A stretch of 64,000 nt of DNA from Haloplanus aerogenes (GTDB lineage: Archaea > Halobacteriota > Halobacteria > Halobacteriales > Haloferacaceae), in NCBI RefSeq assembly GCF_003856835.1, contig NZ_CP034145.1, forward strand, positions 2,666,001 to 2,730,000, given 5' to 3'. Both the position numbers and the translations under genes were made by a program. A model generated the notes under the pieces. The model made no database searches. It was not told the DNA's origin and saw only the letters and a program-made list of their open reading frames with translations. Of this stretch, positions 1-64,000 are shown in pieces; within the stretch, counting starts at the first letter, position 1, and each line of letters begins with the position of its first letter.

Positions 1-3000
1 ACCACCCGATAAACCAAGGGTCGCTCTGTTCGAAGGGTGCTGGGATCTACGAGACCGAACACTCGGAGAAACGGGTTCGACACCCGATGGTTCGGGAGAA
101 CGGCGCTTGGCGAAAGCTGTCGTGGGATTCGGCCTACGACCGGCTGGCGACCGACATTCGTGCGCTGTGGCCGGATTCGAACGTCTCGCCGGATCAGGCC
201 GTCGACGTAAGTGAGGAGGCCAGCCGCGAGAGCGTCATGCTCCTCGGGAGTGCCCACCACTCCAACGAGGAGTCCTACGCCATCCGAAAGCTCGCGGCGT
301 TCATGGGCACGAACAACGTCGACCATCAGGCGCGGATCTGTCACTCCACGACGGTCGCGGGCCTCGCGAACACGTGGGGCTATGGGGCGATGACGAACAC
401 GCTGCAGGACTACCGCAACTACGACCTGCTGGTCGTCATCGGGCAGAACCCGGCGGAGGCCCACCCCATCGCGATGCAGCACATCCTCGAGGGGCAGAAA
501 CGTGGCGGGACGCTTCTGACGCTCGATCCGCGGTTCACGAAGACCGCGGCCCACGCCGACGAGTTCATGCGGTTCCGGCCCGGGACCGACGTGGCGCTGA
601 TGATGGGGATCATCAAGGAGCTCCGCGACGAGTACGGGCTGGCGTTGGACCCGGACGCGGACGATACGGGCCAGAACATGCTCACCGACCGCGTCCAGGG
701 CTGGGAAGACATCGAGGACGACCTCGACAAGTACGACAAGGAGACCGTTTCAGAGATCACGTGGCTCTCGGTCGAAGAGATCGAGCGCCTCGCCGAGCTG
801 TTCAACGAGAACCGCCCACACATCCAGATCGAGTGGGCGATGGGCGGCACCCAGCACAACAACGGGACCCAGAACATCCGGTCCTACGCCGCCGCGAGCC
901 TCGCGTCAGGGAGTGCGGCCCGCAGTGGCGGTGGTCTCCAGGTCATGCGTGGCCACGCCAACGTCCAGGGGGCGACCGACCTCGCAGTCGCGAGCCACAT
1001 CCTCCCGGGGTACTACGGGCTGTCACCCGGTGGCTGGTCGTGGTGGGCGGACGTCTGGGACATGAACCCGTACACGAGCGGGTCCACCTCGTTCGCGGAC
1101 ATGTACAACCGATTCGAGGTAATGCCGCCGGATAAGTACGTCCGGGCGACCGACGCGGAGGACCCCGACGAGTTCCCGGGAAGTAGTGGCGAGGGTCAGT
1201 ACGGCCCCAACAATCCGGCGCCGAACTCGATGATGTTCCAGAGCGGGCTGACCGTCGCCCGCTGGTTCGAAGCCGCGCTCGATCAGGAGGATCGGATGCA
1301 GCAGACGCCGATCTACCAGCCCGATCAGGTGAAGATTGCCGTCTTCTGGGGTCACTCCTCGAACTCCATCAGCGAGATGGAGAAGATGAAAGAGGGGATG
1401 CAGAACCTCGACTTGCTCGTGGTCATCGACGTGTTCCCGTCGGTCGCGAGCGTCCTCCCCGACTTCGACGAGGGGCCGCCGGTGATGGTCCTCCCGGCGT
1501 CGAGTCAGTACGAGCACTACCGCTCGCTGACGAACACGCACCGCTCGATCCAGTGGTCGGAGCCGGTGCGTCCCCCGTCCCACAACTCGAAGCCCGACCT
1601 GCAGATCATGCAGGAACTGGCGGACCACCTCGGCTTCGGTGAACACTTCGACTGGGGAACTGGCCCGGAGATTCACAACGGGAAATCGAGCTACGAGAAC
1701 GTCATCCGGGAGTTCAACCTCGGGACGAACACCATCGGATACCGCCAGACCCCGGAACGCCTCCAGCAACACCTCGAGTACGACTACGCGTTCTCCCACG
1801 AGACGCTCCAGGCCTCGGAAGGGTCGCCCGTCGAGGGCGAGTACTGGGGCCTCCCCTGGCCGTGCTGGGGTGAAGGACACCCCGGGACGCCGATCATCTG
1901 GAACGACGACATGAACCCCAACAACGGGGGACAGGACTTCCGGACGCGGTGGGGCGTCCAGGCACCGAGCCCCGAAGAGTGGGAGCAGATGAACACCGAC
2001 AAGGAGTACCCGTTCCAGGCGACGATCGACGCCGTCGGGGACCGGTACGACAGCGTCGAGGACGCCCTCGACCTGACGCGAGCGCCGTACAACCCCGACT
2101 GGGCGTCGGCAGCCGACACGGCCAGCGACGGGCTGATCCACGGGATTCCGGAGTATCCGGGCTGGAAGACGACGCCACCGAAGAGCCTCGTCGATCCGAC
2201 TCAGAGGACCCAGTCCGACGAACTCACCATCCCGCAGCAACACGCGCTCGACAACCAGCGGTCGGTGTACACCGCCGCGCAGGCGCTCAACAACCCGAAC
2301 ACCGGGAGCCCCGAGTTCGACCAGTACATCTCGGAGACCCAGAACATCGACCCGGCGTTCTACGAACAGTACGACTACAGGCAGCCCGACGCGCCGACGG
2401 GGCGCGGACGGGCGCGTGCCGTCGTCTGGAACTTCATCGACACGACGCCGGTGCACCGCGAACCGCTGGAGAGCCCGCATCCGGAACTCGTCGAGGAGTG
2501 GCCGGCGAACGGCCAGCAACGGAACTTCTACCGCCTCGACCAGAACAACGCGGTAGAACAGGAGAAGGCGATGCAGATCATCCACGGCGACGGCGACGGG
2601 CCGGCGCTCGACACCATCATGACGACGGGCCGGCAGGTCGAACACCAGGGCGGCGGCTCGGAGACACGGAGCAACATCCACACCGCCGACCTTCAGCCGC
2701 ACATGTACGCCGAGATTACGCCGAACAAGGCCGAGAACCTCGGCGTCGACGGGGGTGATCTGATCGTCATCTCCTCGACCGACCGCGGATCGGTCCTCGT
2801 GAAAGCGAGGGTGACCGACCGGCCGAACGACGACGAGGTGTTCCTGCCATTCCACTGGGGTGGCGTCTTCAAGGGACAGAGCCTGGAGGACAAGTACCCG
2901 CCAGGCACCGTTCCGTACGCCATCGGCGACTCGGCGAACGCCATCACGTCGCGAGGCTACGACGTCGAGACCCAGATGCAGGAGACAAAAGTGTCGATGG

Positions 3001-3134
3001 TGGCGATCCGCCCGGCCACACAGAGCCTCCTCGAGGAACTCAATATGGACGTCGACCTCGAGTTCCCGCAGGACCGTGACGGTATCGGCCAGCAGAAAGA
3101 CTTCGATGTCCGTGATCACAACACGGTCCAATAG
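1..3134 (+). CDS. fdhA: formate dehydrogenase-type molybdopterin oxidoreductase, catalytic alpha subunit (5' truncated by window)
   Basis: The reading frame is open from the first complete codon (base 3), so the real start lies upstream. The first codons read HPINQGSLCSKG, which contains the fourth Cys (codon 27-29) of the N-terminal 4Fe-4S site of the DMSO-reductase/formate dehydrogenase superfamily. The motif ARICHSTTVAGL places a Cys (codon 339-341) where FdnG-type enzymes have selenocysteine, followed by the conserved GYGAMTN and AEAHP segments. The C-terminal third holds a molybdopterin-dinucleotide-binding domain (around 2600-3000). By family it oxidises formate to CO2, or works in reverse, passing electrons to the Fe-S subunit encoded immediately downstream. 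A Tat signal would be expected upstream but is outside the window. Substrate assignment is by similarity and context; another two-electron oxidoreductase of the family is possible. Confidence 0.85.
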   Translation, partial: HPINQGSLCSKGAGIYETEHSEKRVRHPMVRENGAWRKLSWDSAYDRLATDIRALWPDSNVSPDQAVDVSEEASRESVMLLGSAHHSNEESYAIRKLAAFMGTNNVDHQARICHSTTVAGLANTWGYGAMTNTLQDYRNYDLLVVIGQNPAEAHPIAMQHILEGQKRGGTLLTLDPRFTKTAAHADEFMRFRPGTDVALMMGIIKELRDEYGLALDPDADDTGQNMLTDRVQGWEDIEDDLDKYDKETVSEITWLSVEEIERLAELFNENRPHIQIEWAMGGTQHNNGTQNIRSYAAASLASGSAARSGGGLQVMRGHANVQGATDLAVASHILPGYYGLSPGGWSWWADVWDMNPYTSGSTSFADMYNRFEVMPPDKYVRATDAEDPDEFPGSSGEGQYGPNNPAPNSMMFQSGLTVARWFEAALDQEDRMQQTPIYQPDQVKIAVFWGHSSNSISEMEKMKEGMQNLDLLVVIDVFPSVASVLPDFDEGPPVMVLPASSQYEHYRSLTNTHRSIQWSEPVRPPSHNSKPDLQIMQELADHLGFGEHFDWGTGPEIHNGKSSYENVIREFNLGTNTIGYRQTPERLQQHLEYDYAFSHETLQASEGSPVEGEYWGLPWPCWGEGHPGTPIIWNDDMNPNNGGQDFRTRWGVQAPSPEEWEQMNTDKEYPFQATIDAVGDRYDSVEDALDLTRAPYNPDWASAADTASDGLIHGIPEYPGWKTTPPKSLVDPTQRTQSDELTIPQQHALDNQRSVYTAAQALNNPNTGSPEFDQYISETQNIDPAFYEQYDYRQPDAPTGRGRARAVVWNFIDTTPVHREPLESPHPELVEEWPANGQQRNFYRLDQNNAVEQEKAMQIIHGDGDGPALDTIMTTGRQVEHQGGGSETRSNIHTADLQPHMYAEITPNKAENLGVDGGDLIVISSTDRGSVLVKARVTDRPNDDEVFLPFHWGGVFKGQSLEDKYPPGTVPYAIGDSANAITSRGYDVETQMQETKVSMVAIRPATQSLLEELNMDVDLEFPQDRDGIGQQKDFDVRDHNTVQ

Positions 3135-3146
3135 GAGGTGGTGAAT

Positions 3147-3812
3147 ATGTCAAGCAACAAAGAGATAATGCGGCAGGGGGTCATCAGCACTGGGGGCGAA
3201 GACACCCGGATCTTCCCCGACGTAGAGGCCTGTATCGACTGTGGCGGGTGTGTCGTGGCCTGCAAACGCACGTGGGACTCGTCGGTCGACGAACAGCGAA
3301 TCAGCATCTCGACGATGCTGGAGGGCCAAGAAGGCGCGCAGGGGCTGAACGCCCACAGCGCGAGGGCCCTCGGACAGGGCGAGTCGCCCGGCGAGACAGC
3401 AGTTCCGATGCAGTGTTACCACTGCGAGAACGCGCCGTGTGTGTCCGTCTGTCCGACCGACTCGCTGATGAAACAGGAAGACGGCTTCGTGCAGGTGCGC
3501 GACGACCTCTGTGTCGGCTGTCAGTACTGCCTGTCGGCGTGTCCGTTCGGGGCGCCGCAGTTCCCCGACTCCGACGACGCGTCGGCGCAGCTGTTCGGCA
3601 CCGGCGGGACGATGGACAAGTGTACCATGTGCGAGGAACGGCAGGACGTCGGCAAGGGGCCGGCGTGCGCCGAGGAGTGCGCGACGGACGCGATTCTCGT
3701 CGGCAACGCCGAGGAGATTTCGTCCGAACTGGAGCGTCGTGACAGTGGCACGTTCTTCAACGACGTCGCCATGGAGATCATCTTCGGTGAAGAGGAGGCA
3801 CAGGTGTTCTAA
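3147..3812 (+). CDS. fdhB: formate dehydrogenase-type iron-sulfur beta subunit (four 4Fe-4S clusters)
   Basis: The 221-residue ferredoxin-like protein has sixteen cysteines in four groups: CIDCGGCVVAC, CYHCENAPCVSVC, CVGCQYCLSAC and CTMC...CAEEC. This is the pattern of FdnH/DmsB-type electron-transfer subunits that carry electrons from the molybdopterin subunit to a membrane cytochrome b. I chose ATG 3147 rather than the GTG codons at 3138 and 3141, because a strong Shine-Dalgarno sequence (GGAGGTG, 3134-3140) overlaps those GTGs and is well spaced from 3147. It starts 12 bases after the alpha subunit and its stop abuts the next start. Unlike E. coli FdnH it has no C-terminal membrane helix, so anchoring must come from the two membrane proteins downstream. 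Confidence 0.88.
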   Translation: MSSNKEIMRQGVISTGGEDTRIFPDVEACIDCGGCVVACKRTWDSSVDEQRISISTMLEGQEGAQGLNAHSARALGQGESPGETAVPMQCYHCENAPCVSVCPTDSLMKQEDGFVQVRDDLCVGCQYCLSACPFGAPQFPDSDDASAQLFGTGGTMDKCTMCEERQDVGKGPACAEECATDAILVGNAEEISSELERRDSGTFFNDVAMEIIFGEEEAQVF

Positions 3813-4193
3813 ATGAGCTACCAAGAAGACCTTCCGGAAACCAGCGGTTACAGCAAAGTTTCGGTGGTGATCAGCGCCATCGTCGGCATCGTCCTCGCCG
3901 TCGTCGCCGTCTGGTGGGCCGCCGGAACGGCCGTCTTCTACGAGGGCCTGTTCCGCGTCGCGCCGACGGTCGAGGGTGGCGGCATCGGGGCCGACTGGGT
4001 CGCCGGCAACACGGTGCCGTGGCTTGACTTCCTCGTGGCCGTCGTCCACGCGGCGGACGTGATCATGGGGCTGTTCATCCTCCTGATGGTGTTCATCCAC
4101 TGGGCGGCGTTCCGTCGCCTCGCGGGGCAGATGCAGGGCCCCGACGAAGGGAGTCAACAGGCCGTCGCGACCGACGGAGGTGAGACCGAATGA
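3813..4193 (+). CDS. small membrane subunit of the formate dehydrogenase cluster
   Basis: This 126-residue protein has two predicted membrane helices, one near residues 13-40 and one near 70-98. The second contains His residues (VVHAAD and FIHWAA) that could face a haem, but this is only a possibility. The start ATG directly follows the TAA of the iron-sulfur subunit, and the stop overlaps the start of the cytochrome b gene (ATGA), so it is clearly co-translated with the complex. I infer it is an accessory membrane anchor or half of a split cytochrome subunit. I do not recognise it as a named family from sequence alone. Confidence 0.7.
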   Translation: MSYQEDLPETSGYSKVSVVISAIVGIVLAVVAVWWAAGTAVFYEGLFRVAPTVEGGGIGADWVAGNTVPWLDFLVAVVHAADVIMGLFILLMVFIHWAAFRRLAGQMQGPDEGSQQAVATDGGETE

Positions 4194-5179
4194 CGAGTCT
4201 CGACCACGGTAAGTTCACGCGGGTCACGACGACGTTCCACTCGTTGCTGGCCCTCGACGTGTTCGCCCTGTTCTTCACGGGGTACAGCCTGACGTTCAAC
4301 GACGAACTCTGGTGGCTGCTGTCGCTGATGGGTGGGCCGGAGAGCGTCACCGCGCTCCACCGCGCCGCCGGCTTCGGGCTCATCGCCCTCATCGGCTTCT
4401 GGGCCACACTCATGGTCACGAGCGAAACCGGCCGGAGCAACTTCCAGGATGTCATGCCCACCGGCGAAGACATCAAGGCGTTCATCCAGGACGTGCAGTT
4501 CGCCCTCGGGAACGCCGACGAGCGTCACCCGGCCGCAAAACAGTTCGCCGGCGGCGACACCGACGACGTCCCACTGCTCTCCTACATCGGCAAGGGCGTC
4601 GTGTTCATCTTCGCGGTCGAACTGTTCCTGCTGACGGTCAGCGGACTGCTCATCTGGAGCAAGACCGGCCTGATGCAGTACTTCAACACGAAGACGGCCG
4701 CGATGGGCTTCGTGATCTTCCACGGCCTGCTGGGCGTCATCATGCTGATGGGGGTCATGTTCCACATCTTCGAACACGGGTTCCACCCCGCCTTCTACCC
4801 GGTCGAACCGAAGGCGTTCATCCCCCGAGAGCTGATCCCGGAGACCCACGCCGACGGCGGGATCAGTGATCTCAGCCTCGCTCCGTCGTGGAGCACGGTG
4901 AGCACGGTCATGGGTGTGCTCACCGTCGTCGGTATCGTCAGCGTCATGGTCGGCTCCATCTTCGACGAGGGGTATCCGGTGCCACGCGAACTGACGGTGG
5001 GCGGGGGGCCAGAGAGCCTCCTGCTCACCATCGGCATCAACGCCGGCATCTTCGTGTTGTTCGTCGGCCTCGTCCTCTCGATGTACGGTAACCTCCTGCG
5101 CGTGCGGTGGGAGCGCCGACTCGAAGAGGACCGTCGCCAGCCGGCGGCGACCGACGGCGGTCACCCCGACGACGACTGA
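4190..5179 (+). CDS. cytochrome b561-like membrane subunit (gamma) of formate dehydrogenase
   Basis: The 329-residue polytopic membrane protein has about six hydrophobic segments. The first four resemble the FdnI/cytochrome b561 fold, with histidines in the helices (TTFHSLLALD, TALHRAAG, IFHGLLG, MFHIFEHGFHP) suitable as haem b ligands. The loop after the fourth helix, GFHPAFYPVEPKAFIPRE, is the kind of conserved cytoplasmic segment found in gamma subunits. Two further helices near residues 238-260 and 280-310 form a C-terminal extension. The gene overlaps the preceding membrane subunit by four bases. Expected role: quinone-linked electron transfer between the Fe-S subunit and the membrane pool. 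Confidence 0.8.
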   Translation: MTSLDHGKFTRVTTTFHSLLALDVFALFFTGYSLTFNDELWWLLSLMGGPESVTALHRAAGFGLIALIGFWATLMVTSETGRSNFQDVMPTGEDIKAFIQDVQFALGNADERHPAAKQFAGGDTDDVPLLSYIGKGVVFIFAVELFLLTVSGLLIWSKTGLMQYFNTKTAAMGFVIFHGLLGVIMLMGVMFHIFEHGFHPAFYPVEPKAFIPRELIPETHADGGISDLSLAPSWSTVSTVMGVLTVVGIVSVMVGSIFDEGYPVPRELTVGGGPESLLLTIGINAGIFVLFVGLVLSMYGNLLRVRWERRLEEDRRQPAATDGGHPDDD

Positions 5180-5230
5180 CCGGCGAACCGTCCCCTCCTC
5201 CCGAATCGTTTTATCTCGCGGCGCCGACCT

Positions 5231-6019
5231 ATGAACGAGATGTCACGGAAGGCCATCCTCGCCCTCCTGCTCGCCGCCCTCACGCTCACTGCCGGCTGTT
5301 CTTTCCTCGCGCCGAACCCCGAGAGCTACTCCAGCACCTACGACTACAGCGTGGGCGTCGACGCGACAGGCACGCTGGAGGACGTGACGATTCGCGTCCC
5401 GCTTCCGCAGGTCGACGGCGAGACAGTCGTCGACGCGGACGTCGTCGCGCCCAACGGCACGGTCGAGGCGTTCGACGCGACAGTCGTGGAAACGGCGTAC
5501 GGCCCGATGCTCGAACTCACCGCCGACGAGTTCGTCGTCGAGACGCGTTACTACCGGTTCGTCGAGGAGGACGGCCTGGGGCGCCGCGAGGAGATCTCCG
5601 AATCCGAGTACGACCCCTCGAATCCGAACCACCAGAGGGTCGACCAGCGGACGGTGCGCGTACACGTCACGCAGGAGGCGACCTACCCCATCGAGACGCG
5701 GACCCCCGTGGGTGAGTCGCCGACGTTCTACCCGGCGGCGACACGCGAACTCGCGGACTGCCGGGTTCCGTATCAGGACGAAACGGCGTGTTTCGACTAC
5801 GACGCCCCCGTCTACCTCTCGTACGACGCGCCCGCAGACGCACGAGTCAGCGGCAGTATCATGCTCACCGGGTCGAACGAGTGGTTCGCCGGCGGGTGGA
5901 CCGGCAACAGCTACACCGACCACGTGACCTTCCGCGTAACCGGTCCCCGTGACGGCTGGATCGTCGCCAACGGAACGACCGAGACCGGTCGGGGCAACTA
6001 CCCCTCACCCGAGCCCTAG
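5231..6019 (+). CDS. predicted haloarchaeal lipoprotein of unknown function
   Basis: This 262-residue protein begins with a signal peptide ending in a lipobox (LTAGC, Cys at residue 23), so it should be lipid-anchored on the outer face of the membrane. The mature part is acidic and beta-rich with no motif I recognise. An in-frame ATG three codons later (5240) is an alternative start. It follows the formate dehydrogenase genes by 51 bases on the same strand and may be read from the same transcript, but nothing in the sequence ties it to formate metabolism. Its stop overlaps the stop of the convergent gene by four bases. Confidence 0.65.
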   Translation: MNEMSRKAILALLLAALTLTAGCSFLAPNPESYSSTYDYSVGVDATGTLEDVTIRVPLPQVDGETVVDADVVAPNGTVEAFDATVVETAYGPMLELTADEFVVETRYYRFVEEDGLGRREEISESEYDPSNPNHQRVDQRTVRVHVTQEATYPIETRTPVGESPTFYPAATRELADCRVPYQDETACFDYDAPVYLSYDAPADARVSGSIMLTGSNEWFAGGWTGNSYTDHVTFRVTGPRDGWIVANGTTETGRGNYPSPEP

Positions 6020-6426
6020 GCCGACAGCAACTCGGCGCCCTCGGCCGACAGTTCGACCGTCACGTCCTGCCGGGTCTGCTCGCTCATCTGGTCGATGTTG
6101 CGCGTGAGGACTTCGAGGATATCCTTCGGTTCGGGGTAGACGAGGAAGTTGCCGTCGTCGTCCTCCATCACCAGTTGCGTATCGGAGAGGGAGATCTGAT
6201 CCCCCTCGATGCTGGCGACGACGACCGGGAGCGCCTCGGCGCCGCCGGGGTCGCCCTCCGTGACCATCGTGATGTGGAGTTCGTCGAGGCCGATGAGGTC
6301 CTTGTACTCCCGGACGCGACGCGCACAGCGGACCATATCACGCGTCACGGCCGTCTTCTGCTCGTTGCCGTGTTCCCCTTCGTGGCAGAGCTTGCACACC
6401 CGGAGTTCCATGCGCATAGTACACAC
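6016..6426 (-). CDS. conserved small acidic protein with CxxC motif
   Basis: The 136-residue soluble protein has an N-terminal CKLCHEGEHG motif that could bind a metal, followed by a mixed alpha/beta acidic region. The listed start is GTG; an ATG three codons inside (6417) gives the product MRMELRVCKLC and is equally plausible. Its end overlaps the lipoprotein gene tail-to-tail. I do not recognise a named family. The Cys-rich start followed by a compact domain suggests a small metal-binding regulatory or chaperone-like protein, but this is inference. Confidence 0.55.
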   Translation of the reverse strand: MCTMRMELRVCKLCHEGEHGNEQKTAVTRDMVRCARRVREYKDLIGLDELHITMVTEGDPGGAEALPVVVASIEGDQISLSDTQLVMEDDDGNFLVYPEPKDILEVLTRNIDQMSEQTRQDVTVELSAEGAELLSA

Positions 6427-6518
6427 CTAACGGGGAGGGAGGTGGTTAAATCCTCGGCGGCCGTCACAGCAACACGTCGCCGTTCCCGAGGCCGGCTGCT
6501 GACGACGAATATCAGAGC

Positions 6519-6529
6519 TGATATATTTG
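6519..6529 (+). promoter_or_regulatory. TATA-like element upstream of the GHKL/DUF3883 gene
   Basis: An AT-rich stretch (gatatattt) lies about 40 bases upstream of the chosen ATG at 6568, in a locally AT-richer patch that contrasts with the surrounding sequence. Spacing fits an archaeal TATA box with a short leader. This also argues against the much longer upstream reading frame being the true start. Confidence 0.4.
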
Positions 6530-6567
6530 TGAAAAGTCATTTAACTCCGATCCTGCTCCGTAGGTCC

Positions 6568-9500
6568 ATGACACGGGGCCTCCAGAAAGAGGGGTGGGAG
6601 GAGTGGCTACGCGAACAGCGATCGAAGATGGAAGATGTCTACCGGCGTGATCCGGATCGGATATTTTCGGACTACACTCGCGAGGCCGAAGCCGTTCGAG
6701 GCTACTCCGGGCGTGGAATGCTCGAACTGATACAGAACGCCGACGACGCCGGCCGAGACTACGCAGAGCCCGTGGACCTGCTGATCGAATTGACCGATCA
6801 AGGGCTGTTCGTCGCGAACACGGGCGCTGCGTTCACACCGGAGGGCGTGAGTTCTCTTATATTGAGTGACAACAGCCCAAAACAATTCCGGAAGGACTGC
6901 ATCGGCTACAAGGGTCTGGGATTCCGTTCGGTTCTGAACTGGGCATCACGTGTCGTCGTTCATAGCGGCGATGTTTCGATCGGCTTCTCCGAGGCGTTCG
7001 CGTCTGCGCAACTCGAACGTCTTCGGGAAGACGACGAGATAGATGCGAAGGCGAGACGGTTCGAAAAACGGGGGATTGCGACCCCGATCGCGACGTTGAG
7101 TACGCCGCATCTGCTGTCGAACGGCAAGGTCGACGATCCGAAGTTGAGAGAGGTGTACAACCGAGGGTGTCAGCTCAGAACGAACGGCTACGACACTGTC
7201 ATCGGCGTTCCGCTTCCGGAAGCCGAACAGCGGGCAAAGGTACAGCGAGAGATCGACGCGCTGTTCGAGGAGATCACGCTCTTCCTTCGCAATATTGGTC
7301 GAATCCGGATTCGAAGCGACGAGCGCGACGAAGAGTGGCGAGTGAATCGAACCGAGAACGCGGTGACGATCCACCGAGAAGACGGAGACTCGGTTAGCTG
7401 GCAACTGTTCGAGGAATCCGGAGAGATCCCGTCGGCGTACCGGCGACCGTCACAGACGGAGGACAAGTACGAAATAAAGATCGCCGTACCTGAGGATCTC
7501 GACAGGCTCGAATCGACATCGAACCTATTCGTCTTCTTCCCGACGAAGGTCTCCTTCCCGTTTCCGATGTTGGCGCACGCGACGTTCGAAGTGACTGAGA
7601 ACCGAGACCACCTGACGAACAGCGAGACGAACCGATTCGTCGCGACTAAACTGGCGTCGTTGATGGTGAACGCTGCCGAGGAAAAGAAGTCGATCGAAGA
7701 TCCGTGGGCGGCGCTTCGGACAGTTTCCTCGAGCGGCGAGATCGGAAGCACGCTCGAAGAACTCGAGTCGATCGACGGGAGCGACACGTTCGACGAGATG
7801 CTCCGGATGGAGGCGTCGTCTCGAGCGCTGATTCCCGTGCAGAATGGGACGTTCACGACGCCCGACTGTGCCTACCGGATCAGTGGAAACTTCGACGACT
7901 TGCTGCACGGCGAGCGGTTCGACGATATCTGTCTCCACGTCAACAACGCGGAGGTGGACACCCAACTCGAGAAACTGGATGTCCAGTCCATCGGATACGA
8001 CGACCTGAAACGGCGGATCAACGAGATAGCGAGCGACCTCTCGCTGGAGACACGGGCCACACTCATCGCGAGACTCGTCGACGAGGATATCATCGAAGAC
8101 GAGTCTCCACCCGCTCTGTTGATCGACTCGGACCGAGCCACCGTCGACGCTGGAACGACCGTGTTTCTCCCACCGCAAGATGACGCCGTCACTCTCCCCG
8201 AGTGGATTCCACAGCGGATTCTCCACCCCGAACTCGCGGCCGAGTTACGGGAACGGTGGAACCTGAGAGCCATTCGAGACCTCCGGATGAAACTGAGTGC
8301 ATTCGGCGTCAGGGAGTACAACCTCTCGGGGCTGGTCCAGTCCGTCTCCGCGGAGGCGAACAGACGAGTCAAGGACGACCCCGATGCCGAACTCGAGTGG
8401 CGTATGGAGATGCTGGAGGTGCTATGGAAGCTGTATCAACTCGGCGTAGACGGGGTCAATCTGTCGAATATCCCGATCGAGATACCGACGCGGACGGGAA
8501 CAGTCGAGCGGGCCGACTCGCTCTACCTCACCGCGGAGTATCCAAACGGGGACCTCGTGGAACAACTGTACGGACCGGTCGATCCAAGTTCGTTCGTGGC
8601 TGATCCCGAACAACTACCATTCAGTGACGATCGAGAGCGACTGGAAGACTTTCTGTGTTGGCTGGGCGTCGCTCACGAACCGAGAATCGAGCGCGTGCGA
8701 CCCGACGACCCGGCGTACCACGACTACGTGGTCGATTCGCTCGAGTATCCCGCGAGGTTCGAAGCACTCACCAAGGAATCCGCGGAGCGCGTGAGCGGAA
8801 CGCGGTCCCGGCTCACGGAGGTACAGACGGTCGATCGCCTCGCCGAGGTTCTCACCCACGCCGACCCACACGCCATCCTCGCGTGGTTGACGACGATCGG
8901 CCGGACGCTCGACGAGTGGCGGCAGGAGGGCGACATCGACGGAGCCTTCGAAATCAAGCCACAGTACAAGCAGTACTGGCGAACCCTGAGCGGACAGTCG
9001 ATCCCATCTCACCCGCTGTGGCTCCTCAAGACATCGGCGTGGCTCCCGACCGAGAACGGCGAACCACAGCCCCCACAAACGTGTTCGACGGCCGAGTTCG
9101 CACGGGAGATCTCACCACTCATCGGCTACCCGACCATCGAGATGGCTCATCCACTCCTCGAGGGGTCCGGAATCGACGAAACGGCGGTCGTGACTACCCT
9201 CCGAAAGATCGGCGTGACGAGCACGATTACCGATCTCTCTTGGGATGCGTTCTACCGAATACTGTCGGAGTTGCCGGAGCGTGATCCCGCCGGAGAGGTG
9301 GCGCCACGCGTATATCGAACCCTCTACGCGAATAAGGACGGGACGCCACCAGCCGAACTCTACGGTGAGTTCGTCGACGGTGGCGAGATGCTCGGAATCG
9401 ACGACGGAACATCCAACTACTACCCAGTCACCGAACTTCGGTACGCCGACAGCGAATCAATTCCGACACCGATCACCGACGAATATCCGCTATTAGCCCT

Positions 9501-10758
9501 CGACAAACGACGCGGCGTCTCGAAGGTGGAACAGCTATTCGGTGTGAAAGGACTCTCCACCAGCAGTATCGACATCTCGAATATCAGGGACGAACCCCAC
9601 CCGCAGAAGGAGAACTTCGAGGCATGGATAGACGACCTGAAGCCATTCGTGTACGCGCTTCGCGTCGACAGCGACGACGACCTCACGGAGCGAAACACGA
9701 TCCGTGACCTCGAGATCGTCCTCTGTCGGTCGGTGACTGCGACGGCCTCGGTCGGCGGTGACGAGTTCGAAATCACCCTGTCCGAAGGTGAGTTCCTGCC
9801 GGACGGGTCGAGGGTCTTTTTGATCCCCGAATCGGTCGACAGCTATCAGCGACTCCGAGACGACCGACTAGCTCGACTGATCGGCGACGTCTTCGCGGAC
9901 ATCTTGGACGTCGACATCGGACGCGAAATACTCTACCTAACGACCGCGAACGACAGGGTAGACCGACTCGGTGTCTTGCTGGGTGACGACGCTGCCACCG
10001 AGCGACTACGAAACGCGGTGGAGCGACTGGACCGAGAGGTCAGGAAAGACACGTTCCCGGAACCGACAGCCCCCGATCCGGAGCCGGTGCCGGAACCAGA
10101 ACAGACACAGAACGTCACGGAAGAACAGGAGACGGAGGCTGGCGACGACGGCGATAACCGACAGGCTGAGCCGAACCGGATAACGGGAATTACTGCCGAG
10201 GAAGGTCAACTGGACCCAATATCTGGACAAACCATCTCGATCAGGCGAGTCGGGACGGGAACACAGGAGCAGTCCTCAGGCGGCTCGCGTCGAACGGCGA
10301 ATCCGGGCCGTGCAGAGACCATCGCGGCCCGGTTCGAGGAACACGAGAATCGGTTCCCACTCCCCGTCGCACACATCCAAGGCAATCGGGGTTACGGCTG
10401 TGATGTGCTGAGCTTCGAGAGCCAAGAGGATCGATCGGCGTTCAAATCCGATCCAGACGTTCAGCTGATCGACAGACATATCGAGGTCAAAGGGAGTACG
10501 AGCCGGAAAGGAGCAGTCACGCTCTCGGATAACGAACTCGCGAAGGCTCGCGAGCAAGGTGACGACTACTACCTGTACCGGGTGTACGAGGGAAGCACCG
10601 ATTCCGAGGGATTCGAACTGGTTATCCTCCGGAATCCCCTCGCCCACGGCGACGCAGTCGAGACGAAAGTGGAGGTGAATCCACATCGTACGGACCAGGG
10701 CACCCTCTACCGTCTCGATGTCACTGCCGACGGCGACGACGAAGAGCGGACGAAATAA
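6568..10758 (+). CDS. large GHKL ATPase / DUF3883 (NO VEIN C-terminal-like) protein, probable defence gene
   Basis: The protein has 1396 residues from ATG 6568. The open frame runs upstream to 6175, but that part lies antisense to the previous gene and the TATA-like element sits just before 6568. Residues about 40-130 form a sacsin/Hsp90-like GHKL ATPase: ELIQNADDA (N box, 53-61), ANTGAAF (G1, 83-89) and IGYKGLGFRSV (G2, 112-122). Residues about 1254-1380 match DUF3883, with GYGCDVLSFE and HIEVKGSTS, a spacing like the D...ExK core of PD-(D/E)XK nucleases. The middle is long and unassigned. Such HATPase-DUF3883 fusions are common in prokaryotic defence islands. Here the gene stands alone between housekeeping genes, and its base composition is visibly lower in GC than its neighbours, which suggests horizontal acquisition. 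Defence function is inferred. Confidence 0.75.
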   Translation: MTRGLQKEGWEEWLREQRSKMEDVYRRDPDRIFSDYTREAEAVRGYSGRGMLELIQNADDAGRDYAEPVDLLIELTDQGLFVANTGAAFTPEGVSSLILSDNSPKQFRKDCIGYKGLGFRSVLNWASRVVVHSGDVSIGFSEAFASAQLERLREDDEIDAKARRFEKRGIATPIATLSTPHLLSNGKVDDPKLREVYNRGCQLRTNGYDTVIGVPLPEAEQRAKVQREIDALFEEITLFLRNIGRIRIRSDERDEEWRVNRTENAVTIHREDGDSVSWQLFEESGEIPSAYRRPSQTEDKYEIKIAVPEDLDRLESTSNLFVFFPTKVSFPFPMLAHATFEVTENRDHLTNSETNRFVATKLASLMVNAAEEKKSIEDPWAALRTVSSSGEIGSTLEELESIDGSDTFDEMLRMEASSRALIPVQNGTFTTPDCAYRISGNFDDLLHGERFDDICLHVNNAEVDTQLEKLDVQSIGYDDLKRRINEIASDLSLETRATLIARLVDEDIIEDESPPALLIDSDRATVDAGTTVFLPPQDDAVTLPEWIPQRILHPELAAELRERWNLRAIRDLRMKLSAFGVREYNLSGLVQSVSAEANRRVKDDPDAELEWRMEMLEVLWKLYQLGVDGVNLSNIPIEIPTRTGTVERADSLYLTAEYPNGDLVEQLYGPVDPSSFVADPEQLPFSDDRERLEDFLCWLGVAHEPRIERVRPDDPAYHDYVVDSLEYPARFEALTKESAERVSGTRSRLTEVQTVDRLAEVLTHADPHAILAWLTTIGRTLDEWRQEGDIDGAFEIKPQYKQYWRTLSGQSIPSHPLWLLKTSAWLPTENGEPQPPQTCSTAEFAREISPLIGYPTIEMAHPLLEGSGIDETAVVTTLRKIGVTSTITDLSWDAFYRILSELPERDPAGEVAPRVYRTLYANKDGTPPAELYGEFVDGGEMLGIDDGTSNYYPVTELRYADSESIPTPITDEYPLLALDKRRGVSKVEQLFGVKGLSTSSIDISNIRDEPHPQKENFEAWIDDLKPFVYALRVDSDDDLTERNTIRDLEIVLCRSVTATASVGGDEFEITLSEGEFLPDGSRVFLIPESVDSYQRLRDDRLARLIGDVFADILDVDIGREILYLTTANDRVDRLGVLLGDDAATERLRNAVERLDREVRKDTFPEPTAPDPEPVPEPEQTQNVTEEQETEAGDDGDNRQAEPNRITGITAEEGQLDPISGQTISIRRVGTGTQEQSSGGSRRTANPGRAETIAARFEEHENRFPLPVAHIQGNRGYGCDVLSFESQEDRSAFKSDPDVQLIDRHIEVKGSTSRKGAVTLSDNELAKAREQGDDYYLYRVYEGSTDSEGFELVILRNPLAHGDAVETKVEVNPHRTDQGTLYRLDVTADGDDEERTK

Positions 10759-10778
10759 CATCGCATCGCACGGTCGAG

Positions 10779-11705
10779 TTACGCTTGGAGACGAGCGACC
10801 GTCGTCGTCTCCTGCTCCTCCAGTTGGATCAACCCGTCGTCGGACAGATCCGACAGGAGCCCACGAAGCCACTCCCGACCGTACTTCCCCTCGGGCGCGT
10901 AGTCCACCCGCACTCGCGGCCCCAACTCGTCCAGCGCGAGTTCGTCGTACTCCTTCAGCGCCGAAATCACCCGCCCACGCATCTGCCGCCGACTCCCCTC
11001 GAAACTCGGCTGGGTCGGCACGTCGGGCGCGGTGAAATCGCCCGTCTCGTAGGCGCGACACCACTCCCGCCACGGACAGCCTGCCTCGTCACACCGGGGA
11101 CGCTGCTGGCAGGCCACGCCGCCGAGTTCCATGATCGCGTTGTTCCAGACCCGGGACTCGCCGGCGGGCATGAGAGTCTGGGCGGCACGGTCGAAGGTAG
11201 AATCGTCGTCCGGAACCTCGAAGGCGCGGTAGAGTACCCGCTTGACGTTCGTGTCGACAACGGCATCCCCATTGTTGAACGCGAAACTGGCGACGGCGTT
11301 GGCGGTGTAGGGGCCGACGCCCATCAGTTCCTGTAGCTCGCTCGGCGTCTCGGGAAACTCGCCGCCGTAGTCGTCGACGACCTGTCCCGCCGCCTCGTGG
11401 AGGTAGCGCGCGCGGTTGTTGTAGCCGAGGCGCTGGTCGGACCAGAACGCGACCACGTCGCTCCGGTCGGCGGAAGCGAGTGCCTCGACGGTCGGCCACC
11501 GGTCGAGGAAGGCGTCCCACGCCTCGACCACCCGATCTAGCTGAGTCTGCTGGCTCATCACCTCTGAGACGAGGATGGCGTAGGGATCGTCGGTCCGTCG
11601 CCACGGGTAGTCGCGGTGATCGGCCTCGTACCACTCGATCAAGGCCGTGCGGACGGCGTCGAGGTCGTCGGGGAGCGCGGCGTCCTCGCGCTCGGTTCCG
11701 GTCAT
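10779..11705 (-). CDS. mutY: A/G-specific adenine DNA glycosylase MutY
   Basis: The 308-residue HhH-GPD glycosylase has the MutY catalytic Glu in SEVMSQQTQLDRV and the helix-hairpin-helix segment LMGVGPYTANAVASFAF. VDTNVKRVL carries the catalytic Asp. The four iron-sulfur cysteines read CQQRPRCDEAGCPWREWC; their spacing (C-x5-C-x4-C-x5-C) differs slightly from the bacterial x6-x2-x5 pattern. It removes adenine mispaired with 8-oxoguanine. The C-terminal part is shorter than bacterial MutY and looks like a compact winged-helix region rather than a full NUDIX-like domain. It converges on the large GHKL gene with a 20-base gap. Confidence 0.93.
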   Translation of the reverse strand: MTGTEREDAALPDDLDAVRTALIEWYEADHRDYPWRRTDDPYAILVSEVMSQQTQLDRVVEAWDAFLDRWPTVEALASADRSDVVAFWSDQRLGYNNRARYLHEAAGQVVDDYGGEFPETPSELQELMGVGPYTANAVASFAFNNGDAVVDTNVKRVLYRAFEVPDDDSTFDRAAQTLMPAGESRVWNNAIMELGGVACQQRPRCDEAGCPWREWCRAYETGDFTAPDVPTQPSFEGSRRQMRGRVISALKEYDELALDELGPRVRVDYAPEGKYGREWLRGLLSDLSDDGLIQLEEQETTTVARLQA

Positions 11706-11825
11706 CGTCGGCAGGTAGGGACGGGGTGGGTTAGACGTGATGGTTCGAGGGCGGTGATGACCGTCTCGGAACGGTGGCCAGCATCAGTCGAAAGCCGTAT
11801 TCGGCGGCCACTCGTTGCCACCGCT

Positions 11826-12149
11826 ATGAGTCTCGACGACCTGAACGCGGACGTGAAAGCTGCCTACAGCGACCTCGGTGACGAGGTGCGTGTCGATCTG
11901 GATCGGGAGACGCGCAACGAACTCGCGATGTTGCTGGCGGCGTTCGACGGAAATCGGGAGGAACTCGTTCGGCGAGCGATCCACGCTCTCTATCGCTCGA
12001 CGGTCGACACCGGCGACCTCGATTTCCACCTCCGGCAGGGGTACGACGTGACCTACGACGAGTATCTCTCGGGAATGACGTACGACGAGATGAGCGGCAA
12101 CAGCGTCTCACAGTTCGATCAGAGCGACGAGCGACGATACCAGCAGTAG
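11826..12149 (+). CDS. small conserved protein, possibly ribbon-helix-helix-like
   Basis: The 107-residue acidic protein starts at ATG 11826; the longer frame from 11616 is antisense to mutY and is rejected. The segment VRVDLDRETRNELAMLL followed by a second helix ending in RRAIHALY has the strand-helix-helix look of a CopG/Arc-type DNA-binding or oligomerisation domain. The rest is polar with a Tyr-rich tail. No named family is recognised, so regulation is only a guess. Confidence 0.55.
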   Translation: MSLDDLNADVKAAYSDLGDEVRVDLDRETRNELAMLLAAFDGNREELVRRAIHALYRSTVDTGDLDFHLRQGYDVTYDEYLSGMTYDEMSGNSVSQFDQSDERRYQQ

Positions 12150-12248
12150 TCGAAAGCGCGGCTCGCGCCGGACCAATCTCACCGGAATCCGAGCCGACCA
12201 CGCGGATACGCAAGTGGTTTGTGAGGGTGTTTGCAAGGTCGAGTTACG

Positions 12249-12707
12249 ATGGACATCGAGATCGTCTGGGGTACCGGAGAGGGCAAGACCACCCTGAGTG
12301 CGTTCGACAAGGCGTTGAGCGAGGGTGGCATCCACAACTACAATCTGGTCACGCTCTCGTCGGTGATCCCCGAGGGCGCGACCGTGGTCGAGCAAGGAAC
12401 CCACGAACAACGGTGGGACGTGGGGGAACTCGTCGCCGTCATCCTCGCCGAGAACGAGTCGCTGGTGCAGGACGAAACCATCGCGGCGGGGCTCGGCTGG
12501 GCGACCGCGGAGGAGGGCGGTGTCTTCTTCGAAGGGAGCGGCGAGAGCGCGTCGAACGTCGAAAAGCGGATCACTCGCGGGATCGAGACCGCCAAGGAGA
12601 CCCGTGATTCGTGGACGTGGCACGACGGCATCGAGATGAAAGTCGTCGAGCACACCGTCGAACAGGCGGGCGCCGTCGTCGTCTCTGCCGTCCATCGGCC
12701 GGTGTAG
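12249..12707 (+). CDS. pdaD: pyruvoyl-dependent arginine decarboxylase
   Basis: The 152-residue protein has the PvlArgDC signature: GTGEGKTTLSAFDKAL near the N-terminus and LVTLSSVIPEGA at residues 33-44. The Ser37-Ser38 pair is the expected self-cleavage site that turns Ser38 into the pyruvoyl cofactor and splits the chain into beta and alpha subunits. The family decarboxylates arginine to agmatine, which archaea use for polyamine synthesis and for agmatidine in tRNA-Ile2. Length matches the family. I chose ATG 12249 over an in-frame upstream codon at 12231 because homologues start with the short MDIxIVWGTG leader. It is probably monocistronic. Confidence 0.88.
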   Translation: MDIEIVWGTGEGKTTLSAFDKALSEGGIHNYNLVTLSSVIPEGATVVEQGTHEQRWDVGELVAVILAENESLVQDETIAAGLGWATAEEGGVFFEGSGESASNVEKRITRGIETAKETRDSWTWHDGIEMKVVEHTVEQAGAVVVSAVHRPV

Positions 12708-12782
12708 AGCGCGGTCGTCTTCTCCGCTCGCCCGTCTCGCAGTAGCGGACGGTTTTTGTGCCGCGGCCGCCCCGGATACGGT

Positions 12783-13052
12783 ATGGACACCGCGGACGTC
12801 GAACGTCTGATCGAGGAAGGTATCGAGGACGCCGAGGCGACGGTCACCAAACCCCGCGTGCCGGACGAGGACCACGAGGACGCCCACTTCGCCGCGGTCG
12901 TTATCTCGCCCGCCTTCGAGGGCGTACCCCTCGTCCAGCAACACCAGATGGTGTACGACGCGCTGGAGGGACACATGACGACGGATATCCACGCGATGGA
13001 GATGAAGACGTACACGCCGGAGGCGTACGAGGAACACGGACCCGACGCGTAG
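12783..13052 (+). CDS. bolA: BolA family protein
   Basis: The 89-residue protein starts at ATG 12783. The segment HFAAVVISPAFEGVPLVQQHQMVYDAL matches the core helix-loop-strand of BolA (the FxGxxxVxxHxxVYxxL pattern). BolA proteins partner monothiol glutaredoxins in iron-sulfur cluster handling in other organisms; the partner is not in this window. It lies 75 bases after pdaD and 48 bases before fumC on the same strand. Confidence 0.85.
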   Translation: MDTADVERLIEEGIEDAEATVTKPRVPDEDHEDAHFAAVVISPAFEGVPLVQQHQMVYDALEGHMTTDIHAMEMKTYTPEAYEEHGPDA

Positions 13053-13100
13053 CGGGCGCGTAGCGGTACCTTTTACGACGCGGCCGCCGTTCGCTCGCGC

Positions 13101-14531
13101 ATGAGCGACGATAGCGGTGAGGACGGATTCCGCGTCGAACGGGACAGCCTCGGCGAGATTCGCGTGCCCGCCGACGCCTACTGGGGAGCCCAGACCCAGC
13201 GCGCGGTGGAAAATTTCCCGATCAGCGACGCGCGGTTCGGGCGGCGATTCGTTCGCGCGCTCGGCGTCGTCAAGAAATCGGCGGCGCGGGCCAACCGTGA
13301 TCTGGGCCTCGTCGACGACGAGATCGCGACGGCCATCGTCGACGCCGCGGACGAGGTGATCGCTGGCGAGCACGACGACCAGTTCCCGGTCGACGTGTTC
13401 CAGACCGGATCGGGCACCTCCTCGAACATGAATGCCAACGAGGTGATCGCCAACCGCGCGGCGGAACTGATGGGCTCGGAGGTGGGCGACCGGGTGGTCC
13501 ACCCCAACGACCACGTCAACTTCGGACAGTCCTCGAACGACGTGATCCCCACCGCGATGCACGTCGCGGCGCTGGAGGCGGTGGAGAAGGATCTCGTGCC
13601 CGCGCTGGAGACGCTCGCCGCGGCGCTCGACGAGAAAGCCGAGGCGTTCGACGGCGTCGTCAAGACCGGCCGCACCCACCTGCAGGACGCCACCCCCGTC
13701 CGCCTCGGGCAGGAGTTCGGCGGCTACCGCACGCAGGTCGAGAAGGGCATCGAGCGCTGTGAGTCGGTCCAGCCCCGACTCGCGGAACTCGCCCTCGGTG
13801 GGACAGCGACGGGGACGGGGCTGAACACCCACCCCGAGTTCCCCGAACGCGCGGCGGCGTACATCGCCGAGGAGACGGACCTCCCCTTCCGCGAGGCGGA
13901 CGACCACTTCGAGGCGCAGGCCGCCCACGACGCCATGGGCGAGGCCCACGGCGCCCTGCGGACGGTCGCGGGCTCGCTGAACAAGATCGCCAACGACCTC
14001 CGACTGCTCGCCTCCGGCCCGCGCAACGGGCTGGGCGAAATCGAACAGCCCGAGAACCAGCCGGGATCGTCGATCATGCCCGGCAAAATAAATCCGGTCG
14101 TCGCCGAGGCGGTCAATCAGGTCCACACGCAGGTCGTGGGCAACGACGCCGCCGTCTCCGCCGGCGCGGCGGGCGGTCAACTCGACCTCAACCTCTACAA
14201 ACCCGTCGTCGCGTACAACTTCCTCCAGTCGGCCGACCTCCTCGCGAACGCCGCCGAGACGTTCGCGGAGAAATTCGTGGCGAAACTGGAGGCGAACGAG
14301 GACCACTGTGCCGACGCCGTCGAGCGGTCGATGGCGCTGGCGACGGCGCTCAACCCCGCCATCGGCTACGACAAGGCGTCGGAAGTCGCCAAGGCGGCGC
14401 TGAAAGAGGGCAAGACCGTCCGCGAGGTGGCGGTGGCGAAAGGCTACCTCACCGAGGCGGAAGCGGACGAGGTACTCGATCCCGAGCGGATGACTCACCG
14501 GGGGATTCTGAGCGGCGACGGCGACGAGTAG
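13101..14531 (+). CDS. fumC: class II fumarate hydratase
   Basis: The 476-residue protein has all class II fumarase/aspartase superfamily signatures: GSGTSSNMNANEVIANRA, KTGRTHLQDATPV and the active-site loop GSSIMPGKINPV. It interconverts fumarate and malate in the citric acid cycle as a cytoplasmic, iron-independent tetramer. Length and order of motifs are typical. A long antisense frame across it is a codon-bias shadow. Start ATG 13101 lies about 30 bases after a TTTT-containing patch that could be its promoter. Confidence 0.95.
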   Translation: MSDDSGEDGFRVERDSLGEIRVPADAYWGAQTQRAVENFPISDARFGRRFVRALGVVKKSAARANRDLGLVDDEIATAIVDAADEVIAGEHDDQFPVDVFQTGSGTSSNMNANEVIANRAAELMGSEVGDRVVHPNDHVNFGQSSNDVIPTAMHVAALEAVEKDLVPALETLAAALDEKAEAFDGVVKTGRTHLQDATPVRLGQEFGGYRTQVEKGIERCESVQPRLAELALGGTATGTGLNTHPEFPERAAAYIAEETDLPFREADDHFEAQAAHDAMGEAHGALRTVAGSLNKIANDLRLLASGPRNGLGEIEQPENQPGSSIMPGKINPVVAEAVNQVHTQVVGNDAAVSAGAAGGQLDLNLYKPVVAYNFLQSADLLANAAETFAEKFVAKLEANEDHCADAVERSMALATALNPAIGYDKASEVAKAALKEGKTVREVAVAKGYLTEAEADEVLDPERMTHRGILSGDGDE

Positions 14532-14654
14532 GTCGGGAATCCGACGGGCGGGAATCGACCGAATGATCGGCTCTCGTCGGGCTGTGCGGTGAGACACACG
14601 TTAGCATGGAACCGAAACGACACGTTGATGTAGGATGCTGTCAATTCTCCGATT

Positions 14655-14813
14655 ATGCCGCAGATGCACGTCTCTACCCGCCGGGATCTGCTCGTGTGCC
14701 GAAAATGTGATGCCGAGTTCCCGGAGGGTCGTGCGACCAAGGACGGGTGGACGTACGAGTGCCCGGAGTGCGGCGAGGCGACCGGTCTGGGTGAGGGCCT
14801 GCGGCGCGTCTAA
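14655..14813 (+). CDS. zinc-finger microprotein (52 residues)
   Basis: A short open frame encodes a protein with one CRKC and one CPECG motif separated by about 22 residues, the layout of haloarchaeal zinc microproteins with two CxxC(G) knuckles. ATG 14655 gives MPQMHVSTRRDLL; ATG 14664 is an alternative. The codon use is like the neighbours, with strong third-position GC. It lies between fumC and the convergent surface-protein gene. Function is unknown; such proteins are often regulatory or RNA/DNA binding. Confidence 0.6.
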   Translation: MPQMHVSTRRDLLVCRKCDAEFPEGRATKDGWTYECPECGEATGLGEGLRRV

Positions 14814-14826
14814 ACCGTCTCGTCTC

Positions 14827-16389
14827 TTACTGTCGACGTAGCCCGACTCCGAGCGCCGCGAGTGCGACGACGACTGCGACCACACCGAATCCGGGCGCCG
14901 ATCCCTGCGTCCCGGCCGGTGCTGGCGTCGTCCCGTCGTCGGTGTTCGTGGCGTCCGTTCCCGTTTCCGCTTCCTCCTGCAATCGTTCCGTCGCCGCCCC
15001 TTCGACGAACGGGTGCCGCCCGGCGTCGAGTTCCGCGCCGCTCGCCATCCCATCCCCGTCCGGATCGAGCGATGGCTCGGCGACGTAGTACCGGGGGTCC
15101 TCCGGCAGCGGCGGCAGGTCGTCCGTGGTCGCGTAGCGGTCCAGCCACGAACCGATCGACTCGTCACCCGTCACCTCCACCACTGCGGCGCGGAAGGCGC
15201 GATAGTTGCGGAACGGCTCCGTCCGCCCAGCGAACACGTCACGGAGCGTATGCTCGCCGTCCGTCCGGCGCTGAATCTCCGCGTCGAGCGCCGCGAGGAC
15301 GTGCGCGCCCTTGGCGTAGTGGGCCTTCGTCCCCCGCCACGTCTCCGAATCGGTGAGCACGACGGGCCGGCTGTCGGGCGTGTACTGCGTCGCGCGGAGG
15401 CCGTCGAGGAAGGAGTCGTACGTGCCGACGCCGTCGTTGAAGGCGAACAGGCGGCCGTAGTACTCGGCCGTCGCCTCGGTCAGCCACGTCGCGTCCTCCC
15501 GGCCGACCGTGCTCAGTCGCGTGTGGACGTACTCGTGCGTGAACACCGACCCCGTCGAGTCCAGGCGGAGGCCCGTACTCCCCACCCAGAACGCGGTGTC
15601 GACCGTCGCGGCCTGCACCGGTCCTTCCTCCAGTCCGCTCAGCGGGAGGACGAACACCGTGATCGTGTCGCGTTGCACCCCGAGGTCGAAGTGTTCGTTC
15701 GCGGTGCGCAGGAAGGCGATGGCCCGGTCGGGAGTCGCGCTCTCGGCGCCGAGGACGAACGTCGCACGCTCGTCGGCGACGGTCACGTTCCGGCGTTCGT
15801 GGGGGCCGAGATACGCCAGGTGGCTCCGCGCGAAGCCCTGTTCGCCCGCAGCCACGTCGAAGGAGGTGGTCTGGAGGGGCTGTGCGTCGGTCCGCACCTG
15901 AATACGCGTCTGGGGTTCGGAGACGAGCGCCCAGTCGTCGCGTTCGATCCCCCGGACGCCCGAGGCGAGCGAGTCACTCACCGCCATACGGATCGAGATG
16001 GTCGGCCGCTCGGTCTCGCCGTCCCAGAGGAAGTAGCCGCGTTCGGTGCGCTCGAAGCCGTCCATCCCGGCGAGGCTGATACCGTCGAGGCCCACGACGG
16101 GCACGGCGACCCGGAGGCCCGTGACGGCCGACGGCACGTCGTACGCGAAGGTGAGGGTCACACTCCCCGGCTCGGGGTTGCGGGAGGCGATGGCACGCTG
16201 GTGGAGGATCGCCTCCTCGCTCGGCGTCCCCGTCGAACCACCCTCGTGCGTGGGCAGGGTCGTCCACTCGGCGGCATCCGGGTCGCTATCTACCGTCGCG
16301 ACGGCGGGTGCGACGCCCGCGACGACGAGTGAGCCGACGACGACGAGGAGTACGAGCGTCCGAGACAGGCGAGAGGTCATGGCGCGCAT
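14827..16389 (-). CDS. secreted gluzincin-like metallopeptidase with PGF-CTERM-like anchor
   Basis: The 520-residue exported protein has an N-terminal signal peptide (VVVGSLVVAGVAPAVA) and a metallopeptidase zinc site HEYVH followed about 20 residues later by TEATAEYY, the HExxH...E arrangement of gluzincins (M1/M61-like). A DPDGDGMASGAELD motif near residue 440 resembles a calcium-binding thrombospondin type-3 repeat. The end, APGFGVVAVVVALAALGVGLRRQ-like, combines a PGF triplet, a hydrophobic helix and basic residues. This is the PGF-CTERM signal processed by archaeosortase A for lipid anchoring at the cell surface. An in-frame ATG at 16380 may be the true start. It diverges from ccmE. Confidence 0.75.
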   Translation of the reverse strand: MRAMTSRLSRTLVLLVVVGSLVVAGVAPAVATVDSDPDAAEWTTLPTHEGGSTGTPSEEAILHQRAIASRNPEPGSVTLTFAYDVPSAVTGLRVAVPVVGLDGISLAGMDGFERTERGYFLWDGETERPTISIRMAVSDSLASGVRGIERDDWALVSEPQTRIQVRTDAQPLQTTSFDVAAGEQGFARSHLAYLGPHERRNVTVADERATFVLGAESATPDRAIAFLRTANEHFDLGVQRDTITVFVLPLSGLEEGPVQAATVDTAFWVGSTGLRLDSTGSVFTHEYVHTRLSTVGREDATWLTEATAEYYGRLFAFNDGVGTYDSFLDGLRATQYTPDSRPVVLTDSETWRGTKAHYAKGAHVLAALDAEIQRRTDGEHTLRDVFAGRTEPFRNYRAFRAAVVEVTGDESIGSWLDRYATTDDLPPLPEDPRYYVAEPSLDPDGDGMASGAELDAGRHPFVEGAATERLQEEAETGTDATNTDDGTTPAPAGTQGSAPGFGVVAVVVALAALGVGLRRQ

Positions 16390-16544
16390 TGGAAACGGTG
16401 GCTCAAGAATCTGTGGCCGGATCGACGCGGCCGTGAGCCTGCCGAGCGGGGCGATTGATCGTGGATGTGCGACCCACGTCTACACTATTACATCGCCGAT
16501 AGTGATCCGACACAATCAAGAATCGTCGGCTCGGATGTGGGCCA

Positions 16545-16919
16545 GTGCGACGGAAAAACAAGCTCCTCGTCACGATTGTGGGGGTAGTGGTGCTTCTCGG
16601 CGTGCTCGGTGTGTCGAGCATGAACGCCTCTGCTGCGTTCGTGAGTCCAACACAACTGTCCGACGACGACTACGACGGCGAGTGGGTGAATCTCGAGGGG
16701 TCGGTGCAGAACCTCGACACGCAAGGGCAGCGGGCGACGTTCGAGGTGACCGACGGCAACCACTCGACACGCGTCGTCTACGAGGGGACGCTCCCCGAGA
16801 CGATGGGCGAGAATCGCATCGTCGTCGCCAAAGGGCGAGTCGAGGGCGACACGCTCGTCGCCAAGCAGCTCTCCGTCCGTGCCCACGAGGGGTCCGAACG
16901 GCCCGCCGAGGCGCGATGA
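16545..16919 (+). CDS. ccmE: cytochrome c maturation protein CcmE (haem chaperone)
   Basis: The 124-residue protein has one N-terminal membrane helix and a CcmE OB-fold core (VNLEGSVQNL, VVYEGTLPETMGENRIVVAKG). Bacterial CcmE binds haem covalently through His in a KHDExY motif. Here the corresponding region reads SVRAHEGSE, which keeps a His but lacks the usual Lys-His-Asp context and the Tyr. The start is GTG. Its stop overlaps the ccmA start (ATGA), and the position at the head of ccmA and ccmB supports the call. Confidence 0.8.
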   Translation: MRRKNKLLVTIVGVVVLLGVLGVSSMNASAAFVSPTQLSDDDYDGEWVNLEGSVQNLDTQGQRATFEVTDGNHSTRVVYEGTLPETMGENRIVVAKGRVEGDTLVAKQLSVRAHEGSERPAEAR

Positions 16920-17644
16920 CGGAGACGGCGATTCGGGTAGCCGACGTGACGAAGGCGTACGGCCGCGTCACCGCCGTCGACGGCCTCTCCTTCGCCGTCG
17001 AGGACGGCGAGACGGTCGGGCTGTTCGGGCCGAACGGGGCCGGCAAGACCACGCTCTTGCGGATGCTCGCGGGACTCGTCCGTCCGACCGGCGGGACGAT
17101 CACCCTCGGCGCGTCGGAACTGACGCCGGACGACCACGCCGTCTACCGCCGGCTCGGCGTCGTGACCCACGATACGATGCTGTACGACGCCCTCACCGCC
17201 CGCGAGAACCTCCGGGTCCACGCCGACCTCCACGGCCTCGACGACCCGGCGGCACGCTGCGAGACGGTGCTGGACACCGTGGGCCTGCGCGAGCGAGCGA
17301 GCCAGCGGCCCGAGGCGTTCTCCCACGGCCTCTGCAAGCGACTGTCGCTCGCCCGCGCGCTCCTGCACCGGCCGGACGTGTTGCTCCTCGACGAACCCTA
17401 CACCGGACTCGATCAGCGGTCGGTCGCCGATCTGGAGGCCGTCCTCGACGGCTTCGACGACCGGACCGTCGTCCTGACGACCCACGACATCGACCGCGGG
17501 GTCGACCGGTGTGACCGGGCGCTGGTGCTCGACCGGGGCGAACTCCGCGCCGACGTCTCCCTCGACGGATCCGTCGCCGACTTCGACGCCACGTATCGCC
17601 GCGCGATCGGACTGAACGAATCGGAGCGTGGCCGCGACGTATGA
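16916..17644 (+). CDS. ccmA: CcmA, ATP-binding subunit of the haem-handling ABC transporter
   Basis: The 242-residue ABC ATPase has Walker A GPNGAGKTTLL, a signature region SHGLCKRLSLARALL and Walker B VLLLDEPYTGLD, followed by THDIDRG. The signature is degenerate: SHGLCKR instead of LSGGQ. CcmA proteins often carry an SxGxxRR form, which supports this assignment over a generic ABC-2 exporter. With CcmB and CcmC it releases holo-CcmE from the haem-loading complex at the membrane. It overlaps ccmE and ccmB by four bases each. Confidence 0.85.
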   Translation: MTETAIRVADVTKAYGRVTAVDGLSFAVEDGETVGLFGPNGAGKTTLLRMLAGLVRPTGGTITLGASELTPDDHAVYRRLGVVTHDTMLYDALTARENLRVHADLHGLDDPAARCETVLDTVGLRERASQRPEAFSHGLCKRLSLARALLHRPDVLLLDEPYTGLDQRSVADLEAVLDGFDDRTVVLTTHDIDRGVDRCDRALVLDRGELRADVSLDGSVADFDATYRRAIGLNESERGRDV

Positions 17645-18315
17645 GGGCCTTTCTCGTCGCCGTGTTCCGCATCGTCAGGAAGGATCTGCGCGTCGAGAGT
17701 CGGACGAAAGGCATCACGACGACGACGGCGGTGTTCGCGCTCCTCGTCGTCCTCGCCTTCGCGTTCAGTTTCGTCAAGACGTTCCGGGAGCCGGCAGTGC
17801 TCGGCCGCGGGGCGCTCTGGATCGCGTTCGTCTTCGGGGGCACCCTCGGGGTGACGAAGGCGGCGGCCATCGAGGATCGGAACGCCGCCCTCGACGGCCT
17901 GCTGGTGGCACCGGTCGACCGCTCGGCCGTCTACCTCGGGAAGGTGACGAGCACGGCACTGTTCGTCTTCGTCGTGAACGTGGTGACGCTCGGGGTGACG
18001 ACGGTGTTCCTCGGCTACGCGCCGACGCCGCGGACGGCGCTCGCCGTCGTCGGGATTCTCGCCATCGCCGCCGTCGGATTCGCCGCCGTGGGCGTCGTCG
18101 TCGCGACGCTGACCTATCGCTCCGGCCTCGACGAACTCGCGCTCCCGCTGTTGCTCGTCCCTCTCGTCGTGCCCGTGTTGCTGGCGGGCGTCGAACTCAC
18201 GGCGGCGCTCACTGCAGGCGCCCCACTGGGATCGTGGCTCCGCCTCCTCTGTCTCTACACGGGCGTCCTCTTGCTCGCGGGCGTGGCGACGTTCGAGTTC
18301 GTCGTAGAGGAGTAG
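17641..18315 (+). CDS. ccmB: CcmB, membrane subunit of the haem-handling ABC transporter
   Basis: The 224-residue polytopic protein has about six membrane helices. It starts with the typical cytoplasmic leader (FLVAVFRIVRKDLRVESRTK) and has the central GALWIAFVFGGTLGVTKA segment of CcmB. It overlaps ccmA by four bases. It ends three bases before the stop of the convergent ccmD, so the two halves of the maturation locus meet tail to tail with almost no spacer. Confidence 0.85.
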   Translation: MRAFLVAVFRIVRKDLRVESRTKGITTTTAVFALLVVLAFAFSFVKTFREPAVLGRGALWIAFVFGGTLGVTKAAAIEDRNAALDGLLVAPVDRSAVYLGKVTSTALFVFVVNVVTLGVTTVFLGYAPTPRTALAVVGILAIAAVGFAAVGVVVATLTYRSGLDELALPLLLVPLVVPVLLAGVELTAALTAGAPLGSWLRLLCLYTGVLLLAGVATFEFVVEE

Positions 18316-18318
18316 CGC

Positions 18319-18435
18319 TTAGCGCGCGTCGTTCAACTGGCGTTCGAGACGACCCAGTCGACGCTGCAGGTACGTCACGTACCCGAAGAGGGCGACGAAC
18401 AGCGCCGTGTAGCCGAACAGGAGCAGTGGTTCCAT
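18319..18435 (-). CDS. ccmD: CcmD-like short membrane protein (38 residues)
   Basis: A 38-codon gene encodes one membrane helix followed by a basic/polar coil (YLQRRLGRLERQLNDAR), matching the size and topology of CcmD, the small protein that helps release holo-CcmE from CcmC. A strong Shine-Dalgarno (GGAGGTG, complement of 18442-18448) sits six bases before its ATG and overlaps the end of ccmC, five bases upstream. The longer frame starting at 18624 lies inside ccmC in another phase and is rejected. Confidence 0.75.
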   Translation of the reverse strand: MEPLLLFGYTALFVALFGYVTYLQRRLGRLERQLNDAR

Positions 18436-18440
18436 GATTC

Positions 18441-19208
18441 TCACCTCCGTTGCGTGTGGAGTCGGCGAATGCGGTCTTCGACTTCGTGCACCTGGATACG
18501 AAGCCCCAGCAGGTAGACGTACAGGAACGTCGCCGCGACGACGGTCACGACCAGCGTCGTGGGATCGATGTTGGCGCTGACCTGCGGGTTCCCCATCGTC
18601 GTCTCGTGGAACGTCGGCGTCCACAGCCGAGTGGAGGCGTACGAGATCGGCACGGTGACGAAGCCGATGACGCCGTACACCGCGACGTACCGATCACCCG
18701 CTCCCGGGTCCGTCGCGGCCGACACCACGAGATAGCCCGCGTAGATGAACCACACGATGAGGAAGGTGACGAGGCGCACGTCCGTCCACTCCCACCACGA
18801 GTTCCAGATGACCTTCCCCCACGCGCTTCCGAACAGGAGCGTCAGCGTCGCGAAGAGGAAGCCAAGTTCGCCCGAACTGTGGGCGAGGCGGCTCCAGAAC
18901 GGCCCGCGGTAACGGAGATAGAGCGCGCTCCCGACGAACGTGGTGCCGAGTGCCGCGGCGGCCACCCACGCGAGGGCGATGTGCCAGTATGCCAGCAGGT
19001 TGCCGCCGTGTTCGATGCCGTACATCGTCTTCGAGGCGGTGCCGAACACGAGCGCCAGCGAGAGCGTGCCGAACACGAGCGTCCCCCATTTCACCGCGCG
19101 ACTTCGCGTCACGCGGTGGAGGATACCCGTTATCCGTCCGACGATGCGAGCGGCGCTGAAGCGATTCGACCGTGTGCGTTCCGTTCGTTCGTATTCGTCT
19201 GTCGTCAT
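18441..19208 (-). CDS. ccmC: CcmC, haem delivery protein
   Basis: The 255-residue protein has six membrane helices and the tryptophan-rich haem-binding loop AWGKVIWNSWWEWTDVRL, the CcmC/CcmF superfamily WWD motif. Flanking His residues (GIEHGG in one loop, TFHETT in another) are candidates for axial haem ligands. It places haem on CcmE at the extracellular face. It is the third gene of the tsdA-ccdA-ccmC-ccmD unit, with five-base gaps on both sides. Confidence 0.9.
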   Translation of the reverse strand: MTTDEYERTERTRSNRFSAARIVGRITGILHRVTRSRAVKWGTLVFGTLSLALVFGTASKTMYGIEHGGNLLAYWHIALAWVAAAALGTTFVGSALYLRYRGPFWSRLAHSSGELGFLFATLTLLFGSAWGKVIWNSWWEWTDVRLVTFLIVWFIYAGYLVVSAATDPGAGDRYVAVYGVIGFVTVPISYASTRLWTPTFHETTMGNPQVSANIDPTTLVVTVVAATFLYVYLLGLRIQVHEVEDRIRRLHTQRR

Positions 19209-19213
19209 GTGTG

Positions 19214-19894
19214 TCAGCTCAAGTTGGTGACCGACGCGAGTGCGAGTTTGTCCACGTCGAACAGCACCGCGAGGCCGAGGAGGACGAAGGCGTAGCCGGT
19301 CGCAGTTCGGAAGCTAGCGGTGGACGCGGAGTCGACGAGGCGGTGGCCACCGATCCGACCCGCGTATGCCACGCCGAGGAGGGGAATGGAAAAGCCGACG
19401 CCGTAGGTAAACAGGAGGGCGGCCCCGCCGGCGACGCTCGCCGACGACCCGACGTACGCGAGGACGCCGCCGAGGATGGGGCCGACGCAGGGCAACCAGA
19501 TGATGCCGAGGAGCAACCCGACGACGAAGGCGTTCGCGATGGGGTGGCGGTCCTCGTCGACACGGCCCGTCAGCGCCGTCGCCCGGCCCGCCAGTCGGGA
19601 CGCGTACGTCGTGTAGAGGTCGTTCACGTCATCGTCGGCCAGTACGACGCCGAACACGAGCATGAGGACCGCGAACGGGGCCCGAATCGTCTCCGGCGTA
19701 ACGGCACCGAGCGACGCCGTGAGCGTCCCCAGCGCCGTGAACGTCAGCGTGCTCCCGGCGACGATGGCGACCGGGCGGAGTCGGTGGCCGTTCGCCCCCA
19801 CGACGAGAACGGGAATCATCGGCAGGCAACACGGTGTCAGGATAGTCACCACTCCCGCGAGAAAGACCGCGACCGTGGAGGGTGTCTCTATCAT
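19214..19894 (-). CDS. ccdA: CcdA-type thiol-disulfide transmembrane electron carrier
   Basis: The 226-residue, six-helix protein has the two reactive cysteine sites of CcdA/DsbD: LTPCCLPMIPV in the first helix and WLPCVGPILGG in the fourth. The first site has a doubled Cys. The family passes reducing power from cytoplasmic thioredoxin to extracytoplasmic thioredoxin-like proteins that keep the CxxCH cysteines of apocytochromes reduced. It lies between tsdA and ccmC in the same operon; the extracytoplasmic thioredoxin encoded at 21679 is the likely partner. Confidence 0.9.
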   Translation of the reverse strand: MIETPSTVAVFLAGVVTILTPCCLPMIPVLVVGANGHRLRPVAIVAGSTLTFTALGTLTASLGAVTPETIRAPFAVLMLVFGVVLADDDVNDLYTTYASRLAGRATALTGRVDEDRHPIANAFVVGLLLGIIWLPCVGPILGGVLAYVGSSASVAGGAALLFTYGVGFSIPLLGVAYAGRIGGHRLVDSASTASFRTATGYAFVLLGLAVLFDVDKLALASVTNLS

Positions 19895-19919
19895 TCAGTC
19901 GTCGGAGGGGAGGCAGGCG

Positions 19920-21365
19920 TCAGCCTGCGGTGTCCGCTCGCGTCTCGGCCGATTCACCGTCCCGCATCGCCGACGATACCGCGGCCTGCGGTTCGAGTGC
20001 CGACTGGTTCGACGCGGTGGCGTTGCTCGCGGATTCGTTGCCCACGTTCTCGTAGGTGCGAATCCACGTCGTCTGCCACGACCCGTCGACCGATTCGTTG
20101 CGGAGAGGCTGTTCGTACCGGCTCGTGTCCTCCGGGATCATCTCCTGGGTGACTTCGGAGTCGTCGATGGGGATGCCGGCGAGCATGAGCTTCTTCGTCA
20201 TCGGATTCATGTCGTAGCCGAGCCGCTGCTGGGTTCGGTTGTAGTAGATGCCCTCGTCCGGCGCACCGGCCACGGCCCAGTCTTTGGGCTGGCGCGGCAG
20301 GTGCGGCCGTTTGTGGGCGTTCATGAATCCGGCGACGTCCTGCACGTCCTCCCAGTTGGAGAACGTGTGGCCCGCGCCGTAGGGCATGGACTCGCGGATG
20401 AAGCCGGCGGAGGTGTACATCCGACCCATCCCCGCGCCGTCGTTGAAGGAGTCCTCACCCCAGAGCGGCGGGTACTGACCCTCGACACCCTGCCCGTTCG
20501 CGCCGTGACAGGACGCACAGTTCTCGAGGTAGAGTTCGGCCCCGCGGACCGGGTTGACCTCGGAGACGGGGACCTTCTCGTCACCTTCCGGCTTCTCGAT
20601 GTGGCGCCAGTAGGGGACCCGCTCGCTCGGGGTGCCCTTGTTCAGCCAGACCATGTACGACTCCATAGCCTGAATCTCGCGGCTGTCGTACGCCGGGACG
20701 CCCTCCTCGCTGCCGGGGGCGTTCATGCTTCGGAGGAAACAACCCATGATACGCTGTCGCATGTCGCGCATACGCTGGGTCCGACCCGTCCACTCGGGGT
20801 AGCCGGCGGCGGTGCCGACCAGCGGAATCATGTCGATATCCTGCCCAACCATGCCGGTGGTCGTCGGGAGCGACCCGCCGCCGTGGCAGTTCGCACACGA
20901 CAGGTCGTTACCGACGTGCTCCGGCATCTCGTTCGACGTGTTGGCGAACAGTTTGCGCCCTTCTCGGACGAGTTCGCGCCGGTTCTCGTTTTCCGGCAAC
21001 GTCGAGTTGTTCATCTTCTTCGGCTGGAACTGCACCTCGGACCCAGCCTTCGGATCTTTGTACTTGAACTCCTGCTCTCGCAGGTCCTCGTTGTACCACT
21101 TGCTCCCGCTCCAGTCCCCGGGAAGCTTCTGAACGCTTCCCTCGGCGGCCGCGGTGCCTCCACCGCCCGTGTCTGCCCCCTGTGGCGTCGCCGTCGCGCC
21201 GGTCGCGCCGGCCCCGCCGGCCTGCGGGCCAGCGGGACCGACCGCACCGGTGCCGAGGTACGCGAGCACCCCGTTGAGGGCGAACACGAGGATGATCGCC
21301 GCGAACACCGTCCCGGCGAGGAGGAGTGCGGGTTTGAGCAGGAGCGTCGAATCGCCCTGACTCAT
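19920..21365 (-). CDS. tsdA: dihaem cytochrome c, thiosulfate dehydrogenase (TsdA)-like
   Basis: The 481-residue protein has an N-terminal membrane anchor (about residues 10-38), an Ala/Gly-rich linker and two cytochrome c domains with haem sites CANCH and CASCH. Between them the motif MGCFLRSMNAP places a Cys 48 residues after the first haem His, close to the position of the unusual Cys axial ligand of TsdA thiosulfate dehydrogenases. The surrounding pattern (GNDLSCANCH, GCxxRSMN, YMVWLNKG) also fits that family. Likely reaction: thiosulfate to tetrathionate, or the reverse. It heads the operon with ccdA, ccmC and ccmD, so it is probably a main client of the maturation system. The exact substrate is inferred. 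Confidence 0.78.
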   Translation of the reverse strand: MSQGDSTLLLKPALLLAGTVFAAIILVFALNGVLAYLGTGAVGPAGPQAGGAGATGATATPQGADTGGGGTAAAEGSVQKLPGDWSGSKWYNEDLREQEFKYKDPKAGSEVQFQPKKMNNSTLPENENRRELVREGRKLFANTSNEMPEHVGNDLSCANCHGGGSLPTTTGMVGQDIDMIPLVGTAAGYPEWTGRTQRMRDMRQRIMGCFLRSMNAPGSEEGVPAYDSREIQAMESYMVWLNKGTPSERVPYWRHIEKPEGDEKVPVSEVNPVRGAELYLENCASCHGANGQGVEGQYPPLWGEDSFNDGAGMGRMYTSAGFIRESMPYGAGHTFSNWEDVQDVAGFMNAHKRPHLPRQPKDWAVAGAPDEGIYYNRTQQRLGYDMNPMTKKLMLAGIPIDDSEVTQEMIPEDTSRYEQPLRNESVDGSWQTTWIRTYENVGNESASNATASNQSALEPQAAVSSAMRDGESAETRADTAG

Positions 21366-21678
21366 GTCTGCTCCGTCGTTCCGTTCGAGTTACCTATCAT
21401 AGCTGTGTGTCAGAGTCGTTCGCAGTAGTTCGCATAATTTACACAGGCCATATAAAACTTCCTCCAGAACTGTCGAGTGAATTTGAGCCGTAAAATAGTT
21501 TGATTGCCCGAGCACGAGACCGATCGCGACCGAATCCGCTCGTCACACCAGACCTACCGCCACAACCGCTGAAACGCCCCTTTAGACCCATTACAGCCGA
21601 AATCAGTCTCATCGGCTGGAACAGCGCCGTCCCGAGACAGTACATTTTACTAGGGGAAGCTGTTACAGGGGGTCACTG
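21366..21678. promoter_or_regulatory. divergent promoter region between tsdA and the thioredoxin-ccmF unit
   Basis: This 313-base spacer has no convincing gene. On the minus strand an element reading TTTTATATGG (complement of about 21449-21458) lies about 85 bases before tsdA. On the plus strand an AT-rich element (acattttact, about 21643-21652) lies about 27 bases before ATG 21679, consistent with a near-leaderless transcript. The middle of the spacer is AT-richer than the flanking genes. Confidence 0.45.
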
Positions 21679-22161
21679 ATGAAGCCCCGAAAGGCGATGA
21701 CCCTCGCCTTCTTCGTAGTCTTGCTTAGTATTGGGTATTTTTCGATGAATGCAGCACCCACGCTGAGCGACGAGAACTACTCGTATCACGGAGATACACG
21801 GTGGCAGACCAACGTCTCGGCGGCGGAGGCGACGGCGGCCGCCGAGGACAAGCCGATCATCGTCTACTTCTGGACGACGTGGTGTACGTACTGTGAGGAT
21901 TACAACCGCGAGGTGTACGCCGACCCAGCGGTGCAGTCGGAACTGGACGACTTCGTGAAAGTGGCGGTGAATCTCGACAGCGACGCACCGGCGGGGAACC
22001 GGTTACAGCGGAAGTACAACGTCGACTACCCGCCACAGCACGTCATCATCAGGCCGGACGGTGAGGTGCTCGTCCGCATCAACGGCTACGCCGGGAAGAG
22101 CGACTTCCTCTCCTATCTCGACGCGGCGAAAAGCGAGTACGCGCGGGGCAAGCGTCAATGA
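21679..22161 (+). CDS. membrane-anchored thioredoxin-like protein of the cytochrome c maturation locus
   Basis: The 160-residue protein has an N-terminal membrane helix and a thioredoxin fold with active site WCTYC and a cis-Pro-like YPPQHVII segment. It faces the outside and should accept electrons from CcdA to reduce apocytochrome or CcmE-associated disulfides, the role of CcmG/ResA in bacteria. It overlaps ccmF by four bases (ATGA). The motif differs from CcmG (WCxxC with Pro), and it is closer to the DsbD-gamma/thioredoxin_7 type. Confidence 0.8.
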   Translation: MKPRKAMTLAFFVVLLSIGYFSMNAAPTLSDENYSYHGDTRWQTNVSAAEATAAAEDKPIIVYFWTTWCTYCEDYNREVYADPAVQSELDDFVKVAVNLDSDAPAGNRLQRKYNVDYPPQHVIIRPDGEVLVRINGYAGKSDFLSYLDAAKSEYARGKRQ

Positions 22162-24560
22162 CGCCGACCGTCGGCACGGCGTTGCTCGCCCTCGCGTTCG
22201 CCGCGTCGCTCTCGGCGACGGCCATCCTCGCTCGCGCCTACCTCGTCGACGACGACGCCTATCTCGACTACGTGTCGAAACTCACCACAGCGGCCGCGGT
22301 CCTGCTCCTCTCCGCGCTGCTCCAGCTGACCTACCAGTTCGTCGTCACCGACTACACGAACGCCTACGTCTGGGAGAACACCGCGTCGTATCTCCCCCTG
22401 CTGTACCGGGTGACGGGCGTCTACGCCGCCAACGAGGGCTCCGTGTTGCTGTGGGCGGTCATCGTCGCCATCGTCGCTCTGGTGGCCGGCGCCGTCCGCG
22501 GCATTCCGGACCGGCACGCCAAACTCGTCCACGCGCTCACCCTCGGCCTCGTCGCGTACTTCACGGGGATGTTGCTGCTCCAGAGCCCGTTCGCGTCGAT
22601 TCGGACCGAGTTCCCGCAGGCGCCGCCGGGCTTCGTCCCCACGACCGGACAGGGGCTGAATCCGCTGCTGGTGGATCCGTACATGGCGATTCACCCGCCA
22701 GTGATGTTCACCGCCTACGCTCTCTTGGCGATGCCCTTCGCCATCGGTGCGGCCCACTTCGTCTCGCTGTTCCGGGGCAACGGCGGCGTCTTTCCGACGT
22801 GGCACGGCAGCGTCACCCGGTGGCTGCGGCTGAGCTGGCTGTTTCTGACCGCCGCCGTCGCGCTCGGCGGCCTCTGGTCGTACACCGTCCTCGGCTGGGG
22901 CGGTATCTGGGCGTGGGATCCCGTCGAGACGGCGATTCTGATCCCGTGGCTCTTCCTCACCGCGACGCTCCACGCCGTCACCGCCTACGAACCGACGGGT
23001 CGGTACCGGATCCTCGCTCCCGCGATGACCGCCAGCGTGTTCGCACTCGCCGTCTACACCACGTCCGTCGTGCGTAGCGGCGTCTTCCGGAGCGTCCACT
23101 CCTTCGCCGACGGCGGCATCGGCGCCGCCTTCATCGTCCTCATGGCGGTGACCGCCGGCCTCGGTGTCGTCGCTCCGCTCGCGTACTGGTTGCTCGAAAC
23201 CGAGGACGACGACGAGGACTCGACCACCGACGGCTGGCTCCGTCAGTCGAACCTCCTCCACCTCGCCGTCCTCGGATTCGGCCTCCTCACGTTCGTCTCG
23301 CTGTGGGGGCTCACCTTCCCCCTCCTCCGCGACGCCGTCACCGGCCTCGAAGTCTCCGTCGAGTCGCGGTACTACAACCTGTGGAGCTATCCGCTCGTCC
23401 TCGGCATCCTCCTCCTCCTCGGCTTCTACATGGACTACGACCACGAGCGGAGTCGGCGGAGCGTCGTCGGCCTCGGCGTGTTCGCCGCCGCGACGCTCGT
23501 CGGCGCCGCCGTGGCACCGACCGAGACGTGGCAGTTGGCGTCCCCCCGACCCGGCGACGCCCTCGTCTACCGGGTCGTGGGGAGTGCGAGCCTCCTCTCG
23601 GTGCTTCCGCCGGTGGCCTACGCCATCATGGGCACGGTGAAACGCGCCAGCGGCCGGATTCGAGCGGCGACGACCCGCGACGCGAAACTGAAGGAGACGG
23701 GCATCACCTTCGTCCACGTCGGGGCCGCGCTGCTCGTCCTCTCGTTACCCTTCATGTACGCCTTCGCCGGGCAGGCGTCCGTCATGGCGACCGGTGTCGG
23801 CACGGGATCGGTCGACCGGTCACAGCAGGCGATTCCCGGCACGGAGTACTCGATTCGCATCCTCGGTCACTCCCGAACCGAGTTCCCCACCGATCCGGCC
23901 GCGGAGTCGTACGCGCTCTCGACCGAGCAGGTGATAGCGCGGGGGCCCGCACTGAACGGCTCCGTCCAGACAGTCCACGGCACCGTCACCGACGTGCGAA
24001 ACGGGCCGCGGGCGACGGTGGTCCAACTCGACGACTCCCGAGTCTGGATCGGCCTCCCCGACGAGGAGACGAACGCCTCGCTCGCCACCGGCCAACACCT
24101 CGTGGCGCGCGGGCAACTGATGTGGGACTTCGTCCCGAGCGCCGACGCCGTCGTTCTCGCCGGGCCGCAAACGGTCGGCCCCGCGTCGGATCCGCCGGAG
24201 TCCGTCGCCCCGACCCGCGTCGTCGCCGAAGGCGTCTCGCTCGCGGTGTACGACGGCGACCGCCTCGTCACCTCGGGAATCGCCGGCCAGCGTCGGTACC
24301 CCAAACAGGGAGGGATGCAGATTCGGGACGTGCTCATCGACCGAGGGCTCCTCGTCGACACCTACGTCATCGCGGGCGTCAGCGACGGGACGGCCTCGAT
24401 CACCGTCAAGCGCATTCCCTTCGTCACGCTGATGCGACTCAGCATCCTCTCGTTGCTCGTCGGAATGGCGCTCGTCGCGCTGTTCGACCCGCGACACGGC
24501 GTGACGACCGGGACGGGCATTCACTCGACCCGTGACACGAACCCGGAGGTTGCAGACTGA
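22158..24560 (+). CDS. ccmF: CcmF, cytochrome c haem lyase subunit
   Basis: The 800-residue protein has about fifteen membrane helices and the WWD-type haem-handling loop GWGGIWAWDPVETAILIPWL, followed by a His in LHAV. Another conserved segment, YRVTGVYAANEGSVLLW, matches CcmF/NrfE. A large extracytoplasmic loop (about residues 560-760) is soluble and beta-rich as in the family. It joins haem from CcmE to apocytochrome CxxCH motifs. It overlaps the thioredoxin gene and is followed after one base by an exported protein gene. Confidence 0.9.
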   Translation: MTPTVGTALLALAFAASLSATAILARAYLVDDDAYLDYVSKLTTAAAVLLLSALLQLTYQFVVTDYTNAYVWENTASYLPLLYRVTGVYAANEGSVLLWAVIVAIVALVAGAVRGIPDRHAKLVHALTLGLVAYFTGMLLLQSPFASIRTEFPQAPPGFVPTTGQGLNPLLVDPYMAIHPPVMFTAYALLAMPFAIGAAHFVSLFRGNGGVFPTWHGSVTRWLRLSWLFLTAAVALGGLWSYTVLGWGGIWAWDPVETAILIPWLFLTATLHAVTAYEPTGRYRILAPAMTASVFALAVYTTSVVRSGVFRSVHSFADGGIGAAFIVLMAVTAGLGVVAPLAYWLLETEDDDEDSTTDGWLRQSNLLHLAVLGFGLLTFVSLWGLTFPLLRDAVTGLEVSVESRYYNLWSYPLVLGILLLLGFYMDYDHERSRRSVVGLGVFAAATLVGAAVAPTETWQLASPRPGDALVYRVVGSASLLSVLPPVAYAIMGTVKRASGRIRAATTRDAKLKETGITFVHVGAALLVLSLPFMYAFAGQASVMATGVGTGSVDRSQQAIPGTEYSIRILGHSRTEFPTDPAAESYALSTEQVIARGPALNGSVQTVHGTVTDVRNGPRATVVQLDDSRVWIGLPDEETNASLATGQHLVARGQLMWDFVPSADAVVLAGPQTVGPASDPPESVAPTRVVAEGVSLAVYDGDRLVTSGIAGQRRYPKQGGMQIRDVLIDRGLLVDTYVIAGVSDGTASITVKRIPFVTLMRLSILSLLVGMALVALFDPRHGVTTGTGIHSTRDTNPEVAD

Positions 24561-24561
24561 C

Positions 24562-25806
24562 ATGAAACGCCTACTCGCTCTCCTCGTCGTCCTCAGTTGT
24601 CTCGCTACCGTCCCGACTGCCACGGCCGCCACGTCGGTATCCGGAACCGTCACCGTCGAGAACGGCACCGCGGACGGGGCGCGTGTGACCGTCGTGCCCG
24701 TCACGCAGACCCTCCAGCGCGCCGGCGAGTCCGCCCAGACGCGAGTGGACAGATCGACGTTCTCGGTGTCGGCGCCCGACGCGCCGCGCTACGCCGTCCG
24801 CGTCCGGTACGAGGGCACGACCCACTACGAAGTGTTGCGGAACACGACCCACGCGGAGTTCTCCCTCGGCGGCGCCGTCGAGGGCCGCGTCGTCGACGAG
24901 GATGGAACGCCGCTGTCCGGCGTCGCCGTCGACGTGGTCGACGATCAGGGCTTCGTCGTGACGACGGTCGAGACGGACGCCGACGGCCGTGTCGCCGTCG
25001 GCCCCGTCGAATCCAACGAGACGTATCACCTCCGCGCGACGGTCGACGGCGTGCCGTATCGGCAGTCCGTGACCGCCTCGGCGGATCAGCCAGCCACGCT
25101 GACGGTGCAACCACCGACGTCGAACGCGTCCGCCCTGCGGGTCGCAGCCGACACCCGACCGGCGTACGTCCTGCAGGTGGTGCCGCCGAAAAACGAGTCG
25201 GGCGTGCCGAGCGTCATCCAGACGATCACGCTTCGGAACACCGCCGATCGGCCGTTCGCGGGATCGGTCACGCTCCCCCTGCCGACGGATGCGAGTCCGT
25301 ACGCGGGGATGGTCGACAACCGTGAGGCCGAGTATCGTCGCACCGACGCCGGCGTCCGTCTCAACGTGACCGCCCCTGCCAACGGCACGGTACGAGTCGG
25401 GGCGGCCTACGATCTGTCAGGGTCGACGCTGACGACGACGCCACGCCGCGACGTGCCGTCGCTCACCGTCGTCGTCCAGGGGTACGACCCGAGCACTGTC
25501 GACCACTCCGCGAACCTGCGCGTCGGCGACGCACCGGTCGCTCTCCTCGTCAGCGACGGATCTATCGGAGCGGGCGAGTCGATTCGACTCGACCTGCGCG
25601 GGGCGCGGCGCCAGGAGAGTCAGTCCGCGGCGACGAACGATGCGGGGAGCGCCGGCGCCGCGAGTGACACGGGCGCCGACGAGACCGGTACGGACCCCGC
25701 AAGAAGCAACACCATCCCGCCGTTCCCCGGCGCCGCGATTCTCGGCGCCATCGGAAGTATGGTGCTCGTCGGCCTCGTGGGGTACCGGTTCGCGCCCGAC
25801 GACTGA
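24562..25806 (+). CDS. exported protein with carboxypeptidase-regulatory-like domain, C-terminal membrane anchor
   Basis: The 414-residue protein from ATG 24562 has a signal peptide cut near ATAATSVSG and a central carboxypeptidase-regulatory-like beta domain (GAVEGRVVDEDGTPLSGVAVDV, then DADGRVAVGPV). A long beta-rich region follows, then a Ser/Thr/Asp-rich linker and a single C-terminal helix. It begins one base after the ccmF stop, so it is part of that operon. I do not know its function. Because no CcmH or CcmI gene is visible, a role in presenting apocytochrome to CcmF is an attractive but untested idea. Confidence 0.6.
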   Translation: MKRLLALLVVLSCLATVPTATAATSVSGTVTVENGTADGARVTVVPVTQTLQRAGESAQTRVDRSTFSVSAPDAPRYAVRVRYEGTTHYEVLRNTTHAEFSLGGAVEGRVVDEDGTPLSGVAVDVVDDQGFVVTTVETDADGRVAVGPVESNETYHLRATVDGVPYRQSVTASADQPATLTVQPPTSNASALRVAADTRPAYVLQVVPPKNESGVPSVIQTITLRNTADRPFAGSVTLPLPTDASPYAGMVDNREAEYRRTDAGVRLNVTAPANGTVRVGAAYDLSGSTLTTTPRRDVPSLTVVVQGYDPSTVDHSANLRVGDAPVALLVSDGSIGAGESIRLDLRGARRQESQSAATNDAGSAGAASDTGADETGTDPARSNTIPPFPGAAILGAIGSMVLVGLVGYRFAPDD

Positions 25807-25824
25807 GGTGAGGAGAAGCGCTAC

Positions 25825-26700
25825 TTATTCTAGCCGTTCCGCGGCGTCCCGCTCCAGCAACGGTTCGGCGTTCGGCGTCGGGAGCGTCACCACGTCCTCG
25901 CTCGCGAGGTCGTACTCGCGTTCGTCGACGCCGAAGATTTCGCCCACGTCGCGCGTGATCCGCAGGGTGGTTCGGTCAGTCTCCGTGTCGGGGGTGGTGT
26001 CGGGGTCGGTCCCACTCCCGCCGGTAGGCGACGCGACGGCGTCGCCGCCGTCCGGCGTGGGTGACTCGTCCGGCGGGACGGGCGTCTCGGTCGATGGCGA
26101 CGTGTCCGCCGCCTCGACCGACGACGCATCGCCACCCATCGCCTCCGCGAGCAAGTCGTCCGGGGCGGGCGCTCGGCCCGGCACCTCGTCGCTCGCGCCC
26201 GCTTCGGACTCGGTTGGCAGGGTCGGCTCGGGATCTGGCGCTGGCTCCGGGTCGACCCGTCCGGTCTCGTCTGGCGTCGGCGTGTCGGCCGCCGTTCCCT
26301 CGTCGTCGCCGATCTCACCCGCGAGCGTGTCGAGTACCGTCTCGCGGTTCCGTTCGATCCGGGCGACGAGATCGTCGAAGAGGTCGCGCTCCTCGCTGGT
26401 GAGGCCTTCGTCCTCGGCGGCCATGCCCGCCGCGGCGAAGGTCGCGCGCTTGACGATCTTGCCGATGCGACGCTCGTAGATGCTCTCGACCACCTCCTCG
26501 GCTGTCTCGATTTCGTCCGTGAGACGGGTCACTTCCGGCGAGGAGAAAGGGTCGTCGGCCTCGGCGGCCACGCGTTCGCGTTCGGCCTTGCGCTCGGCGA
26601 CGTACTCCGCTACGTCGCGGTAAAACGAGTCCCGGAGGTGTTGGAGGCTGTCTTTCTGCCGTTCGGTGCGCTGGACGGAGCGCAGTTCCTCCACGTTCAT
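25825..26700 (-). CDS. gins51: GINS complex subunit Gins51
   Basis: The 291-residue protein has an N-terminal helical A domain (ELRSVQRTERQKDSLQHL to about residue 130) and a very acidic low-complexity linker of about 110 residues. A C-terminal B domain (TTLRITRDVGEIFGVDERE ... DVVTLPTPNAEPLLERDAAE) completes it. This A-linker-B order is typical of archaeal Gins51, part of the CMG replicative helicase. The start ATG 26700 overlaps the priS stop (ATGA), the conserved priS-gins pair of archaea. The acidic linker is longer than in non-halophiles. Confidence 0.85.
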   Translation of the reverse strand: MNVEELRSVQRTERQKDSLQHLRDSFYRDVAEYVAERKAERERVAAEADDPFSSPEVTRLTDEIETAEEVVESIYERRIGKIVKRATFAAAGMAAEDEGLTSEERDLFDDLVARIERNRETVLDTLAGEIGDDEGTAADTPTPDETGRVDPEPAPDPEPTLPTESEAGASDEVPGRAPAPDDLLAEAMGGDASSVEAADTSPSTETPVPPDESPTPDGGDAVASPTGGSGTDPDTTPDTETDRTTLRITRDVGEIFGVDEREYDLASEDVVTLPTPNAEPLLERDAAERLE

Positions 26701-27854
26701 TCTTTGATCTTCCGGGCTCGGTCGCGCGTCATCAGGAACACCCCGACGCACTCCGGTACCGAATGCTCACCAGCATCGAGTGTAAAACTGTCGCCGTCGA
26801 GTTCGACCGTGCCGGGGTCGGTCACCTCGACGCGGATCGACCGCCCGGTGAAGCGGTCGGGGACGGCGTCGACCAGCGGGTCGAAGTCGTCGAGGTCCGA
26901 CCGGTCGATGGAGCGGACGACGAGGCCGCTCCCGCCGTGGAGGCTCCCCGGGAGGCGGATCAGCCGGTGGGTGTCCGTCGTCACCGGTTCGTCGATGGGC
27001 GCCGTCTCGGCCTCGACCGCCTCGCTGGCGAGTGCCTCGACCAGCAACCGCGCGCCCGGGCCGCCGGCCTCGACGTTCCCCTGCGCGACCGCCTCGCTGT
27101 CGACGAAGGCGTCGAGCAGGGTGTCCGCCCGCCCCTCGCCGATGCCGTCGAACGCGGTCAGGCGCTCTCTGGCGTCGGCCTCGTCCAGATCGCGCAACTC
27201 GTCGATGAACGCTTCGAGGCGGCGGTGTGTGCGCCGGCCCCACCCACCCCCCGTCCGGAGTTCGCGCCGGGTCGTCCCGCCGACCGCGCGGGTGCGGACC
27301 AATCCCTCGATGTCGAGGTCGACCGCGCGGACGTAGTCGACGATTTCGCGGCGGGCCTCCGAATCTAGGTCGGCGAGGCCGTCGTCGCGGACGTGGACGT
27401 GGTAGCCGCGGCCACCGGAGAACACCACGGTCAGGTCGTCGAAGCCGAAGTCGTCTTCGAGCAGATCGAGCAGGCGATAGAGGGCGTCCTTGCAGGCGTC
27501 GAGCATCTCGGCGTAGGTGGCCATCTCGGGATCGACGCTCGGGAGGTGGTCGGCGTCGAGGTCGAAAACGAGGTCGGCGCCGCACCACCCCTTCTCGTCC
27601 ATCGACTTCGCGCCGGGGTCGTCGTAGCGCGCGGCCGAGAAGTAGACGTGCCGCGGCGCCTCGCGCGCGAGGAAGTCACCCACGTCGCCGAGGTCGTAGA
27701 TGGACTGATGGCGGACCATCGTCGTCGACTCGCCGCGCGTCCACGGGATGTGACCCCACTCGCGGGCGTCCGGATCGGGGGGAAGCGTCGGGTCGGCACG
27801 CCGGTAGTAGTCACCGAAGCGCCCCGAGAGGTACTCGCGTGTCCGTCGGTCCAT
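26697..27854 (-). CDS. priS: DNA primase small (catalytic) subunit PriS
   Basis: The 385-residue protein matches archaeo-eukaryotic primase small subunit. ADLVFDLDADHLP carries the metal-binding Asp pair, and FSGGRGYHVHV is the conserved nucleotide-binding loop. A late RLPGSLHGGSGLVVR segment contains another conserved motif with His. It makes primers together with PriL, which is not in this window. It overlaps gins51 by four bases and diverges from mscS. Confidence 0.93.
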   Translation of the reverse strand: MDRRTREYLSGRFGDYYRRADPTLPPDPDAREWGHIPWTRGESTTMVRHQSIYDLGDVGDFLAREAPRHVYFSAARYDDPGAKSMDEKGWCGADLVFDLDADHLPSVDPEMATYAEMLDACKDALYRLLDLLEDDFGFDDLTVVFSGGRGYHVHVRDDGLADLDSEARREIVDYVRAVDLDIEGLVRTRAVGGTTRRELRTGGGWGRRTHRRLEAFIDELRDLDEADARERLTAFDGIGEGRADTLLDAFVDSEAVAQGNVEAGGPGARLLVEALASEAVEAETAPIDEPVTTDTHRLIRLPGSLHGGSGLVVRSIDRSDLDDFDPLVDAVPDRFTGRSIRVEVTDPGTVELDGDSFTLDAGEHSVPECVGVFLMTRDRARKIKE

Positions 27855-27950
27855 TCGTCTCCCCCCTGCGTCGCGGACGATTTAGTAGCTTCCGAACGGC
27901 GACGGCGTCGGCGTGGAAACCCTTTTTTTCGGTGGCGGAGAGACACATCC

Positions 27951-28973
27951 ATGGACATCGGGGCGGTCGCGCAAACCGGGACGCCGACACCGACGGGCCC
28001 GCCGGGGGAACTCGTGCCGCTGCTGAAGTGGCTGTGGGGCGCCGCGGCCGTTCGGGTCATCGTCGCCATACTCGTCGTCGGCATCGGCGTCGTTCTCTCG
28101 AAGTTCCTCGTTCGCCTGCTCGGCCGGCCGGTCGCCCGCCGCTTCAAACGCCAGAGCGTCGCCCAGACCGTCCTCGGCCTGCTCCGCGTCTCGACCGTCG
28201 TCGTCGCCACGTTCGTCGCCGGGAGCATCGTCGGCCTCGGTATCGGCGACATCGTCCTCTCCGTCACCGTCTTCTCTGCCGTCCTCGGTATCGTCCTCGC
28301 GCCCATCGTCGGGAGCATCATCAACGGCGTGTTCGTCCTCGCGGACAACCCATACGAGATCGGTGACATGATCGAACTGGAGAACGGGCGCCGCGGCTTC
28401 GTCGACGACATCACCCTCCGGTACACCAAGATCTTCACCCTCGAGAACACCTTCCTCGTCGTCCCGAACTCCTCGATGCGCGAACGGGACGTGACCAACT
28501 ACTCCGCGGAGGACGAACGGACGCGGCTGTCGATCCCCCTGCTCGTCACCTACGAGGGGGATCTGGAGGAAGCGCGACAGCTCATGGAACGCGCCGCCCG
28601 CAACGTCGAGGGCGTGATCGAGGGTGGACCGGACATCCGCATCGGGAGCGCGCGCTACCCCGCGAAGCCGACCACGCTGATCGACGCCTACGCCGACAGC
28701 GGCGTCCGGTTGAACCTCCGTTTCTGGGCGCGGACGCCCTACAAGATCCCGCGGATCGAGTCGACCGTCCGCGAGCGTATCTGGGCGGGGCTGGAGGACG
28801 CGGACGTGGAGATCGCCTACCCCCACCAGCACCTCCTGTTCGACGAGAACAGCGGACGCGCTCGGGTCGCCGTCGAGGACGGGAGCGACCTGCCGCCGCC
28901 CGGCGCCGAGGACGCGAGCGGCGTGACCGAACGGGAACCGATGGAGAGCGACGACGACGGCGACGGCGAGTGA
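27951..28973 (+). CDS. small-conductance mechanosensitive channel (MscS family)
   Basis: The 340-residue protein has three membrane helices, the last being the Gly/Ala-rich pore helix (AVLGIVLAPIVGSIINGVF). The MscS beta domain follows (NPYEIGDMIELENGRRGFVDDITLRYTKI ... VVPNSSM) and a C-terminal alpha/beta domain. It opens under membrane tension to release solutes after osmotic downshift. The start ATG 27951 is supported by a T-rich patch about 25 bases upstream. Confidence 0.92.
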   Translation: MDIGAVAQTGTPTPTGPPGELVPLLKWLWGAAAVRVIVAILVVGIGVVLSKFLVRLLGRPVARRFKRQSVAQTVLGLLRVSTVVVATFVAGSIVGLGIGDIVLSVTVFSAVLGIVLAPIVGSIINGVFVLADNPYEIGDMIELENGRRGFVDDITLRYTKIFTLENTFLVVPNSSMRERDVTNYSAEDERTRLSIPLLVTYEGDLEEARQLMERAARNVEGVIEGGPDIRIGSARYPAKPTTLIDAYADSGVRLNLRFWARTPYKIPRIESTVRERIWAGLEDADVEIAYPHQHLLFDENSGRARVAVEDGSDLPPPGAEDASGVTEREPMESDDDGDGE

Positions 28974-28975
28974 CG

Positions 28976-29380
28976 TTACTCCGCGCTGACGGTGATCACG
29001 TCGCAGTCGAGTTTCTCACGCAGGAATTGGTCGATGTTGGGGTCGTCGAGAAAGCGGCTGAAGGTGCGTCGCCACCGGCTGACCTGTTTCGACCCGATGA
29101 CGACCGCGTCGGCGTTCTCCGCCGCCACCTCGTCGAGGATGGTCTCCTCGACCAGAAAGCCCCGGCGGACGACGTAGCGGGCGCGGTCGATCCGGCCGAA
29201 CTCCGCTTCGACCGCCCGCTTGAGTTCCGTTCGGGTCACTTCCCGACCCTCCTGATAGAGGTCGACGTGGAGGATGGTCAGGTCGGCGTCGCGCTCGTCG
29301 GCGATGCGAATCGCCTCCGCGAGCGTCGCCCGGGAGTGTCTGCTGAGCGGGTAGCGGACCGGCACGACCACCAGGGTCAT
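28976..29380 (-). CDS. universal stress protein (UspA) family protein
   Basis: The 134-residue protein from ATG 29380 has the UspA Rossmann-like fold: VVPVRYPLSRHSRATLAEAI at the start, LTILHVD as the second strand, and DAVVIGSKQVSRW. The usual ATP-binding GxxGxxxxxxxxxG(S/T) loop is replaced by a charged segment, so nucleotide binding is doubtful. It ends two bases after the convergent mscS gene. A start ten codons upstream is possible but less likely. Confidence 0.75.
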   Translation of the reverse strand: MTLVVVPVRYPLSRHSRATLAEAIRIADERDADLTILHVDLYQEGREVTRTELKRAVEAEFGRIDRARYVVRRGFLVEETILDEVAAENADAVVIGSKQVSRWRRTFSRFLDDPNIDQFLREKLDCDVITVSAE

Positions 29381-29476
29381 GTCGACACAGAGGATTCGGG
29401 GGCGTTTCAATCTATTCGATTCGACCGAACGGCGCCGCCGCTCCGGCGCGCGATACGAAAAAACCGAACGCTGGCG

Positions 29477-29677
29477 TCAGCCTTCGAGTTCGAACGCCAC
29501 CGTCACTTCCGCCTGGTACTCGCGGTTCTCGACGCTCGCAATCTCGACGCCGAGTTCGTCGACTTCGATCCACTTCACGTTGTCCAGCGTCTGCTCGGCG
29601 CGGTCGATGGCGTCGTCGGCTGCCGCGTCGAAGCTCTCCGGACTCGTCCCGATCAGGGTGATTTTCTTGAATACCAT
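29477..29677 (-). CDS. dodecin, flavin-binding storage protein
   Basis: The 66-residue protein begins [25 protein letters not shown], almost the same pattern as Halobacterium dodecin, and carries the conserved Trp ([14 protein letters not shown]) that stacks on flavin and the [15 protein letters not shown] strand. Dodecins form hollow dodecamers that bind riboflavin or FMN and protect them from light damage. It is a stand-alone gene. Confidence 0.93.
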
Positions 29678-29734
29678 GTGTAACCGGACCTCCTCGTCTC
29701 GGCACCGTACCTAACGGGCCGTCGTCTCAAAAAG

Positions 29735-30040
29735 CTAGTCACCTGACGTGTCGTCGCCGGCCGCGATTCGGGCGTTCCGCTTCTCGGTGCTCATCGTGAG
29801 TTTCTGGTAGGAGTCCACCGCGGCGTCCAGCGCCCGCTTGCCGAAGACGAGGTAGCCCCCGGCCACGGCAAAGAGGAAAAAGAACGTATCGAGGGCCGCC
29901 TGCTGGACTCCCGTCGGAGAGACGATGTCGGGCCGCGTCACCGACAGGCTCCACGCGAACAGGACGGCCACCACGTACGCGATGGCGATGCTCTCCCGAA
30001 CCACCCGCCGAACGACCGCACGTTTCCCATCCCCCATCAT
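29735..30040 (-). CDS. small two-helix membrane protein
   Basis: The 101-residue protein has two membrane helices (IAIAYVVAVLFAWSLSV and TFFFLFAVAGGYLVFGKRAL) and a polar C-terminus. No named family is recognised. The second Met (30037) could be the start. A perfect 14-base palindrome lies directly upstream of the start codon. Confidence 0.6.
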   Translation of the reverse strand: MMGDGKRAVVRRVVRESIAIAYVVAVLFAWSLSVTRPDIVSPTGVQQAALDTFFFLFAVAGGYLVFGKRALDAAVDSYQKLTMSTEKRNARIAAGDDTSGD

Positions 30041-30054
30041 GTTAACATGTTAAC
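30041..30054. promoter_or_regulatory. perfect 14-base palindrome abutting a start codon
   Basis: The sequence GTTAACATGTTAAC is a perfect palindrome that also reads as two tandem catgttaa units (30038-30053). It touches the start codon of the minus-strand membrane protein gene and lies about 90 bases before the esterase gene on the plus strand. AT-rich symmetric sites like this stand out in GC-rich DNA and may be an operator. Confidence 0.4.
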
Positions 30055-30144
30055 ACCCCGGCACCTTGAGAGTACTGCACACACGCGGCGCCGCGCACCC
30101 CGCGCCGAACGTTATGTGCGTGGTCGTCCAATAGGGAGCGTGTC

Positions 30145-31056
30145 ATGGCCGAACTCGACCCGCAGGTGGAAGCCTACCTGCACGACCTCTCCGCGGAGGG
30201 CATCCCGCCGCTGTACACGCTCGGCGTGTCGGAGGCCCGCGAGACGTACCGGCGGCTCTGTGTAGTGGACGGGGCGACGGAGACGGGTGTCGAGACGACG
30301 GATCGGCGCGTGCCGGGGCCGGCCGGGCCGATTCCGATCCGGACGTACGATCCCAGCGACGCCGTCGGGCCCGTCGTGGCGTTCTTCCACGGCGGCGGGT
30401 GGATGCTCGGCGGCCTCGACACCCACGACGCCCTCTGTCGCGCCCTCGGAGCGGCGGCCGAATCCGTCGTCGTCGCCGTCGACTACCGTCGCGCGCCCGA
30501 ACACCGATTCCCGGCGCCGCTGGCCGACTGCTACGCGGCGACCGAGTGGATCGATGCGGAGGTGGCCGACGACGGCCTCGTCCTCGTCGGCGACAGCGCT
30601 GGCGGCAACCTCGCGGCGGGCGTTTCCCTCCTCGCCGCCCGGCGCGGTGGACCGACCGTCGACCGGCAGGTGCTCGCCTACCCCGTCACGAACCACGCCT
30701 TCGACACCAACTCGTACACCGAGAACGCGCAGGGCTACTTCCTCACCCGCAAGGACATGGAGCGGTTCTGGAACGCCTACCTCCGGAGTGACGCGGACGG
30801 ACGCCATCCCCACGCCTCGCCGCTTCGCACCGAGACGCCGTCGGCCTTCCCGCCGACGACCGTCCTGACCTGTGGGTTCGATCCCCTCCGCGACGAGGGA
30901 CGAGCCTACGCCGACCGACTGGACGCAGCGGGCGTTCCGACCACCCACCGGTCGTACGACGACGTGATCCACGGCTTCCTGACGATGCTCGACGATCCCG
31001 ACCTGGATCGGGCACGGGATGCCATCGACGACATCGCCGCGGACGTTCGGCAGTAA
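30145..31056 (+). CDS. alpha/beta-hydrolase esterase of the HSL family
   Basis: The 303-residue protein has the hormone-sensitive-lipase oxyanion motif FFHGGGWMLGG and the nucleophile elbow GDSAGGNLA. A late Asp (GFDPLRDEG) and His (DVIHGFLTM) complete the catalytic triad. By family it hydrolyses short-chain esters in the cytoplasm. It precedes the dehydrogenase cluster by 64 bases on the same strand but has its own start context, and an apparent promoter lies between them. Confidence 0.88.
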   Translation: MAELDPQVEAYLHDLSAEGIPPLYTLGVSEARETYRRLCVVDGATETGVETTDRRVPGPAGPIPIRTYDPSDAVGPVVAFFHGGGWMLGGLDTHDALCRALGAAAESVVVAVDYRRAPEHRFPAPLADCYAATEWIDAEVADDGLVLVGDSAGGNLAAGVSLLAARRGGPTVDRQVLAYPVTNHAFDTNSYTENAQGYFLTRKDMERFWNAYLRSDADGRHPHASPLRTETPSAFPPTTVLTCGFDPLRDEGRAYADRLDAAGVPTTHRSYDDVIHGFLTMLDDPDLDRARDAIDDIAADVRQ

Positions 31057-31080
31057 GCCGGATTCTACCCGAACGACCGT

Positions 31081-31106
31081 TATCTTTAATCTTGTGTCAA
31101 TTGACA
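31081..31106 (+). promoter_or_regulatory. promoter with palindromic operator-like site before the acoA-type gene
   Basis: A TATA-like tatctttaat (31081-31090) is followed by the perfect 12-base palindrome TGTCAATTGACA (31095-31106), 14 bases before ATG 31121. A symmetric site between TATA box and start is the classic place for a repressor to block an archaeal promoter. The regulator is unknown. Confidence 0.5.
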
Positions 31107-31120
31107 ACACACACCGTAGT

Positions 31121-32158
31121 ATGTCAGGGTACGATCTCGAGTCAGTAGACGGGCGTATCGAAGCACTGCGCCGGATGCTCACGATCCGAGTGTTCGACGA
31201 GACGGCGGGGGACCGGTTCGCCGACGGGGAGATTCCCGGATTCGTCCACCTCTATATCGGCGAGGAGGCCGTCGGGGTCGGCACCTGCGCGGCGCTTGCC
31301 GAGGACGATTACATCGCCAGCACGCACCGCGGCCACGGTCACTGTATCGCGAAGGGGCTGGACCCCGAGCACATGATGGCCGAACTGTACGGCAAGGCGG
31401 ACGGCTACTGCAACGGCAAGGGTGGCTCGATGCACATCGCCGACGTGGACGCGGGGATGCTCGGCGCGAACGGCATCGTCGGCGCCGGGCCGCCGATGGC
31501 GACGGGCGCGGCCCTCTCCATCGACTATCAGGACCGCGAACAGGTGGCAGTCGGCTTCCTCGGCGACGGTGCCGTCGCGCAGGGACAGGTCCACGAGGCG
31601 GTCAACCTCGCGTCGACGTGGGATCTGCCGGCCATCTTCGTCATCGAGAACAACCAGTACGGCGAGGGGACGCCCGTCGGCAAACAGCACAACGTCGACA
31701 ACCTGAGCGACACCGCGGCCGCCCACGACATCCCGGGCATCACGGTGGACGGGATGGACGTGACGGCCGTCGCGGAGGCGGTCGGCGAAGCCCGTGAACG
31801 CGCCCGTGCCGGCGACGGGCCGACCATCGTCGAGGCCGAGACGTATCGCTTCCGCGGCCACTACGAGGGCGACGAACAGGTGTACCGCGACGACGAGGAG
31901 GTCGAGCGGTGGCGGCAGCGCGACCCCATCACGTCGTTCAAAGAGCGGCTGATCGACCGCGGCGAACTCACCGAGGACGAGTTCGAGGAGATGGAAGCCG
32001 AGGTGGAGGCGACCATCGCGGACGCACTGGAGTACGCCAAGGAGGCGCCGTACCCCGAGCCGAGCGAAGCGTACGACGACATGTTCGGGGAGCCGGTGCC
32101 CGAAATCGAGGAGTTCGCGCGACAGGCACAGGCCCAGACCGACGGGGGTGAGCGCTGA
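31121..32158 (+). CDS. acoA: 2-oxoacid/acetoin dehydrogenase E1 alpha subunit
   Basis: The 345-residue protein has the thiamine diphosphate motif GDGAVAQGQVHEAVNLAS...NNQYG. THRGHGHCIAKG and NGKGGSMHIAD are the conserved segments of E1 alpha in pyruvate, branched-chain and acetoin dehydrogenases. I chose ATG 31121 over in-frame upstream codons because the TATA box and palindrome sit just before it. The stop overlaps the next start (TGATG). The presence of an AcoX-like gene downstream favours acetoin as substrate, but E1 substrate cannot be read from sequence alone. Confidence 0.85.
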   Translation: MSGYDLESVDGRIEALRRMLTIRVFDETAGDRFADGEIPGFVHLYIGEEAVGVGTCAALAEDDYIASTHRGHGHCIAKGLDPEHMMAELYGKADGYCNGKGGSMHIADVDAGMLGANGIVGAGPPMATGAALSIDYQDREQVAVGFLGDGAVAQGQVHEAVNLASTWDLPAIFVIENNQYGEGTPVGKQHNVDNLSDTAAAHDIPGITVDGMDVTAVAEAVGEARERARAGDGPTIVEAETYRFRGHYEGDEQVYRDDEEVERWRQRDPITSFKERLIDRGELTEDEFEEMEAEVEATIADALEYAKEAPYPEPSEAYDDMFGEPVPEIEEFARQAQAQTDGGER

Positions 32159-33153
32159 TGGCGCAAGCCGGCGTCGAGCAGACGGAGACGATGACGGTCC
32201 GGGAGGCCATCCGGCAGGGCCTCCGCGAGGAACTCGAACGCGACGACGACGTGTACATGATGGGCGAGGACATCGGCGACATGGGCGGCGTCCTCGCGGT
32301 GACGGGCGACCTGATCGACGAGTTCGGCGAGGAGCGCGTCCGCGACACGCCCATCAGTGAGGCGGGGTTCGTCGGCGCCGCGACCGGTGCCGCGGCGACC
32401 GGCACCCGGCCCGTGGTCGAACTCATGTTCTCCGACTTCATGGGCGTCTCGATGGAACAGATCATGAACCAGATGGCGAAGATGCGCTACATGTTCGGCG
32501 GGAAGACGGAGATGCCCGTCACCGTCCGGACCACCGAGGGCGGCGGGATGGGCGCCGCGAGCCAGCACTCCGGCACCGTCCACACGTGGATCGCACACTT
32601 CCCCGGCCTCAAGGCCGTCGCGCCCGGCACCGCCGAGAGCGCCAAGGGGCTGACCAAGGCCGCCATCCGCTCGGACGACCCCGTGTTCGTCTTCGAGAAC
32701 AAGATGATCTACGAGCAACAGGGCGAGGTGCCGACCGATCCCGACTTCACCGTCCCCATCGGCGAGGCGGCGATCGAACGTGAGGGATCGGACGTGACCG
32801 TCGTCGCCACCCAGCGACTCGTCGGGGAGTCGCTGGACGTGGCCGAGGACCTCGCCGGATCGACGAGCGTCGAGGTGATCGACGCGCGGTCACTCTACCC
32901 CCTCGACACCGACACCATCGTCGAGAGCGTCGAGAAGACGGGACGCCTCGTCGTCGCGGACGAGAGTCCGCTCTCCTACGGCATCCACGCCGAGGTGGCT
33001 ACCCGTGCCATGGAGAACGCGTTCTTCAGCCTCGACGCGCCCATCCAGCGGGTCGGCACGCCGGACACGCACGTTCCGTTCAGCCCGCCACTGGAGGACG
33101 AAGTCGTCCCCGACGGCGACGACGTGCGCGACGCCATCGACCGGATCGCATAG
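32158..33153 (+). CDS. acoB: 2-oxoacid/acetoin dehydrogenase E1 beta subunit
   Basis: The 331-residue protein shows the transketolase pyrimidine-binding domain (EDIGDMGGVLAVTGDL, PISEAGFVGAATGAAATG, ELMFSDF) and the C-terminal transketolase domain (VTVVATQRLVGES, VIDARSLYPLD). It pairs with the preceding gene to form the alpha2beta2 E1. The start overlaps the previous stop, and the stop overlaps the GTG start of the next gene. Confidence 0.88.
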   Translation: MAQAGVEQTETMTVREAIRQGLREELERDDDVYMMGEDIGDMGGVLAVTGDLIDEFGEERVRDTPISEAGFVGAATGAAATGTRPVVELMFSDFMGVSMEQIMNQMAKMRYMFGGKTEMPVTVRTTEGGGMGAASQHSGTVHTWIAHFPGLKAVAPGTAESAKGLTKAAIRSDDPVFVFENKMIYEQQGEVPTDPDFTVPIGEAAIEREGSDVTVVATQRLVGESLDVAEDLAGSTSVEVIDARSLYPLDTDTIVESVEKTGRLVVADESPLSYGIHAEVATRAMENAFFSLDAPIQRVGTPDTHVPFSPPLEDEVVPDGDDVRDAIDRIA

Positions 33154-34160
33154 TGGCCCGCGTCGGACTCGTCGTCAACCCCGAGGCCGGGCGGGACATC
33201 CGTCGGCTGACCGGGGGCGCGAGCGTCGTCGACAACCACGCCAAACGGCGGGTCGCCGCCTGCCTGCTCGACGGCCTGACCGCCGTTCCCGACCCGCCCG
33301 CGGTGTCGATCCTGCCCGACCGCGCCGGCATCGCCGCGAACGTTGTCGAGGACGCACCCGACGGGGTCGCCGTCGACCGCCTCGACATCACGGTCGAAGG
33401 ATCGGCGGCCGACACCCGTCGCGCAGCGGCACGCTTCCGCGAGACGGCGGATGTCATCGTCGTCCTCGGCGGCGACGGCACGACCCGCGACGCCGCGATG
33501 GAGTCAGGCGACATCCCGCTCCTCGCCGTCTCGACGGGCACGAACAACGTCGTCCCGACACCGGTCGACGGCACTATCGCGGGCGTCGCCGCGGCCGTCG
33601 TCGCCACCGAGCGCGTCGACGCCGACGCTGTGACCCGCCGCCACGGCACCGTCGAGGCCCGCGCCGAGACGCCGACGAGCGAGAAACGCGTGACCGGCCT
33701 CGCCTCCGTCGAGGTGTCCGACCGTTCGTTCGTGGGCACGCGCGCGCTGATCGATCCCGCGGATCTCGTGGGCGGCGTCGTCAGCCGCGCGCACCCGACC
33801 GAAATCGGCCTCAGCGGCGTCGCCGGCTGTCTCGACCCGTTCGATCCGGGGACGGGCGGCGGCGCCGCCCTCCATCTGTGCGATCCGGGCGAGGCGGATC
33901 GATCCGTGCGGACGGTCGTCGCACCGGGCGTGACCGCGACGGTCGGCGTGGAACGACACCGCCGACTCGACGCCGACGACCCCGCACGCTTCGACGTGCC
34001 GGACGGCGTCGTCGGCGCGGACGGCGAACGCGAACTCGAACTCGTCGACGCGACGGTCGAAATCGCCCCTCGCGAGGAGGGGCCCCGCCTCGTCGACGTG
34101 CGCGCCGCGCTCGACCGGGCGGCGCGAGCGGGCGTGTTCAGTCCAGATACGACTCGGTGA
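33153..34160 (+). CDS. acoX: AcoX-like ATP-NAD kinase family protein
   Basis: The 335-residue protein has the diacylglycerol/NAD kinase fold signatures VGLVVNPEAGRD, VVLGGDGTTRDAA and the STGTNNVVP loop. Its place directly after E1 alpha and beta genes matches AcoX, a conserved but functionally unclear member of bacterial acetoin operons. The start is GTG, overlapping the acoB stop by one base. The last 23 bases overlap the 3' end of the convergent E2 gene. Confidence 0.8.
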   Translation: MARVGLVVNPEAGRDIRRLTGGASVVDNHAKRRVAACLLDGLTAVPDPPAVSILPDRAGIAANVVEDAPDGVAVDRLDITVEGSAADTRRAAARFRETADVIVVLGGDGTTRDAAMESGDIPLLAVSTGTNNVVPTPVDGTIAGVAAAVVATERVDADAVTRRHGTVEARAETPTSEKRVTGLASVEVSDRSFVGTRALIDPADLVGGVVSRAHPTEIGLSGVAGCLDPFDPGTGGGAALHLCDPGEADRSVRTVVAPGVTATVGVERHRRLDADDPARFDVPDGVVGADGERELELVDATVEIAPREEGPRLVDVRAALDRAARAGVFSPDTTR

Positions 34161-35433
34161 CCAGCGCCGGGGCGCGGCCGGCCGCCTCGGCGACGGCGTC
34201 GAGGAACGCGCGGGCGTCGGTCGCGTCGAGGGCGCGCGTGTCGTACGTGACGTGCAGGGTGACGAGTCGGTCCAGTCGGACGCCGTCGTCGGTCGGTGTC
34301 GCACGCTGACCGACGGGGTCGAACGAGAGCGCCGCGACGGCGGGCGGGTTGACGACGCGCCCGACACCCGCATCGTCGTCTCCCGCCGCCGCGTTCGACA
34401 GCGTGAACGTCGGCGTCGGCGCGTCGTCCGGCACCTCCTCCCCACGCCGTTCGATCACCTCTGAGAGCGACCGCGTCGCCGCCTCCGCGACGACGGACGT
34501 GCCCGCCTCGTCGAGAACGGCGACGTGTTGTCCCTCGTGAATCTGGTGGGTGGCGTCGGCGTAGGTGGCGTTGAACCGCTGACACGCCGAGAGCGCCGCG
34601 GAGGCGACGAGAAAGACCACGTCGGTCACCGAAGCGTCCGCGTCGACGGCGTCGCGGGCGGCGGTGGTCGCGTCGAACAGCGCGTCGGCGTTGGCGGCGT
34701 CGAGGACGGCCGTCTCCCGCCGATACCGTTCCGCCGCCGACGGTTCGAGGCGCGTCGGTTCGGGCGACGGTTCGGCGGCCGCCGCCTCCACGTCGTCTTC
34801 GGTGATCGAATCCTGTGGCCCCGTCCCCTCGACGGTCGTCAGATCGACGCCCAGTTCCTCCGCTCGCTTGCGTGCCCGCGGCGACGCCTTCACCTCCTCG
34901 GCGGAATCGTCCTCGTCGGCACGCTCCGCGGCCGCCTCCACGTCGTCTTCGGTGATCGAGTCCTGCGGCCCCGTCCCCTCGACGGTCGTCAGATCGACGC
35001 CCAGCTCCTCCGCTCGCTTGCGTGCCCGCGGCGACGCCTTCACCTCCTCGGTCGTGGCCGCTCCGTCGTCCGCGGCCGTCGCGCCGGCGTCCGCTTCGTC
35101 CGTCGTCTCCGTCGCCGCGTCCGCGGCCGTCGACTCCGACACCTCGTCGCTCAGATCCGCTTCGGCCTCGGCTTCGAGATCCGAGATGTCCGCGTCGGCC
35201 GCCGCCACGATGCCGATGGGCGTCCCCGGCGGCACGGCGCCGCCCACGTCGAGGTAGGTGCGGCGGAGGACGCCGTCCTCGCGAGCGTCGATCTCGCCGA
35301 TGCTCTTCTCCGACTCAATTTCGGCGACGAGATCACCCTCGGACACCGGATCGCCAGTGCCGACGGCCCACTCCAGTAGCGTCCCCTGTTCCATCTCGAG
35401 GCCGAGTTTTGGCATCCTGACGACGTATCCCAT
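34138..35433 (-). CDS. acoC: 2-oxoacid dehydrogenase E2-like acyltransferase lacking the catalytic His
   Basis: The 431-residue protein has an N-terminal lipoyl domain (EIESEKSIGEI, with the lipoylated Lys) and two almost identical peripheral-subunit-binding domains (each ASPRARKRAEELGVDLTTV...). A shortened acyltransferase domain follows. The final motif, normally DHRxxDG with the catalytic His, reads YDTRALDAT, so the His is Thr and the Gly is Ala. The FTLSNAAAG segment and the NPPAVAALSFDPV segment otherwise show it belongs to the E2 family. It faces the E1 operon tail to tail. It may act as a lipoyl-bearing core with weak or no transferase activity; acoC is used for position, not proven function. 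Confidence 0.8.
   Translation of the reverse strand: MGYVVRMPKLGLEMEQGTLLEWAVGTGDPVSEGDLVAEIESEKSIGEIDAREDGVLRRTYLDVGGAVPPGTPIGIVAAADADISDLEAEAEADLSDEVSESTAADAATETTDEADAGATAADDGAATTEEVKASPRARKRAEELGVDLTTVEGTGPQDSITEDDVEAAAERADEDDSAEEVKASPRARKRAEELGVDLTTVEGTGPQDSITEDDVEAAAAEPSPEPTRLEPSAAERYRRETAVLDAANADALFDATTAARDAVDADASVTDVVFLVASAALSACQRFNATYADATHQIHEGQHVAVLDEAGTSVVAEAATRSLSEVIERRGEEVPDDAPTPTFTLSNAAAGDDDAGVGRVVNPPAVAALSFDPVGQRATPTDDGVRLDRLVTLHVTYDTRALDATDARAFLDAVAEAAGRAPALVTESYLD
34781..35052 (-). repeat. tandem duplication of the E2 subunit-binding domain
   Basis: Two copies of about 122 bases, offset by exactly 150 bases (50 codons), differ at only a few silent positions. They encode the two subunit-binding domains of the E2 protein. 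The near identity at synonymous sites indicates a recent duplication or ongoing gene conversion. Confidence 0.85.
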
Positions 35434-35758
35434 GGTGCGTGTACACTATCGCCAGGAAAAAATAGCCTCGCCCGACGACGCCATGGCACTCGCGTCCGAC
35501 ACCGAATCGCCGGCCGTCAACCCACCGGAACCGGCACGGGACACGTCGGCCATAACATATAACCGAGTGTTAGCGGAACAGTATCGAGTGGACCGTGCAT
35601 CCCCCGTCCCGACCGCGAGTGAAGCCGTTCGGTGGAGCCGATGCACGGAGTCGCCCCGTGTAAAAAGGAACACTGTTATCAGCGCCGTGCCGAGCGAAGC
35701 GGGTGTGCCGTGCCCGGCACGGAGCCCGATCACCGATACAGGACGGTCAGCGTGACGA
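35434..35758. promoter_or_regulatory. spacer with E2 promoter and no recognisable gene
   Basis: An AT-rich run (gaaaaaatag, 35456-35465), read on the minus strand as CTATTTTTTC, is 23-32 bases before the E2 start and fits a leaderless archaeal promoter. Further on, cataacatataacc (35551-35564) and taaaaagg (35661-35668) are TATA-like on the plus strand and could serve the regulator gene at 35759. I see no coding sequence here. Confidence 0.45.
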
Positions 35759-36289
35759 ATGGTTCCACAACTCAGCGCTTCAACGGCGGACGAACTCTCC
35801 CGCGACGACCTGTTTTCGATGTTGCGGAACGAACGGCGCCGGGAGGTCATCCACTACCTGCACGAACACGACGGGCCGGTCGATCTGCGCGACCTGAGTG
35901 AGTACATCGCCGCGCTGGAGAACGACTGCGAGCCGAGCGAGGTGACGTACAAACAGCGCAAGCGGGTCCAGACCGCCCTCTATCAGATGCACCTGCCCAA
36001 ACTCGCCGACCAGGAGATCGTCGCGTACGACCGGCGGGCAGGACGGGTCGAACTCGCGCCGGGTGCCGAGAACTGTCTCCCCTACCTCGAAGCGGATCGG
36101 GATCGCCCCCATCGTCGCTGGTGGCAATGGTATCTCGTCGTCGCCGCCGTCGTTGCGGTCCCGATCGGGCTGGCGTCGGTGGGCATCTCGCCGTTCGCGT
36201 CAGTCCCCGGACTGGGCTACGCGGTCGTCGCCTGCGCGGCATTCATCCTCATCTCCGTCGCGCAGGTCGCACGAGAACGCGGCGTCTAA
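35759..36289 (+). CDS. DUF7344-like winged-helix membrane-anchored regulator
   Basis: The 176-residue protein has an N-terminal winged helix (SRDDLFSMLRNERRREVIHYL ... VQTALYQMHLPKLADQEIV) as in the many haloarchaeal DUF7344 regulators, followed by two C-terminal membrane helices (YLVVAAVVAVPIGLASV and VVACAAFILISVAQVA). DNA binding at the membrane is inferred. Targets are unknown. It ends at the left arm of a small inverted-repeat element. Confidence 0.75.
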   Translation: MVPQLSASTADELSRDDLFSMLRNERRREVIHYLHEHDGPVDLRDLSEYIAALENDCEPSEVTYKQRKRVQTALYQMHLPKLADQEIVAYDRRAGRVELAPGAENCLPYLEADRDRPHRRWWQWYLVVAAVVAVPIGLASVGISPFASVPGLGYAVVACAAFILISVAQVARERGV

Positions 36290-36368
36290 TAGGGATTATC
36301 GTAACTGTCCAGAGAGTCTCGCTGGACCGCCCCGGCGAGACTCTCTGATGACTTCCGAGAACCCCTAT
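36289..36368. repeat. 80-base inverted-repeat element (MITE-like or bidirectional terminator)
   Basis: Outer arms atagggattatcg and its imperfect complement at 36356-36368 (cgagaacccctat) enclose a perfect 12-base stem: agagagtctcgc at 36311-36322 pairs with gcgagactctct at 36335-36346 around a 12-base loop. The element fills the gap between two convergent genes and its left arm includes the last base of the stop codon of the regulator gene. The nested structure with terminal repeats suggests a miniature element; termination function is also possible. Confidence 0.5.
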
Positions 36369-36371
36369 GAC

Positions 36372-37028
36372 CTACGCCATCCGATCGAGTCGCGCCGCGA
36401 TGGCGCCGGTCACGTCCGTCAGATGGGCCGTCCCCCACACCGCAACCACGACGCCGCCGAGCGTGTCGAACAGCAGGTCGAGCATCGTGTCGTCGAGGCC
36501 GTACTGCGTGAGGACGCTCTGGGTTCCCGAAAGGGCGGCGAGCCCCGCCACGCCGAACTCGATGACTTCCCAGAAGACGCCGAACGCGAGGACGAACAGG
36601 AGGATAAACACGAACATGAACCGGCCGGGGAGGGAGACGGCGTCGGAGTGGAGTTCGACGGCGCGCGCGGTGGCGTAGCCCGCCGCGGCGACGATAGAAG
36701 ACGAGAGCGTGTGGGTCAGGTGATCCCACCACGGGATGCTCCGGTAGAAGTTGGTCTCCGATCCGGGTAGGCCGGCGGTACCCAGCGCGTGGAGGAAGAC
36801 GGCGATGGTGATCCAGAGCGTCAGCGCCGGGTCCATCGGAATGTGGTAGTCGCGTTCGAGGACCGCCGGAAGCCCGGTCACCCCGAGACCGATGGTGGCG
36901 TTGACGACGATACCGAGGTTACCGCGCTCGAGGCCGAGGCCGACCATCACGACGAGTAATACCTGCATCACCCGCGTGAGTTGGCGCTGACGGCGGTCGG
37001 TGAAGCCGATCCGGTCACGCAGGCGCAT
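36372..37028 (-). CDS. YjdF/DUF2238-like polytopic membrane protein
   Basis: The 218-residue protein has about six membrane helices and the segments IPWWDHLTHTLSSSIVAAA and FGVFWEVIEFGVAG, which resemble the conserved D-H...E pattern of YjdF-type inner membrane proteins. YLGLDDTMLDLLFDTLGGVV-like residues follow. Function unknown. The start overlaps the stop of the upstream paralogue-like gene (TGATG), so the two form an operon. Confidence 0.65.
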   Translation of the reverse strand: MRLRDRIGFTDRRQRQLTRVMQVLLVVMVGLGLERGNLGIVVNATIGLGVTGLPAVLERDYHIPMDPALTLWITIAVFLHALGTAGLPGSETNFYRSIPWWDHLTHTLSSSIVAAAGYATARAVELHSDAVSLPGRFMFVFILLFVLAFGVFWEVIEFGVAGLAALSGTQSVLTQYGLDDTMLDLLFDTLGGVVVAVWGTAHLTDVTGAIAARLDRMA

Positions 37029-37696
37029 CAGGACTCACCCTCCCGTCGCTTCCCGTCGGAGGTGACCGGATACCGCGGCGTGGTGTTGGCGTATCGACGG
37101 AAGTACAGTTCGAAGAGGATGCCGGCGAGGACGCCCGCGACGGTCGCGGCGACGAAGTCCCACATGAGCGCCGTCTCGATGACGTGCTCCGGACGACCGT
37201 CGAGCATGAGGCTGGTCCCGAGGAAGATATCCGAGAGCCACCGGGCTTCGGCCCACAGGCCCGCGGCGGCGACGGTGGCGATGGTGACGAACAGCACCGC
37301 GAAGGAGTCGCTCATCCGGACGGGCGTGAACACGTCGAGTTCGACCGCGAGGATAAGTGCCGCGGCCGCGACGGCGACGTACGTGGTGATACGGCCGGTG
37401 AGGGTGACGCCGCCGACGGTCTGTCCGGCGACCAGAAGCCGCCCCAGCGAAGGGACCGACGCGAGCGCCAGCACTTCCCACGGGAGCATCGCGTCGAGTT
37501 GGCGAGACGCGACCGCCGGCAAGACGGCGAGAACGACGAGCGCCAGCGTGAATCCCGACCAGAGCGGGTGGCCGTTGAGAGCCGCGGCCACACCGATCAG
37601 ACAGAGCACGCTCACGAACGTCCACCCGAGGGCGGCGTTGAGTCGGCGCTGTTCGACCAGCCGACGAAGCCCGGCTCCGGATTCCGCAGTCGGCAT
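37028..37696 (-). CDS. second YjdF-like membrane protein in tandem
   Basis: The 222-residue protein from ATG 37696 has about six helices and the late segment LMWDFVAATVAGVLAGILFELYF, which matches the D...G...E positions of the downstream neighbour. The two proteins are probably ancient tandem paralogues acting together. The longer frame reaching 38062 is antisense to two small genes and is rejected. Confidence 0.6.
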   Translation of the reverse strand: MPTAESGAGLRRLVEQRRLNAALGWTFVSVLCLIGVAAALNGHPLWSGFTLALVVLAVLPAVASRQLDAMLPWEVLALASVPSLGRLLVAGQTVGGVTLTGRITTYVAVAAAALILAVELDVFTPVRMSDSFAVLFVTIATVAAAGLWAEARWLSDIFLGTSLMLDGRPEHVIETALMWDFVAATVAGVLAGILFELYFRRYANTTPRYPVTSDGKRREGES

Positions 37697-37779
37697 GGGG
37701 TCCGTTCGACACGAATCGTCAAAACGCTTCGGCACGCAGGGGCGAAGATACAAGCCAGTGTCGTCACTTGTAGTAGCTG

Positions 37780-38046
37780 ATGTCGAACGATCCGTCCGGA
37801 CGACCCACCGCCGGTGAGGGGCAGACGTGGCTGGACGTCGTCGACGACGTCCTCGATACGGCCATCGACCGTGAGGAGGATCTGGAGTGTACGTTCGAAG
37901 ACGTGACCGTGGACGTGCCCTTGCGGATGGACTCGGAGTCAGAGTTCGCCCGCTGGCATCTCGACGGGACCGTCCGCGTCCACGTCGAGGGGATGCGCGG
38001 CCCGCTAGCCGACTGGCTCCGCTGGTGGTCCAGACAGCTCTCTTGA
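37780..38046 (+). CDS. small acidic hypothetical protein (88 residues)
   Basis: This soluble, acidic protein is rich in Asp and Trp with no known motif (RWHLDGTVRVHVEGM in the centre). Codon use fits the genome. It lies eight bases before the next small gene, so the two are likely cotranscribed. Confidence 0.5.
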   Translation: MSNDPSGRPTAGEGQTWLDVVDDVLDTAIDREEDLECTFEDVTVDVPLRMDSESEFARWHLDGTVRVHVEGMRGPLADWLRWWSRQLS

Positions 38047-38054
38047 ATGATTCG

Positions 38055-38255
38055 ATGACCACCGAGACGACGTTTCGGGTGATCGAGACCGGCGACGAGA
38101 CGTTCCAGTGGCATCTCCGAGCCGACGACGGATCGACCCTCGCGACCAGTGACGGCGTCTACGAGACCAAGCAGGCAGCGATGCGCGACATCCAGCGACT
38201 CAAGCGCGTGGCGCCCGACGCTGGCGTCGAATCGGTCGACACCGGAACCCCGTGA
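38055..38255 (+). CDS. DUF1508/YegP-like small protein (66 residues)
   Basis: The segment FQWHLRADDGSTLATSDGVYETKQAAMRDI matches the repeat unit of DUF1508 (UPF0339) proteins, which usually read FRWRLxAxNGxxIAxSxxxYxxKxxAxxGI. A single unit is present. I chose ATG 38055, nine bases after the preceding stop. Function is not known; the haloarchaeal single-unit form is common. Confidence 0.65.
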   Translation: MTTETTFRVIETGDETFQWHLRADDGSTLATSDGVYETKQAAMRDIQRLKRVAPDAGVESVDTGTP

Positions 38256-38274
38256 ACGCCCGCCACACCGCGAT

Positions 38275-39006
38275 CTACCACCCCTCGAACTTGTCGCGAC
38301 GGTAGACGTCGATCTCGTGGACGGTCGAGTGGTCCTGGGCGGCCGCGAAGCCGATGGCGTCCGCGATCTCCTCGGGTTCGCTCACCTCGCCCGGCTCGAA
38401 CCGCTCGGCGAAGGAACTGCCGCTCTCGCTGGCGAACTCCGTCCGCACCTCCGTCGGGTTGACGACCGTGACGCCGACGCCGTCCGGCCCGGACTGTCCC
38501 TCGACGCCGTGGGCGAAGCCCCGAACCCACCACTTCGTCGCCGAGTAGACGGGATTGCCGGGGCGGGGGTACTGCCCCGCGAAACTCCCGACGAAGATGA
38601 GGTTGCCGTCCGACGCCTCCAGATGCGGGAGGGCCGCCCGCGTCGCGAAGAAGACGCCGTCGACGTTCGTGTCCATCATCGCCCGGTAGTCCTCCGTCGA
38701 GAGGTCGGCCACGTCGCCCCCGCGGCCCAGCCCCGCGTTGTTGACCAGTACGTCGAGGCCGCCGAACTCGTCGACGACGGTGGTGATCAGATCCTCCACC
38801 GCGGCCTCCTCGCGTACGTCCGTCGGAACGACGAGCGTCTCCGCACCGTACTCGGTTTCGAGGTCGGCGGCGATGGCGGCCAACCGATCCTCGCTCCGCG
38901 CGGCGAGGGCGACGCGCGCGCCCTGACTCGCGAACTCGTGCGCCGTTGCCTCACCGATACCGGAACTCGCGCCCGTGACGAGGGTCGCGTTGTTGTCGAG
39001 ACTCAT
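38275..39006 (-). CDS. short-chain dehydrogenase/reductase
   Basis: The 243-residue protein has the SDR glycine motif TGASSGIGEATA, the NNAG motif (VLVNNAGLGRGG) and the catalytic YSATKWW after a Ser in FVGSFAG. It is an NAD(P)-dependent oxidoreductase similar to YdfG/serine-dehydrogenase-like SDRs. The substrate is unknown. It ends 20 bases from the small YegP-like gene and has its own upstream region adjoining the tRNA. Confidence 0.88.
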   Translation of the reverse strand: MSLDNNATLVTGASSGIGEATAHEFASQGARVALAARSEDRLAAIAADLETEYGAETLVVPTDVREEAAVEDLITTVVDEFGGLDVLVNNAGLGRGGDVADLSTEDYRAMMDTNVDGVFFATRAALPHLEASDGNLIFVGSFAGQYPRPGNPVYSATKWWVRGFAHGVEGQSGPDGVGVTVVNPTEVRTEFASESGSSFAERFEPGEVSEPEEIADAIGFAAAQDHSTVHEIDVYRRDKFEGW

Positions 39007-39117
39007 GGTCGTTCGCCCCGACGGTCCCGAGCCCCTTGATAGTAGCTCTCGTGCATCCGGGCGCCGGCGCGAATCGGCTCCGGGCGGCGATTCGATACCC
39101 GTCGACCGAGATAGTGG

Positions 39118-39130
39118 AGTTTAAATATTG
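39118..39130 (+). promoter_or_regulatory. TATA-box region of tRNA-Glu
   Basis: The sequence agtttaaatattg, 47-59 bases before the mature tRNA, is a clear archaeal TATA-like element in GC-rich surroundings and is correctly placed for a tRNA promoter with a short 5' leader. Confidence 0.6.
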
Positions 39131-39176
39131 GCACCCCTTCGGATTTGATGTGATCGACGCACGGTGCGTCGAGTAA

Positions 39177-39251
39177 GCTCCGATAGTGTAGTCCGGCCAA
39201 TCATATTGCCCTCTCACGGCAATGACCAGGGTTCGAATCCCTGTCGGAGCA
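39177..39251 (+). tRNA. tRNA-Glu (anticodon CTC)
   Basis: Acceptor stem GCTCCGA (39177-39183) pairs with TCGGAGC (39244-39250), with discriminator A. The anticodon stem TTGCC/GGCAA encloses loop CTCTCAC with anticodon CTC. The T arm is GGGTTCGAATCCC. The D arm GTGTAGTCCGGCCAATCAT fits haloarchaeal tRNA-Glu. No intron is seen and CCA is not encoded. A run of four T follows at 39253-39256. Confidence 0.95.
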
Positions 39252-39402
39252 TTTTCCGACCGTAGTGAGGAACTGTGGAGAGGGGAATTCGAACCACGCG
39301 AGACGAGCAGCGAGGAACCTCCGGTTCCTCGGGCAGTCGGCGCTTCGCGCCGACGACGAAGCGAGTCTCGCAATCGGGGTCGACCCCCCATCGGAGCATC
39401 CT
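39252..39402. repeat. structured spacer ending in a decayed copy of the tRNA-Glu 3' end
   Basis: Directly after the tRNA, GCGAGAC (39298-39304) and GTCTCGC (39365-39371) bracket two perfect 8-base hairpins: GAGGAACC/GGTTCCTC (39312-39330) and GTCGGCGC/GCGCCGAC (39336-39354), each with a three-base loop. At 39377-39400 there is a degenerate copy of the tRNA T arm and acceptor end, including the identical block tcggagcat (39391-39399) and a following ccgac shared with the tRNA flank. It looks like an attachment-site duplication. Confidence 0.6.
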
Positions 39403-39422
39403 CCGACGATTTTTCGGGGTGA

Positions 39423-42400
39423 TTAGATCACCTGTGTGTCAACGATCTCTGGGACGATTTCCGCGTCCACGAGTGGCGTGATGTTGAGTTCGACGCCGTG
39501 TTTGTGGTTCGGCTGATATCCGTCGGTCGTAATCTCGGAGAGCGCACGCTCTTCCCAGTCGGACGGTATCGCCCGTGTGATCTCCTCACACGCGTCGTCG
39601 ATCTCCGCAGCGAGTCGTTTGTACTCGTCGACGCCGCTCGCCAGTTGAGAGACGAGCTGCTGACACTCGTTGGACTCCTGGCCACCGAGTTGGGACTGAT
39701 CAGCCTCCTCGAACTGCTCGTAATAGTACGTTGTGAAGAGAATGCCGTTGCTCGCGTAGTGTGCGGACCCGATGAGGTCGTCGTAATACGCGAAGAAGTC
39801 ATAGAGATGCGGTTCGATCGGCGTCTCCCCGTCTTCGGTGTATGCCTCAAACGCATCTTCGAGGTCTTCGAGTGCATCCAGCCACTCCTCGCGATGTTCG
39901 TCGACCGTGTCGTAGAACGAGGGACTGAACAGCTCCGCCATATCGACGTCGTCGCAGTTCGCGAGCTCGTCGAGAACATCGAGACGGTGGGCGGTCCGCT
40001 CACGGAATTCGGCGACGCGGTCGACCATCGAACCGGCGAGCTCCCGCTCTTCAGCGGGCCACTCACGCGGAGCGGACTGTGCGAGTGCTGTGAAGCGTTC
40101 TTCGAGGACAGAAATCTGTTCGAGACCGCTCTCACAACGCGCGTACTCCTCGGCAGCCACGGCTTGCTCGCTGGCGGAGAGGGAACTGTCGCTCCGTCGG
40201 CGGTTTGCGACCGAGCGTCGCTCCCGCAGCAGTGCTTTCCGTGGTTCTAGATAGCGGTTCGTCAGCCGGTCGAACAGCCCGCCGTCCATCTGGTGGTAGT
40301 CGACGAGACACGCGAAACCCTCGCCCTCGGGGTCGGAAACGAGGCGCTCGCTCGTCAACTGCCAGAGGATCGGCGTTCGGTCGAACGTCGAGATGTGGTA
40401 GTCGAAGAGATCGTCTTCGAGCCACGTGCGGAGATTCGGGTACGCTTCCTCGTCTGCTGTCTTCGAGCCGAGTACGCGATCCACTTCTGCGAGACGATCG
40501 GCCGCATCGTCTCCCCAGACGCGTTCGAACTCGGTCTCTATTCGGGCCAGGAGGTTATCCTCGCCGTCGACACGGGAAATCGGGACGATGCCGTCATCGT
40601 CGTCGTGGATCACCTGAAGTGCGAAGTGAAGGAGCAGGTCTTTCACCTGCTTCGGGAACTCTTCGGAGGGTTCACTGATCGATTCCGGATCGTACGTCTC
40701 ACGTTCGCGCGGGTCTTCGTTCGTGCGGAGTGCGATCTCTTGAAGCACCGTCTCACACTGATCGTCGCTGATATCGAAGCAGTCGAAGACGGCATCGTCG
40801 ATGGCCTCCGCACAGGCTTGGAGGTTGGAGTCGACAGATTCGAGATGTCGTGCTGCTGCGGTTCCAAGGTCTTCTATAGACGCTGACTCGTCGACTGTAC
40901 GAGTAGGCTCCACCAGCGTGAGATCGTCGCGAAGTTCTCGGTGAGGGTGATCGTACTGTGGAAGCGATTCTCCAGCCCCGAGAACGTCGAGCAGTATTGG
41001 CCCGTCGTAGTGTGGCGAATTGAAATCGTACTGCCGCTTCGAGACGAGATATCCAACTGCCTCACGAGCGAGGGCCTCGAGTTGCTGTTGGGTCTCGAGT
41101 TCGCTCATCCACGGTACTTTCGAGACCAAGCCAATCTCCCACATACGTTCGGTCGTCTGCGCAAGCATCAGGTAGGTGAAAAGATGGCTGTTCGTGTACG
41201 ACAGCGCGTTCCAGATACATCGATCCGGGATGAGGACCGATCCTTTGTGGCTGAAGATCGAACTCGAATGCAGATACCCGAATCGACGGCCGGACTCCTT
41301 GGCGACCGTGTAGGACAGTGCTTCACTGAAATAGTTATCAACGTTCTGTACCCGTCCGCCCGGTTGGCTCTCCATCTCCCGAGGGGCCCAATTCACGGAG
41401 TGGGTCACACGTGGAAGGAGCCACGCATCTTCGCCTCCCTTGGCGAACGGGACCCACGAAGCGTCGCCGTTGACCTCCCAAAACTTTCGGACGAAGCGTC
41501 CGTCATCGCCGGTACAAAGGCCAGCACTAACTTCTCCAAGACTATCGCCGTCGACGTGACCTTTGTCGGCATCGAGGAAACTCTGCGAGTCGTAAAGGGA
41601 TCGGAGTGACCGTGGGACCCAGTAGGAGAGCGGCATCCCGGGGATCAGTTCGAACTCGTCGATATCTCTGGTATAAATGCGTTGTACCCCATCATCGACG
41701 GGATCGACAAAGGCGGATCTGAGGAACGCGTGTTCTTTCGCGCTTTTGTCGACGTCTTCGAGGCGGATGAACGTTCCTTCCTGTCTCCCCGAAACACCGG
41801 AGCGAACGACCGTCCCCGCAGTCCGAACTGTCGCGTTGTCGAGTATATCGATGCCGTACTCGGCGAGGAAGTCGAACGTTCCGCGCCCACCGACGAAGTC
41901 CTCTCGGAAATCACGGAACGACGTGAGAAACATGAACGATCGAGGGACCAGCATGCCAATCCGTCCGTTGGTCCGTACGAATCGATCGCAGGCCTCGAAG
42001 AAATTGATGTAGTATTCTGTCTTGTAATCGAAATGTTCCTCGACGTACTCCTGAACGTCGGCAGGCATCCGACCACCCGACCCGTACGGCGGGTTCATCA
42101 GTGCAACATCGTAGTCTTGAGTCAAGACCACGAGCAGGTTGAGAAAGCTCCGCAGATTCTGTTCGCCGAACGAGTCCGAGGTCCGCTCTTCGACGGCCGT
42201 CTCGAGACGTTTGAGGAATCCGTTGAGTGTCTTCGGAGCGTCTCCTCCCCACCCCATAATGTCGGTCTGGCCGCTCTCGAACTCCGCATCGAGTGTGCCC
42301 TGCACGTCCAGTAGACTGCCCAGTGCTTCCGTCGTTTGAAAGTCGTCGATTACGTCGTCGAGCGCGTCGCGCACATCCGTTCCGTCACCGGTGATCGTAT

Positions 42401-43616
42401 CGAGGACACCGATAGCCTCTTCGACATCTGCGACGCGAGCGTCTGCGGTGACGATGCCGAGACTCGGCATCTCGAATCCCGTGTTACCTTCGGATTCGGC
42501 CCGAGTACGGGCTTTCAGGTAGAGGTTGAACGCGGAGAGCTGGCAGGAGCGCAGATCGATGTCGACCCCGTAGAGATTGTGTTTCAGAATTTGTTCGGGA
42601 ACCTCTCCACGGTCGAGGTCGGTTTCGGCCCACCAGATGCGCTCGAGAACGTCGAACGCGTAGAGGAGGAAGTGGCCACTCCCACAGGCTGGATCGATGA
42701 TGCGAAGTTCCCGTGGATGATCGAAGTCGGGTGCGTCGTGGTTGTCGTCGTCCGGGATCAGGTACGTGCAGAGTTCGGGGACACTCGGAGCGTCTTCGGG
42801 TGTGACCAGGCGGTTTTTCCGCTCGTCCGGTGAGAGTGCCTTCGCGTCCGGGACAGTGTCCGCCTGACCAGTCGCTTCGAGATAGAGCTTCCCGAGGCTG
42901 TTATCGGTTAGCATTCGAACGACCCAGTGAGGCGTGTAGAACTGATTAGCAGGCCCGACGTCCTCCGGCTCGAGCGTGTTCTTTGCGTCGAGGGCTTCAA
43001 CGACGGGGCGATTGTAATACTCGTAGATCCACCCGAGGACGTCGTCTGCTCGCCACACCGCGTCGGGAATGTCGTCGAGCATCCTGCAGAGTTCCTCGAA
43101 CGTGTCGTCGTCGGGATCGATCAGGCTGTAGGTGGACGAACGATCGAAGAGGATCTCGATTTCGTCGGCGAGTTCGTCACAGGAATTGTGATACGCCGCG
43201 AGAATCGCTTCGTCTTCCAGCAAAAACTCCTCGTGGACGAGCGTCTCGGCAGCGGGTGTCAGGCCGTTCTCCTTGAAGACGGTGACTTCCTCGTCGATGA
43301 AGTCACGAACCTCCATACACCGCAGCGCCGCGAGTCGATTGACGATAGTATACCCAACGCCCGCAATATACTTCTCGAACGCCTCTTCCCAGGTGTGACC
43401 GTCGGCCCCCTCTATCTCGATGGCTTCGACGAGCTGTTCGATTTCTTCGTCTAGTGGCTCCCCGTCTTCTGGCTCGTCGTCCAGTCCGTGTTGCGTGAGT
43501 TGGAACCGCACGTTGTCTTCGACACGGCTCCGAAGCTCCTCGACGACATCTTCGAGATGCTCTCGTTCGGTCTTGTCCAGCTGCGCCTTCTGTCGAGAGA
43601 GAGAATTATGTTCCAT
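39423..43616 (-). CDS. pglX: PglX-type (BREX-like) adenine-specific DNA methyltransferase, solitary
   Basis: The protein has 1397 residues from ATG 43616 (MEHNSLSRQK); the frame is open 45 codons further upstream but those codons lack gene-like features. After an N-terminal helical region comes QFYTPHWVVRMLTDNSLG (225-242), then methyltransferase motif I DPACGSGHF (308-316), LYGVDIDLRS, and motif IV NPPYGSGG (508-514). Long C-terminal helical and coiled regions follow, as in PglX of BREX systems, especially the haloarchaeal type. No brxC, pglZ, brxA/B or brxL gene is nearby, so it is an orphan or a stand-alone type IIG-like enzyme. The base composition is visibly lower in GC than flanking genes. 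Its position beside a tRNA scar points to horizontal gain. I see no separate nuclease motif. Confidence 0.85.
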   Translation of the reverse strand: MEHNSLSRQKAQLDKTEREHLEDVVEELRSRVEDNVRFQLTQHGLDDEPEDGEPLDEEIEQLVEAIEIEGADGHTWEEAFEKYIAGVGYTIVNRLAALRCMEVRDFIDEEVTVFKENGLTPAAETLVHEEFLLEDEAILAAYHNSCDELADEIEILFDRSSTYSLIDPDDDTFEELCRMLDDIPDAVWRADDVLGWIYEYYNRPVVEALDAKNTLEPEDVGPANQFYTPHWVVRMLTDNSLGKLYLEATGQADTVPDAKALSPDERKNRLVTPEDAPSVPELCTYLIPDDDNHDAPDFDHPRELRIIDPACGSGHFLLYAFDVLERIWWAETDLDRGEVPEQILKHNLYGVDIDLRSCQLSAFNLYLKARTRAESEGNTGFEMPSLGIVTADARVADVEEAIGVLDTITGDGTDVRDALDDVIDDFQTTEALGSLLDVQGTLDAEFESGQTDIMGWGGDAPKTLNGFLKRLETAVEERTSDSFGEQNLRSFLNLLVVLTQDYDVALMNPPYGSGGRMPADVQEYVEEHFDYKTEYYINFFEACDRFVRTNGRIGMLVPRSFMFLTSFRDFREDFVGGRGTFDFLAEYGIDILDNATVRTAGTVVRSGVSGRQEGTFIRLEDVDKSAKEHAFLRSAFVDPVDDGVQRIYTRDIDEFELIPGMPLSYWVPRSLRSLYDSQSFLDADKGHVDGDSLGEVSAGLCTGDDGRFVRKFWEVNGDASWVPFAKGGEDAWLLPRVTHSVNWAPREMESQPGGRVQNVDNYFSEALSYTVAKESGRRFGYLHSSSIFSHKGSVLIPDRCIWNALSYTNSHLFTYLMLAQTTERMWEIGLVSKVPWMSELETQQQLEALAREAVGYLVSKRQYDFNSPHYDGPILLDVLGAGESLPQYDHPHRELRDDLTLVEPTRTVDESASIEDLGTAAARHLESVDSNLQACAEAIDDAVFDCFDISDDQCETVLQEIALRTNEDPRERETYDPESISEPSEEFPKQVKDLLLHFALQVIHDDDDGIVPISRVDGEDNLLARIETEFERVWGDDAADRLAEVDRVLGSKTADEEAYPNLRTWLEDDLFDYHISTFDRTPILWQLTSERLVSDPEGEGFACLVDYHQMDGGLFDRLTNRYLEPRKALLRERRSVANRRRSDSSLSASEQAVAAEEYARCESGLEQISVLEERFTALAQSAPREWPAEERELAGSMVDRVAEFRERTAHRLDVLDELANCDDVDMAELFSPSFYDTVDEHREEWLDALEDLEDAFEAYTEDGETPIEPHLYDFFAYYDDLIGSAHYASNGILFTTYYYEQFEEADQSQLGGQESNECQQLVSQLASGVDEYKRLAAEIDDACEEITRAIPSDWEERALSEITTDGYQPNHKHGVELNITPLVDAEIVPEIVDTQVI

Positions 43617-43764
43617 GCGAAGATGTCCTGTATGCACCGTCCCACTGACAGCAGTGACTTCAATGTTGCCGACGCCGGCGTCGAGGAACGCTTCGAGCGG
43701 GAGGCAGACGAACTGGCAGAGAGAGTCCCGAGGAGACGACCGCTTCGCCACAACGAGGGAGGGC

Positions 43765-43920
43765 TCAGTCGAGAGAGCGCTCGATGACGAACAGGCGTTC
43801 GTTGTTCGCCGCGTAGAGGGAATCGTCGCCGGCGACGACCGACCCGACGCGGTCGCCCGTCGTCACGTACCGATACAGCGCCGTCCGGACGACGGCCGTA
43901 ACCGTCTGTGACCCCGTCGG
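43765..43920 (-). pseudogene. C-terminal stump of a PQQ-repeat beta-propeller protein
   Basis: An open stretch of about 50 codons ends with AGDDSLYAANNERLFVIERS and a stop at 43765-43767. The pattern AGDDSLYAANNERLFVI is a typical PQQ/beta-propeller blade ending. There is no start codon context, and an in-frame stop lies upstream near 43922, so only the tail of a larger gene survives between pglX and the dehydratase gene. The rest was probably lost when the pglX segment was inserted. Confidence 0.6.
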
Positions 43921-43939
43921 CGGCTACAACTGCGCTCGG

Positions 43940-45157
43940 CTACGTCCAGAGCGAGTCGCCTTTCGCGTGTTCGGCGGCCACGTCCTCGTCGAGTTCGACA
44001 CCGAGGCCCGGCGTCTCGGGCACGGCGATGCGACCGTCCTGAATGAGCGGGTCGTCCCGGACGAGCAAGTCGTCCCACCAGTCCACCTCCAGCGCGTGGT
44101 ATTCGAGGTAGCCGAAGTTGGCGACGGACGCACCGAGGTGGACACAGGCCATCGTTCCCACGGGACTGCAGACGTTGTGCGGCGAGAAGGTGATGTAGTT
44201 CTCCTCGGCTCGGTTGGCGATGGCTCGTGACTCGGCGAGGCCGCCACACGTGGTGGGGTCGGGCGTCACCACGTCCACCGCGAAGTCGTAGAGCAGGTCG
44301 GAGAACTCGTGGACGCGGAATCGGTTCTCGCCCGTCGCCAGGGGCGTCGACGTCGAGCGAGCCACCTCGCGCTGGGCGTCGACGTTCTCCGGCGGCAGTA
44401 CGTCTTCGAGCCACAGCAGGTCGTAGGGTTCCAGCGCGCGAGCGAGGCGCTTCGCGCTGTCGATGGAGTAGTCCCAGTGACAGTCGAACGCGACTTCGGC
44501 GTCGTCGCCGACCGTCTCGTGGACGCGTTCGACGATGTCGCGTTTGGCCGCCACGTCCGCCGCCGAGAGGCGGCCGTTGAAGGGGTCGGGGTCGTTGTCC
44601 GTGGGCGTATCGAGGTCGAACTTGATGGCGTCGAAGCCCATCTCGACGGCCGCCGCGGCCGTCTCGGCATACGCGTCGGGCTGGTAGGACTCCGCCTCGC
44701 CGTACTCGGTGTAGCCGGTGTCGACGGCGTAGGCCTCCCCCGCGTGGAGGTCACAGTAGATGCGCACGTCGTCGCGATACTTGCCGCCGAGCAACTGGTA
44801 GGTGGGCACGTCGAGGAGTTTGCCGGCCAGATCCCAGAGGGCGATTTCGATGCCCGAGGCCGCCGTCACGACTTTCCCCGTCGTGCCACCGTGGCCGGAC
44901 GTCTCCTGCACCATCCGGCGGAAGAGTCGCTCCACGTCGAGGGGGTTCTCCCCGACGAGGAAGTCGGCCATGTACGCCATGATGTCCGTGACCGTCCCGC
45001 CGCGGTAGGATTCGCCGAGGCCGGTGACGCCGGCGTCGGTGTGAATCCGCACGAGATTCCAGTCGAAGTTCCCCTCGATAACCGCCGTCTCGATGTCGGT
45101 GATCGTCACGTCCCGCGCGTCGGCCCGACGCGTCGTCTGGTTACTGTAATCGCGCAT
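43940..45157 (-). CDS. enolase-superfamily (mandelate racemase-type) sugar-acid dehydratase
   Basis: The 405-residue protein has the three metal ligands of the mandelate racemase subgroup (AFDCHWDYS, LLWLEDVLPPEN, LATGENRFR), the KxD-type base in AIKFDLD, and a late SPHNVCSPVG His. The N-terminal run VTITDIETAVIEGN and the DAGVTGLGES segment resemble haloarchaeal aldonate dehydratases such as the XacD xylonate dehydratase type. Expected reaction: dehydration of an aldonic acid to a 2-keto-3-deoxy acid. The exact sugar is not determined by the sequence. It diverges from the LarA-like gene. Confidence 0.78.
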   Translation of the reverse strand: MRDYSNQTTRRADARDVTITDIETAVIEGNFDWNLVRIHTDAGVTGLGESYRGGTVTDIMAYMADFLVGENPLDVERLFRRMVQETSGHGGTTGKVVTAASGIEIALWDLAGKLLDVPTYQLLGGKYRDDVRIYCDLHAGEAYAVDTGYTEYGEAESYQPDAYAETAAAAVEMGFDAIKFDLDTPTDNDPDPFNGRLSAADVAAKRDIVERVHETVGDDAEVAFDCHWDYSIDSAKRLARALEPYDLLWLEDVLPPENVDAQREVARSTSTPLATGENRFRVHEFSDLLYDFAVDVVTPDPTTCGGLAESRAIANRAEENYITFSPHNVCSPVGTMACVHLGASVANFGYLEYHALEVDWWDDLLVRDDPLIQDGRIAVPETPGLGVELDEDVAAEHAKGDSLWT

Positions 45158-45351
45158 CAGACACGCACCTCCGCGACGGTGTGTGTCGCGACGGCGACGG
45201 GCACGCCAAGCGGAATCGACACTGCGAAGCGCTCGCTGTCTGTGGCTTCCATGCCCGAACCGTTCGCCGGGCGAGCCTAAAGGTCTATGCGAACGCGAAC
45301 CACACCGCCGGCGCCGACAAGGTTTACACGCCGTTCGCGCTATCCACTACC

Positions 45352-46647
45352 ATGCAATTTCCGGACGGGGCCGTCGTCGACGAGGTACTCACGTTGCCCA
45401 CCCTGCCACGGTTCGCGGCGGTGCGGTACGACCCCGAGACGCCGGAACTCGACGACGTGGCCGGCACGACCCGGGCGGAACTCGACCGACTGCCACTCGC
45501 CGACTTGCCCGACGGCGCCACGGTAGCCGTCGGCCTCGGGAGTCGCGGCATCCACGACATCGTGACCGTCGCCCGCACTGTCGTCGACGAACTCCGCGAC
45601 CGGGGGTTCGACCCCGTCGTGGTGCCGGCGATGGGGAGTCACGGCGGGGCGACCGCCGAGGGCCAACGCGAGACGCTGGCCGGTATCGGCCTCACCGAGG
45701 ACGCACTCGGCTGTCCCATCGACGCCCGGATGGACACGACGGTACTCGGTGAGTCGGAGGTCGGCGCGCCGGTTCCCTTCTCGGCGGCGGCGCTCGACGC
45801 CGACGGCATCCTCGTCGTCAACCGTGTGAAGGCACACACGAACTTCACGGGGCGCTTCGAGAGCGGGTTGGCGAAGATGACGGCCATCGGCCTCGGGAAG
45901 CAAGCCGGGGCACAGGCGGCGCACGAACACGCCCTCGACCGGGGGTACGTCCCGGTCATCGAGGCGGCCTTCGAGGTGATCCGCGAGGCGGCGCCGCTGC
46001 TCGGCGGGGTCGCCATCGTCGAGAACTTCCACGATCGCACGGCGACCGTCGAGGCCGTCCCCGCCGCCGCCCTCCCCGACGCCGAGGAACCGCTGAAGGA
46101 AGCGGCCGACGCGTACATGCCGACACTTCCGTACGACGACATCGACGTCCTCGTCGTCGACCGCATCGGCAAGGACGTCTCGGGCGCGGGCATGGACACC
46201 AACGTGATCGGTCGCTATCGGGTGTTGAACGCGGACGACCCGGATTCGCCGGCCATCGACCGCATCGTCGTCCGTGGCCTCACCGAAGCCACCCACGGCA
46301 ACGGCAACGGCATCGGGCTAGCGGACGTGACGACACGGGCAGTCGTGGACGAACTCGACCTCGATCAGGTCTACACCAACGCCCTCACCAGCAACTCCTT
46401 GAGCAAGGCCGTGATTCCGGTCGTCCTCCCGGACGACGAACGCGCAATTTCGGCGGCACTCTCGACCATCGGCACCTACGATCCGGAGACGGTGCGGATC
46501 GTGTGGATCCGCGATACGGGTCATCTCGGCGAGTTCCGCGTCTCCGAGGCGCTGGCACGGGACGCACCCGACGCTGTCGAGGTCGAACAGTGGCTAGAGC
46601 TGTCGTTCGATGACGGCGAGCCGACGTTCTCGGCGAACGGGGAGTGA
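45352..46647 (+). CDS. LarA-like (DUF2088/lactate racemase domain) protein
   Basis: The 431-residue protein from ATG 45352 has the N-terminal LarA-like segments VAVGLGSRGI and VVPAMGSHGGATAEGQ, and the central NRVKAHTNFTGRFESGLAKM segment that carries lysines and histidines typical of the family. Lactate racemase LarA uses a nickel pincer cofactor; many relatives epimerise other 2-hydroxyacids. No larB, larC or larE genes are visible here. The context with a sugar-acid dehydratase and a FAH-family protein suggests a 2-hydroxyacid racemase or epimerase in the same catabolic path. Confidence 0.75.
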   Translation: MQFPDGAVVDEVLTLPTLPRFAAVRYDPETPELDDVAGTTRAELDRLPLADLPDGATVAVGLGSRGIHDIVTVARTVVDELRDRGFDPVVVPAMGSHGGATAEGQRETLAGIGLTEDALGCPIDARMDTTVLGESEVGAPVPFSAAALDADGILVVNRVKAHTNFTGRFESGLAKMTAIGLGKQAGAQAAHEHALDRGYVPVIEAAFEVIREAAPLLGGVAIVENFHDRTATVEAVPAAALPDAEEPLKEAADAYMPTLPYDDIDVLVVDRIGKDVSGAGMDTNVIGRYRVLNADDPDSPAIDRIVVRGLTEATHGNGNGIGLADVTTRAVVDELDLDQVYTNALTSNSLSKAVIPVVLPDDERAISAALSTIGTYDPETVRIVWIRDTGHLGEFRVSEALARDAPDAVEVEQWLELSFDDGEPTFSANGE

Positions 46648-46658
46648 GGACGACGAAC

Positions 46659-47477
46659 TTAGCGAACCACGTCCGCCTCGACGGCGCCGAACGCGTCGAT
46701 TTCGGCCCTGACGTGATCGCCGGGGTCGATTGGTTCCGCGCCGGGCGTGCCGGTCGAGATGACGTCACCGGGTTCGAGCGTCATCACGTCCGAGTGGAAC
46801 GCGACGAGTTCGCGGGGCGAGAAGTGCATATTGTCGACGACGTTGCGCGCCGTCACCTCGCCGTTTACGACGGTTCGGACCTCGATATCGGCGAGATCCA
46901 TCCCGGGCCTGGGAACCGCGAGGTGCGGGCCGAGGACGATGAAGGAGTCGAAGCTCTTCGACCGGGTGAGAAATCGCGGGTTGCGCTGGAGGATGTCCTC
47001 GGCGGTCATGTCGATGACGGGCATGTAGCCCGCGATGACCTCGTCGGCTTCCTCGACCGAGACGTTTCGACAGGTCTTGCCGACGACGACGGCGAGTTCG
47101 GCCTCCGCCGTGACGCGGTCGGAGATGTCGGCTGGCGGGAGGCGGATGGGCCCGCCCGGCCCCGTCGCGGCGGTGCTCGGTTTGAAGAAACTGGCCGGTT
47201 CGTCCGGCGCCTCCTCCGAGAGGTCGGCGGCGTGTTCCGCGTAGTTGAGGCCGATGCCGAAGAGTTTGCCCGGGTCCGGTAGCACCGACCCGAGGGAGAG
47301 GTTCTTGCGGGGCACGCGACCGGCCGGCGCCTCGGCCGGGTCGACGAGGCCGCCGGGCGCCTCGGGGAGGGCGTCGCGGACGCTCGTCGCGTCGGGATAG
47401 GCCGCGGAGAGCGGGACGAACCCCTCGTCGTCACCGAGTTGCGGAACGCCGGTCGCGGTGCAGGCGAGATACCGCAT
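46659..47477 (-). CDS. fumarylacetoacetate hydrolase (FAH) family protein
   Basis: The 272-residue protein has the FAH signature: FGIGLNYAEHAAD, DEPASFFKPSTAATGPGGPI, and metal-binding AEAELAVVVGK with GYMPVIDMTAEDI later, ending in VISTGTPGAEPI. Members are hydrolases, isomerases, decarboxylases or 2-keto-3-deoxyacid dehydratases that use Mg. The nearby aldonate dehydratase makes a 2-keto-3-deoxyacid dehydratase role plausible, but the FxKP form is also that of acylpyruvate hydrolases. It converges on the LarA-like gene with an 11-base gap. Confidence 0.8.
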   Translation of the reverse strand: MRYLACTATGVPQLGDDEGFVPLSAAYPDATSVRDALPEAPGGLVDPAEAPAGRVPRKNLSLGSVLPDPGKLFGIGLNYAEHAADLSEEAPDEPASFFKPSTAATGPGGPIRLPPADISDRVTAEAELAVVVGKTCRNVSVEEADEVIAGYMPVIDMTAEDILQRNPRFLTRSKSFDSFIVLGPHLAVPRPGMDLADIEVRTVVNGEVTARNVVDNMHFSPRELVAFHSDVMTLEPGDVISTGTPGAEPIDPGDHVRAEIDAFGAVEADVVR

Positions 47478-47663
47478 CTACGCCGCCCTCCGCCCCGAAT
47501 GGGATGTCGTCGTCTCGGCCGCACCGATATCGTGAGTGGTGATATCCATGGACACATCCCGGCGTTCGGCTCTAATCAACGTTGGCACTGTGTGGCGTCG
47601 CGCCGAACGGCGACCGGTCGGCGGGAGCGAAGGGTAAAGGCCCGGCCGACCCTACGGCCGACG

Positions 47664-49859
47664 ATGAACGAGCGCGGCGGCATCGAACTCACGGTTCGGA
47701 GCGCGGAGAAACGGGACGCGGGCCGTGGCATCGCCCGTCTCCCGGAGGCCGCCCGGAAGCGACTCGGCGTGTTGAGCGGCGACGCAGTCACCATCGAGGG
47801 CGAACGCGAGACGGTCGCGAAACTCTGGCCGGCACGGGCCGGCGTGCCCGGTGACGCCATCATGATCGACGCGGGGACGCGTGCGGACGCCGGCGTGGCC
47901 GTCGGCGACACCGTCCGCGTGCGACGCGCGAGCGTCGCCGACGCCGATTCCATCACGCTCTCGGCGCCCGAGGGAATCGACGCCGACCGCGAGTCGGTGC
48001 GGCGCGAACTCCGGCGGACCATCGAGAGCCGCCCGCTCCGCGACGGCGACCGTGTCCGGGTCGACAGCCTCGGTGCCGATCCGTTCGTGGTCGTCGAGAC
48101 ACGTCCCGAAGGTGCCGTTCGAACGACCGACGGAACCGAGGTGCGACTGGTCGGTGGCAACGGGAGCGGTGCGGACCGAGCATCCGCCTCGAGCGGTGAG
48201 CCGGTCGACGTGAGCGACGAGGGATCGGCCACGACGCCCCCGACGCTCGGAGGTGGCGAGGCTGCCGGCCGCCCGGCGACGGGCGTCACCTACGAGGATA
48301 TCGGCGGCCTCGACGACGAACTCGACCTCGTACGGGAGATGATCGAACTCCCGCTGGCGGAGCCGGAACTGTTCGTCCGCCTCGGTGTCTCCCCGCCGAA
48401 GGGCGTCCTGCTCTACGGCCCGCCGGGGACGGGCAAGACGCTGATCGCCAAGGCGGTCGCCAACGAGGTAGATGCCACTTTCATCTCCGTCTCCGGCCCC
48501 GAAATCGTCTCGAAGTACAAGGGCGACAGCGAGGAGCGCCTGCGGACGGTGTTCGAACGCGCCCGCGAGGAGGCGCCGACCATCGTCTTCTTCGACGAAA
48601 TCGACTCCGTCGCGCCGAAACGCGAGGACGGCGGCGGGATGGAGGATCGGATCGTCGGCCAACTCCTCTCCCTGATGGACGGCCTCGAAGCCCGGGGCGA
48701 GGTGATCGTCATCGGGGCGACTAACCGCATCGACGACCTCGATCCCGCCCTCCGTCGCGGCGGCCGGTTCGACCGCGAGATCGAGATCGGCGTGCCCGGC
48801 GTCGCCGGCCGCCGAGAGATTCTCGACGTACACACGCGCCGCGTGCCGATGACCGACGACGTGAATCTGGACCGCCTCGCCAGCCACACCCACGGGTTCG
48901 TCGGCGCCGACCTCGAATCGCTCGTGACCGAAGCCGCGATGTCGGCCCTCCGCCGCGCCAAACGCGAGGGGACGCAGACGGCCGACATCCAGGTGACCCG
49001 CGACGACTTCGAGACGGCGATGGCGAGCGTCGACCCCAGCGCCATGCGCGAGTACGTCTCCGAGGCGCCGACCGAAGGGTTCGAGTCGGTCGGCGGCCTC
49101 GACGAGGCGAAAGCCACCCTCGAACGCGCCGTGACGTGGCCGCTCACCTACGGTCCCCTGTTCGAGGCGGCGGACGCCGACCCGCCCTCGGGCGTCCTGC
49201 TCTACGGCCCGCCGGGGACGGGCAAGACCCTCCTCGCCCGCGCCATCGCCGCCGAGAGCGAGGTGAACTTCGTCCGCGTGCAGGGGCCCGAGTTGCTGGA
49301 TCGCTACGTCGGCGAGAGCGAGAAAGCCGTGCGGGAAGTGTTCGCCCGCGCCCGTCAGACCGCGCCAGCCATCGTCTTCTTCGACGAAATCGACGCCGTG
49401 GCGACGGACCGCGACCGCGCCGGCAACGAGGTGACCGAGCGCGTCGTCTCCCAGTTGCTGACGGAGTTCGACGCCGTCGCGGACAACCCCAACCTGATCG
49501 TCCTCGCGGCGACGAACCGGAAGGACGCACTCGATCCCGCACTCCTGCGCGCCGGGCGTCTGGAGTCCCACGTCGAGGTACCGGCGCCGGACGAACCCGC
49601 CCGCCGTGCCATCCTCGACGTTCACACCCGTGCCAAGCCACTTACCGACGACGTGGACCTCGACGACCTCGCCGCTCGCACGGCGGGGTACTCGGGTGCC
49701 GACCTCGCGGCCGTCTGCCGGGAGGCGGCCATGCTCGCGGTGCGGGCCGTGGCCGACGCCTACCCCGGCCCCGAGGCCAACGAACACGCGGACGAGGTGT
49801 CGCTGACGGCCGCACACTTCGCGGCCGCGCTGGAGAGCGTGTCGCCGTCGCTCGACTAG
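47664..49859 (+). CDS. CDC48/p97-type AAA+ ATPase
   Basis: The 731-residue protein starts with a CDC48 N domain (residues about 5-100: ELTVRSAEKRDAGRGIARLP ... GVPGDAIMIDAG). Two AAA+ domains follow, each with Walker A GPPGTGKT and Walker B FFDEID (VFFDEIDSVAP in D1, VFFDEIDAVAT in D2). A Ser/Gly-rich linker sits before D1. In archaea CDC48 unfolds proteins for the proteasome. Haloarchaea have several paralogues, so this may be a specialised one. ATG 47664 is chosen because the upstream frame lacks coding character. Confidence 0.92.
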   Translation: MNERGGIELTVRSAEKRDAGRGIARLPEAARKRLGVLSGDAVTIEGERETVAKLWPARAGVPGDAIMIDAGTRADAGVAVGDTVRVRRASVADADSITLSAPEGIDADRESVRRELRRTIESRPLRDGDRVRVDSLGADPFVVVETRPEGAVRTTDGTEVRLVGGNGSGADRASASSGEPVDVSDEGSATTPPTLGGGEAAGRPATGVTYEDIGGLDDELDLVREMIELPLAEPELFVRLGVSPPKGVLLYGPPGTGKTLIAKAVANEVDATFISVSGPEIVSKYKGDSEERLRTVFERAREEAPTIVFFDEIDSVAPKREDGGGMEDRIVGQLLSLMDGLEARGEVIVIGATNRIDDLDPALRRGGRFDREIEIGVPGVAGRREILDVHTRRVPMTDDVNLDRLASHTHGFVGADLESLVTEAAMSALRRAKREGTQTADIQVTRDDFETAMASVDPSAMREYVSEAPTEGFESVGGLDEAKATLERAVTWPLTYGPLFEAADADPPSGVLLYGPPGTGKTLLARAIAAESEVNFVRVQGPELLDRYVGESEKAVREVFARARQTAPAIVFFDEIDAVATDRDRAGNEVTERVVSQLLTEFDAVADNPNLIVLAATNRKDALDPALLRAGRLESHVEVPAPDEPARRAILDVHTRAKPLTDDVDLDDLAARTAGYSGADLAAVCREAAMLAVRAVADAYPGPEANEHADEVSLTAAHFAAALESVSPSLD

Positions 49860-49897
49860 CCGACAGACCAAACCCGCTCGCGGCCCTACCCCCACCC

Positions 49898-50584
49898 ATG
49901 CGCTCGCTCCTCTCGATGCGCTGGGACGACGTCCTCTTCGCCCACTGGCCAGTCGATCCGGGCGTCGTCGCGCCGACGCTCCCCGACGGCCTCGACGTGG
50001 ACACCCACGATGGCGACGCCTACCTCGGTATCGTCGGATTTCGGATGCGGTCGATCCGGCCGCGGGGCGTGCCGGTCGGCCTCTCCTTTCCCGAACTGAA
50101 CCTTCGAACGTACGTCCGGTCGGCGGCGGGGCCGGGCGTCTACTTCTACAACCTCGACGCCGCCGACCCCATCGGCGTGACGCTGGCCCGCGGTCTGTTC
50201 CGACTCCCGTACTACCGCGCGAAGATGCAAGTCGAGGACCGCCCGGACGGGATTCGGTTCCGGAGTCGGCGCACCCACCGCGGCGCGTCGTCGGCACGGT
50301 TCGACGCCACGTACCGGCCGGCGGGCGCGGCAGACACCGTCGACTCGGACTCGCTCGACGCCTTCCTCACCGAGCGCTACCGCTTCTACACGGAGAGCGA
50401 CGGCGGCCGCCTCTACCGTGGCGAGGTCGACCACCCGCCGTGGGAGTTGCGCGACGCGACGCTCACGATTCGGGAGAACACGCTCTTCGAGGCGAACGGG
50501 TTCGACCGTCCCGAGGGCGACCCGCGCGTTCGGTACAGTCCCGGGAGCGACGTGACCGCGGGGCGAATCTGCCGAGTGCCGTGA
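49898..50584 (+). CDS. DUF2071 (YqjF-like) family protein
   Basis: The 228-residue protein matches DUF2071, with MRWDDVLFAHWPVDP at the N-terminus, ELNLRTYVR in the middle and a C-terminal ENTLFEANG...YSPG segment. The fold is acetoacetate-decarboxylase-like, but the catalytic role is not known. A paralogue is encoded at 58109 in this window. It follows the CDC48 gene by 38 bases. Confidence 0.78.
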   Translation: MRSLLSMRWDDVLFAHWPVDPGVVAPTLPDGLDVDTHDGDAYLGIVGFRMRSIRPRGVPVGLSFPELNLRTYVRSAAGPGVYFYNLDAADPIGVTLARGLFRLPYYRAKMQVEDRPDGIRFRSRRTHRGASSARFDATYRPAGAADTVDSDSLDAFLTERYRFYTESDGGRLYRGEVDHPPWELRDATLTIRENTLFEANGFDRPEGDPRVRYSPGSDVTAGRICRVP

Positions 50585-50669
50585 GGATCGCAACCCGGCC
50601 CGACGGCCTAATCACTTAGGTCGACTGTCGAAGTGGGGCGTGCCCAAACTGGAAGCGAGGACGACCCCG

Positions 50670-50870
50670 ATGGCAAGTAAAACCCGACAGACGACCACGA
50701 CGACCGAATACTGCGACGAGTGCGGGAAAGCACAGCCGATCGAGGTCTCGATATCGATTCTCACGGAGAGTCCCACACGGGAGAATTCGGCGTTTTCGCG
50801 GGAACCCTATCGGATCGTGGAGTGCCGGGTCTGTGGCGAGGTCACGAAAACGCGGATGAACGACGTCTAG
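50670..50870 (+). CDS. small zinc-ribbon protein (66 residues)
   Basis: Two CxxC knuckles (YCDECGKAQ and ECRVCGEV) separated by about 36 residues form a zinc beta-ribbon typical of small haloarchaeal proteins of unknown function. ATG 50670 is preferred; a GTG ten codons upstream (50640) is possible. Its stop overlaps the stop of the convergent helicase gene by three bases. Confidence 0.65.
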   Translation: MASKTRQTTTTTEYCDECGKAQPIEVSISILTESPTRENSAFSREPYRIVECRVCGEVTKTRMNDV

Positions 50871-53704
50871 TCCCAGAACGACTGCGTCCGAGCGTACTGG
50901 CGCTCTTGTTCGAGAATATCGCGGTAGAAGTCGGCCTCGTTTTCGCGGAGTTTGGCGATGATCCTGGCGGCGTTGTGGGGGCCGACGCCCCGGGCGGCCA
51001 TGGCGACGACCGCCTGCTTGCCGTGGCTCTGCACCAGATTGGCCGAGCGGTAGGCCCGCTCAGTCATCCGTTCCTGTTCGTCGTCCTTCTCGTTTGCGCG
51101 CACGGCCTTGACCACCTCCTCGTCCCACGGATTGAGCGCGGCGATACGCGTCGACTCACACTCCGGACACCGGGGCTGGTCGGGGACGCGTTTCACTTTC
51201 GTCTTCCGCGTCCACTCCGTACAGTGGAGGCAAGCGAGGATCACCCGATCCTCGTGGATGCGCTCTTTCAGCGTCCCGACGACGCTCGCGTCCGCGTTCT
51301 CGGGGACGAGGAGTTCGCGCCCGCTCGACCGTCCGCCGGTGCCGATGGGCGTCAACTCCCGCGCCGTGACTAGGTCGATGTCGCCGGACTGGATACGCGC
51401 TAACACGTCGGCCGCCTCGTCGACGGCGAGGTCGGTGTGGAACACCTCGCGGACCGCCTCGTCGTAGACAGGCGTGTCCTCCAAGGCGGCCAGCAGGCGG
51501 TCGGCGCCGAAGCGACCCTGTCCCTGATACCGCTTGAGCGCGCCGAACTTCGCGGCCACCTGCGCGAGCGTGAACTTCAGCGTCCCCGAGTTCTTCAGGG
51601 CGAGTTCGAGGAGGCCTTCGACGTGAGCGGGATCGGTCGACTCCAGTACGCCGATCACGTCGCTCGGCCCCGTCCGCCCGGGGACTTCCAGTTCGATCCG
51701 GTAGGGGTCGACCTCCATGCCCACGGAGGACCCGGTGCGCTGGCCGACGAGGGCGGAGCAGAGCCGCCCGAGCGTCTCGTTCACCTCGTGGCCGAACGCG
51801 GCGTTGACGACGACGGTCCGACCCTGCCCCTCGACGACGATGCGGTCGTCCGTCGGCGTCGGGGCGTCCGTCTCGACCTGTCGCTCGACGGGGGCGAGTG
51901 CCTCACTCACGGTGCGCTCGTCACCCGGATATCGGGGCAGGAACTCGCGGGCGACGGCCGCGCGGTCGGCGCCGCGGTCGAACTGCCCGGTTGCGACGCC
52001 GCGCATCTGCCCCACCTCGCCAGCGACGGCGGCCGGGACCGGAATCTCCGATCCCGTCCACGACGGCACCTCGCCTGCGGGGTCCTCGATTGGCGTCACG
52101 TCGACTTTGGTCTCCTCCTCGTCGACTTCCGTGATGCGCCACATCTCGCCCCGCTGGATGAACACCTCGCCCGGCGTCGCGAAGTTGAGGACGAACTTCT
52201 CGTCGAGCGTCCCGATGGTCTCCCGTGAGGAGAGGTCGTACACCTCGTAGGTCTCCTCGTCGGGGATCATCGAGAGGTTGGCGTAGAAGTACCGCCACGT
52301 GCCGCCCGACTTCTCCAGCCGGTCGGCGTCCTCCTCTAACCACAGGAGGCGGTTGCCCGACAGCTCCCGCACCACCTCGCGGAACTGGGATTCGGAGAGG
52401 TCGCGGAAGGGATACGCCCGCGTCAGCGTCTCGTAGGCCTCGCGGGCACTGACCTCGCCGTGATCCATCACGCAGCCGACGATCTGATTGGCGACCACGT
52501 CGAGGCTGCCGTGGTGGATCGCGGCGGGTTCGACCTCCCCCGCTACCGCCCGGCGAGCGATGGCGAGGGCTTCGAAGGTGTCGTCCGGGTGATCGACGAG
52601 GATCGTCCCCTCCGATACCGCGTCGCGGCGGTGGCCGGCGCGGCCGACCCGCTGCAGCAAACGCGCCACCTCCCGGGGACTCCCGTACTGGACGACGTGG
52701 TCCACCCGCCCCACGTCGATGCCGAGTTCCATGGAGGAGGTACAGACGAGACCGTCGATCTCGCCCGTCTTGAACGCCTCCTCGACCTCGATCCGGGCCT
52801 CCTTCGAGAGCGACCCGTGGTGGACGCCGATAGGTGCGTCGAGGCGCTTGAACCGCGAGCCCAGCGCTTCGGCGGTCTGGCGCGTGTTGACGAACACCAG
52901 CGTCGACTGGTTCTCGGCGACGATGTCACGTATCGCTCGGACGTGGCTGGCGATGTCCACGTCGGTGGCGAGTTCGCCGGCGAGGCGTTCGTCCTCGTCG
53001 GTCGGCTCCGGGTTCCGAACCCGGAACTCGACGTTGGTGCCGGCGTCGACTTCGACGAGCGTACAGCCCCGGTCGCCGGTCAGGAACTTGCCCACTTCCG
53101 CCGGTGAGCCGACCGTCGCGGAGAGGCCGATGCGCTGGAAGGGGCCGGCCAGATTCCGGAGGCGCTCCAACCCCACCGTCAACTGCGCGCCCCGCTTCGA
53201 CGACGCGAGTTCGTGGACCTCGTCGACGATCACGTGTTCCACGTCTTCGAGCGCTTTCCGCAACTTCTCGCCGGTCAGCATCGCCTGCAACGTCTCGGGG
53301 GTCGTCACCAACACGTCCGGCGGGTCGTCGGCCTGCTTGCCCCGCTGGTACTGCGTGGTGTCGCCGTGGCGTACGTCCACTTCCACGTCGAGGTACTCGC
53401 CCCACCAGTCGAGGCGTTCGCGCATATCGCGGTTGAGCGCGCGGAGGGGCGTGACGTAGAGCGCGGAGATGCCGAAGCGGTCCTCGGCGCGGTGGATGGC
53501 GTCGAACACCGGCAGCATCGCCGTCTCCGTCTTCCCCGTCCCCGTCGGCGCGAGGACGAGGGCATTCTCGCCAGCCGCGAGGGGAGGAATCGCCCGGCGC
53601 TGTGGCTCCGTGGGTGTCGAGAACCCCCGCTCGGAGAGCGCCGACCGGACCCGCTCGCCGAGGTGGGTGAAGGCGTCCATCCCGTCGAGCGTCGCGTCTG
53701 CCAT
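50867..53704 (-). CDS. Lhr-type DEAD/DEAH-box helicase
   Basis: The 945-residue superfamily 2 helicase has Walker A APTGTGKTETAM, the Walker B form VDEVHELASSKRG, motif III LSATVGSP, and the second RecA domain with TLVFVNTRQTAEAL and QRVGRAGHRRD. A winged-helix and Lhr core domain follow, ending in a Cys cluster (CLHCTEW ... CPECEST) that may bind zinc. Archaeal Lhr enzymes unwind DNA-RNA hybrids and forks in repair. Length matches archaeal Lhr2/Lhr-core proteins plus the Cys region. Confidence 0.88.
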   Translation of the reverse strand: MADATLDGMDAFTHLGERVRSALSERGFSTPTEPQRRAIPPLAAGENALVLAPTGTGKTETAMLPVFDAIHRAEDRFGISALYVTPLRALNRDMRERLDWWGEYLDVEVDVRHGDTTQYQRGKQADDPPDVLVTTPETLQAMLTGEKLRKALEDVEHVIVDEVHELASSKRGAQLTVGLERLRNLAGPFQRIGLSATVGSPAEVGKFLTGDRGCTLVEVDAGTNVEFRVRNPEPTDEDERLAGELATDVDIASHVRAIRDIVAENQSTLVFVNTRQTAEALGSRFKRLDAPIGVHHGSLSKEARIEVEEAFKTGEIDGLVCTSSMELGIDVGRVDHVVQYGSPREVARLLQRVGRAGHRRDAVSEGTILVDHPDDTFEALAIARRAVAGEVEPAAIHHGSLDVVANQIVGCVMDHGEVSAREAYETLTRAYPFRDLSESQFREVVRELSGNRLLWLEEDADRLEKSGGTWRYFYANLSMIPDEETYEVYDLSSRETIGTLDEKFVLNFATPGEVFIQRGEMWRITEVDEEETKVDVTPIEDPAGEVPSWTGSEIPVPAAVAGEVGQMRGVATGQFDRGADRAAVAREFLPRYPGDERTVSEALAPVERQVETDAPTPTDDRIVVEGQGRTVVVNAAFGHEVNETLGRLCSALVGQRTGSSVGMEVDPYRIELEVPGRTGPSDVIGVLESTDPAHVEGLLELALKNSGTLKFTLAQVAAKFGALKRYQGQGRFGADRLLAALEDTPVYDEAVREVFHTDLAVDEAADVLARIQSGDIDLVTARELTPIGTGGRSSGRELLVPENADASVVGTLKERIHEDRVILACLHCTEWTRKTKVKRVPDQPRCPECESTRIAALNPWDEEVVKAVRANEKDDEQERMTERAYRSANLVQSHGKQAVVAMAARGVGPHNAARIIAKLRENEADFYRDILEQERQYARTQSFWD

Positions 53705-53806
53705 TCGACCTTCTGTACTGGTGCGAGCCGATTAAGGTCACCGTTCGTGGGGCGGACGACGCGTTCGGCCCCCAGAGATTAGTCGGTGGCCAACCGACCG
53801 ACATCC

Positions 53807-54160
53807 ATGCCCATTCCGTTCGTCGGGTCGCTCGTCGCGTTCGTCGTCGCCTTGCTGGTCGGCGGCTTCGCCATCTACGTCAGCGCACGTGTCGTCGCGG
53901 ACGTGGACGACTACAGCCGGGCCGTCGTCACCGCACTCCTCGGCGCCATCGGCTGGGCAGTCGTCTCGTGGATTCCGCTGATCGGCTCGATCATCGCACT
54001 GATCGTCTGGATCGGCGTCCTGAAATGGCGGTATCCCGGCGGCTGGGGGACGGCCGCGACGATGGGGCTCGTCGCGTGGGTCGCCGCCCTCCTCGTCCTC
54101 TTCGTCGTGAACGCCGTCCTCGATATCGGCATCGGCGCGTTCGGCGTGCCTGGAGCGTGA
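53807..54160 (+). CDS. small polytopic membrane protein (117 residues)
   Basis: The protein has four hydrophobic helices with short loops, GFAIYVSARVVADVDDY after the first. No named family is recognised. ATG 53807 is preferred to an upstream in-frame codon at 53786. It lies between the divergent helicase gene and the convergent phosphoesterase gene. Confidence 0.6.
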   Translation: MPIPFVGSLVAFVVALLVGGFAIYVSARVVADVDDYSRAVVTALLGAIGWAVVSWIPLIGSIIALIVWIGVLKWRYPGGWGTAATMGLVAWVAALLVLFVVNAVLDIGIGAFGVPGA

Positions 54161-54181
54161 CGCTGGGCGCCGACACGCCCC

Positions 54182-54952
54182 TCAGACCCGCCGATACGCG
54201 CCCAATCGCGTCCCGTCGAGCAGGTACGCCTCCGCGTCGTCGTCGAGCGCCTCGGGCAGAAACGGCGAGAGGAACGACTGGCCTTCGACGTTGATCCACG
54301 TCCCCCCCGACCGGTCGTTGAACGCGGGGAAGACGACGAGTTCCGGCCGCCCCCAGCCGAGCGACGCGGGCGCCACGTCGAAGTGGTCGGCGAAGGGGTC
54401 GAGACGGAGCGGGCCCCGGAGCCACGCCTTCTCCGCCCGGCCGCCACCCACCTCGTCTTCCAGCCGAACTTGCGGGTGTTCGTGCCCCATACAGACCGTC
54501 CGCGCGCCGAGGACGGCCCGGTCGGGCCACGTGTGCCCGTGGACGAAGCCCACGTCGCCGAGGCGCAGGCCGCCGGCGTCGGCCACGTCCAGCCGCTCGT
54601 CGTAGGCGTCCGCCACGCCCCCGTCGTGGTTGCCGGGGACGAGCGTCAGCGGTACGTTCCGGGCGTCGAGGGCATCGAGCAGGGCGCCCACCTCGTCGCG
54701 TTCGCCCCGTCCCGGGTCGCCGATCCGGTGGACGAGGTCGCCGAGGACGACCACGCGGTCCGGCGCAGTGCGGTCACAGAGCGAGCAGAGCCGCTCCCGA
54801 CGCGCGTCGGCGTCGCTGGGGAGTTCGACCCCGCGCTCGTACCGGAGGCCAATCTCGATGCCGGCGTGGTAGTCCGCGACGACGAGCGCGCGTTCGGCAC
54901 CGCAGTCCGCGACGGCGGCCGGTTCGCCGGGTACCGGCTCGACGAGCGACAT
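54182..54952 (-). CDS. calcineurin-like phosphoesterase of the RPA operon (Rpe-like)
   Basis: The 256-residue metallophosphoesterase has metal-binding motifs VADYHAGIE, LGDLVHRIGD, PGNHDGGV, FVHGHTW and MGHEHPQV. It is the third gene of the rpa-rpap-phosphoesterase unit known in Haloferax, three bases after the rpap stop. The family is often called archaeal-type Icc/YfcE or DNA-repair phosphoesterase; a role with single-stranded DNA is suggested by the operon. Confidence 0.85.
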   Translation of the reverse strand: MSLVEPVPGEPAAVADCGAERALVVADYHAGIEIGLRYERGVELPSDADARRERLCSLCDRTAPDRVVVLGDLVHRIGDPGRGERDEVGALLDALDARNVPLTLVPGNHDGGVADAYDERLDVADAGGLRLGDVGFVHGHTWPDRAVLGARTVCMGHEHPQVRLEDEVGGGRAEKAWLRGPLRLDPFADHFDVAPASLGWGRPELVVFPAFNDRSGGTWINVEGQSFLSPFLPEALDDDAEAYLLDGTRLGAYRRV

Positions 54953-54955
54953 CGA

Positions 54956-56608
54956 CTAAATCGCCTTCAACCGATCCTCGCTCGGTTCGTAGCACTTCCC
55001 GCTCATGAGGGCGTCGTCGATGGCGTCCGCGACGGCGCCCGGATCGGCACCGTACTCCTCGACCACCGCGGCGACGACTTCGTCGTGGGGCGCACCGTCG
55101 CCGTCGTCGAGGTCGGCCATGGCGTCGACCGCCGCGGCTTCGAGGTCCACGTCGGCCGGAGTCTCGTCGCTCGCCTCCTCTGTCTCGCTCGGCTCGTCGT
55201 CTGCCGCCGACTCGGCGTCGGCGTCCACCTCGTCGAAGTCCTCCTCCAACTCCTCCGGGCCCGGCACGTCGATGTCGGCTTCGCCCGGGTCGTCGACCTC
55301 GGCGCCGCTCTCGAAGCCCACGTCGAACTCCTCCTCGACCTCGCGGCGCTCCTCGTCGTCGAGTTCGTAGAGGTCGCCGTCGTCGAAGTCGCCGAGTTCG
55401 CCGGGGGTGTCGTCGGTCGTCGGCTCCGACTCCGGTTCGGGTTCCGGTTCAGGCTCCGGCTCGGGGTCGGGTTCCGGTTCAGGCTCCGACTCCGGTTCAG
55501 GTTCCGGTTCAGGCTCCGACTCCGGTTCAGGCTCCGGCTCGGGGTCGGGTTCCAGTTCAGGCTCCGACTCCGGTTCAGGTTCCGGTTCAGGCTCCGACTC
55601 CGGTTCGGGTTCCGGTTCCGGTTCCGGCTCGGATTCCGGCTCCGTCGTCGAGGCTGGTTCCGCCGACACCGCTTCCGCGTCACCTCCGGATTCGGCTGTC
55701 GCCTCGGCCGACACCGACGCCGGCTCGGATACGGGGTCGGCTGCCGATTCGGCCGCCGTGTCGTCGCTCGTCGATACCGCGTCGGCGTTCGCTTCCCCGG
55801 CGCCCGACTCGGCTGTCGTGGTGGCACTCGTCCCGTCGTCGGGCGCCGGCGCCGCGTCCGTGACTGGCTCCCGACGCACCGCTTCGGGCAGCGGGCCGAG
55901 CGACGTGGTGCCCGCGTCGTCCGGCGCCACGTCGAGCGCGCGGACCTCGTCACGGTCGCCCGCGACGACTTCCAGCGCATCGAGCGCGACTTCGCGGACG
56001 GCGTCGAGATACGCGACCGTCGTTCCGTAGCGGTCGAGGGCGATGGGGATGCCCGCCGCCAGCGATTCGTCGTAGCCGCGGTCCAGCAGGGCCGCGCGCA
56101 GGTCGTCGCCCCGCACGTCCATCGACAGGGCGTCGGCCATCGCCGCGACGCGGCGGAGCGTCGCCTCGGCGGCCGAGACGGTCCAACGGTCGCGCGTCTC
56201 GGCGTCGACTTCCGAGACGCTCTCCGGACGAACCGACGTGTACACCCGGTCGCTGTCTTCGGGTTCGAACGTCCGGGCCTTGCCCGTGAGCGCGACGAAC
56301 GTCGGCGGCCCCGTCCGTTCGAAGAACGCGGCGGCGTCGGGCTGGTACTGTCCAGCGTAGGAGACGAACGCCCCCGTGGGGTCGACCACCCGCGCTCGGA
56401 GGACGTCCTCGTTGACCGACTCGACCTCCGTGAGAACCCCCACGGCGAACATCCGGTTCACCCGCGCGCCGGTGGGCGTGACGACGTACTTCGGCGCGCG
56501 CTCCTCGTCGCTCTCGGCGTAAGAGACGGTGGCATCGTCGAACTCCGCGGCGAACAGGCGGTGAGCCACCTCGCGGCGGCCGGGGCCGGAGTCGTCGTTC
56601 GCGCTCAT
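54956..56608 (-). CDS. RPA-associated protein (Rpap, COG3390-like)
   Basis: The 550-residue protein has a conserved N-terminal domain of about 250 residues ([39 protein letters not shown]) typical of haloarchaeal RPA-associated proteins. A large low-complexity region of Glu-Pro repeats follows (about residues 320-400), then an acidic C-terminal domain with [21 protein letters not shown]. It overlaps the RPA gene start-to-stop by four bases, the arrangement known for rpa1-rpap1. It binds the RPA subunit in Haloferax; the Glu-Pro spacer is probably disordered. Confidence 0.82.
55421..55644 (-). repeat. Glu-Pro-encoding tandem repeat inside the rpap gene
   Basis: About 220 bases consist of near-repeats of units such as ggttcaggctccgactccg, encoding long EP/ESEP runs. 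The units vary by a few bases and by whole-unit number, so the stretch is a likely site of strain-specific length change. Confidence 0.85.
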
Positions 56609-57879
56609 CGCGCCACCCCCGCGAGGAGTTCGCTGGCACGGTCAGCCGGGTCGTCTGCGCTCTCCGCGAACTCGTCGGCGTCGAGGTTGGCGCCGTACTC
56701 GTCCACCGAGAGCGACCCGCGGACGCGGTACTCGCGGCCGACGATCCGGTCGCGGATTTCGTCGGCGACGACTTCCTTGTCCATCGCGTCCCGGGCCGCC
56801 TGCTTCGCGTCCTCGATGTCGCCGCCGTACACCGCGGCGGTCAGGTCGGTGTCGAGGACGGCCGTCACCGTCCCCGTGCCGTCGTCGAGGATGGCCTTCA
56901 CGCGCAGGTCGTCCTCGCCCTCCACGTCGCCGTGGGCGCGGCACTGGCCGTTCTGGACGACGCGGCCACACTCCGGACACCGCTCGATCAGGCCGGAGCC
57001 GTCACGCACCTCGATGACGTTGCCGACGAGTTCCACGTCGAACAGGCCGCCGCTCGTGACGGCCTCGCCGATGCCCATCCGCGGGGCCGTCGACGGCGCG
57101 GAAACCTCGCGGTCCAGCCGCTCGACCGTCGAGAACTCGGTGACGTTCACCTGCGGCACGCCGCGGTACTCTCGAACGTACACGTCTTCGAGGCGGACGG
57201 ACGCGCCCTCCTCGATGTCGGCGTGCGGGTCCCAGTCCGTGAGAGGGAGCCGTGCCGTCTCGTCCGCGACGACGCCCGACAGAATCTCCGTCTCGCCGTC
57301 GCGGCCGTCGATGGTCCGGCGGTCGAGTTCCTGCACGACCACCTCGACCGCCCGGCCACGGTCGCCGGGTTCGAGGTCGATCAGGTCGCGGTCGCCGCCC
57401 ACGTCGTACGGCGTCTCGACCGGCTCCGAGGCCGTCGCGACGGTGGTGTTCGTCCCGAGGTTGAGTTCGGGCTTGCCTTCCCACTCGCGGACGTTCGCGT
57501 TGCCGACGGTGATGGAGTCACCGGGTTCGAAGTCGAACTCCTCCCACGCGGTGTAGGAGATGCGGCCCGTGTCGTCCGCGAACTCGCCCTCGCGGATGAT
57601 CTGATCCTCGCCCTGATACCGGATGGAGCGGGTGCCCTTGGTCAACACCCGGACCGTCGCGGTGACGGAGCCGTCCTCCGGCGTCACGTCGGCCAGCGAT
57701 TTGGCCGTCGGCGCCGACGCCGACGAACTACTGTCGCCGCCGTGTTTCCGGCGGATGCTCGCCTTGGCTTCCTCGACCGGTACGTTGTACTCCAGCAGGC
57801 TCTCCAGATCGTCTTTGACCTCCGCTTTGTCTACGCCGAGGTTGGAGGCGAGTTCCTCGGCATGATCGTCGAGTTGCAT
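56605..57879 (-). CDS. rpa1: replication protein A (RPA1-type) single-stranded DNA-binding protein
   Basis: The 424-residue protein has several OB folds ([20 protein letters not shown] ... [18 protein letters not shown] and a second set from about residue 160) and a zinc-finger segment [20 protein letters not shown], as in haloarchaeal RPA1. The N-terminus starts with a helical leader ([28 protein letters not shown]). It coats single-stranded DNA in replication and repair. Together with the next two genes it reproduces the rpa1-rpap1-rpe operon. RPA1 versus RPA3 is judged from length and zinc finger. Confidence 0.88.
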
Positions 57880-57901
57880 CGGGCCGAAGTTGGGCGTCCG
57901 A

Positions 57902-57911
57902 TCTTAAAAAA
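57902..57911 (-). promoter_or_regulatory. TATA-like element of the rpa operon
   Basis: On the minus strand the element reads TTTTTTAAGA, 23-32 bases before the rpa ATG at 57879, the spacing of a leaderless or very short-leader archaeal promoter. Confidence 0.5.
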
Positions 57912-57986
57912 CGACCTTTTACTGCGGTCACTCACGCTGTTCGTTCCCTTGCAAAAGCTCGATTAAAAGCCTACGTCCCTTCCTCC

Positions 57987-58008
57987 GCGAGACGGCAAGC
58001 CGTCTCGC
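57987..58008. repeat. 22-base palindrome in a GC-rich spacer
   Basis: GCGAGACGGC and its perfect complement GCCGTCTCGC surround only two bases (AA). The following stretch to about 58060 is a CGCTCG-rich low-complexity run of a kind common in haloarchaeal spacers. It lies 100 bases before a GTG-start gene and may be a recombination relic rather than a regulatory site. Confidence 0.55.
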
Positions 58009-58108
58009 TCCGGTCGGTCCTCGGCCCGCTCGCTCCCTGCGGTCGCTCGCGGTCGATACGCTCGACGACCGGCGTCACCCCGAAGTCACTCCGGTTCGAA
58101 CTCACCCC

Positions 58109-58834
58109 GTGCCACCCATCCTCACCGTCACCGGGCGCGACGTGTTGTTCGCCCACTGGCCCCTCGATCCGGCGACCGTCGAGTCGCACGTTCCGGACGC
58201 GCTCGACGTGGCGACGTTCGACGGATCGGCGTGGGTGAGCGCGCTCGCACTGGAGAATCGGGGCTTCGGCCCGGGGACGATCCGACCCCCGCCGTGGCTG
58301 GAGCGGGGGATGCCACAACTCAACCTGCGGACGTACGTGACGCTCGATGGCCAGTCGGGCGTCTACTTCCTCTCGCTCGACGCCGGGGAGCGACTGGCCG
58401 CGTGGGTCGGCCGGCGGGCCTTCGGCCTCCCCTTCCACCGCGCGTCGATGCGGCTGACACGCCGTGGCGATACGGTGACGTTTCGGAGCCGACGCGACGG
58501 GGAGCCGTCGACGGTCTTTCAGGCGCGGTATCGACCGACAGGGGAGGCGTACCAAGCCGATCCGGACTCCATCGAGTCGTTCTGTATCGAGCATCTCCGG
58601 TACTTCCTGCCGGAGAGCGAGAGTCGGCACATCGGAAACGCGGGGCGCGGGCGCGTGTGGGTCGGCGAACTCGACCGGGAGCCGTGGACGCTCCGGCCGG
58701 TCGACGCGACCATCCGACGGAACACGCTCTTCGAGGCGGTCGGCCTGCCGACGCCGACCACCGATCCGGTCGTGCAGTACAGTCCGGGGTTCGAGATGGA
58801 GTTGGCGCGCCCCGTCGCGCGGTCGGTATCGTAG
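58109..58834 (+). CDS. second DUF2071 (YqjF-like) paralogue
   Basis: The 241-residue protein starts at GTG 58109 (PPILTVTGRDVLFAHWPLDP) and shares the same landmarks as the gene at 49898: LFAHWP, QLNLRTYV, VYFLSLDA, GLPFHRASM and RNTLFEAVG...YSPG. The two paralogues differ widely elsewhere. Enzymatic function is unknown. It precedes the RibD-like gene by 51 bases. Confidence 0.78.
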   Translation: MPPILTVTGRDVLFAHWPLDPATVESHVPDALDVATFDGSAWVSALALENRGFGPGTIRPPPWLERGMPQLNLRTYVTLDGQSGVYFLSLDAGERLAAWVGRRAFGLPFHRASMRLTRRGDTVTFRSRRDGEPSTVFQARYRPTGEAYQADPDSIESFCIEHLRYFLPESESRHIGNAGRGRVWVGELDREPWTLRPVDATIRRNTLFEAVGLPTPTTDPVVQYSPGFEMELARPVARSVS

Positions 58835-58885
58835 TTGCCGACCGCCCACCGAAAGCGGTTTGCGCCCCGACGCGAAGTGACGGGT

Positions 58886-59551
58886 ATGGAAGTCGTCGTC
58901 AACGCGGCGACGAGCGTGGACGGGAAACTGTCGACGCGCGAGCGCCGACAGGTCCGCATCTCCGGCGACGAGGATTTCGACCGCGTGGACCGCCTCCGTG
59001 CGGCCGCCGACGCCGTCCTCGTCGGCGTCGGGACGGTCCTCGCGGACGACCCCCACCTCGGCGTCAAGTCGGAGGATCGGCGTGTCCAGCGCCTGCGCAA
59101 CGGGCGCTCGGCGAATCCGGCCCGAGTCGTCGCGGACTCCCGCGCCCGCACGCCGCCGGACGCGACGCTGTTGAACGACGACGCCGAGACGTACCTCCTC
59201 GTCTCGGAGGCGGCACCTCCGGAGCGGCTGGCGACCCTGCGTGACGCGGGCGCGACGGTGATCGAAGCCGGCGAGGAGCAGGTGAATCTCTCGGCCGCGT
59301 TCGACCAGTTGGAGACGGAGGGCGTCGACCGCTTGCTCGTCGAGGGCGGCGGCAAAGTCATCTTCTCGCTGTTCGAGGCGGGCCTCGTCGACGAACTCAG
59401 CGTGTTCGTCGGGTCGCTCGTTCTCGGCGGCCGCGAGGCGCCGACGCTCGCGGACGGCGAGGGGTTCGTCGAGGACTTCCCGGCGCTCGAACTGGTCGGC
59501 GTCGACCGCCTCGACGACGGCGTCGTGCTGGAGTACCGGGTCGAGTCGTGA
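58886..59551 (+). CDS. RibD C-terminal-like riboflavin pathway reductase
   Basis: The 221-residue protein starts at ATG 58886 (MEVVVNAATSVDGKLS), the conserved start of archaeal 2,5-diamino-6-ribosylamino-pyrimidinone 5'-phosphate reductase. GVGTVLADDPHL and LLVEGGGKVIFSLFEAGLVDEL are the NADPH and substrate-binding segments. It reduces the ribose side chain in riboflavin and F420 deazaflavin precursor synthesis. Upstream codons from 58835 are not favoured. Confidence 0.88.
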   Translation: MEVVVNAATSVDGKLSTRERRQVRISGDEDFDRVDRLRAAADAVLVGVGTVLADDPHLGVKSEDRRVQRLRNGRSANPARVVADSRARTPPDATLLNDDAETYLLVSEAAPPERLATLRDAGATVIEAGEEQVNLSAAFDQLETEGVDRLLVEGGGKVIFSLFEAGLVDELSVFVGSLVLGGREAPTLADGEGFVEDFPALELVGVDRLDDGVVLEYRVES

Positions 59552-59620
59552 CGTGACGGTCGTGCGTCCGGATGCCAGAACGACTCAATCGTTAAGGGGA
59601 TCGGGTGGCTACGGGGGTGT

Positions 59621-59956
59621 ATGAGCAAGTCGACTGCGGAGCAGGAGCCCATTCACGTCGAAGACGCCGACCACCTGAGCGAACTCGTCGAGGAGCACGC
59701 CGTCGTCCTCGTCGACTACTACGCCGACTGGTGTGGCCCCTGCAAGATGCTGGAGCCGACGGTCGAAGAAATCGCCGCCGAAACCGACGCCGTCGTCCTG
59801 AAAGTCGATATCGACGAACTGCAGGAACTCGCCCAGGAGCGGGGTATCCAGAGCGTCCCGACGCTGGAGTTCTACGCCAACGGCGAACAGGCCGAGCGGC
59901 TCATCGGCGTGCAGGACAAGGCGAATCTGGTCGAAATCATCGAGAACCTCTCCTAA
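59621..59956 (+). CDS. trxA: thioredoxin
   Basis: The 111-residue protein has the thioredoxin fold with active site YADWCGPCKML and cis-Pro segment IQSVPTLEFYANG. It is a cytoplasmic disulfide reductase. It has its own start and follows the RibD-like gene by 69 bases. Confidence 0.95.
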   Translation: MSKSTAEQEPIHVEDADHLSELVEEHAVVLVDYYADWCGPCKMLEPTVEEIAAETDAVVLKVDIDELQELAQERGIQSVPTLEFYANGEQAERLIGVQDKANLVEIIENLS

Positions 59957-59974
59957 TCGCGCGCGCGCGGTTTC

Positions 59975-60332
59975 CGTCTATCTGCCACGTGAAGAGCGCC
60001 CGCAACACGATCATGAGGCCGTTCGCCGCGCCCGACCCCCCGTGGCCGTCTCGTCGAGCGGTTCGGGCGGGTGGTCGCCTGACCGTCGACGAGGACGCTC
60101 ACGAGCGTCCGCTCCCGATCCACCATCAGGAGTCGGCCGGCCGGGGTATCCGACCAGTTCCACATCGACTCGAACGTCGTCGCGTCCGGGGCACGTCGAC
60201 CACGTCGCTCACCTCCTGTGCCGTGCCGTCGCCGAGGACGGTCAGCGCCACGAACGTCCGCGCGGCGTAGGTATTCGACCCGAGCGTCGTCAGGTTCTCG
60301 ACGGCTGCGGATCGTGGCTCGTCGTCGGACAT
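59975..60332 (-). pseudogene. wrecked TrmB-like regulator (internal deletion and frameshifts)
   Basis: The N-terminal part starts with MSDDEPRSAAVENLTTLGSN and reads on through VALTVLGDGTAQEVSDVVDVPRTR, an intact TrmB-type winged helix up to the conserved VPRTR. It then jumps directly, in another frame, into a C-terminal piece (FESMWNWSDTPAGRLLMVD ... TLVSVLVDG). A third frame carries a final piece (GLMIVLRALFTWQIDG). The middle of the gene is missing and two frame changes occur, so it cannot be functional. The intact TrmB-like gene at 60686 shares the same architecture. Confidence 0.75.
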
Positions 60333-60685
60333 AATCTCGTCTCAGAAATCTCCCGGGGGGGAGAGTGGCGCACGACGACAGAACGGTTGGGACCCAGTCT
60401 GTGACCGCGCGCCATCGAGAACGTTGGACGGGTGCCGGTATATTCTTGTTGTGATTAATCGAGTTACTTCGAAGTTCCCGCCCCCGAGATCTTACAAATC
60501 AATAATATTATATTTCCGGCGCAAGAGGCGTGAAAACGGGCCAGATAGTCGTTTTCCTTCGCTAGCACCGAAGAGAAGCCGATCCGTTCTCGGGATAGAC
60601 TGTGATTTGGTGAAGAAACGCCTTTGCGTGTGGCGCACAATATTTCACTAAGGCCGTCGGATGGTCGGCGGTTGGGTTGGGACCC
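60333..60685. other. spacer upstream of the TrmB-like gene
   Basis: No gene is apparent in 353 bases. A patch at 60495-60513 (caaatcaataatattatat) is unusually AT-rich for this genome and could hold promoter or regulator-binding elements, though it lies about 175 bases from ATG 60686. A nearer AT-rich run is acaatatttcac (60639-60650), about 36 bases before the start, a fair TATA-like position. Confidence 0.4.
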
Positions 60686-61510
60686 ATGAACGAGATATCG
60701 AATCACCAGCAGGCGATCGAACTTCTGCAGGAGTTTGGACTCAAAGAGTACGAGGCAGGATGTTTCGTGGCACTCTCGCGGCGGCCACAGGGGACGGCCA
60801 AGGATATCAGCGAAACGTCCGAGGTGCCGCGCACGCGTGTCTACGACGCGATTCGGGTGCTGGAGGCGAAGGGGCTGGTCGAGATTCAGCACTCGAACCC
60901 CAAACAGTTTCGTGCCGTCCCCATCGACGAGGCAATCGAAACGCTCCGCACCGAGTACGAGGAGCGGGCCGAAAAACTCCGACAGGTACTCGACGGCCTC
61001 GAACCGGAACAACCCGCGGGAGAGATAGATGTCACCCACGAGGTCTGGGCGCTCTCCAGCACACCCGGCATCGAGAGTCGCGTCCAGCAACTGATCGACG
61101 AGGCCGAGGAGGAGATAATCATCGTCGTCGGGGACGCGGAGATTCTCACCGAGAAGCTGATCGACCACCTCGCGGATGCCGTGGACCGGGGCGTCAACGT
61201 CGTCGTCGGCGCGGAGGACGCGGCGGTGCTCGAAGGGGCCGAACCGAGGCTCCCCGAAGTCGAGACGTTCGTCTCGGGCATCGAGTGGCTGGGCCACTCG
61301 GCGTTCCCGAACGACGACACGGAGATCGGCCGCCTCTTGCTGGTCGATCAGTCGTCGATCCTCGTGAGTTCGTTCACCCGCGACGGTAGCGGCGAGCGAT
61401 ACCACGAGCAGGCGGTGTTCGGCCGCGGATTCGACAACGGCCTCGTGGCCGTCGTGCGTCGGCTGGTGGCGAGTGGCTTCCTCTCGACGGCCGAGGCCAC
61501 AGTGGAGTAG
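60686..61510 (+). CDS. TrmB-like transcriptional regulator
   Basis: The 274-residue protein from ATG 60686 has an N-terminal winged helix (FGLKEYEAGCFVALSRRPQ ... SEVPRTRVYDAIRVL, with EIQHSNPKQFRAV). A coiled linker and a PLD-like effector domain (EEIIIVVGDAEILTEKLIDHLADAV, RLLLVDQSSILVSSF, AVFGRGFDNGLVAVVRRL) follow. This is the TrmB family plan used in archaea to sense sugars or other metabolites. The ligand and targets are unknown. Confidence 0.82.
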   Translation: MNEISNHQQAIELLQEFGLKEYEAGCFVALSRRPQGTAKDISETSEVPRTRVYDAIRVLEAKGLVEIQHSNPKQFRAVPIDEAIETLRTEYEERAEKLRQVLDGLEPEQPAGEIDVTHEVWALSSTPGIESRVQQLIDEAEEEIIIVVGDAEILTEKLIDHLADAVDRGVNVVVGAEDAAVLEGAEPRLPEVETFVSGIEWLGHSAFPNDDTEIGRLLLVDQSSILVSSFTRDGSGERYHEQAVFGRGFDNGLVAVVRRLVASGFLSTAEATVE

Positions 61511-61579
61511 GCGCTCGCTCTGTCTACCGTTCGCGCCGACGGCCGAGACTATATACTCCCGGAGAGTCTACCTCGGCGT

Positions 61580-62305
61580 ATGATTTCGCTGGACGAGGCC
61601 GTCACCGCACGCCTCGAATCCCACGGCGAGCGTTTCGAGGTACTGATCGACCCCGACGCGGCCCTCGCCATCAAACGCGGCGAGTTCGAGGGAGACCTGG
61701 AAGACGTGATCGCCGCCGAGGACGTGTTCGAGGACGCCTCCCGCGGAGACCGCCCTGCCGAGAACGACCTCGAAGAGGTGTTCGGTACGACCGATCCCCT
61801 CGAAATCATCCCCGAAGTCGTCAAGCGCGGCGAGATCCAGATCACGGCCGAGCAGCGCCGCGAGATGCAAGAACAGAAGCGCAAGCAGTTGATCAACCGG
61901 ATCGCGCGCAACGCGGTCAACCCGCAGATGGACGACGCGCCCCATCCCCCCGAACGCATCGAGCGAGCGCTGGAGGAGGCGGGATTCCGGGTCGACCCTA
62001 TGGAACGGGTCGAGACGCAGGTCGACGACGCTCTCGACGCGCTTCGCCCCGTCATCCCCATCCGCTTCGCGGAGGTGACCGTCGCAGTGCAGGTGCCCGC
62101 CGACAAGGCCGGGAGCGCGCAGTCGAAGATCCGACAGTTCGGTGACCTGGACCGGGAGGAGTGGCAGGCCGACGGCTCGTGGATCGGCGTGCTCACCTTC
62201 CCCGCGGGGATGCAGAACGACTTCTACGACCTGGTGAACGAGGTGACGAGCGGCGAGGCGGAGACGCGGATCGTCAAGGACGAAGACGACCTCAACGTGC
62301 GGTAG
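61580..62305 (+). CDS. ribosome assembly factor SBDS
   Basis: The 241-residue protein matches archaeal SBDS in order: the FYSH domain ([21 protein letters not shown] ... [21 protein letters not shown]), the central helical domain ([22 protein letters not shown]) and a ferredoxin-like C-terminal domain ([18 protein letters not shown]). It helps release aIF6 from the large ribosomal subunit. Proteasome or exosome genes that often accompany it are not in the window. Confidence 0.94.
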
Positions 62306-62312
62306 TCGGCGA

Positions 62313-62651
62313 CTATCCCCGCCGGAAGCCGAGCAGGAACCCGCCGGTGAAGCCGACGGAGACGGAGAGCGTCGAAAGGATGGTCGACATCCAACTCGGC
62401 GGCCCGGCCGCCGCGCTCTCGCCAGTTTTCAGGATGCCGGCCGACAGCGCCGCCCAGTCGACGGTAAGGATGTCACGCGACTCCAGAAACTTGAACAGCG
62501 CGAGTTCGAGGCCGATGATGATGGCGATGATCTTGGCGACCTTTTTCGCCGCGAAGCCGATGATCCCACCGATCACGGCGCCGCTCCCGAACTCCAGTCC
62601 CAACTGCTGCGGGTCGATCCCCAGTTGTAACGCGATTAGAACCCCGTCCAT
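62313..62651 (-). CDS. FUN14 family membrane protein
   Basis: The 112-residue protein has the FUN14 pattern: a Gly-rich first helix (GSGAVIGGIIGFAAKKVAKI), a second (IAIIIGLELALFKFL), and a third at the end (SVSVGFTGGFLLGFRRG). Function in archaea is not established. It converges on the SBDS gene with a seven-base gap. Confidence 0.8.
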   Translation of the reverse strand: MDGVLIALQLGIDPQQLGLEFGSGAVIGGIIGFAAKKVAKIIAIIIGLELALFKFLESRDILTVDWAALSAGILKTGESAAAGPPSWMSTILSTLSVSVGFTGGFLLGFRRG

Positions 62652-62740
62652 ACCACCAGTGGGCCGTTCGCAGTTAAGTCGTTTGTGGCGCAGGGTCAGT
62701 CGCGCGCCGGCAATACGTCGCCGAGGCTGTCGAGGAGCGA

Positions 62741-64000
62741 TCAGTCCTCGACGATGACGGCCCCCCGCATACCGGCTTCGTTGATCACCTCCTGGAACGG
62801 GACGCCGGGAGACGAGTGGTGGAAGTGCGGGCTGCCGTGGGGTTCACAGAAGTAGAGGTGGACCCCCGGATCGGTGAACGTGTGGCTGAAGTCGGACGCC
62901 GTCGCCGCAGGCACTGGCGGGCCGCTACTGTACGATCCGTCCAGCGCGACGACGTTGTGTGGGATCCCGTTGAAGATGTCGGGGAACGGGTCGGAGTACG
63001 TCTGCCACTGCCACGTCACGGTCGTTCCGGTCGAGACCCGAACCACTCGCGGGTCGAACGAGAGCGGCAACGTCTGCGGTGGCGATCCGAAGAGCGGCTC
63101 GTCCGGGAAGTTCACCTCGGTCAGGGCGTTGTTCATCACCACGATTTCGTCCTCGCCGGTCCGGTCGGCGACGACTCCGTCCCACGGTTGCTCGTTGAGC
63201 GGCGCGTCGTCGTTCACGAAGGCCGTGAGCGGGTCGCCGGTGCCGTCGTTGTGGCGGCACTGCTCGGTGTAGAAGGTCAGCGAGAACGTCACTGAGTCGG
63301 TCTGGATTTCGTTGGCGTGGTCGACCGGCAGCCACCACACGAACCCGATCGAGTGCTGTCCGGCGGAGAAACACCCCTGTTCGCCCGTGCCGCCGCCTTG
63401 CTCGGCAGGAATGTCGCCCTCGAGCGCCGCGCCGATCCCCGAGAGTTCCCCGAGAATCTCCCGGAGCGAGCCCTGCGACTGGAACGCCTCGTCGCCGTTC
63501 ACGTAGTTGTTGCCGTCGTCGATCCAGTAGGCGGCCTGCACGGCGTCGAGAAGTTCCACGTGGAGATCCATCGGCGGTTCGCCGGGGAGCGTTTCGACGC
63601 CGGATTCGTCGGGGTCGTCTCGTTCCGGCTCCGTGTACCCGTTCTCGGACACCGTGGCGTCGGCGACCTGCAGCCAGATGTACCCCGGATTGTCACACAG
63701 CGCGAGGTCGAACGTGACCTCGCCGTGGTCGCCGGGCTTGACGTCGTCCAGTTCGATGACCGGCTGTTCGAGGTCGTCGGCGTCGGTCCCGTCCGGACAG
63801 GACGCGTCGCCGTCCTCGTTCACCAGCGTGTTCTCGAGGAACTGCTGTAAATCGCTCTCGCTCGCGAACTCGATACCGGGCACCCTCGTCGGACCCGGAT
63901 CGAATTCGGCCTCGTGGTCGGTCATGGTGACGTCGTCCTCGTCGATACCCGCCAGTTCGTCCGCGGACCAGTCCGAGTAGTGGACCGAGTAGGCCGCCTT
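62741..64000 (-). CDS. secreted protein with plastocyanin-like copper domain (5' truncated by window)
   Basis: The frame is open to the end of the window (at least 25 further codons upstream of the Met at 63925), so the true start and signal peptide are outside. At least 419 residues are present. The C-terminal 100 residues are cupredoxin-like: GIPHNVVALDG supplies a His, VHLYFCEPHG a Cys and a second His, and EAGMRGAVIVED a Met, the four ligands of a type 1 copper site. The N-terminal part contains TasA/SipW-substrate-like segments (PGDHGEVTFDLALCDNPGYIWLQ). This suggests a surface-displayed copper electron carrier or surface-layer component. Confidence 0.72.
   Translation of the reverse strand, partial: KAAYSVHYSDWSADELAGIDEDDVTMTDHEAEFDPGPTRVPGIEFASESDLQQFLENTLVNEDGDASCPDGTDADDLEQPVIELDDVKPGDHGEVTFDLALCDNPGYIWLQVADATVSENGYTEPERDDPDESGVETLPGEPPMDLHVELLDAVQAAYWIDDGNNYVNGDEAFQSQGSLREILGELSGIGAALEGDIPAEQGGGTGEQGCFSAGQHSIGFVWWLPVDHANEIQTDSVTFSLTFYTEQCRHNDGTGDPLTAFVNDDAPLNEQPWDGVVADRTGEDEIVVMNNALTEVNFPDEPLFGSPPQTLPLSFDPRVVRVSTGTTVTWQWQTYSDPFPDIFNGIPHNVVALDGSYSSGPPVPAATASDFSHTFTDPGVHLYFCEPHGSPHFHHSSPGVPFQEVINEAGMRGAVIVED

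Follow-up and report, generated by a model that had tools for sequence, protein, structure and literature searches.

A putative client-dedicated cytochrome c maturation cassette around a TsdA-like cytochrome in haloarchaea

Cytochrome c maturation is usually seen as a service for many cytochromes. A System I locus with one embedded gene for a thiosulfate dehydrogenase-like cytochrome, as found at positions 16545-25806 of the window (the entire 64,000-nucleotide stretch of Haloplanus aerogenes DNA analysed), raises the question of which clients such a system is kept for. The original prediction had placed ten genes here in three units, ccmE-ccmA-ccmB, tsdA-ccdA-ccmC-ccmD and thioredoxin-ccmF-exported protein, and all ten are intact and lie in this order at the positions given for them. 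The tight packing with overlaps of a few bases that it also described is found for ccmE/ccmA, ccmA/ccmB and thioredoxin/ccmF (4 bases each), but the tsdA unit has gaps instead (tsdA-ccdA 25 bases, ccdA-ccmC 5, ccmC-ccmD 5); with the ATG at 24562 as its start, the gene for the exported protein begins one base past the end of ccmF. The features are as follows.

16545..16919, + strand: ccmE, haem chaperone, GTG start (PF03100, E 9.6e-13; alignment with E. coli CcmE 8ce8/1sr3; joint CcmE alignment)
16916..17644, + strand: ccmA, ABC ATPase (PF00005; TIGR01189 129.3 bits, cut-off 131.6)
17641..18315, + strand: ccmB, ABC membrane subunit (PF03379, E 3.8e-22)
18319..18435, - strand: ccmD, 38 aa (TIGR04391 over cut-off)
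18441..19208, - strand: ccmC, haem handling; His76 and His201 invariant (n=29) (PF01578, E 1.1e-20)
19214..19894, - strand: ccdA, thiol electron carrier; Cys22, Cys23 and Cys136 invariant (n=30) (PF02683, E 1.7e-18)
19920..21365, - strand: tsdA-like dihaem cytochrome c with a hydrophobic anchor at the N-terminus and the motifs CANCH and CASCH; predicted axial ligands Cys209 and Met327 (phmmer to 4wqc, E 8.6e-39; residues invariant)
21366..21678, no strand: intergenic region of 313 bases that separates the divergently oriented tsdA and thioredoxin genes (coordinates)
21679..22161, + strand: thioredoxin with hydrophobic N-terminus and WCTYC, possibly CcmG-like in role; Cys69 and Cys72 invariant (n=33) (PF13098, E 2.9e-13)
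22158..24560, + strand: ccmF, haem lyase; invariant residues (n=33) include His179, His272, His314 and His520 (PF01578, E 1.9e-25; TIGR00353, E 2e-59, under cut-off)
24562..25806, + strand: exported protein, three beta domains and a C-terminal helix (PF13620; structure model, mean pLDDT 83.6)

The neighbouring fumarase gene (13101-14531) and the Gins51/primase pair (25825-27854) were considered as further members and dropped, as just a part of the 12 relatives compared have them next to the cassette.

Pfam cut-offs were exceeded by ccmE (PF03100, 48.8 bits versus 24.6), ccmB (PF03379), ccmC and ccmF (PF01578), ccdA (PF02683), the thioredoxin (PF13098) and tsdA (PF00034, PF21342). With CcmA scored as an ABC ATPase, the System I set CcmA, B, C, E and F is present in the locus, and ccmD passes TIGR04391 (27.9 bits, cut-off 24). 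NCBIfam models for the other Ccm proteins were matched below their cut-offs (ccmA 129.3/131.6, ccmE 54.1/126, ccmB 32.5/156.2, ccmC 80.3/186, ccmF 202.0/569), which suggests that these proteins are divergent members of their families, and Pfam and NCBIfam profiles gave no match to CcmH or CcmI among the ten genes. The CcmD-less pattern that the available text of PMC9084895 describes for archaeal Ccm systems does not apply, since ccmD accompanies ccmC here as in all 30 cassettes with ccmC in view, the present locus included (one of them, L221, escaped the search pattern and was recognised by eye); according to the accessible part of PMC12077264, a published alignment of CcmC and CcmD already takes in Halobacteria.

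The haem-attachment site of the present CcmE reads VRAHEGSE, with Ala in the Cys column, then His114, and no Tyr; a structure model informs only on the position of His114 after the last strand. All 31 haloarchaeal CcmE proteins have Ala or Ser in the Cys column, followed directly by an invariant His, and none has a Tyr at His+4 as in the HxxxY type. Nor are they of the CxxxY type: Cys occupies this column in 0 of 31 haloarchaeal proteins versus 30 of 30 from other members of the phylum, these being the best-scoring matches with new loci (matches occurred in 86 of the 196 genomes), of which 28 were recognised by the motif pattern and two were read directly (L262, CPSRL; L271, CPTMY). At the sequence level, the haloarchaeal motif is thus in conflict with printed statements, as they stand in the available portions of the sources, that assign all archaeal CcmE to the CxxxY type.

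As to the client, the product of tsdA carries CANCH and CASCH in one open reading frame, with a SoxA/TsdA domain and a cytochrome c domain, as expected of TsdA, and it matches the solved TsdA of Allochromatium vinosum (4wqc, E 8.6e-39 by phmmer). In the available text of PMC4423706, Arg109, Arg119, Ser127 and Arg224 of that enzyme are substrate-binding residues, Ser127 being invariant in TsdA and missing from SoxA, and PMC6879331, likewise seen in part, gives Cys96 (haem 1) and Met209 (haem 2) as haem ligands. Based on spacing in the solved chain and the phmmer alignment to 4wqc, the equivalents of Arg109, Arg119, Ser127, Arg224, Cys96 and Met209 are Arg195, Arg205, Ser213, Arg315, Cys209 and Met327, and none of the six varies among 14 aligned haloarchaeal sequences. 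That the protein is SoxA-like, or acts on sulfur compounds in another way than as a thiosulfate dehydrogenase, appears very improbable: the SoxA equivalog model TIGR04484 does match, at 43.2 bits below its cut-off of 110, and modelling of haloarchaeal proteins suggested SoxA similarity according to the accessible text of PMC4429474, but four of the five best structure matches by sequence (4wqc, 4v2k, 4wq7 and 4wqd) are named thiosulfate dehydrogenase, the fifth, 5lo9, being named 'Cytochrome C', the SoxA structure 3oa8 reached only E 0.032, and Ser213, which corresponds to the TsdA-specific Ser127, does not vary. The residues thus support the view that the tsdA product would carry out thiosulfate/tetrathionate chemistry.

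The direction of this reaction can be approached through the haem 2 pocket, where Ser326 takes the place of A. vinosum Lys208 and the 14 haloarchaeal rows listed have Ser or Ala. Since the bidirectional Campylobacter enzyme has Asn at this position (PMC6879331, available text), tetrathionate reduction by haloarchaeal TsdA may be possible, and in anoxic brines the enzyme might serve as tetrathionate reductase, or as a valve for both directions, rather than mainly as a thiosulfate oxidase. Such a role is conceivable but rather doubtful: a pocket without the A. vinosum Lys and with Ser or Ala next to the Met ligand resembles that of the Campylobacter enzyme (His/Met ligation, Em +172 mV; same source), yet the same cassette is carried by an organism that, going by the title of Sorokin et al. 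(2005) as cited, oxidises thiosulfate to tetrathionate, namely 'Natronorubrum thiooxidans', a name traced to Sorokin et al. in the accessible part of PMC8530250. All ten cassette genes were found in strain HArc-T of this organism. DoxA, which forms part of a different archaeal enzyme for thiosulfate as one of its subunits, was found in none of the 41 genomes searched, 'N. thiooxidans' among them. Thiosulfate oxidation remains the preferred direction, and tsdA is a candidate for the gene behind the thiosulfate oxidation that, by the title of Sorokin et al., was reported for a haloarchaeon in 2005.

Whether TsdA is the only client in the cell was addressed by counting CxxCH motifs over the full genome, set beforehand as the test of this idea. 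A raw count of the DNA pattern was rejected as a measure of cytochromes, because a backward control pattern gave 353 matches versus 93 for CxxCH, and reading frames were therefore scored for coding character. Four of the 93 motifs lie within the window: two in tsdA, one in an 81-codon frame without coding character, and one, CKLCH (6396, - strand), close to the N-terminal end in a likely gene of 136 aa (6016-6426), in which no signal or membrane segment was seen by eye. Outside the window, no cytochrome-like protein was found among the 26 of 89 CxxCH motif frames that were the best or nearly the best coding ones; these were the frames read, the other 63 having scored worse than another frame. 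Over their cut-offs, PF00034 and PF13442 yielded nothing but TsdA in this genome, and PF03150 had no match. As the count and the profile searches gave no second c-type cytochrome, it is well supported for this genome that the maturation system is kept for TsdA. A general maturation system that lies beside one cytochrome by chance and has further clients with unusual haem motifs is unlikely on the same profile results; it would be in line with the cytochromes c that, according to the accessible part of PMC4429474, were found biochemically in haloarchaea without recognisable genes and for which non-standard motifs were suggested, and the 63 motif frames outside those read could also accommodate it. 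Against a sole client also stands a PF13442 match elsewhere in the genome, at C1:1652465-1652608, although its 20.3 bits lie under the cut-off of 27.

The distribution of these loci bears on the same alternative. As originally predicted, they are not universal in haloarchaea: ccmF occurs in 40 of 391 Halobacteria genomes, and the 26 of 391 with tsdA are all among these 40 (hypergeometric 9e-31, a value that ignores relatedness). Among 43 ccmF copies, 27 adjoin tsdA, 14 adjoin mauG, one lies near multihaem cytochromes and one cannot be placed (G159, with tsdA and ccmF on different contigs). The gap to ccmF is 641-890 bases for 27 of 28 tsdA copies and 1.2-1.3 kb for all 14 MauG matches. Copy numbers follow the client: two genomes (G360 and G365) have two TsdA cassettes and two complete kits each, and G171, which has a MauG and a TsdA cassette, has one CcmF per client (two) together with a single CcmC, the count in this genome covering CcmF and CcmC. 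The ten-gene set recurs in 22 of 23 TsdA loci of relatives, the 23rd being without ccmA, B, C, D and E. Of 18 named loci, partly from the same assemblies, 17 have the full set, the 18th ending at a contig end after seven genes. In a CcmF tree (n=33) the client label changes twice, the minimum possible, as compared to a mean of 8.3 for shuffled labels, although support for the TsdA clade is weak (58/72) and the CcmF of multihaem type forms a long branch. Pairing by copy number, the sorting of CcmF by client and the restriction of ccmF to 40 of 391 genomes argue against a general system; haloarchaeal Ccm machines adjoin the single cytochrome that they appear to serve. The proposal that the system is kept for thiosulfate/tetrathionate electron transfer is borne out in so far as TsdA is the sole cytochrome found here, but this is not the sole arrangement, given MauG-type dihaem cytochromes beside ccmF in 14 of 391 genomes and one multihaem case.

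A further component sorts with the client. The exported protein was present in each of the 24 TsdA cassettes inspected and absent from the other cassettes. By fold, its model is similar to a transthyretin-like domain (3e8v; 79 residues at 1.7 A, Z 13.0), and its residues 188-348 resemble the beta domain at the N-terminus of M1 aminopeptidases and of ribophorin I/Ost1 (rmsd 3.1-4.2 A, Z about 11); no Ccm protein was among the 50 matches listed per search, which excludes nothing as to a CcmH/CcmI likeness by fold. The protein is probably a client-specific partner of CcmF.

Co-localisation of tsdA and ccm genes as such is already known, since Kletzin et al. (2015, PMC4429474), in the text available, report that five haloarchaeal species have cluster 28 TsdA homologues in operon-like arrangements with ccm genes, that several others encode MauG (cluster 29) alongside such genes, and that some haloarchaea have only these two kinds. 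Added here, as compared to that text, are the pairing by copy number, the client-sorted CcmF clades, the exported partner, the CcmE motif change and the link to 'N. thiooxidans'. The titles and abstract openings of open-licence literature on haloarchaeal CcmE/CcmD, TsdA/thiosulfate oxidation and N. thiooxidans gave no description of the motif change or of the copy-number pairing.

Taken as a whole, the locus is probably best explained as a self-contained, client-dedicated maturation cassette for a TsdA that interconverts thiosulfate and tetrathionate. Apo-TsdA would be anchored on the outer membrane face, where CcdA and the anchored thioredoxin would hold its CxxCH cysteines reduced; CcmABCD would load haem onto CcmE, and CcmF, probably together with the exported beta-domain protein, would join the two haems to TsdA. 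At the Cys-ligated haem, the holo-enzyme would interconvert thiosulfate and tetrathionate; most likely it gains supplementary electrons by oxidising thiosulfate, and these would leave through the His/Met haem to an acceptor. As there would be no other client in the cell, the kit is proposed to be kept, gained and duplicated along with its cytochrome. We lean slightly towards a third kind of System I in haloarchaea, with a CcmE that would bind haem through a displaced His (RAHE), without the Cys or the His plus Tyr of the two known kinds, or non-covalently, and with a CcmF-thioredoxin ligation module of its own for each cytochrome (in the case of TsdA with the beta-domain protein), such that maturation would be private to one client.

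In haloarchaea, whole kits, haem export included, accompany a single client. The case of G171 hints that CcmF, the thioredoxin and the exported protein are the client-specific part, haem delivery being shareable. This offers a natural one-client system for studying substrate recognition by CcmF, and the CcmE change makes the old question of the need for a canonical attachment residue directly testable.

Compared to known systems, the haloarchaeal TsdA shares two haem domains, Cys and Met as ligands of haem 1 and haem 2, and the Arg/Arg/Ser/Arg set with the enzymes of A. vinosum (4wqc, 4v2k) and Campylobacter jejuni, but differs in a membrane anchor or lipobox-like start, a low-complexity linker, a C-terminal extension past residue 358, Ser or Ala at the Lys208 position, and a gene inside a maturation locus. 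With System I of E. coli (CcmABCDEFGH) the cassette has in common CcmA, B, C, D, E, F, a thioredoxin, CcdA and the invariant His residues of CcmF and CcmC; in contrast to it, the ten genes include no CcmH/CcmI match, and CcmE has Ala-His and no Tyr in place of HxxxY. System I* of other archaea and Desulfovibrio is a small set as well, and none of the ten haloarchaeal genes matched CcmH; the System I* CcmE is of the CxxxY type, while the haloarchaeal site is without Cys and Tyr and CcmD is present. NrfEFG is a haem lyase devoted to NrfA, and adds only a lyase. NrfE is a relative of CcmF according to the available text of PMC3601427, so that both systems have a CcmF-like lyase for one client; in the haloarchaeal cassettes, unlike in Nrf, the haem delivery genes travel along too, with the exception of G171, which resembles the Nrf situation.

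The original prediction placed a ten-gene ccm locus with an embedded tsdA at positions 16545-25806 of the window (G + C content 66%), and all ten genes were indeed found there, intact and in the proposed order, in three units:

First unit, + strand: ccmE-ccmA-ccmB
Second unit, - strand: tsdA-ccdA-ccmC-ccmD
Third unit, + strand: thioredoxin-ccmF-exported protein

Overlaps of 4 bases join ccmE/ccmA, ccmA/ccmB and thioredoxin/ccmF, the convergent ccmB and ccmD are 3 bases apart, and a 313-base region separates the divergent tsdA and thioredoxin genes. As the Ccm proteins reach the Pfam cut-offs but miss most of the NCBIfam cut-offs, they are divergent members of their families. The gene adjoining ccmE (14827-16389) codes for a 520-aa protein without a Pfam match at 1e-5 and also flanks the cassette in two relatives of the same genus; a 1015-aa molybdopterin oxidoreductase (PF00384, PF01568) is encoded near the window start (87-3131).

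The tsdA product has 481 residues and two CxxCH sites, and its residues 123-358 match crystal structures of the thiosulfate dehydrogenase TsdA of Allochromatium vinosum (E 8.6e-39). For the latter enzyme, Arg109, Arg119, Ser127 and Arg224 are placed in the active site, Ser127 being described as an invariant residue of TsdA that SoxA lacks (PMC4423706), and Cys96, Lys208 and Met209 (mature numbering) are named as ligands (PMC6879331); the published residue spacings are consistent with the solved TsdA chain. According to the alignment with A. vinosum TsdA, the equivalents in the window protein are Arg195, Arg205, Ser213, Arg315, Cys209 and Met327, all of which are invariant among 14 aligned haloarchaeal sequences, and Ser326 occupies the position of Lys208. 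Since the 14 alignment rows shown have Ser or Ala at position 326, and Asn stands there in Campylobacter TsdA, for which His/Met ligation of haem 2 is reported (PMC6879331), the direction of the reaction is not readable from the sequence. As read by eye, the N-terminus is a hydrophobic anchor, in place of which several relatives have a lipobox-like start.

The proposal that TsdA is the reason for keeping the system is supported in the H. aerogenes genome (3.5 Mb, 99.88% complete), as neither the motifs read nor the family searches revealed a second cytochrome. Of the 93 sites matching the CxxCH DNA pattern in the whole genome, four lie inside the window. Two of these belong to tsdA and a third to a short frame that lacks coding character, and the fourth (CKLCH) is close to the N-terminus encoded by a likely 136-aa gene (6016-6426, - strand, third-position GC 0.88) whose product has no visible signal or membrane segment. 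For the 89 motifs outside the window the motif frame was scored against the other five frames, and among the 26 that ranked best or nearly best no cytochrome was recognised by eye; those nameable, likewise by eye, resembled MoaA, a DUF255 thioredoxin, a zinc-dependent dehydrogenase and zinc-ribbon proteins. PF00034 matched only TsdA genes in the 40 ccmF-bearing genomes, and PF13442, searched in these 40 and 30 other genomes, exceeded its cut-off solely in the TsdA genes of 26 genomes, with three matches under the cut-off elsewhere, one of them in H. aerogenes (G000:C1:1652465-1652608; 20.3 of 27 bits, around CEFCH in a 607-aa frame). PF03150 (MauG) had no match in this genome. The CxxCH DNA pattern is also much rarer here than its backward control (93 vs 353 sites).

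With respect to the distribution of ccm cassettes and their clients, i.e. the c-type cytochromes beside which they sit, 148 genomes of the family contain tsdA in 12, ccmF in 13 and MauG in one, the latter (G024) being the thirteenth ccmF genome. Throughout the class (391 genomes), 26 genomes carry tsdA, in 28 full copies, 40 carry ccmF, in 43 copies, and 14 have a MauG match over the cut-off; a fifteenth MauG match, under the cut-off, belongs to a genome without ccmF (G382). Each of the 26 genomes with tsdA and of the 14 with MauG also has ccmF, at a distance of 641-890 bases for 27 of the 28 tsdA copies (in G159 the two genes are on different contigs) and of 1.2-1.3 kb for 14/14 MauG matches. 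The only ccmF genome with neither client, G381, has a cassette (L223:790-8337) with ORFs bearing 8 and 4 CxxCH motifs in the same 20 kb, together with ferredoxin-like and NrfD-like ORFs (named by eye). Three MauG-type cassettes contain, between ccmE and ccmD, an ORF of about 500 aa (L038:4077-5606, L226:4616-6181, L224:15790-17409) with a hydrophobic N-terminal part and a domain resembling, by eye, the sulfite oxidase family of molybdoenzymes.

Beyond H. aerogenes, these sequence comparisons support a pattern of what would be one ligation module per client. Two genomes (G360, G365) have two complete TsdA cassettes and two ccmC each. In G171 (L214, L215), which has two CcmF copies of different clades, the TsdA cassette includes ccdA, thioredoxin, ccmF and the exported protein, with ccmA, B, C, D and E absent within 19.5 kb, while the MauG cassette has all five; a genome-wide search for ccmC found one copy. 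Perhaps haem delivery is shared between the clients in this genome and the ligation module is separate. In a tree of 33 CcmF proteins the clients sort with two label changes, the minimum possible, compared to a mean of 8.3 for shuffled labels; support is full for the MauG clade and weak for the TsdA clade (58/72), and the branch of the multihaem CcmF is long. For six other cassette proteins the pairwise distances are correlated with those of TsdA (Spearman 0.72-0.80), as common descent alone would also produce.

The gene for the exported protein is found in 24/24 TsdA cassettes, and tblastn with the window protein detected it in none of eight MauG cassettes and not in the multihaem cassette. 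The model of the window protein (24562-25803) comprises three beta domains and a low-confidence C-terminal helix; the middle domain is predicted to be transthyretin-like, and for the third the modelled fold is similar to the N-terminal domain found in M1 aminopeptidases and in ribophorin I. On account of its position and its restriction to TsdA cassettes, the protein may present apo-TsdA to CcmF. Taken together, we consider it probable that the locus is a client-dedicated maturation cassette for the TsdA-like cytochrome, a confidence slightly lowered by the NCBIfam cut-offs missed by most Ccm proteins and by the one window CxxCH that falls within a probably genuine gene.

A scan of named genomes yielded 18 TsdA loci, some from the same assemblies as the class survey, in Halobellus, Halorussus, Halococcus, Halomicrococcus, Salinibaculum, Halogranum, Halorientalis, Natronorubrum, Natribaculum, Natronococcus, Natrinema and Haloterrigena. 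All ten genes are present in 17, and in L285, which is cut off by the contig end, seven are. Among the 18 is 'Natronorubrum thiooxidans' HArc-T, a name attributed to Sorokin et al. (PMC8530250), whose 2005 paper is cited under a title that has this haloarchaeon oxidise thiosulfate to tetrathionate; DoxA (PF07680), part of a different archaeal thiosulfate enzyme, was found in none of 41 genomes searched, including this one.

The co-localisation of tsdA and ccm, and part of the MauG pairing, were already published in 2015 (PMC4429474); possibly new to the specialist are the pairing by copy number, the kit split in two in G171, the motif seen in CcmE and the link to N. thiooxidans. CcmD, stated in PMC9084895 to be missing in archaea, is present in the haloarchaeal kit, as an alignment in PMC12077264 already implies. 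CcmC, CcmF, CcdA and thioredoxin retain their invariant His, Cys or Trp residues. In 31 haloarchaeal CcmE proteins, including that of the window, the Cys column of the CxxxY type, a type that published accounts give as universal for archaeal CcmE, holds Ala (30) or Ser (1), followed by His in 31/31 and then by Glu (30) or Asp (1), with Tyr at His+4 in none; in the 30 best-scoring non-haloarchaeal CcmE of the same phylum (86 of 196 genomes had a match) the column is Cys in 30/30, with Tyr four later in 29/30. In a phmmer comparison with E. coli CcmE the His is aligned, over a gap of one residue, to the His that binds haem there, and CcmE of the 18 named loci has the same His, likewise without Cys and Tyr, followed by Asn in N. 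thiooxidans. The haloarchaeal kit is thus System I by its parts, yet with the missing Cys and Tyr and the His one column on it matches neither published CcmE type, HxxxY or CxxxY.

What the first reader, a model, noticed from the sequence alone, without database searches (positions are those of the whole stretch)
39423..43616. Orphan PglX-type methyltransferase beside a tRNA gene
A full-length PglX with intact SAM-binding (DPACGSG) and NPPY motifs occurs without any other BREX gene in the flanking 20 kb on either side. Orphan PglX could be a stand-alone type IIG-like restriction-modification enzyme, a remnant BREX, or a component that works in trans with the GHKL-DUF3883 protein about 29 kb away.
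Basis: partly seen in the sequence, partly recalled or inferred. Interest (0 to 1): 0.6.

Follow-up and report, generated by a model that had tools for sequence, protein, structure and literature searches.

The report
Second, dispersed BREX-5 specificity methyltransferase gene
A salt-loving archaeon carries, beside a tRNA gene where foreign DNA often inserts, an extra copy of the methyltransferase that tells its BREX virus-defence system which DNA word to read; it probably gives the complete BREX-5 system 1.63 million bases away a second target word, so it is not a true orphan.

Summary
An intact 1,397-codon pglX lies at 39423-43616 (-), with DPACGSG and NPPY, 172 bp from tRNA-Glu(CTC), and there is no other BREX gene in the window. 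At genome scale it is not an orphan. The same chromosome has a complete BREX-5 operon with its own intact pglX 1.63 Mb away. The two PglX proteins are 56% identical: 74-84% over the first 200 residues but about 33% in the target-recognition region. Displaced intact pglX genes recur (12 in 10 genomes). They do not form one clade, and half lie within 2 kb of a tRNA gene. In 392 order-level genomes, 46 of 47 with full-length BREX-5 PglX also have BREX-5 PglZ; the exception keeps BrxA/B/C. In four genomes the BREX-5 operon has lost pglX and brxHII but keeps brxB, brxC and pglZ, and the only intact PglX is displaced. Characterised BREX PglX proteins cannot methylate alone (literature). Best explanation: a horizontally acquired second specificity subunit that works in trans with the BREX-5 core (about 0.7). 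Stand-alone type IIG action and a partnership with the GHKL protein (a Tiamat TmtA) are not supported. No methylation or expression data were available.

The parts
39423..43616 (-). pglX: BREX-5 type adenine-specific methyltransferase and specificity subunit, 1,397 aa, displaced from the BREX-5 operon (the ORF stays open to a GTG at 43751)
42675..42695 (-). SAM-binding motif I, DPACGSG (residues 308-314)
42084..42095 (-). catalytic motif IV, NPPY (residues 508-511)
40617..41669 (-). target-recognition region (about residues 650-1000), the part that diverges from the in-operon PglX (28-42% identity against 74-84% over the first 200 residues); boundaries inferred from the identity profile and BrxX domains
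   Evidence: domain order after PMC11842806
39177..39251 (+). tRNA-Glu(CTC), an integration hotspot in this genus
39376..39407 (+). degenerate second copy of the tRNA-Glu 3' end plus 9 bp (24 of 32 identical), a likely integration scar
   Evidence: 0 of 1000 shuffles as good; similar second copies in relatives
43937..43937 (.). synteny breakpoint: the block from here rightward is conserved in four congeners, but there it does not adjoin the tRNA-Glu site

Best explanation
The gene encodes a second PglX for the resident BREX-5 system. The distant operon would supply the BrxA/BrxB/BrxC/BrxC/PglZ complex and BrxHII. The displaced PglX would dock through its conserved N-terminal and C-terminal parts and bring a different target-recognition region, so the cell would methylate, and check incoming DNA at, a second non-palindromic adenine motif. 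The gene was probably gained horizontally and settled at a tRNA-gene integration hotspot. Shown: an intact gene under purifying selection, a complete BREX-5 with its own pglX in the same genome, a divergent TRD, recurrence of displaced copies, near-total co-occurrence with the BREX-5 core, and relatives whose only intact PglX is displaced. Inferred: assembly in trans, methylation of a second motif, and a role in restriction.
For: 1) The complete BREX-5 operon in the same chromosome was identified gene by gene. 2) The window PglX and the operon PglX are 74-84% identical over residues 1-200, but about 33% in the TRD. 3) PglX proteins of the same TRD type (TRD type 33) are the sole PglX of complete BREX-5 operons elsewhere, e.g. 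Halocatena pleomorpha L087, so this variant is a genuine BREX-5 subunit. 4) Many BREX-5 operons carry two pglX genes flanking pglZ with 30-39% TRD identity, so using two specificities is normal for this system. 5) Displaced intact PglX occurs in G000, G370, G392 (x2), G393, G397, G467 (x2), G328, G166, G231 and Halorussus ruber. PglZ_5 is present in all of these except H. ruber, which keeps BrxA/BrxC/BrxB/BrxC. In 392 genomes, 46 of 47 with full-length PglX have PglZ_5, against 10 of 345 others. 6) In G370, G397, G166 and G231 the operon pglX and brxHII are reduced to scraps or lost while brxB, brxC and pglZ stay, and the displaced PglX is intact. 7) PglX alone does not methylate in E. coli HS or Acinetobacter; it needs BrxB, BrxC and PglZ, and BrxA in Acinetobacter (PMC11842806, PMC9122589). 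PglX complementation in trans works (PMC12707154). 8) dN/dS is about 0.12-0.17.
Against: There are no expression, interaction or methylation data. H. ruber keeps a displaced PglX with no PglZ_5 found in its genome. Co-occurrence could partly reflect joint gain of BREX loci followed by partial loss. Different TRDs within a genome are expected by chance (only about 4% of random pairs exceed 55% identity), so the difference shows a second specificity but not selection for complementarity. No promoter upstream was demonstrated. The literature on dependence comes from BREX-1, not BREX-5. dS is near saturation.
Confidence: 0.7

Rival explanations
1. It is a stand-alone methyltransferase (orphan epigenetic or protective MTase, or a type IIG-like enzyme) that needs no BREX protein.
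For: Catalytic motifs are intact. H. ruber has a displaced PglX with no PglZ_5 found. Streptomyces PglX, which lacks the flanking domains, methylates in vitro according to PMC12707154.
Against: No nuclease domain was found. The full BrxX-type N- and C-terminal domains are present. Characterised PglX proteins of this architecture are inactive alone (PMC11842806, PMC9122589). 46 of 47 full-length PglX genomes carry PglZ_5.
Confidence: 0.12
2. It is inert cargo: a recently acquired, unexpressed or unused pglX that has not yet decayed.
For: Low GC relative to its flanks (58% against 68%), a tRNA hotspot location and a synteny breakpoint suggest foreign origin. pglX genes are often broken even inside operons.
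Against: The 1,397-codon frame is intact with dN/dS about 0.12-0.17. Displaced copies are intact in ten genomes, and four of these have no other intact PglX but still hold the BREX-5 core with PglZ.
Confidence: 0.14
3. It is a spare or donor copy: a reservoir of TRD sequence or a backup for an operon pglX prone to disruption, used by recombination and not directly.
For: Operon pglX is interrupted by inserts or deleted in several genomes. N-terminal parts of paired PglX are unusually alike in dual-pglX operons, as recombination could produce.
Against: In G000 the two genes differ along the whole length (56% identity) with no near-identical tract, so no recent exchange is visible.
Confidence: 0.04

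Closest known systems
BREX-5 PglX (NF033454) in haloarchaeal BREX-5 operons, including operons with two pglX genes
   Same: Same family at 2376 bits, same domain order and motifs; same TRD type as the sole PglX of other complete BREX-5 operons
   Different: Encoded 1.63 Mb from the operon, single gene beside a tRNA, in addition to the operon's own pglX
E. coli and Salmonella BrxX/PglX (BREX-1; 9ewz, 8zek, 8c45)
   Same: Aligned over residues 73-1178 by sequence and best structural match over most of the modelled part
   Different: About 18-20% identity; BREX-1 uses BrxL, not BrxHII; encoded inside the operon
[quoted passage not shown]
   Same: Works-like analogy: a separately encoded specificity part redirects a shared enzyme core (own knowledge; not tested here)
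   Different: PglX carries methyltransferase and TRD in one chain; unrelated as a system; no nuclease
Type IIG/IIL enzymes (Eco57I, MmeI, BpuSI)
   Same: Related methyltransferase domain (Pfam Eco57I hit)
   Different: No nuclease domain; N- and C-terminal domains of the BREX type

Membership tests
BREX-5 PglX | Match above the NCBIfam BREX-5 PglX cut-off over the full length | tested here: met
   2376 bits against cut-off 900, model 2-1404 of 1404
BREX-5 PglX | SAM motif and NPPY intact | tested here: met
BREX-5 PglX | N-terminal domain, MTase, TRD and C-terminal domain as in BrxX, without a nuclease | tested here: met
   the model covers residues 1-1190 at moderate confidence, pLDDT 68.7
BREX-5 system at this locus | brxA, brxB, brxC (x2), pglZ and brxHII next to pglX | tested here: not met
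   no other BREX gene in the window
BREX-5 system in this genome | Complete brxA-brxC-brxB-brxC-pglX-pglZ-brxHII operon | tested here: met
   own pglX intact, 1,439 aa
BREX-5 PglX | Methylates adenine in a non-palindromic motif together with BrxB/BrxC/PglZ | not testable with these tools
   needs native DNA and mutants
Type IIG/IIL restriction enzyme | Nuclease domain fused to the methyltransferase | tested here: not met
   no nuclease family in Pfam, NCBIfam or PADLOC scans; best folds are BrxX
Partner of the GHKL-DUF3883 protein | GHKL protein is a BREX or PglX-associated component | tested here: not met
   it matches Tiamat TmtA at 1037 bits

The most novel reading that the evidence does not exclude
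Haloarchaeal BREX-5 is a hub-and-cassette system: one BrxABC-PglZ core serves several dispersed, mobile PglX specificity genes that land at tRNA hotspots. In some lineages (G370, G397, G166, G231) the system has become split and reduced to the set that suffices for methylation in BREX-1: the core operon without pglX and brxHII plus a remote pglX.
Probability: 0.4. Interest if true: 0.68.

Novelty: new variant of a known kind. Interest (0 to 1): 0.5.

Why it matters
BREX is usually treated as one operon with one built-in specificity subunit. If dispersed PglX genes share one core, BREX specificity can be gained gene by gene, operon-based surveys undercount BREX specificities, and apparent orphan pglX genes are working parts. 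The haloarchaeal genomes make this directly testable by methylation calling, because some have two or three PglX genes and others have only a displaced one.

Tried and rejected
Remnant BREX at this site: rejected, no other BREX fragment in the window. Reading the 'TAG inside' of the second PglX as a broken operon gene: rejected, the stop lies outside the gene and the 1,439-aa ORF is intact. Halorussus ruber as a true orphan: weakened, since BrxA/BrxC/BrxB/BrxC are there while PglZ and BrxHII are not found. The ~365-bit PglX relatives in genomes without PglZ_5 as an orphan family (possibly the HG5 group of PMC10609329): rejected as orphans, three loci examined have BrxC-like neighbours, two of them also PglZ-like. 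att repeats on both sides of pglX: not found; only a degenerate copy between the tRNA and pglX. One clade of displaced PglX: rejected, they fall in at least six places on the tree. Within-genome TRD difference as proof of selection: rejected, random pairs differ just as often.

Full report
What is there. The window belongs to a haloarchaeal chromosome (G000:C1:2666001-2730000). The minus-strand gene at 39423-43616 encodes a 1,397-aa PglX; the ORF is open back to a GTG at 43751, but homologues begin at the ATG at 43616. It matches BREX-5 PglX over the full model (2376 bits), with DPACGSG and NPPY intact. By sequence and by fold (model of residues 1-1190, mean pLDDT 68.7) its nearest solved relatives are the BrxX/PglX proteins of E. 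coli and Salmonella. No nuclease domain was found. Nothing else of BREX lies in the window.

The genome is not BREX-less. One PglZ and a second PglX mark a complete BREX-5 operon about 1.63 Mb away: BrxA, BrxC, BrxB, a second BrxC, PglX (1,439 aa, intact), PglZ and BrxHII. The window gene is therefore an extra PglX. The two PglX proteins are 56% identical. Identity is 74-84% across the first 200 residues, 28-42% through the target-recognition region, and rises to 72% near residue 1100. The published BrxX structures assign specificity to that region (PMC11842806, PMC11341690), and the N-terminal domain has been proposed as an interface to other BREX proteins (PMC12839542).

How common it is. 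In 392 genomes drawn from the order, 47 carry a full-length BREX-5 PglX and 46 of these also carry BREX-5 PglZ; only 10 of the other 345 do (the full-length list was compiled by hand). Displaced intact PglX genes, with no BREX gene in the 7-10 kb examined on either side, were found in the window genome and in G370, G392 (two), G393, G397, G467 = Haloferacaceae archaeon XH8 (two, one with a 33-aa PglZ scrap beside it), G328 = Halalkalirubrum salinum, G166 = Haladaptatus sp. DYF46, G231 = Halorubrum sp. 48-1-W, and Halorussus ruber. PglZ_5 is present in every one of these except H. ruber, and H. ruber still has BrxA, both BrxC and BrxB. Among the genomes of the window's genus examined, five have PglX and all five have PglZ_5; the seven others had no PglX match and no PglZ_5 match.

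Split systems. In G370, G397, G166 and G231 the BREX-5 operon keeps brxC, brxB, brxC and pglZ, but its pglX and brxHII are reduced to scraps or missing, and the only intact PglX is displaced. In G166 and G231 the pglX scrap is an in-frame fusion of the N-terminal and C-terminal ends (135 and 120 aa); in G231 brxHII is likewise an in-frame N-C fusion. No true BrxHII was found elsewhere in these genomes; G231 and G397 have only DrmD-like helicases of about 565-575 bits or less. In Acinetobacter BREX-1, methylation needs PglX, BrxA, BrxB, BrxC and PglZ but not the effector BrxL (PMC9122589). The split genomes thus retain what should suffice for methylation. This is an inference; brxA was not covered in G370 and G166.

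Origin. The maximum-likelihood tree scatters displaced PglX among in-operon PglX, in at least six places. The window protein groups with displaced copies of G370, G392 and G467 and with several in-operon proteins. Three of 12 displaced genes lie within 200 bp of a tRNA gene and six within 2 kb; with about 50 tRNA genes in 3.5 Mb (an assumed number) the chance is about 4e-5 and 2e-5. The 12 are not fully independent. H. ruber's displaced pglX sits at the same tRNA-Glu(CTC) site, near a relative of the same SDR gene, in the opposite orientation. G370 and G397 share a tRNA-Arg(CCG) site but carry PglX of different clades. In congeners the tRNA-Glu(CTC) gene is followed by one or two partial copies of its 3' end, the signature of repeated integration; the window has one degenerate copy at 39376-39407. 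The block to the right of 43937 is conserved in four congeners, but not next to the tRNA-Glu.

Specificity. Clustering the target-recognition region at 55% identity gives 41 types among 66 PglX proteins. The window's type is the largest, with 12 members. It is displaced in four genomes and in-operon in eight, including Halocatena pleomorpha, where it is the sole PglX of a complete operon. Operons with two pglX genes flanking pglZ are frequent; their two copies are 79-93% identical over the first 200 residues and 30-39% in the TRD. Two specificities per BREX-5 are therefore ordinary; what is unusual is that one is encoded far away.

Mechanism. The best reading is a second specificity subunit that uses the remote core in trans. 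Dependence on the core is inferred from BREX-1 genetics, from co-occurrence, and from the split genomes. It has not been shown for BREX-5. H. ruber, without a detectable PglZ_5, is the main case that does not fit.

Novelty. The protein is a member of a known family. A dispersed, trans-encoded pglX in addition to a complete operon, and recurrent split systems, were not described in the papers I could search; the founding BREX survey is not held in the library, and from memory it reported frequent pglX disruptions and duplications. I therefore rate it a new variant of a known kind.

Noticed in passing
window 6175-10758 (+): The GHKL-DUF3883 protein matches the Tiamat defence protein TmtA (PDLC03964, 1037 bits); GC about 60%, lower than most of the window.
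   Followed up: partly
L047:8463-8870, L049:8367-8729 and L049:10870-11170: In-frame minigenes that join the N- and C-terminal ends of pglX (two genomes) and of brxHII (one genome), with pglZ intact between; why internal in-frame deletions recur in both genes is unexplained.
   Followed up: partly
L193, L194, L196: In three otherwise well-preserved BREX-5 loci (G163, G109, G119) pglX is split by inserts of about 1.1 to 1.6 kb; identity of the inserts not examined.
   Followed up: no
L044/L045, L056, L057, L099, L101, L109, L122, L133, L167, L177: A second BREX-5 architecture: pglX-brxHII diverging from brxA-brxC-brxB-brxC-pglZ, with more distant core proteins (roughly 31-49% identity).
   Followed up: partly
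L130 (Salinivenus lutea, NCRC01000015.1): A complete BREX-5-like operon in a record named as a halophilic bacterium, suggesting exchange between domains; L108 (a Nealsonbacteria MAG contig) looks haloarchaeal and may be misbinned.
   Followed up: no
window 36300-36370: A roughly 70-bp sequence with many dispersed copies in congeneric genomes, perhaps an intergenic repeat element.
   Followed up: no
L077 (G370:C7:1096001-1112000): The tRNA-Glu(CTC) site in G370 carries an insertion of about 11 kb that separates a truncated tRNA copy from the intact gene; contents not examined.
   Followed up: no
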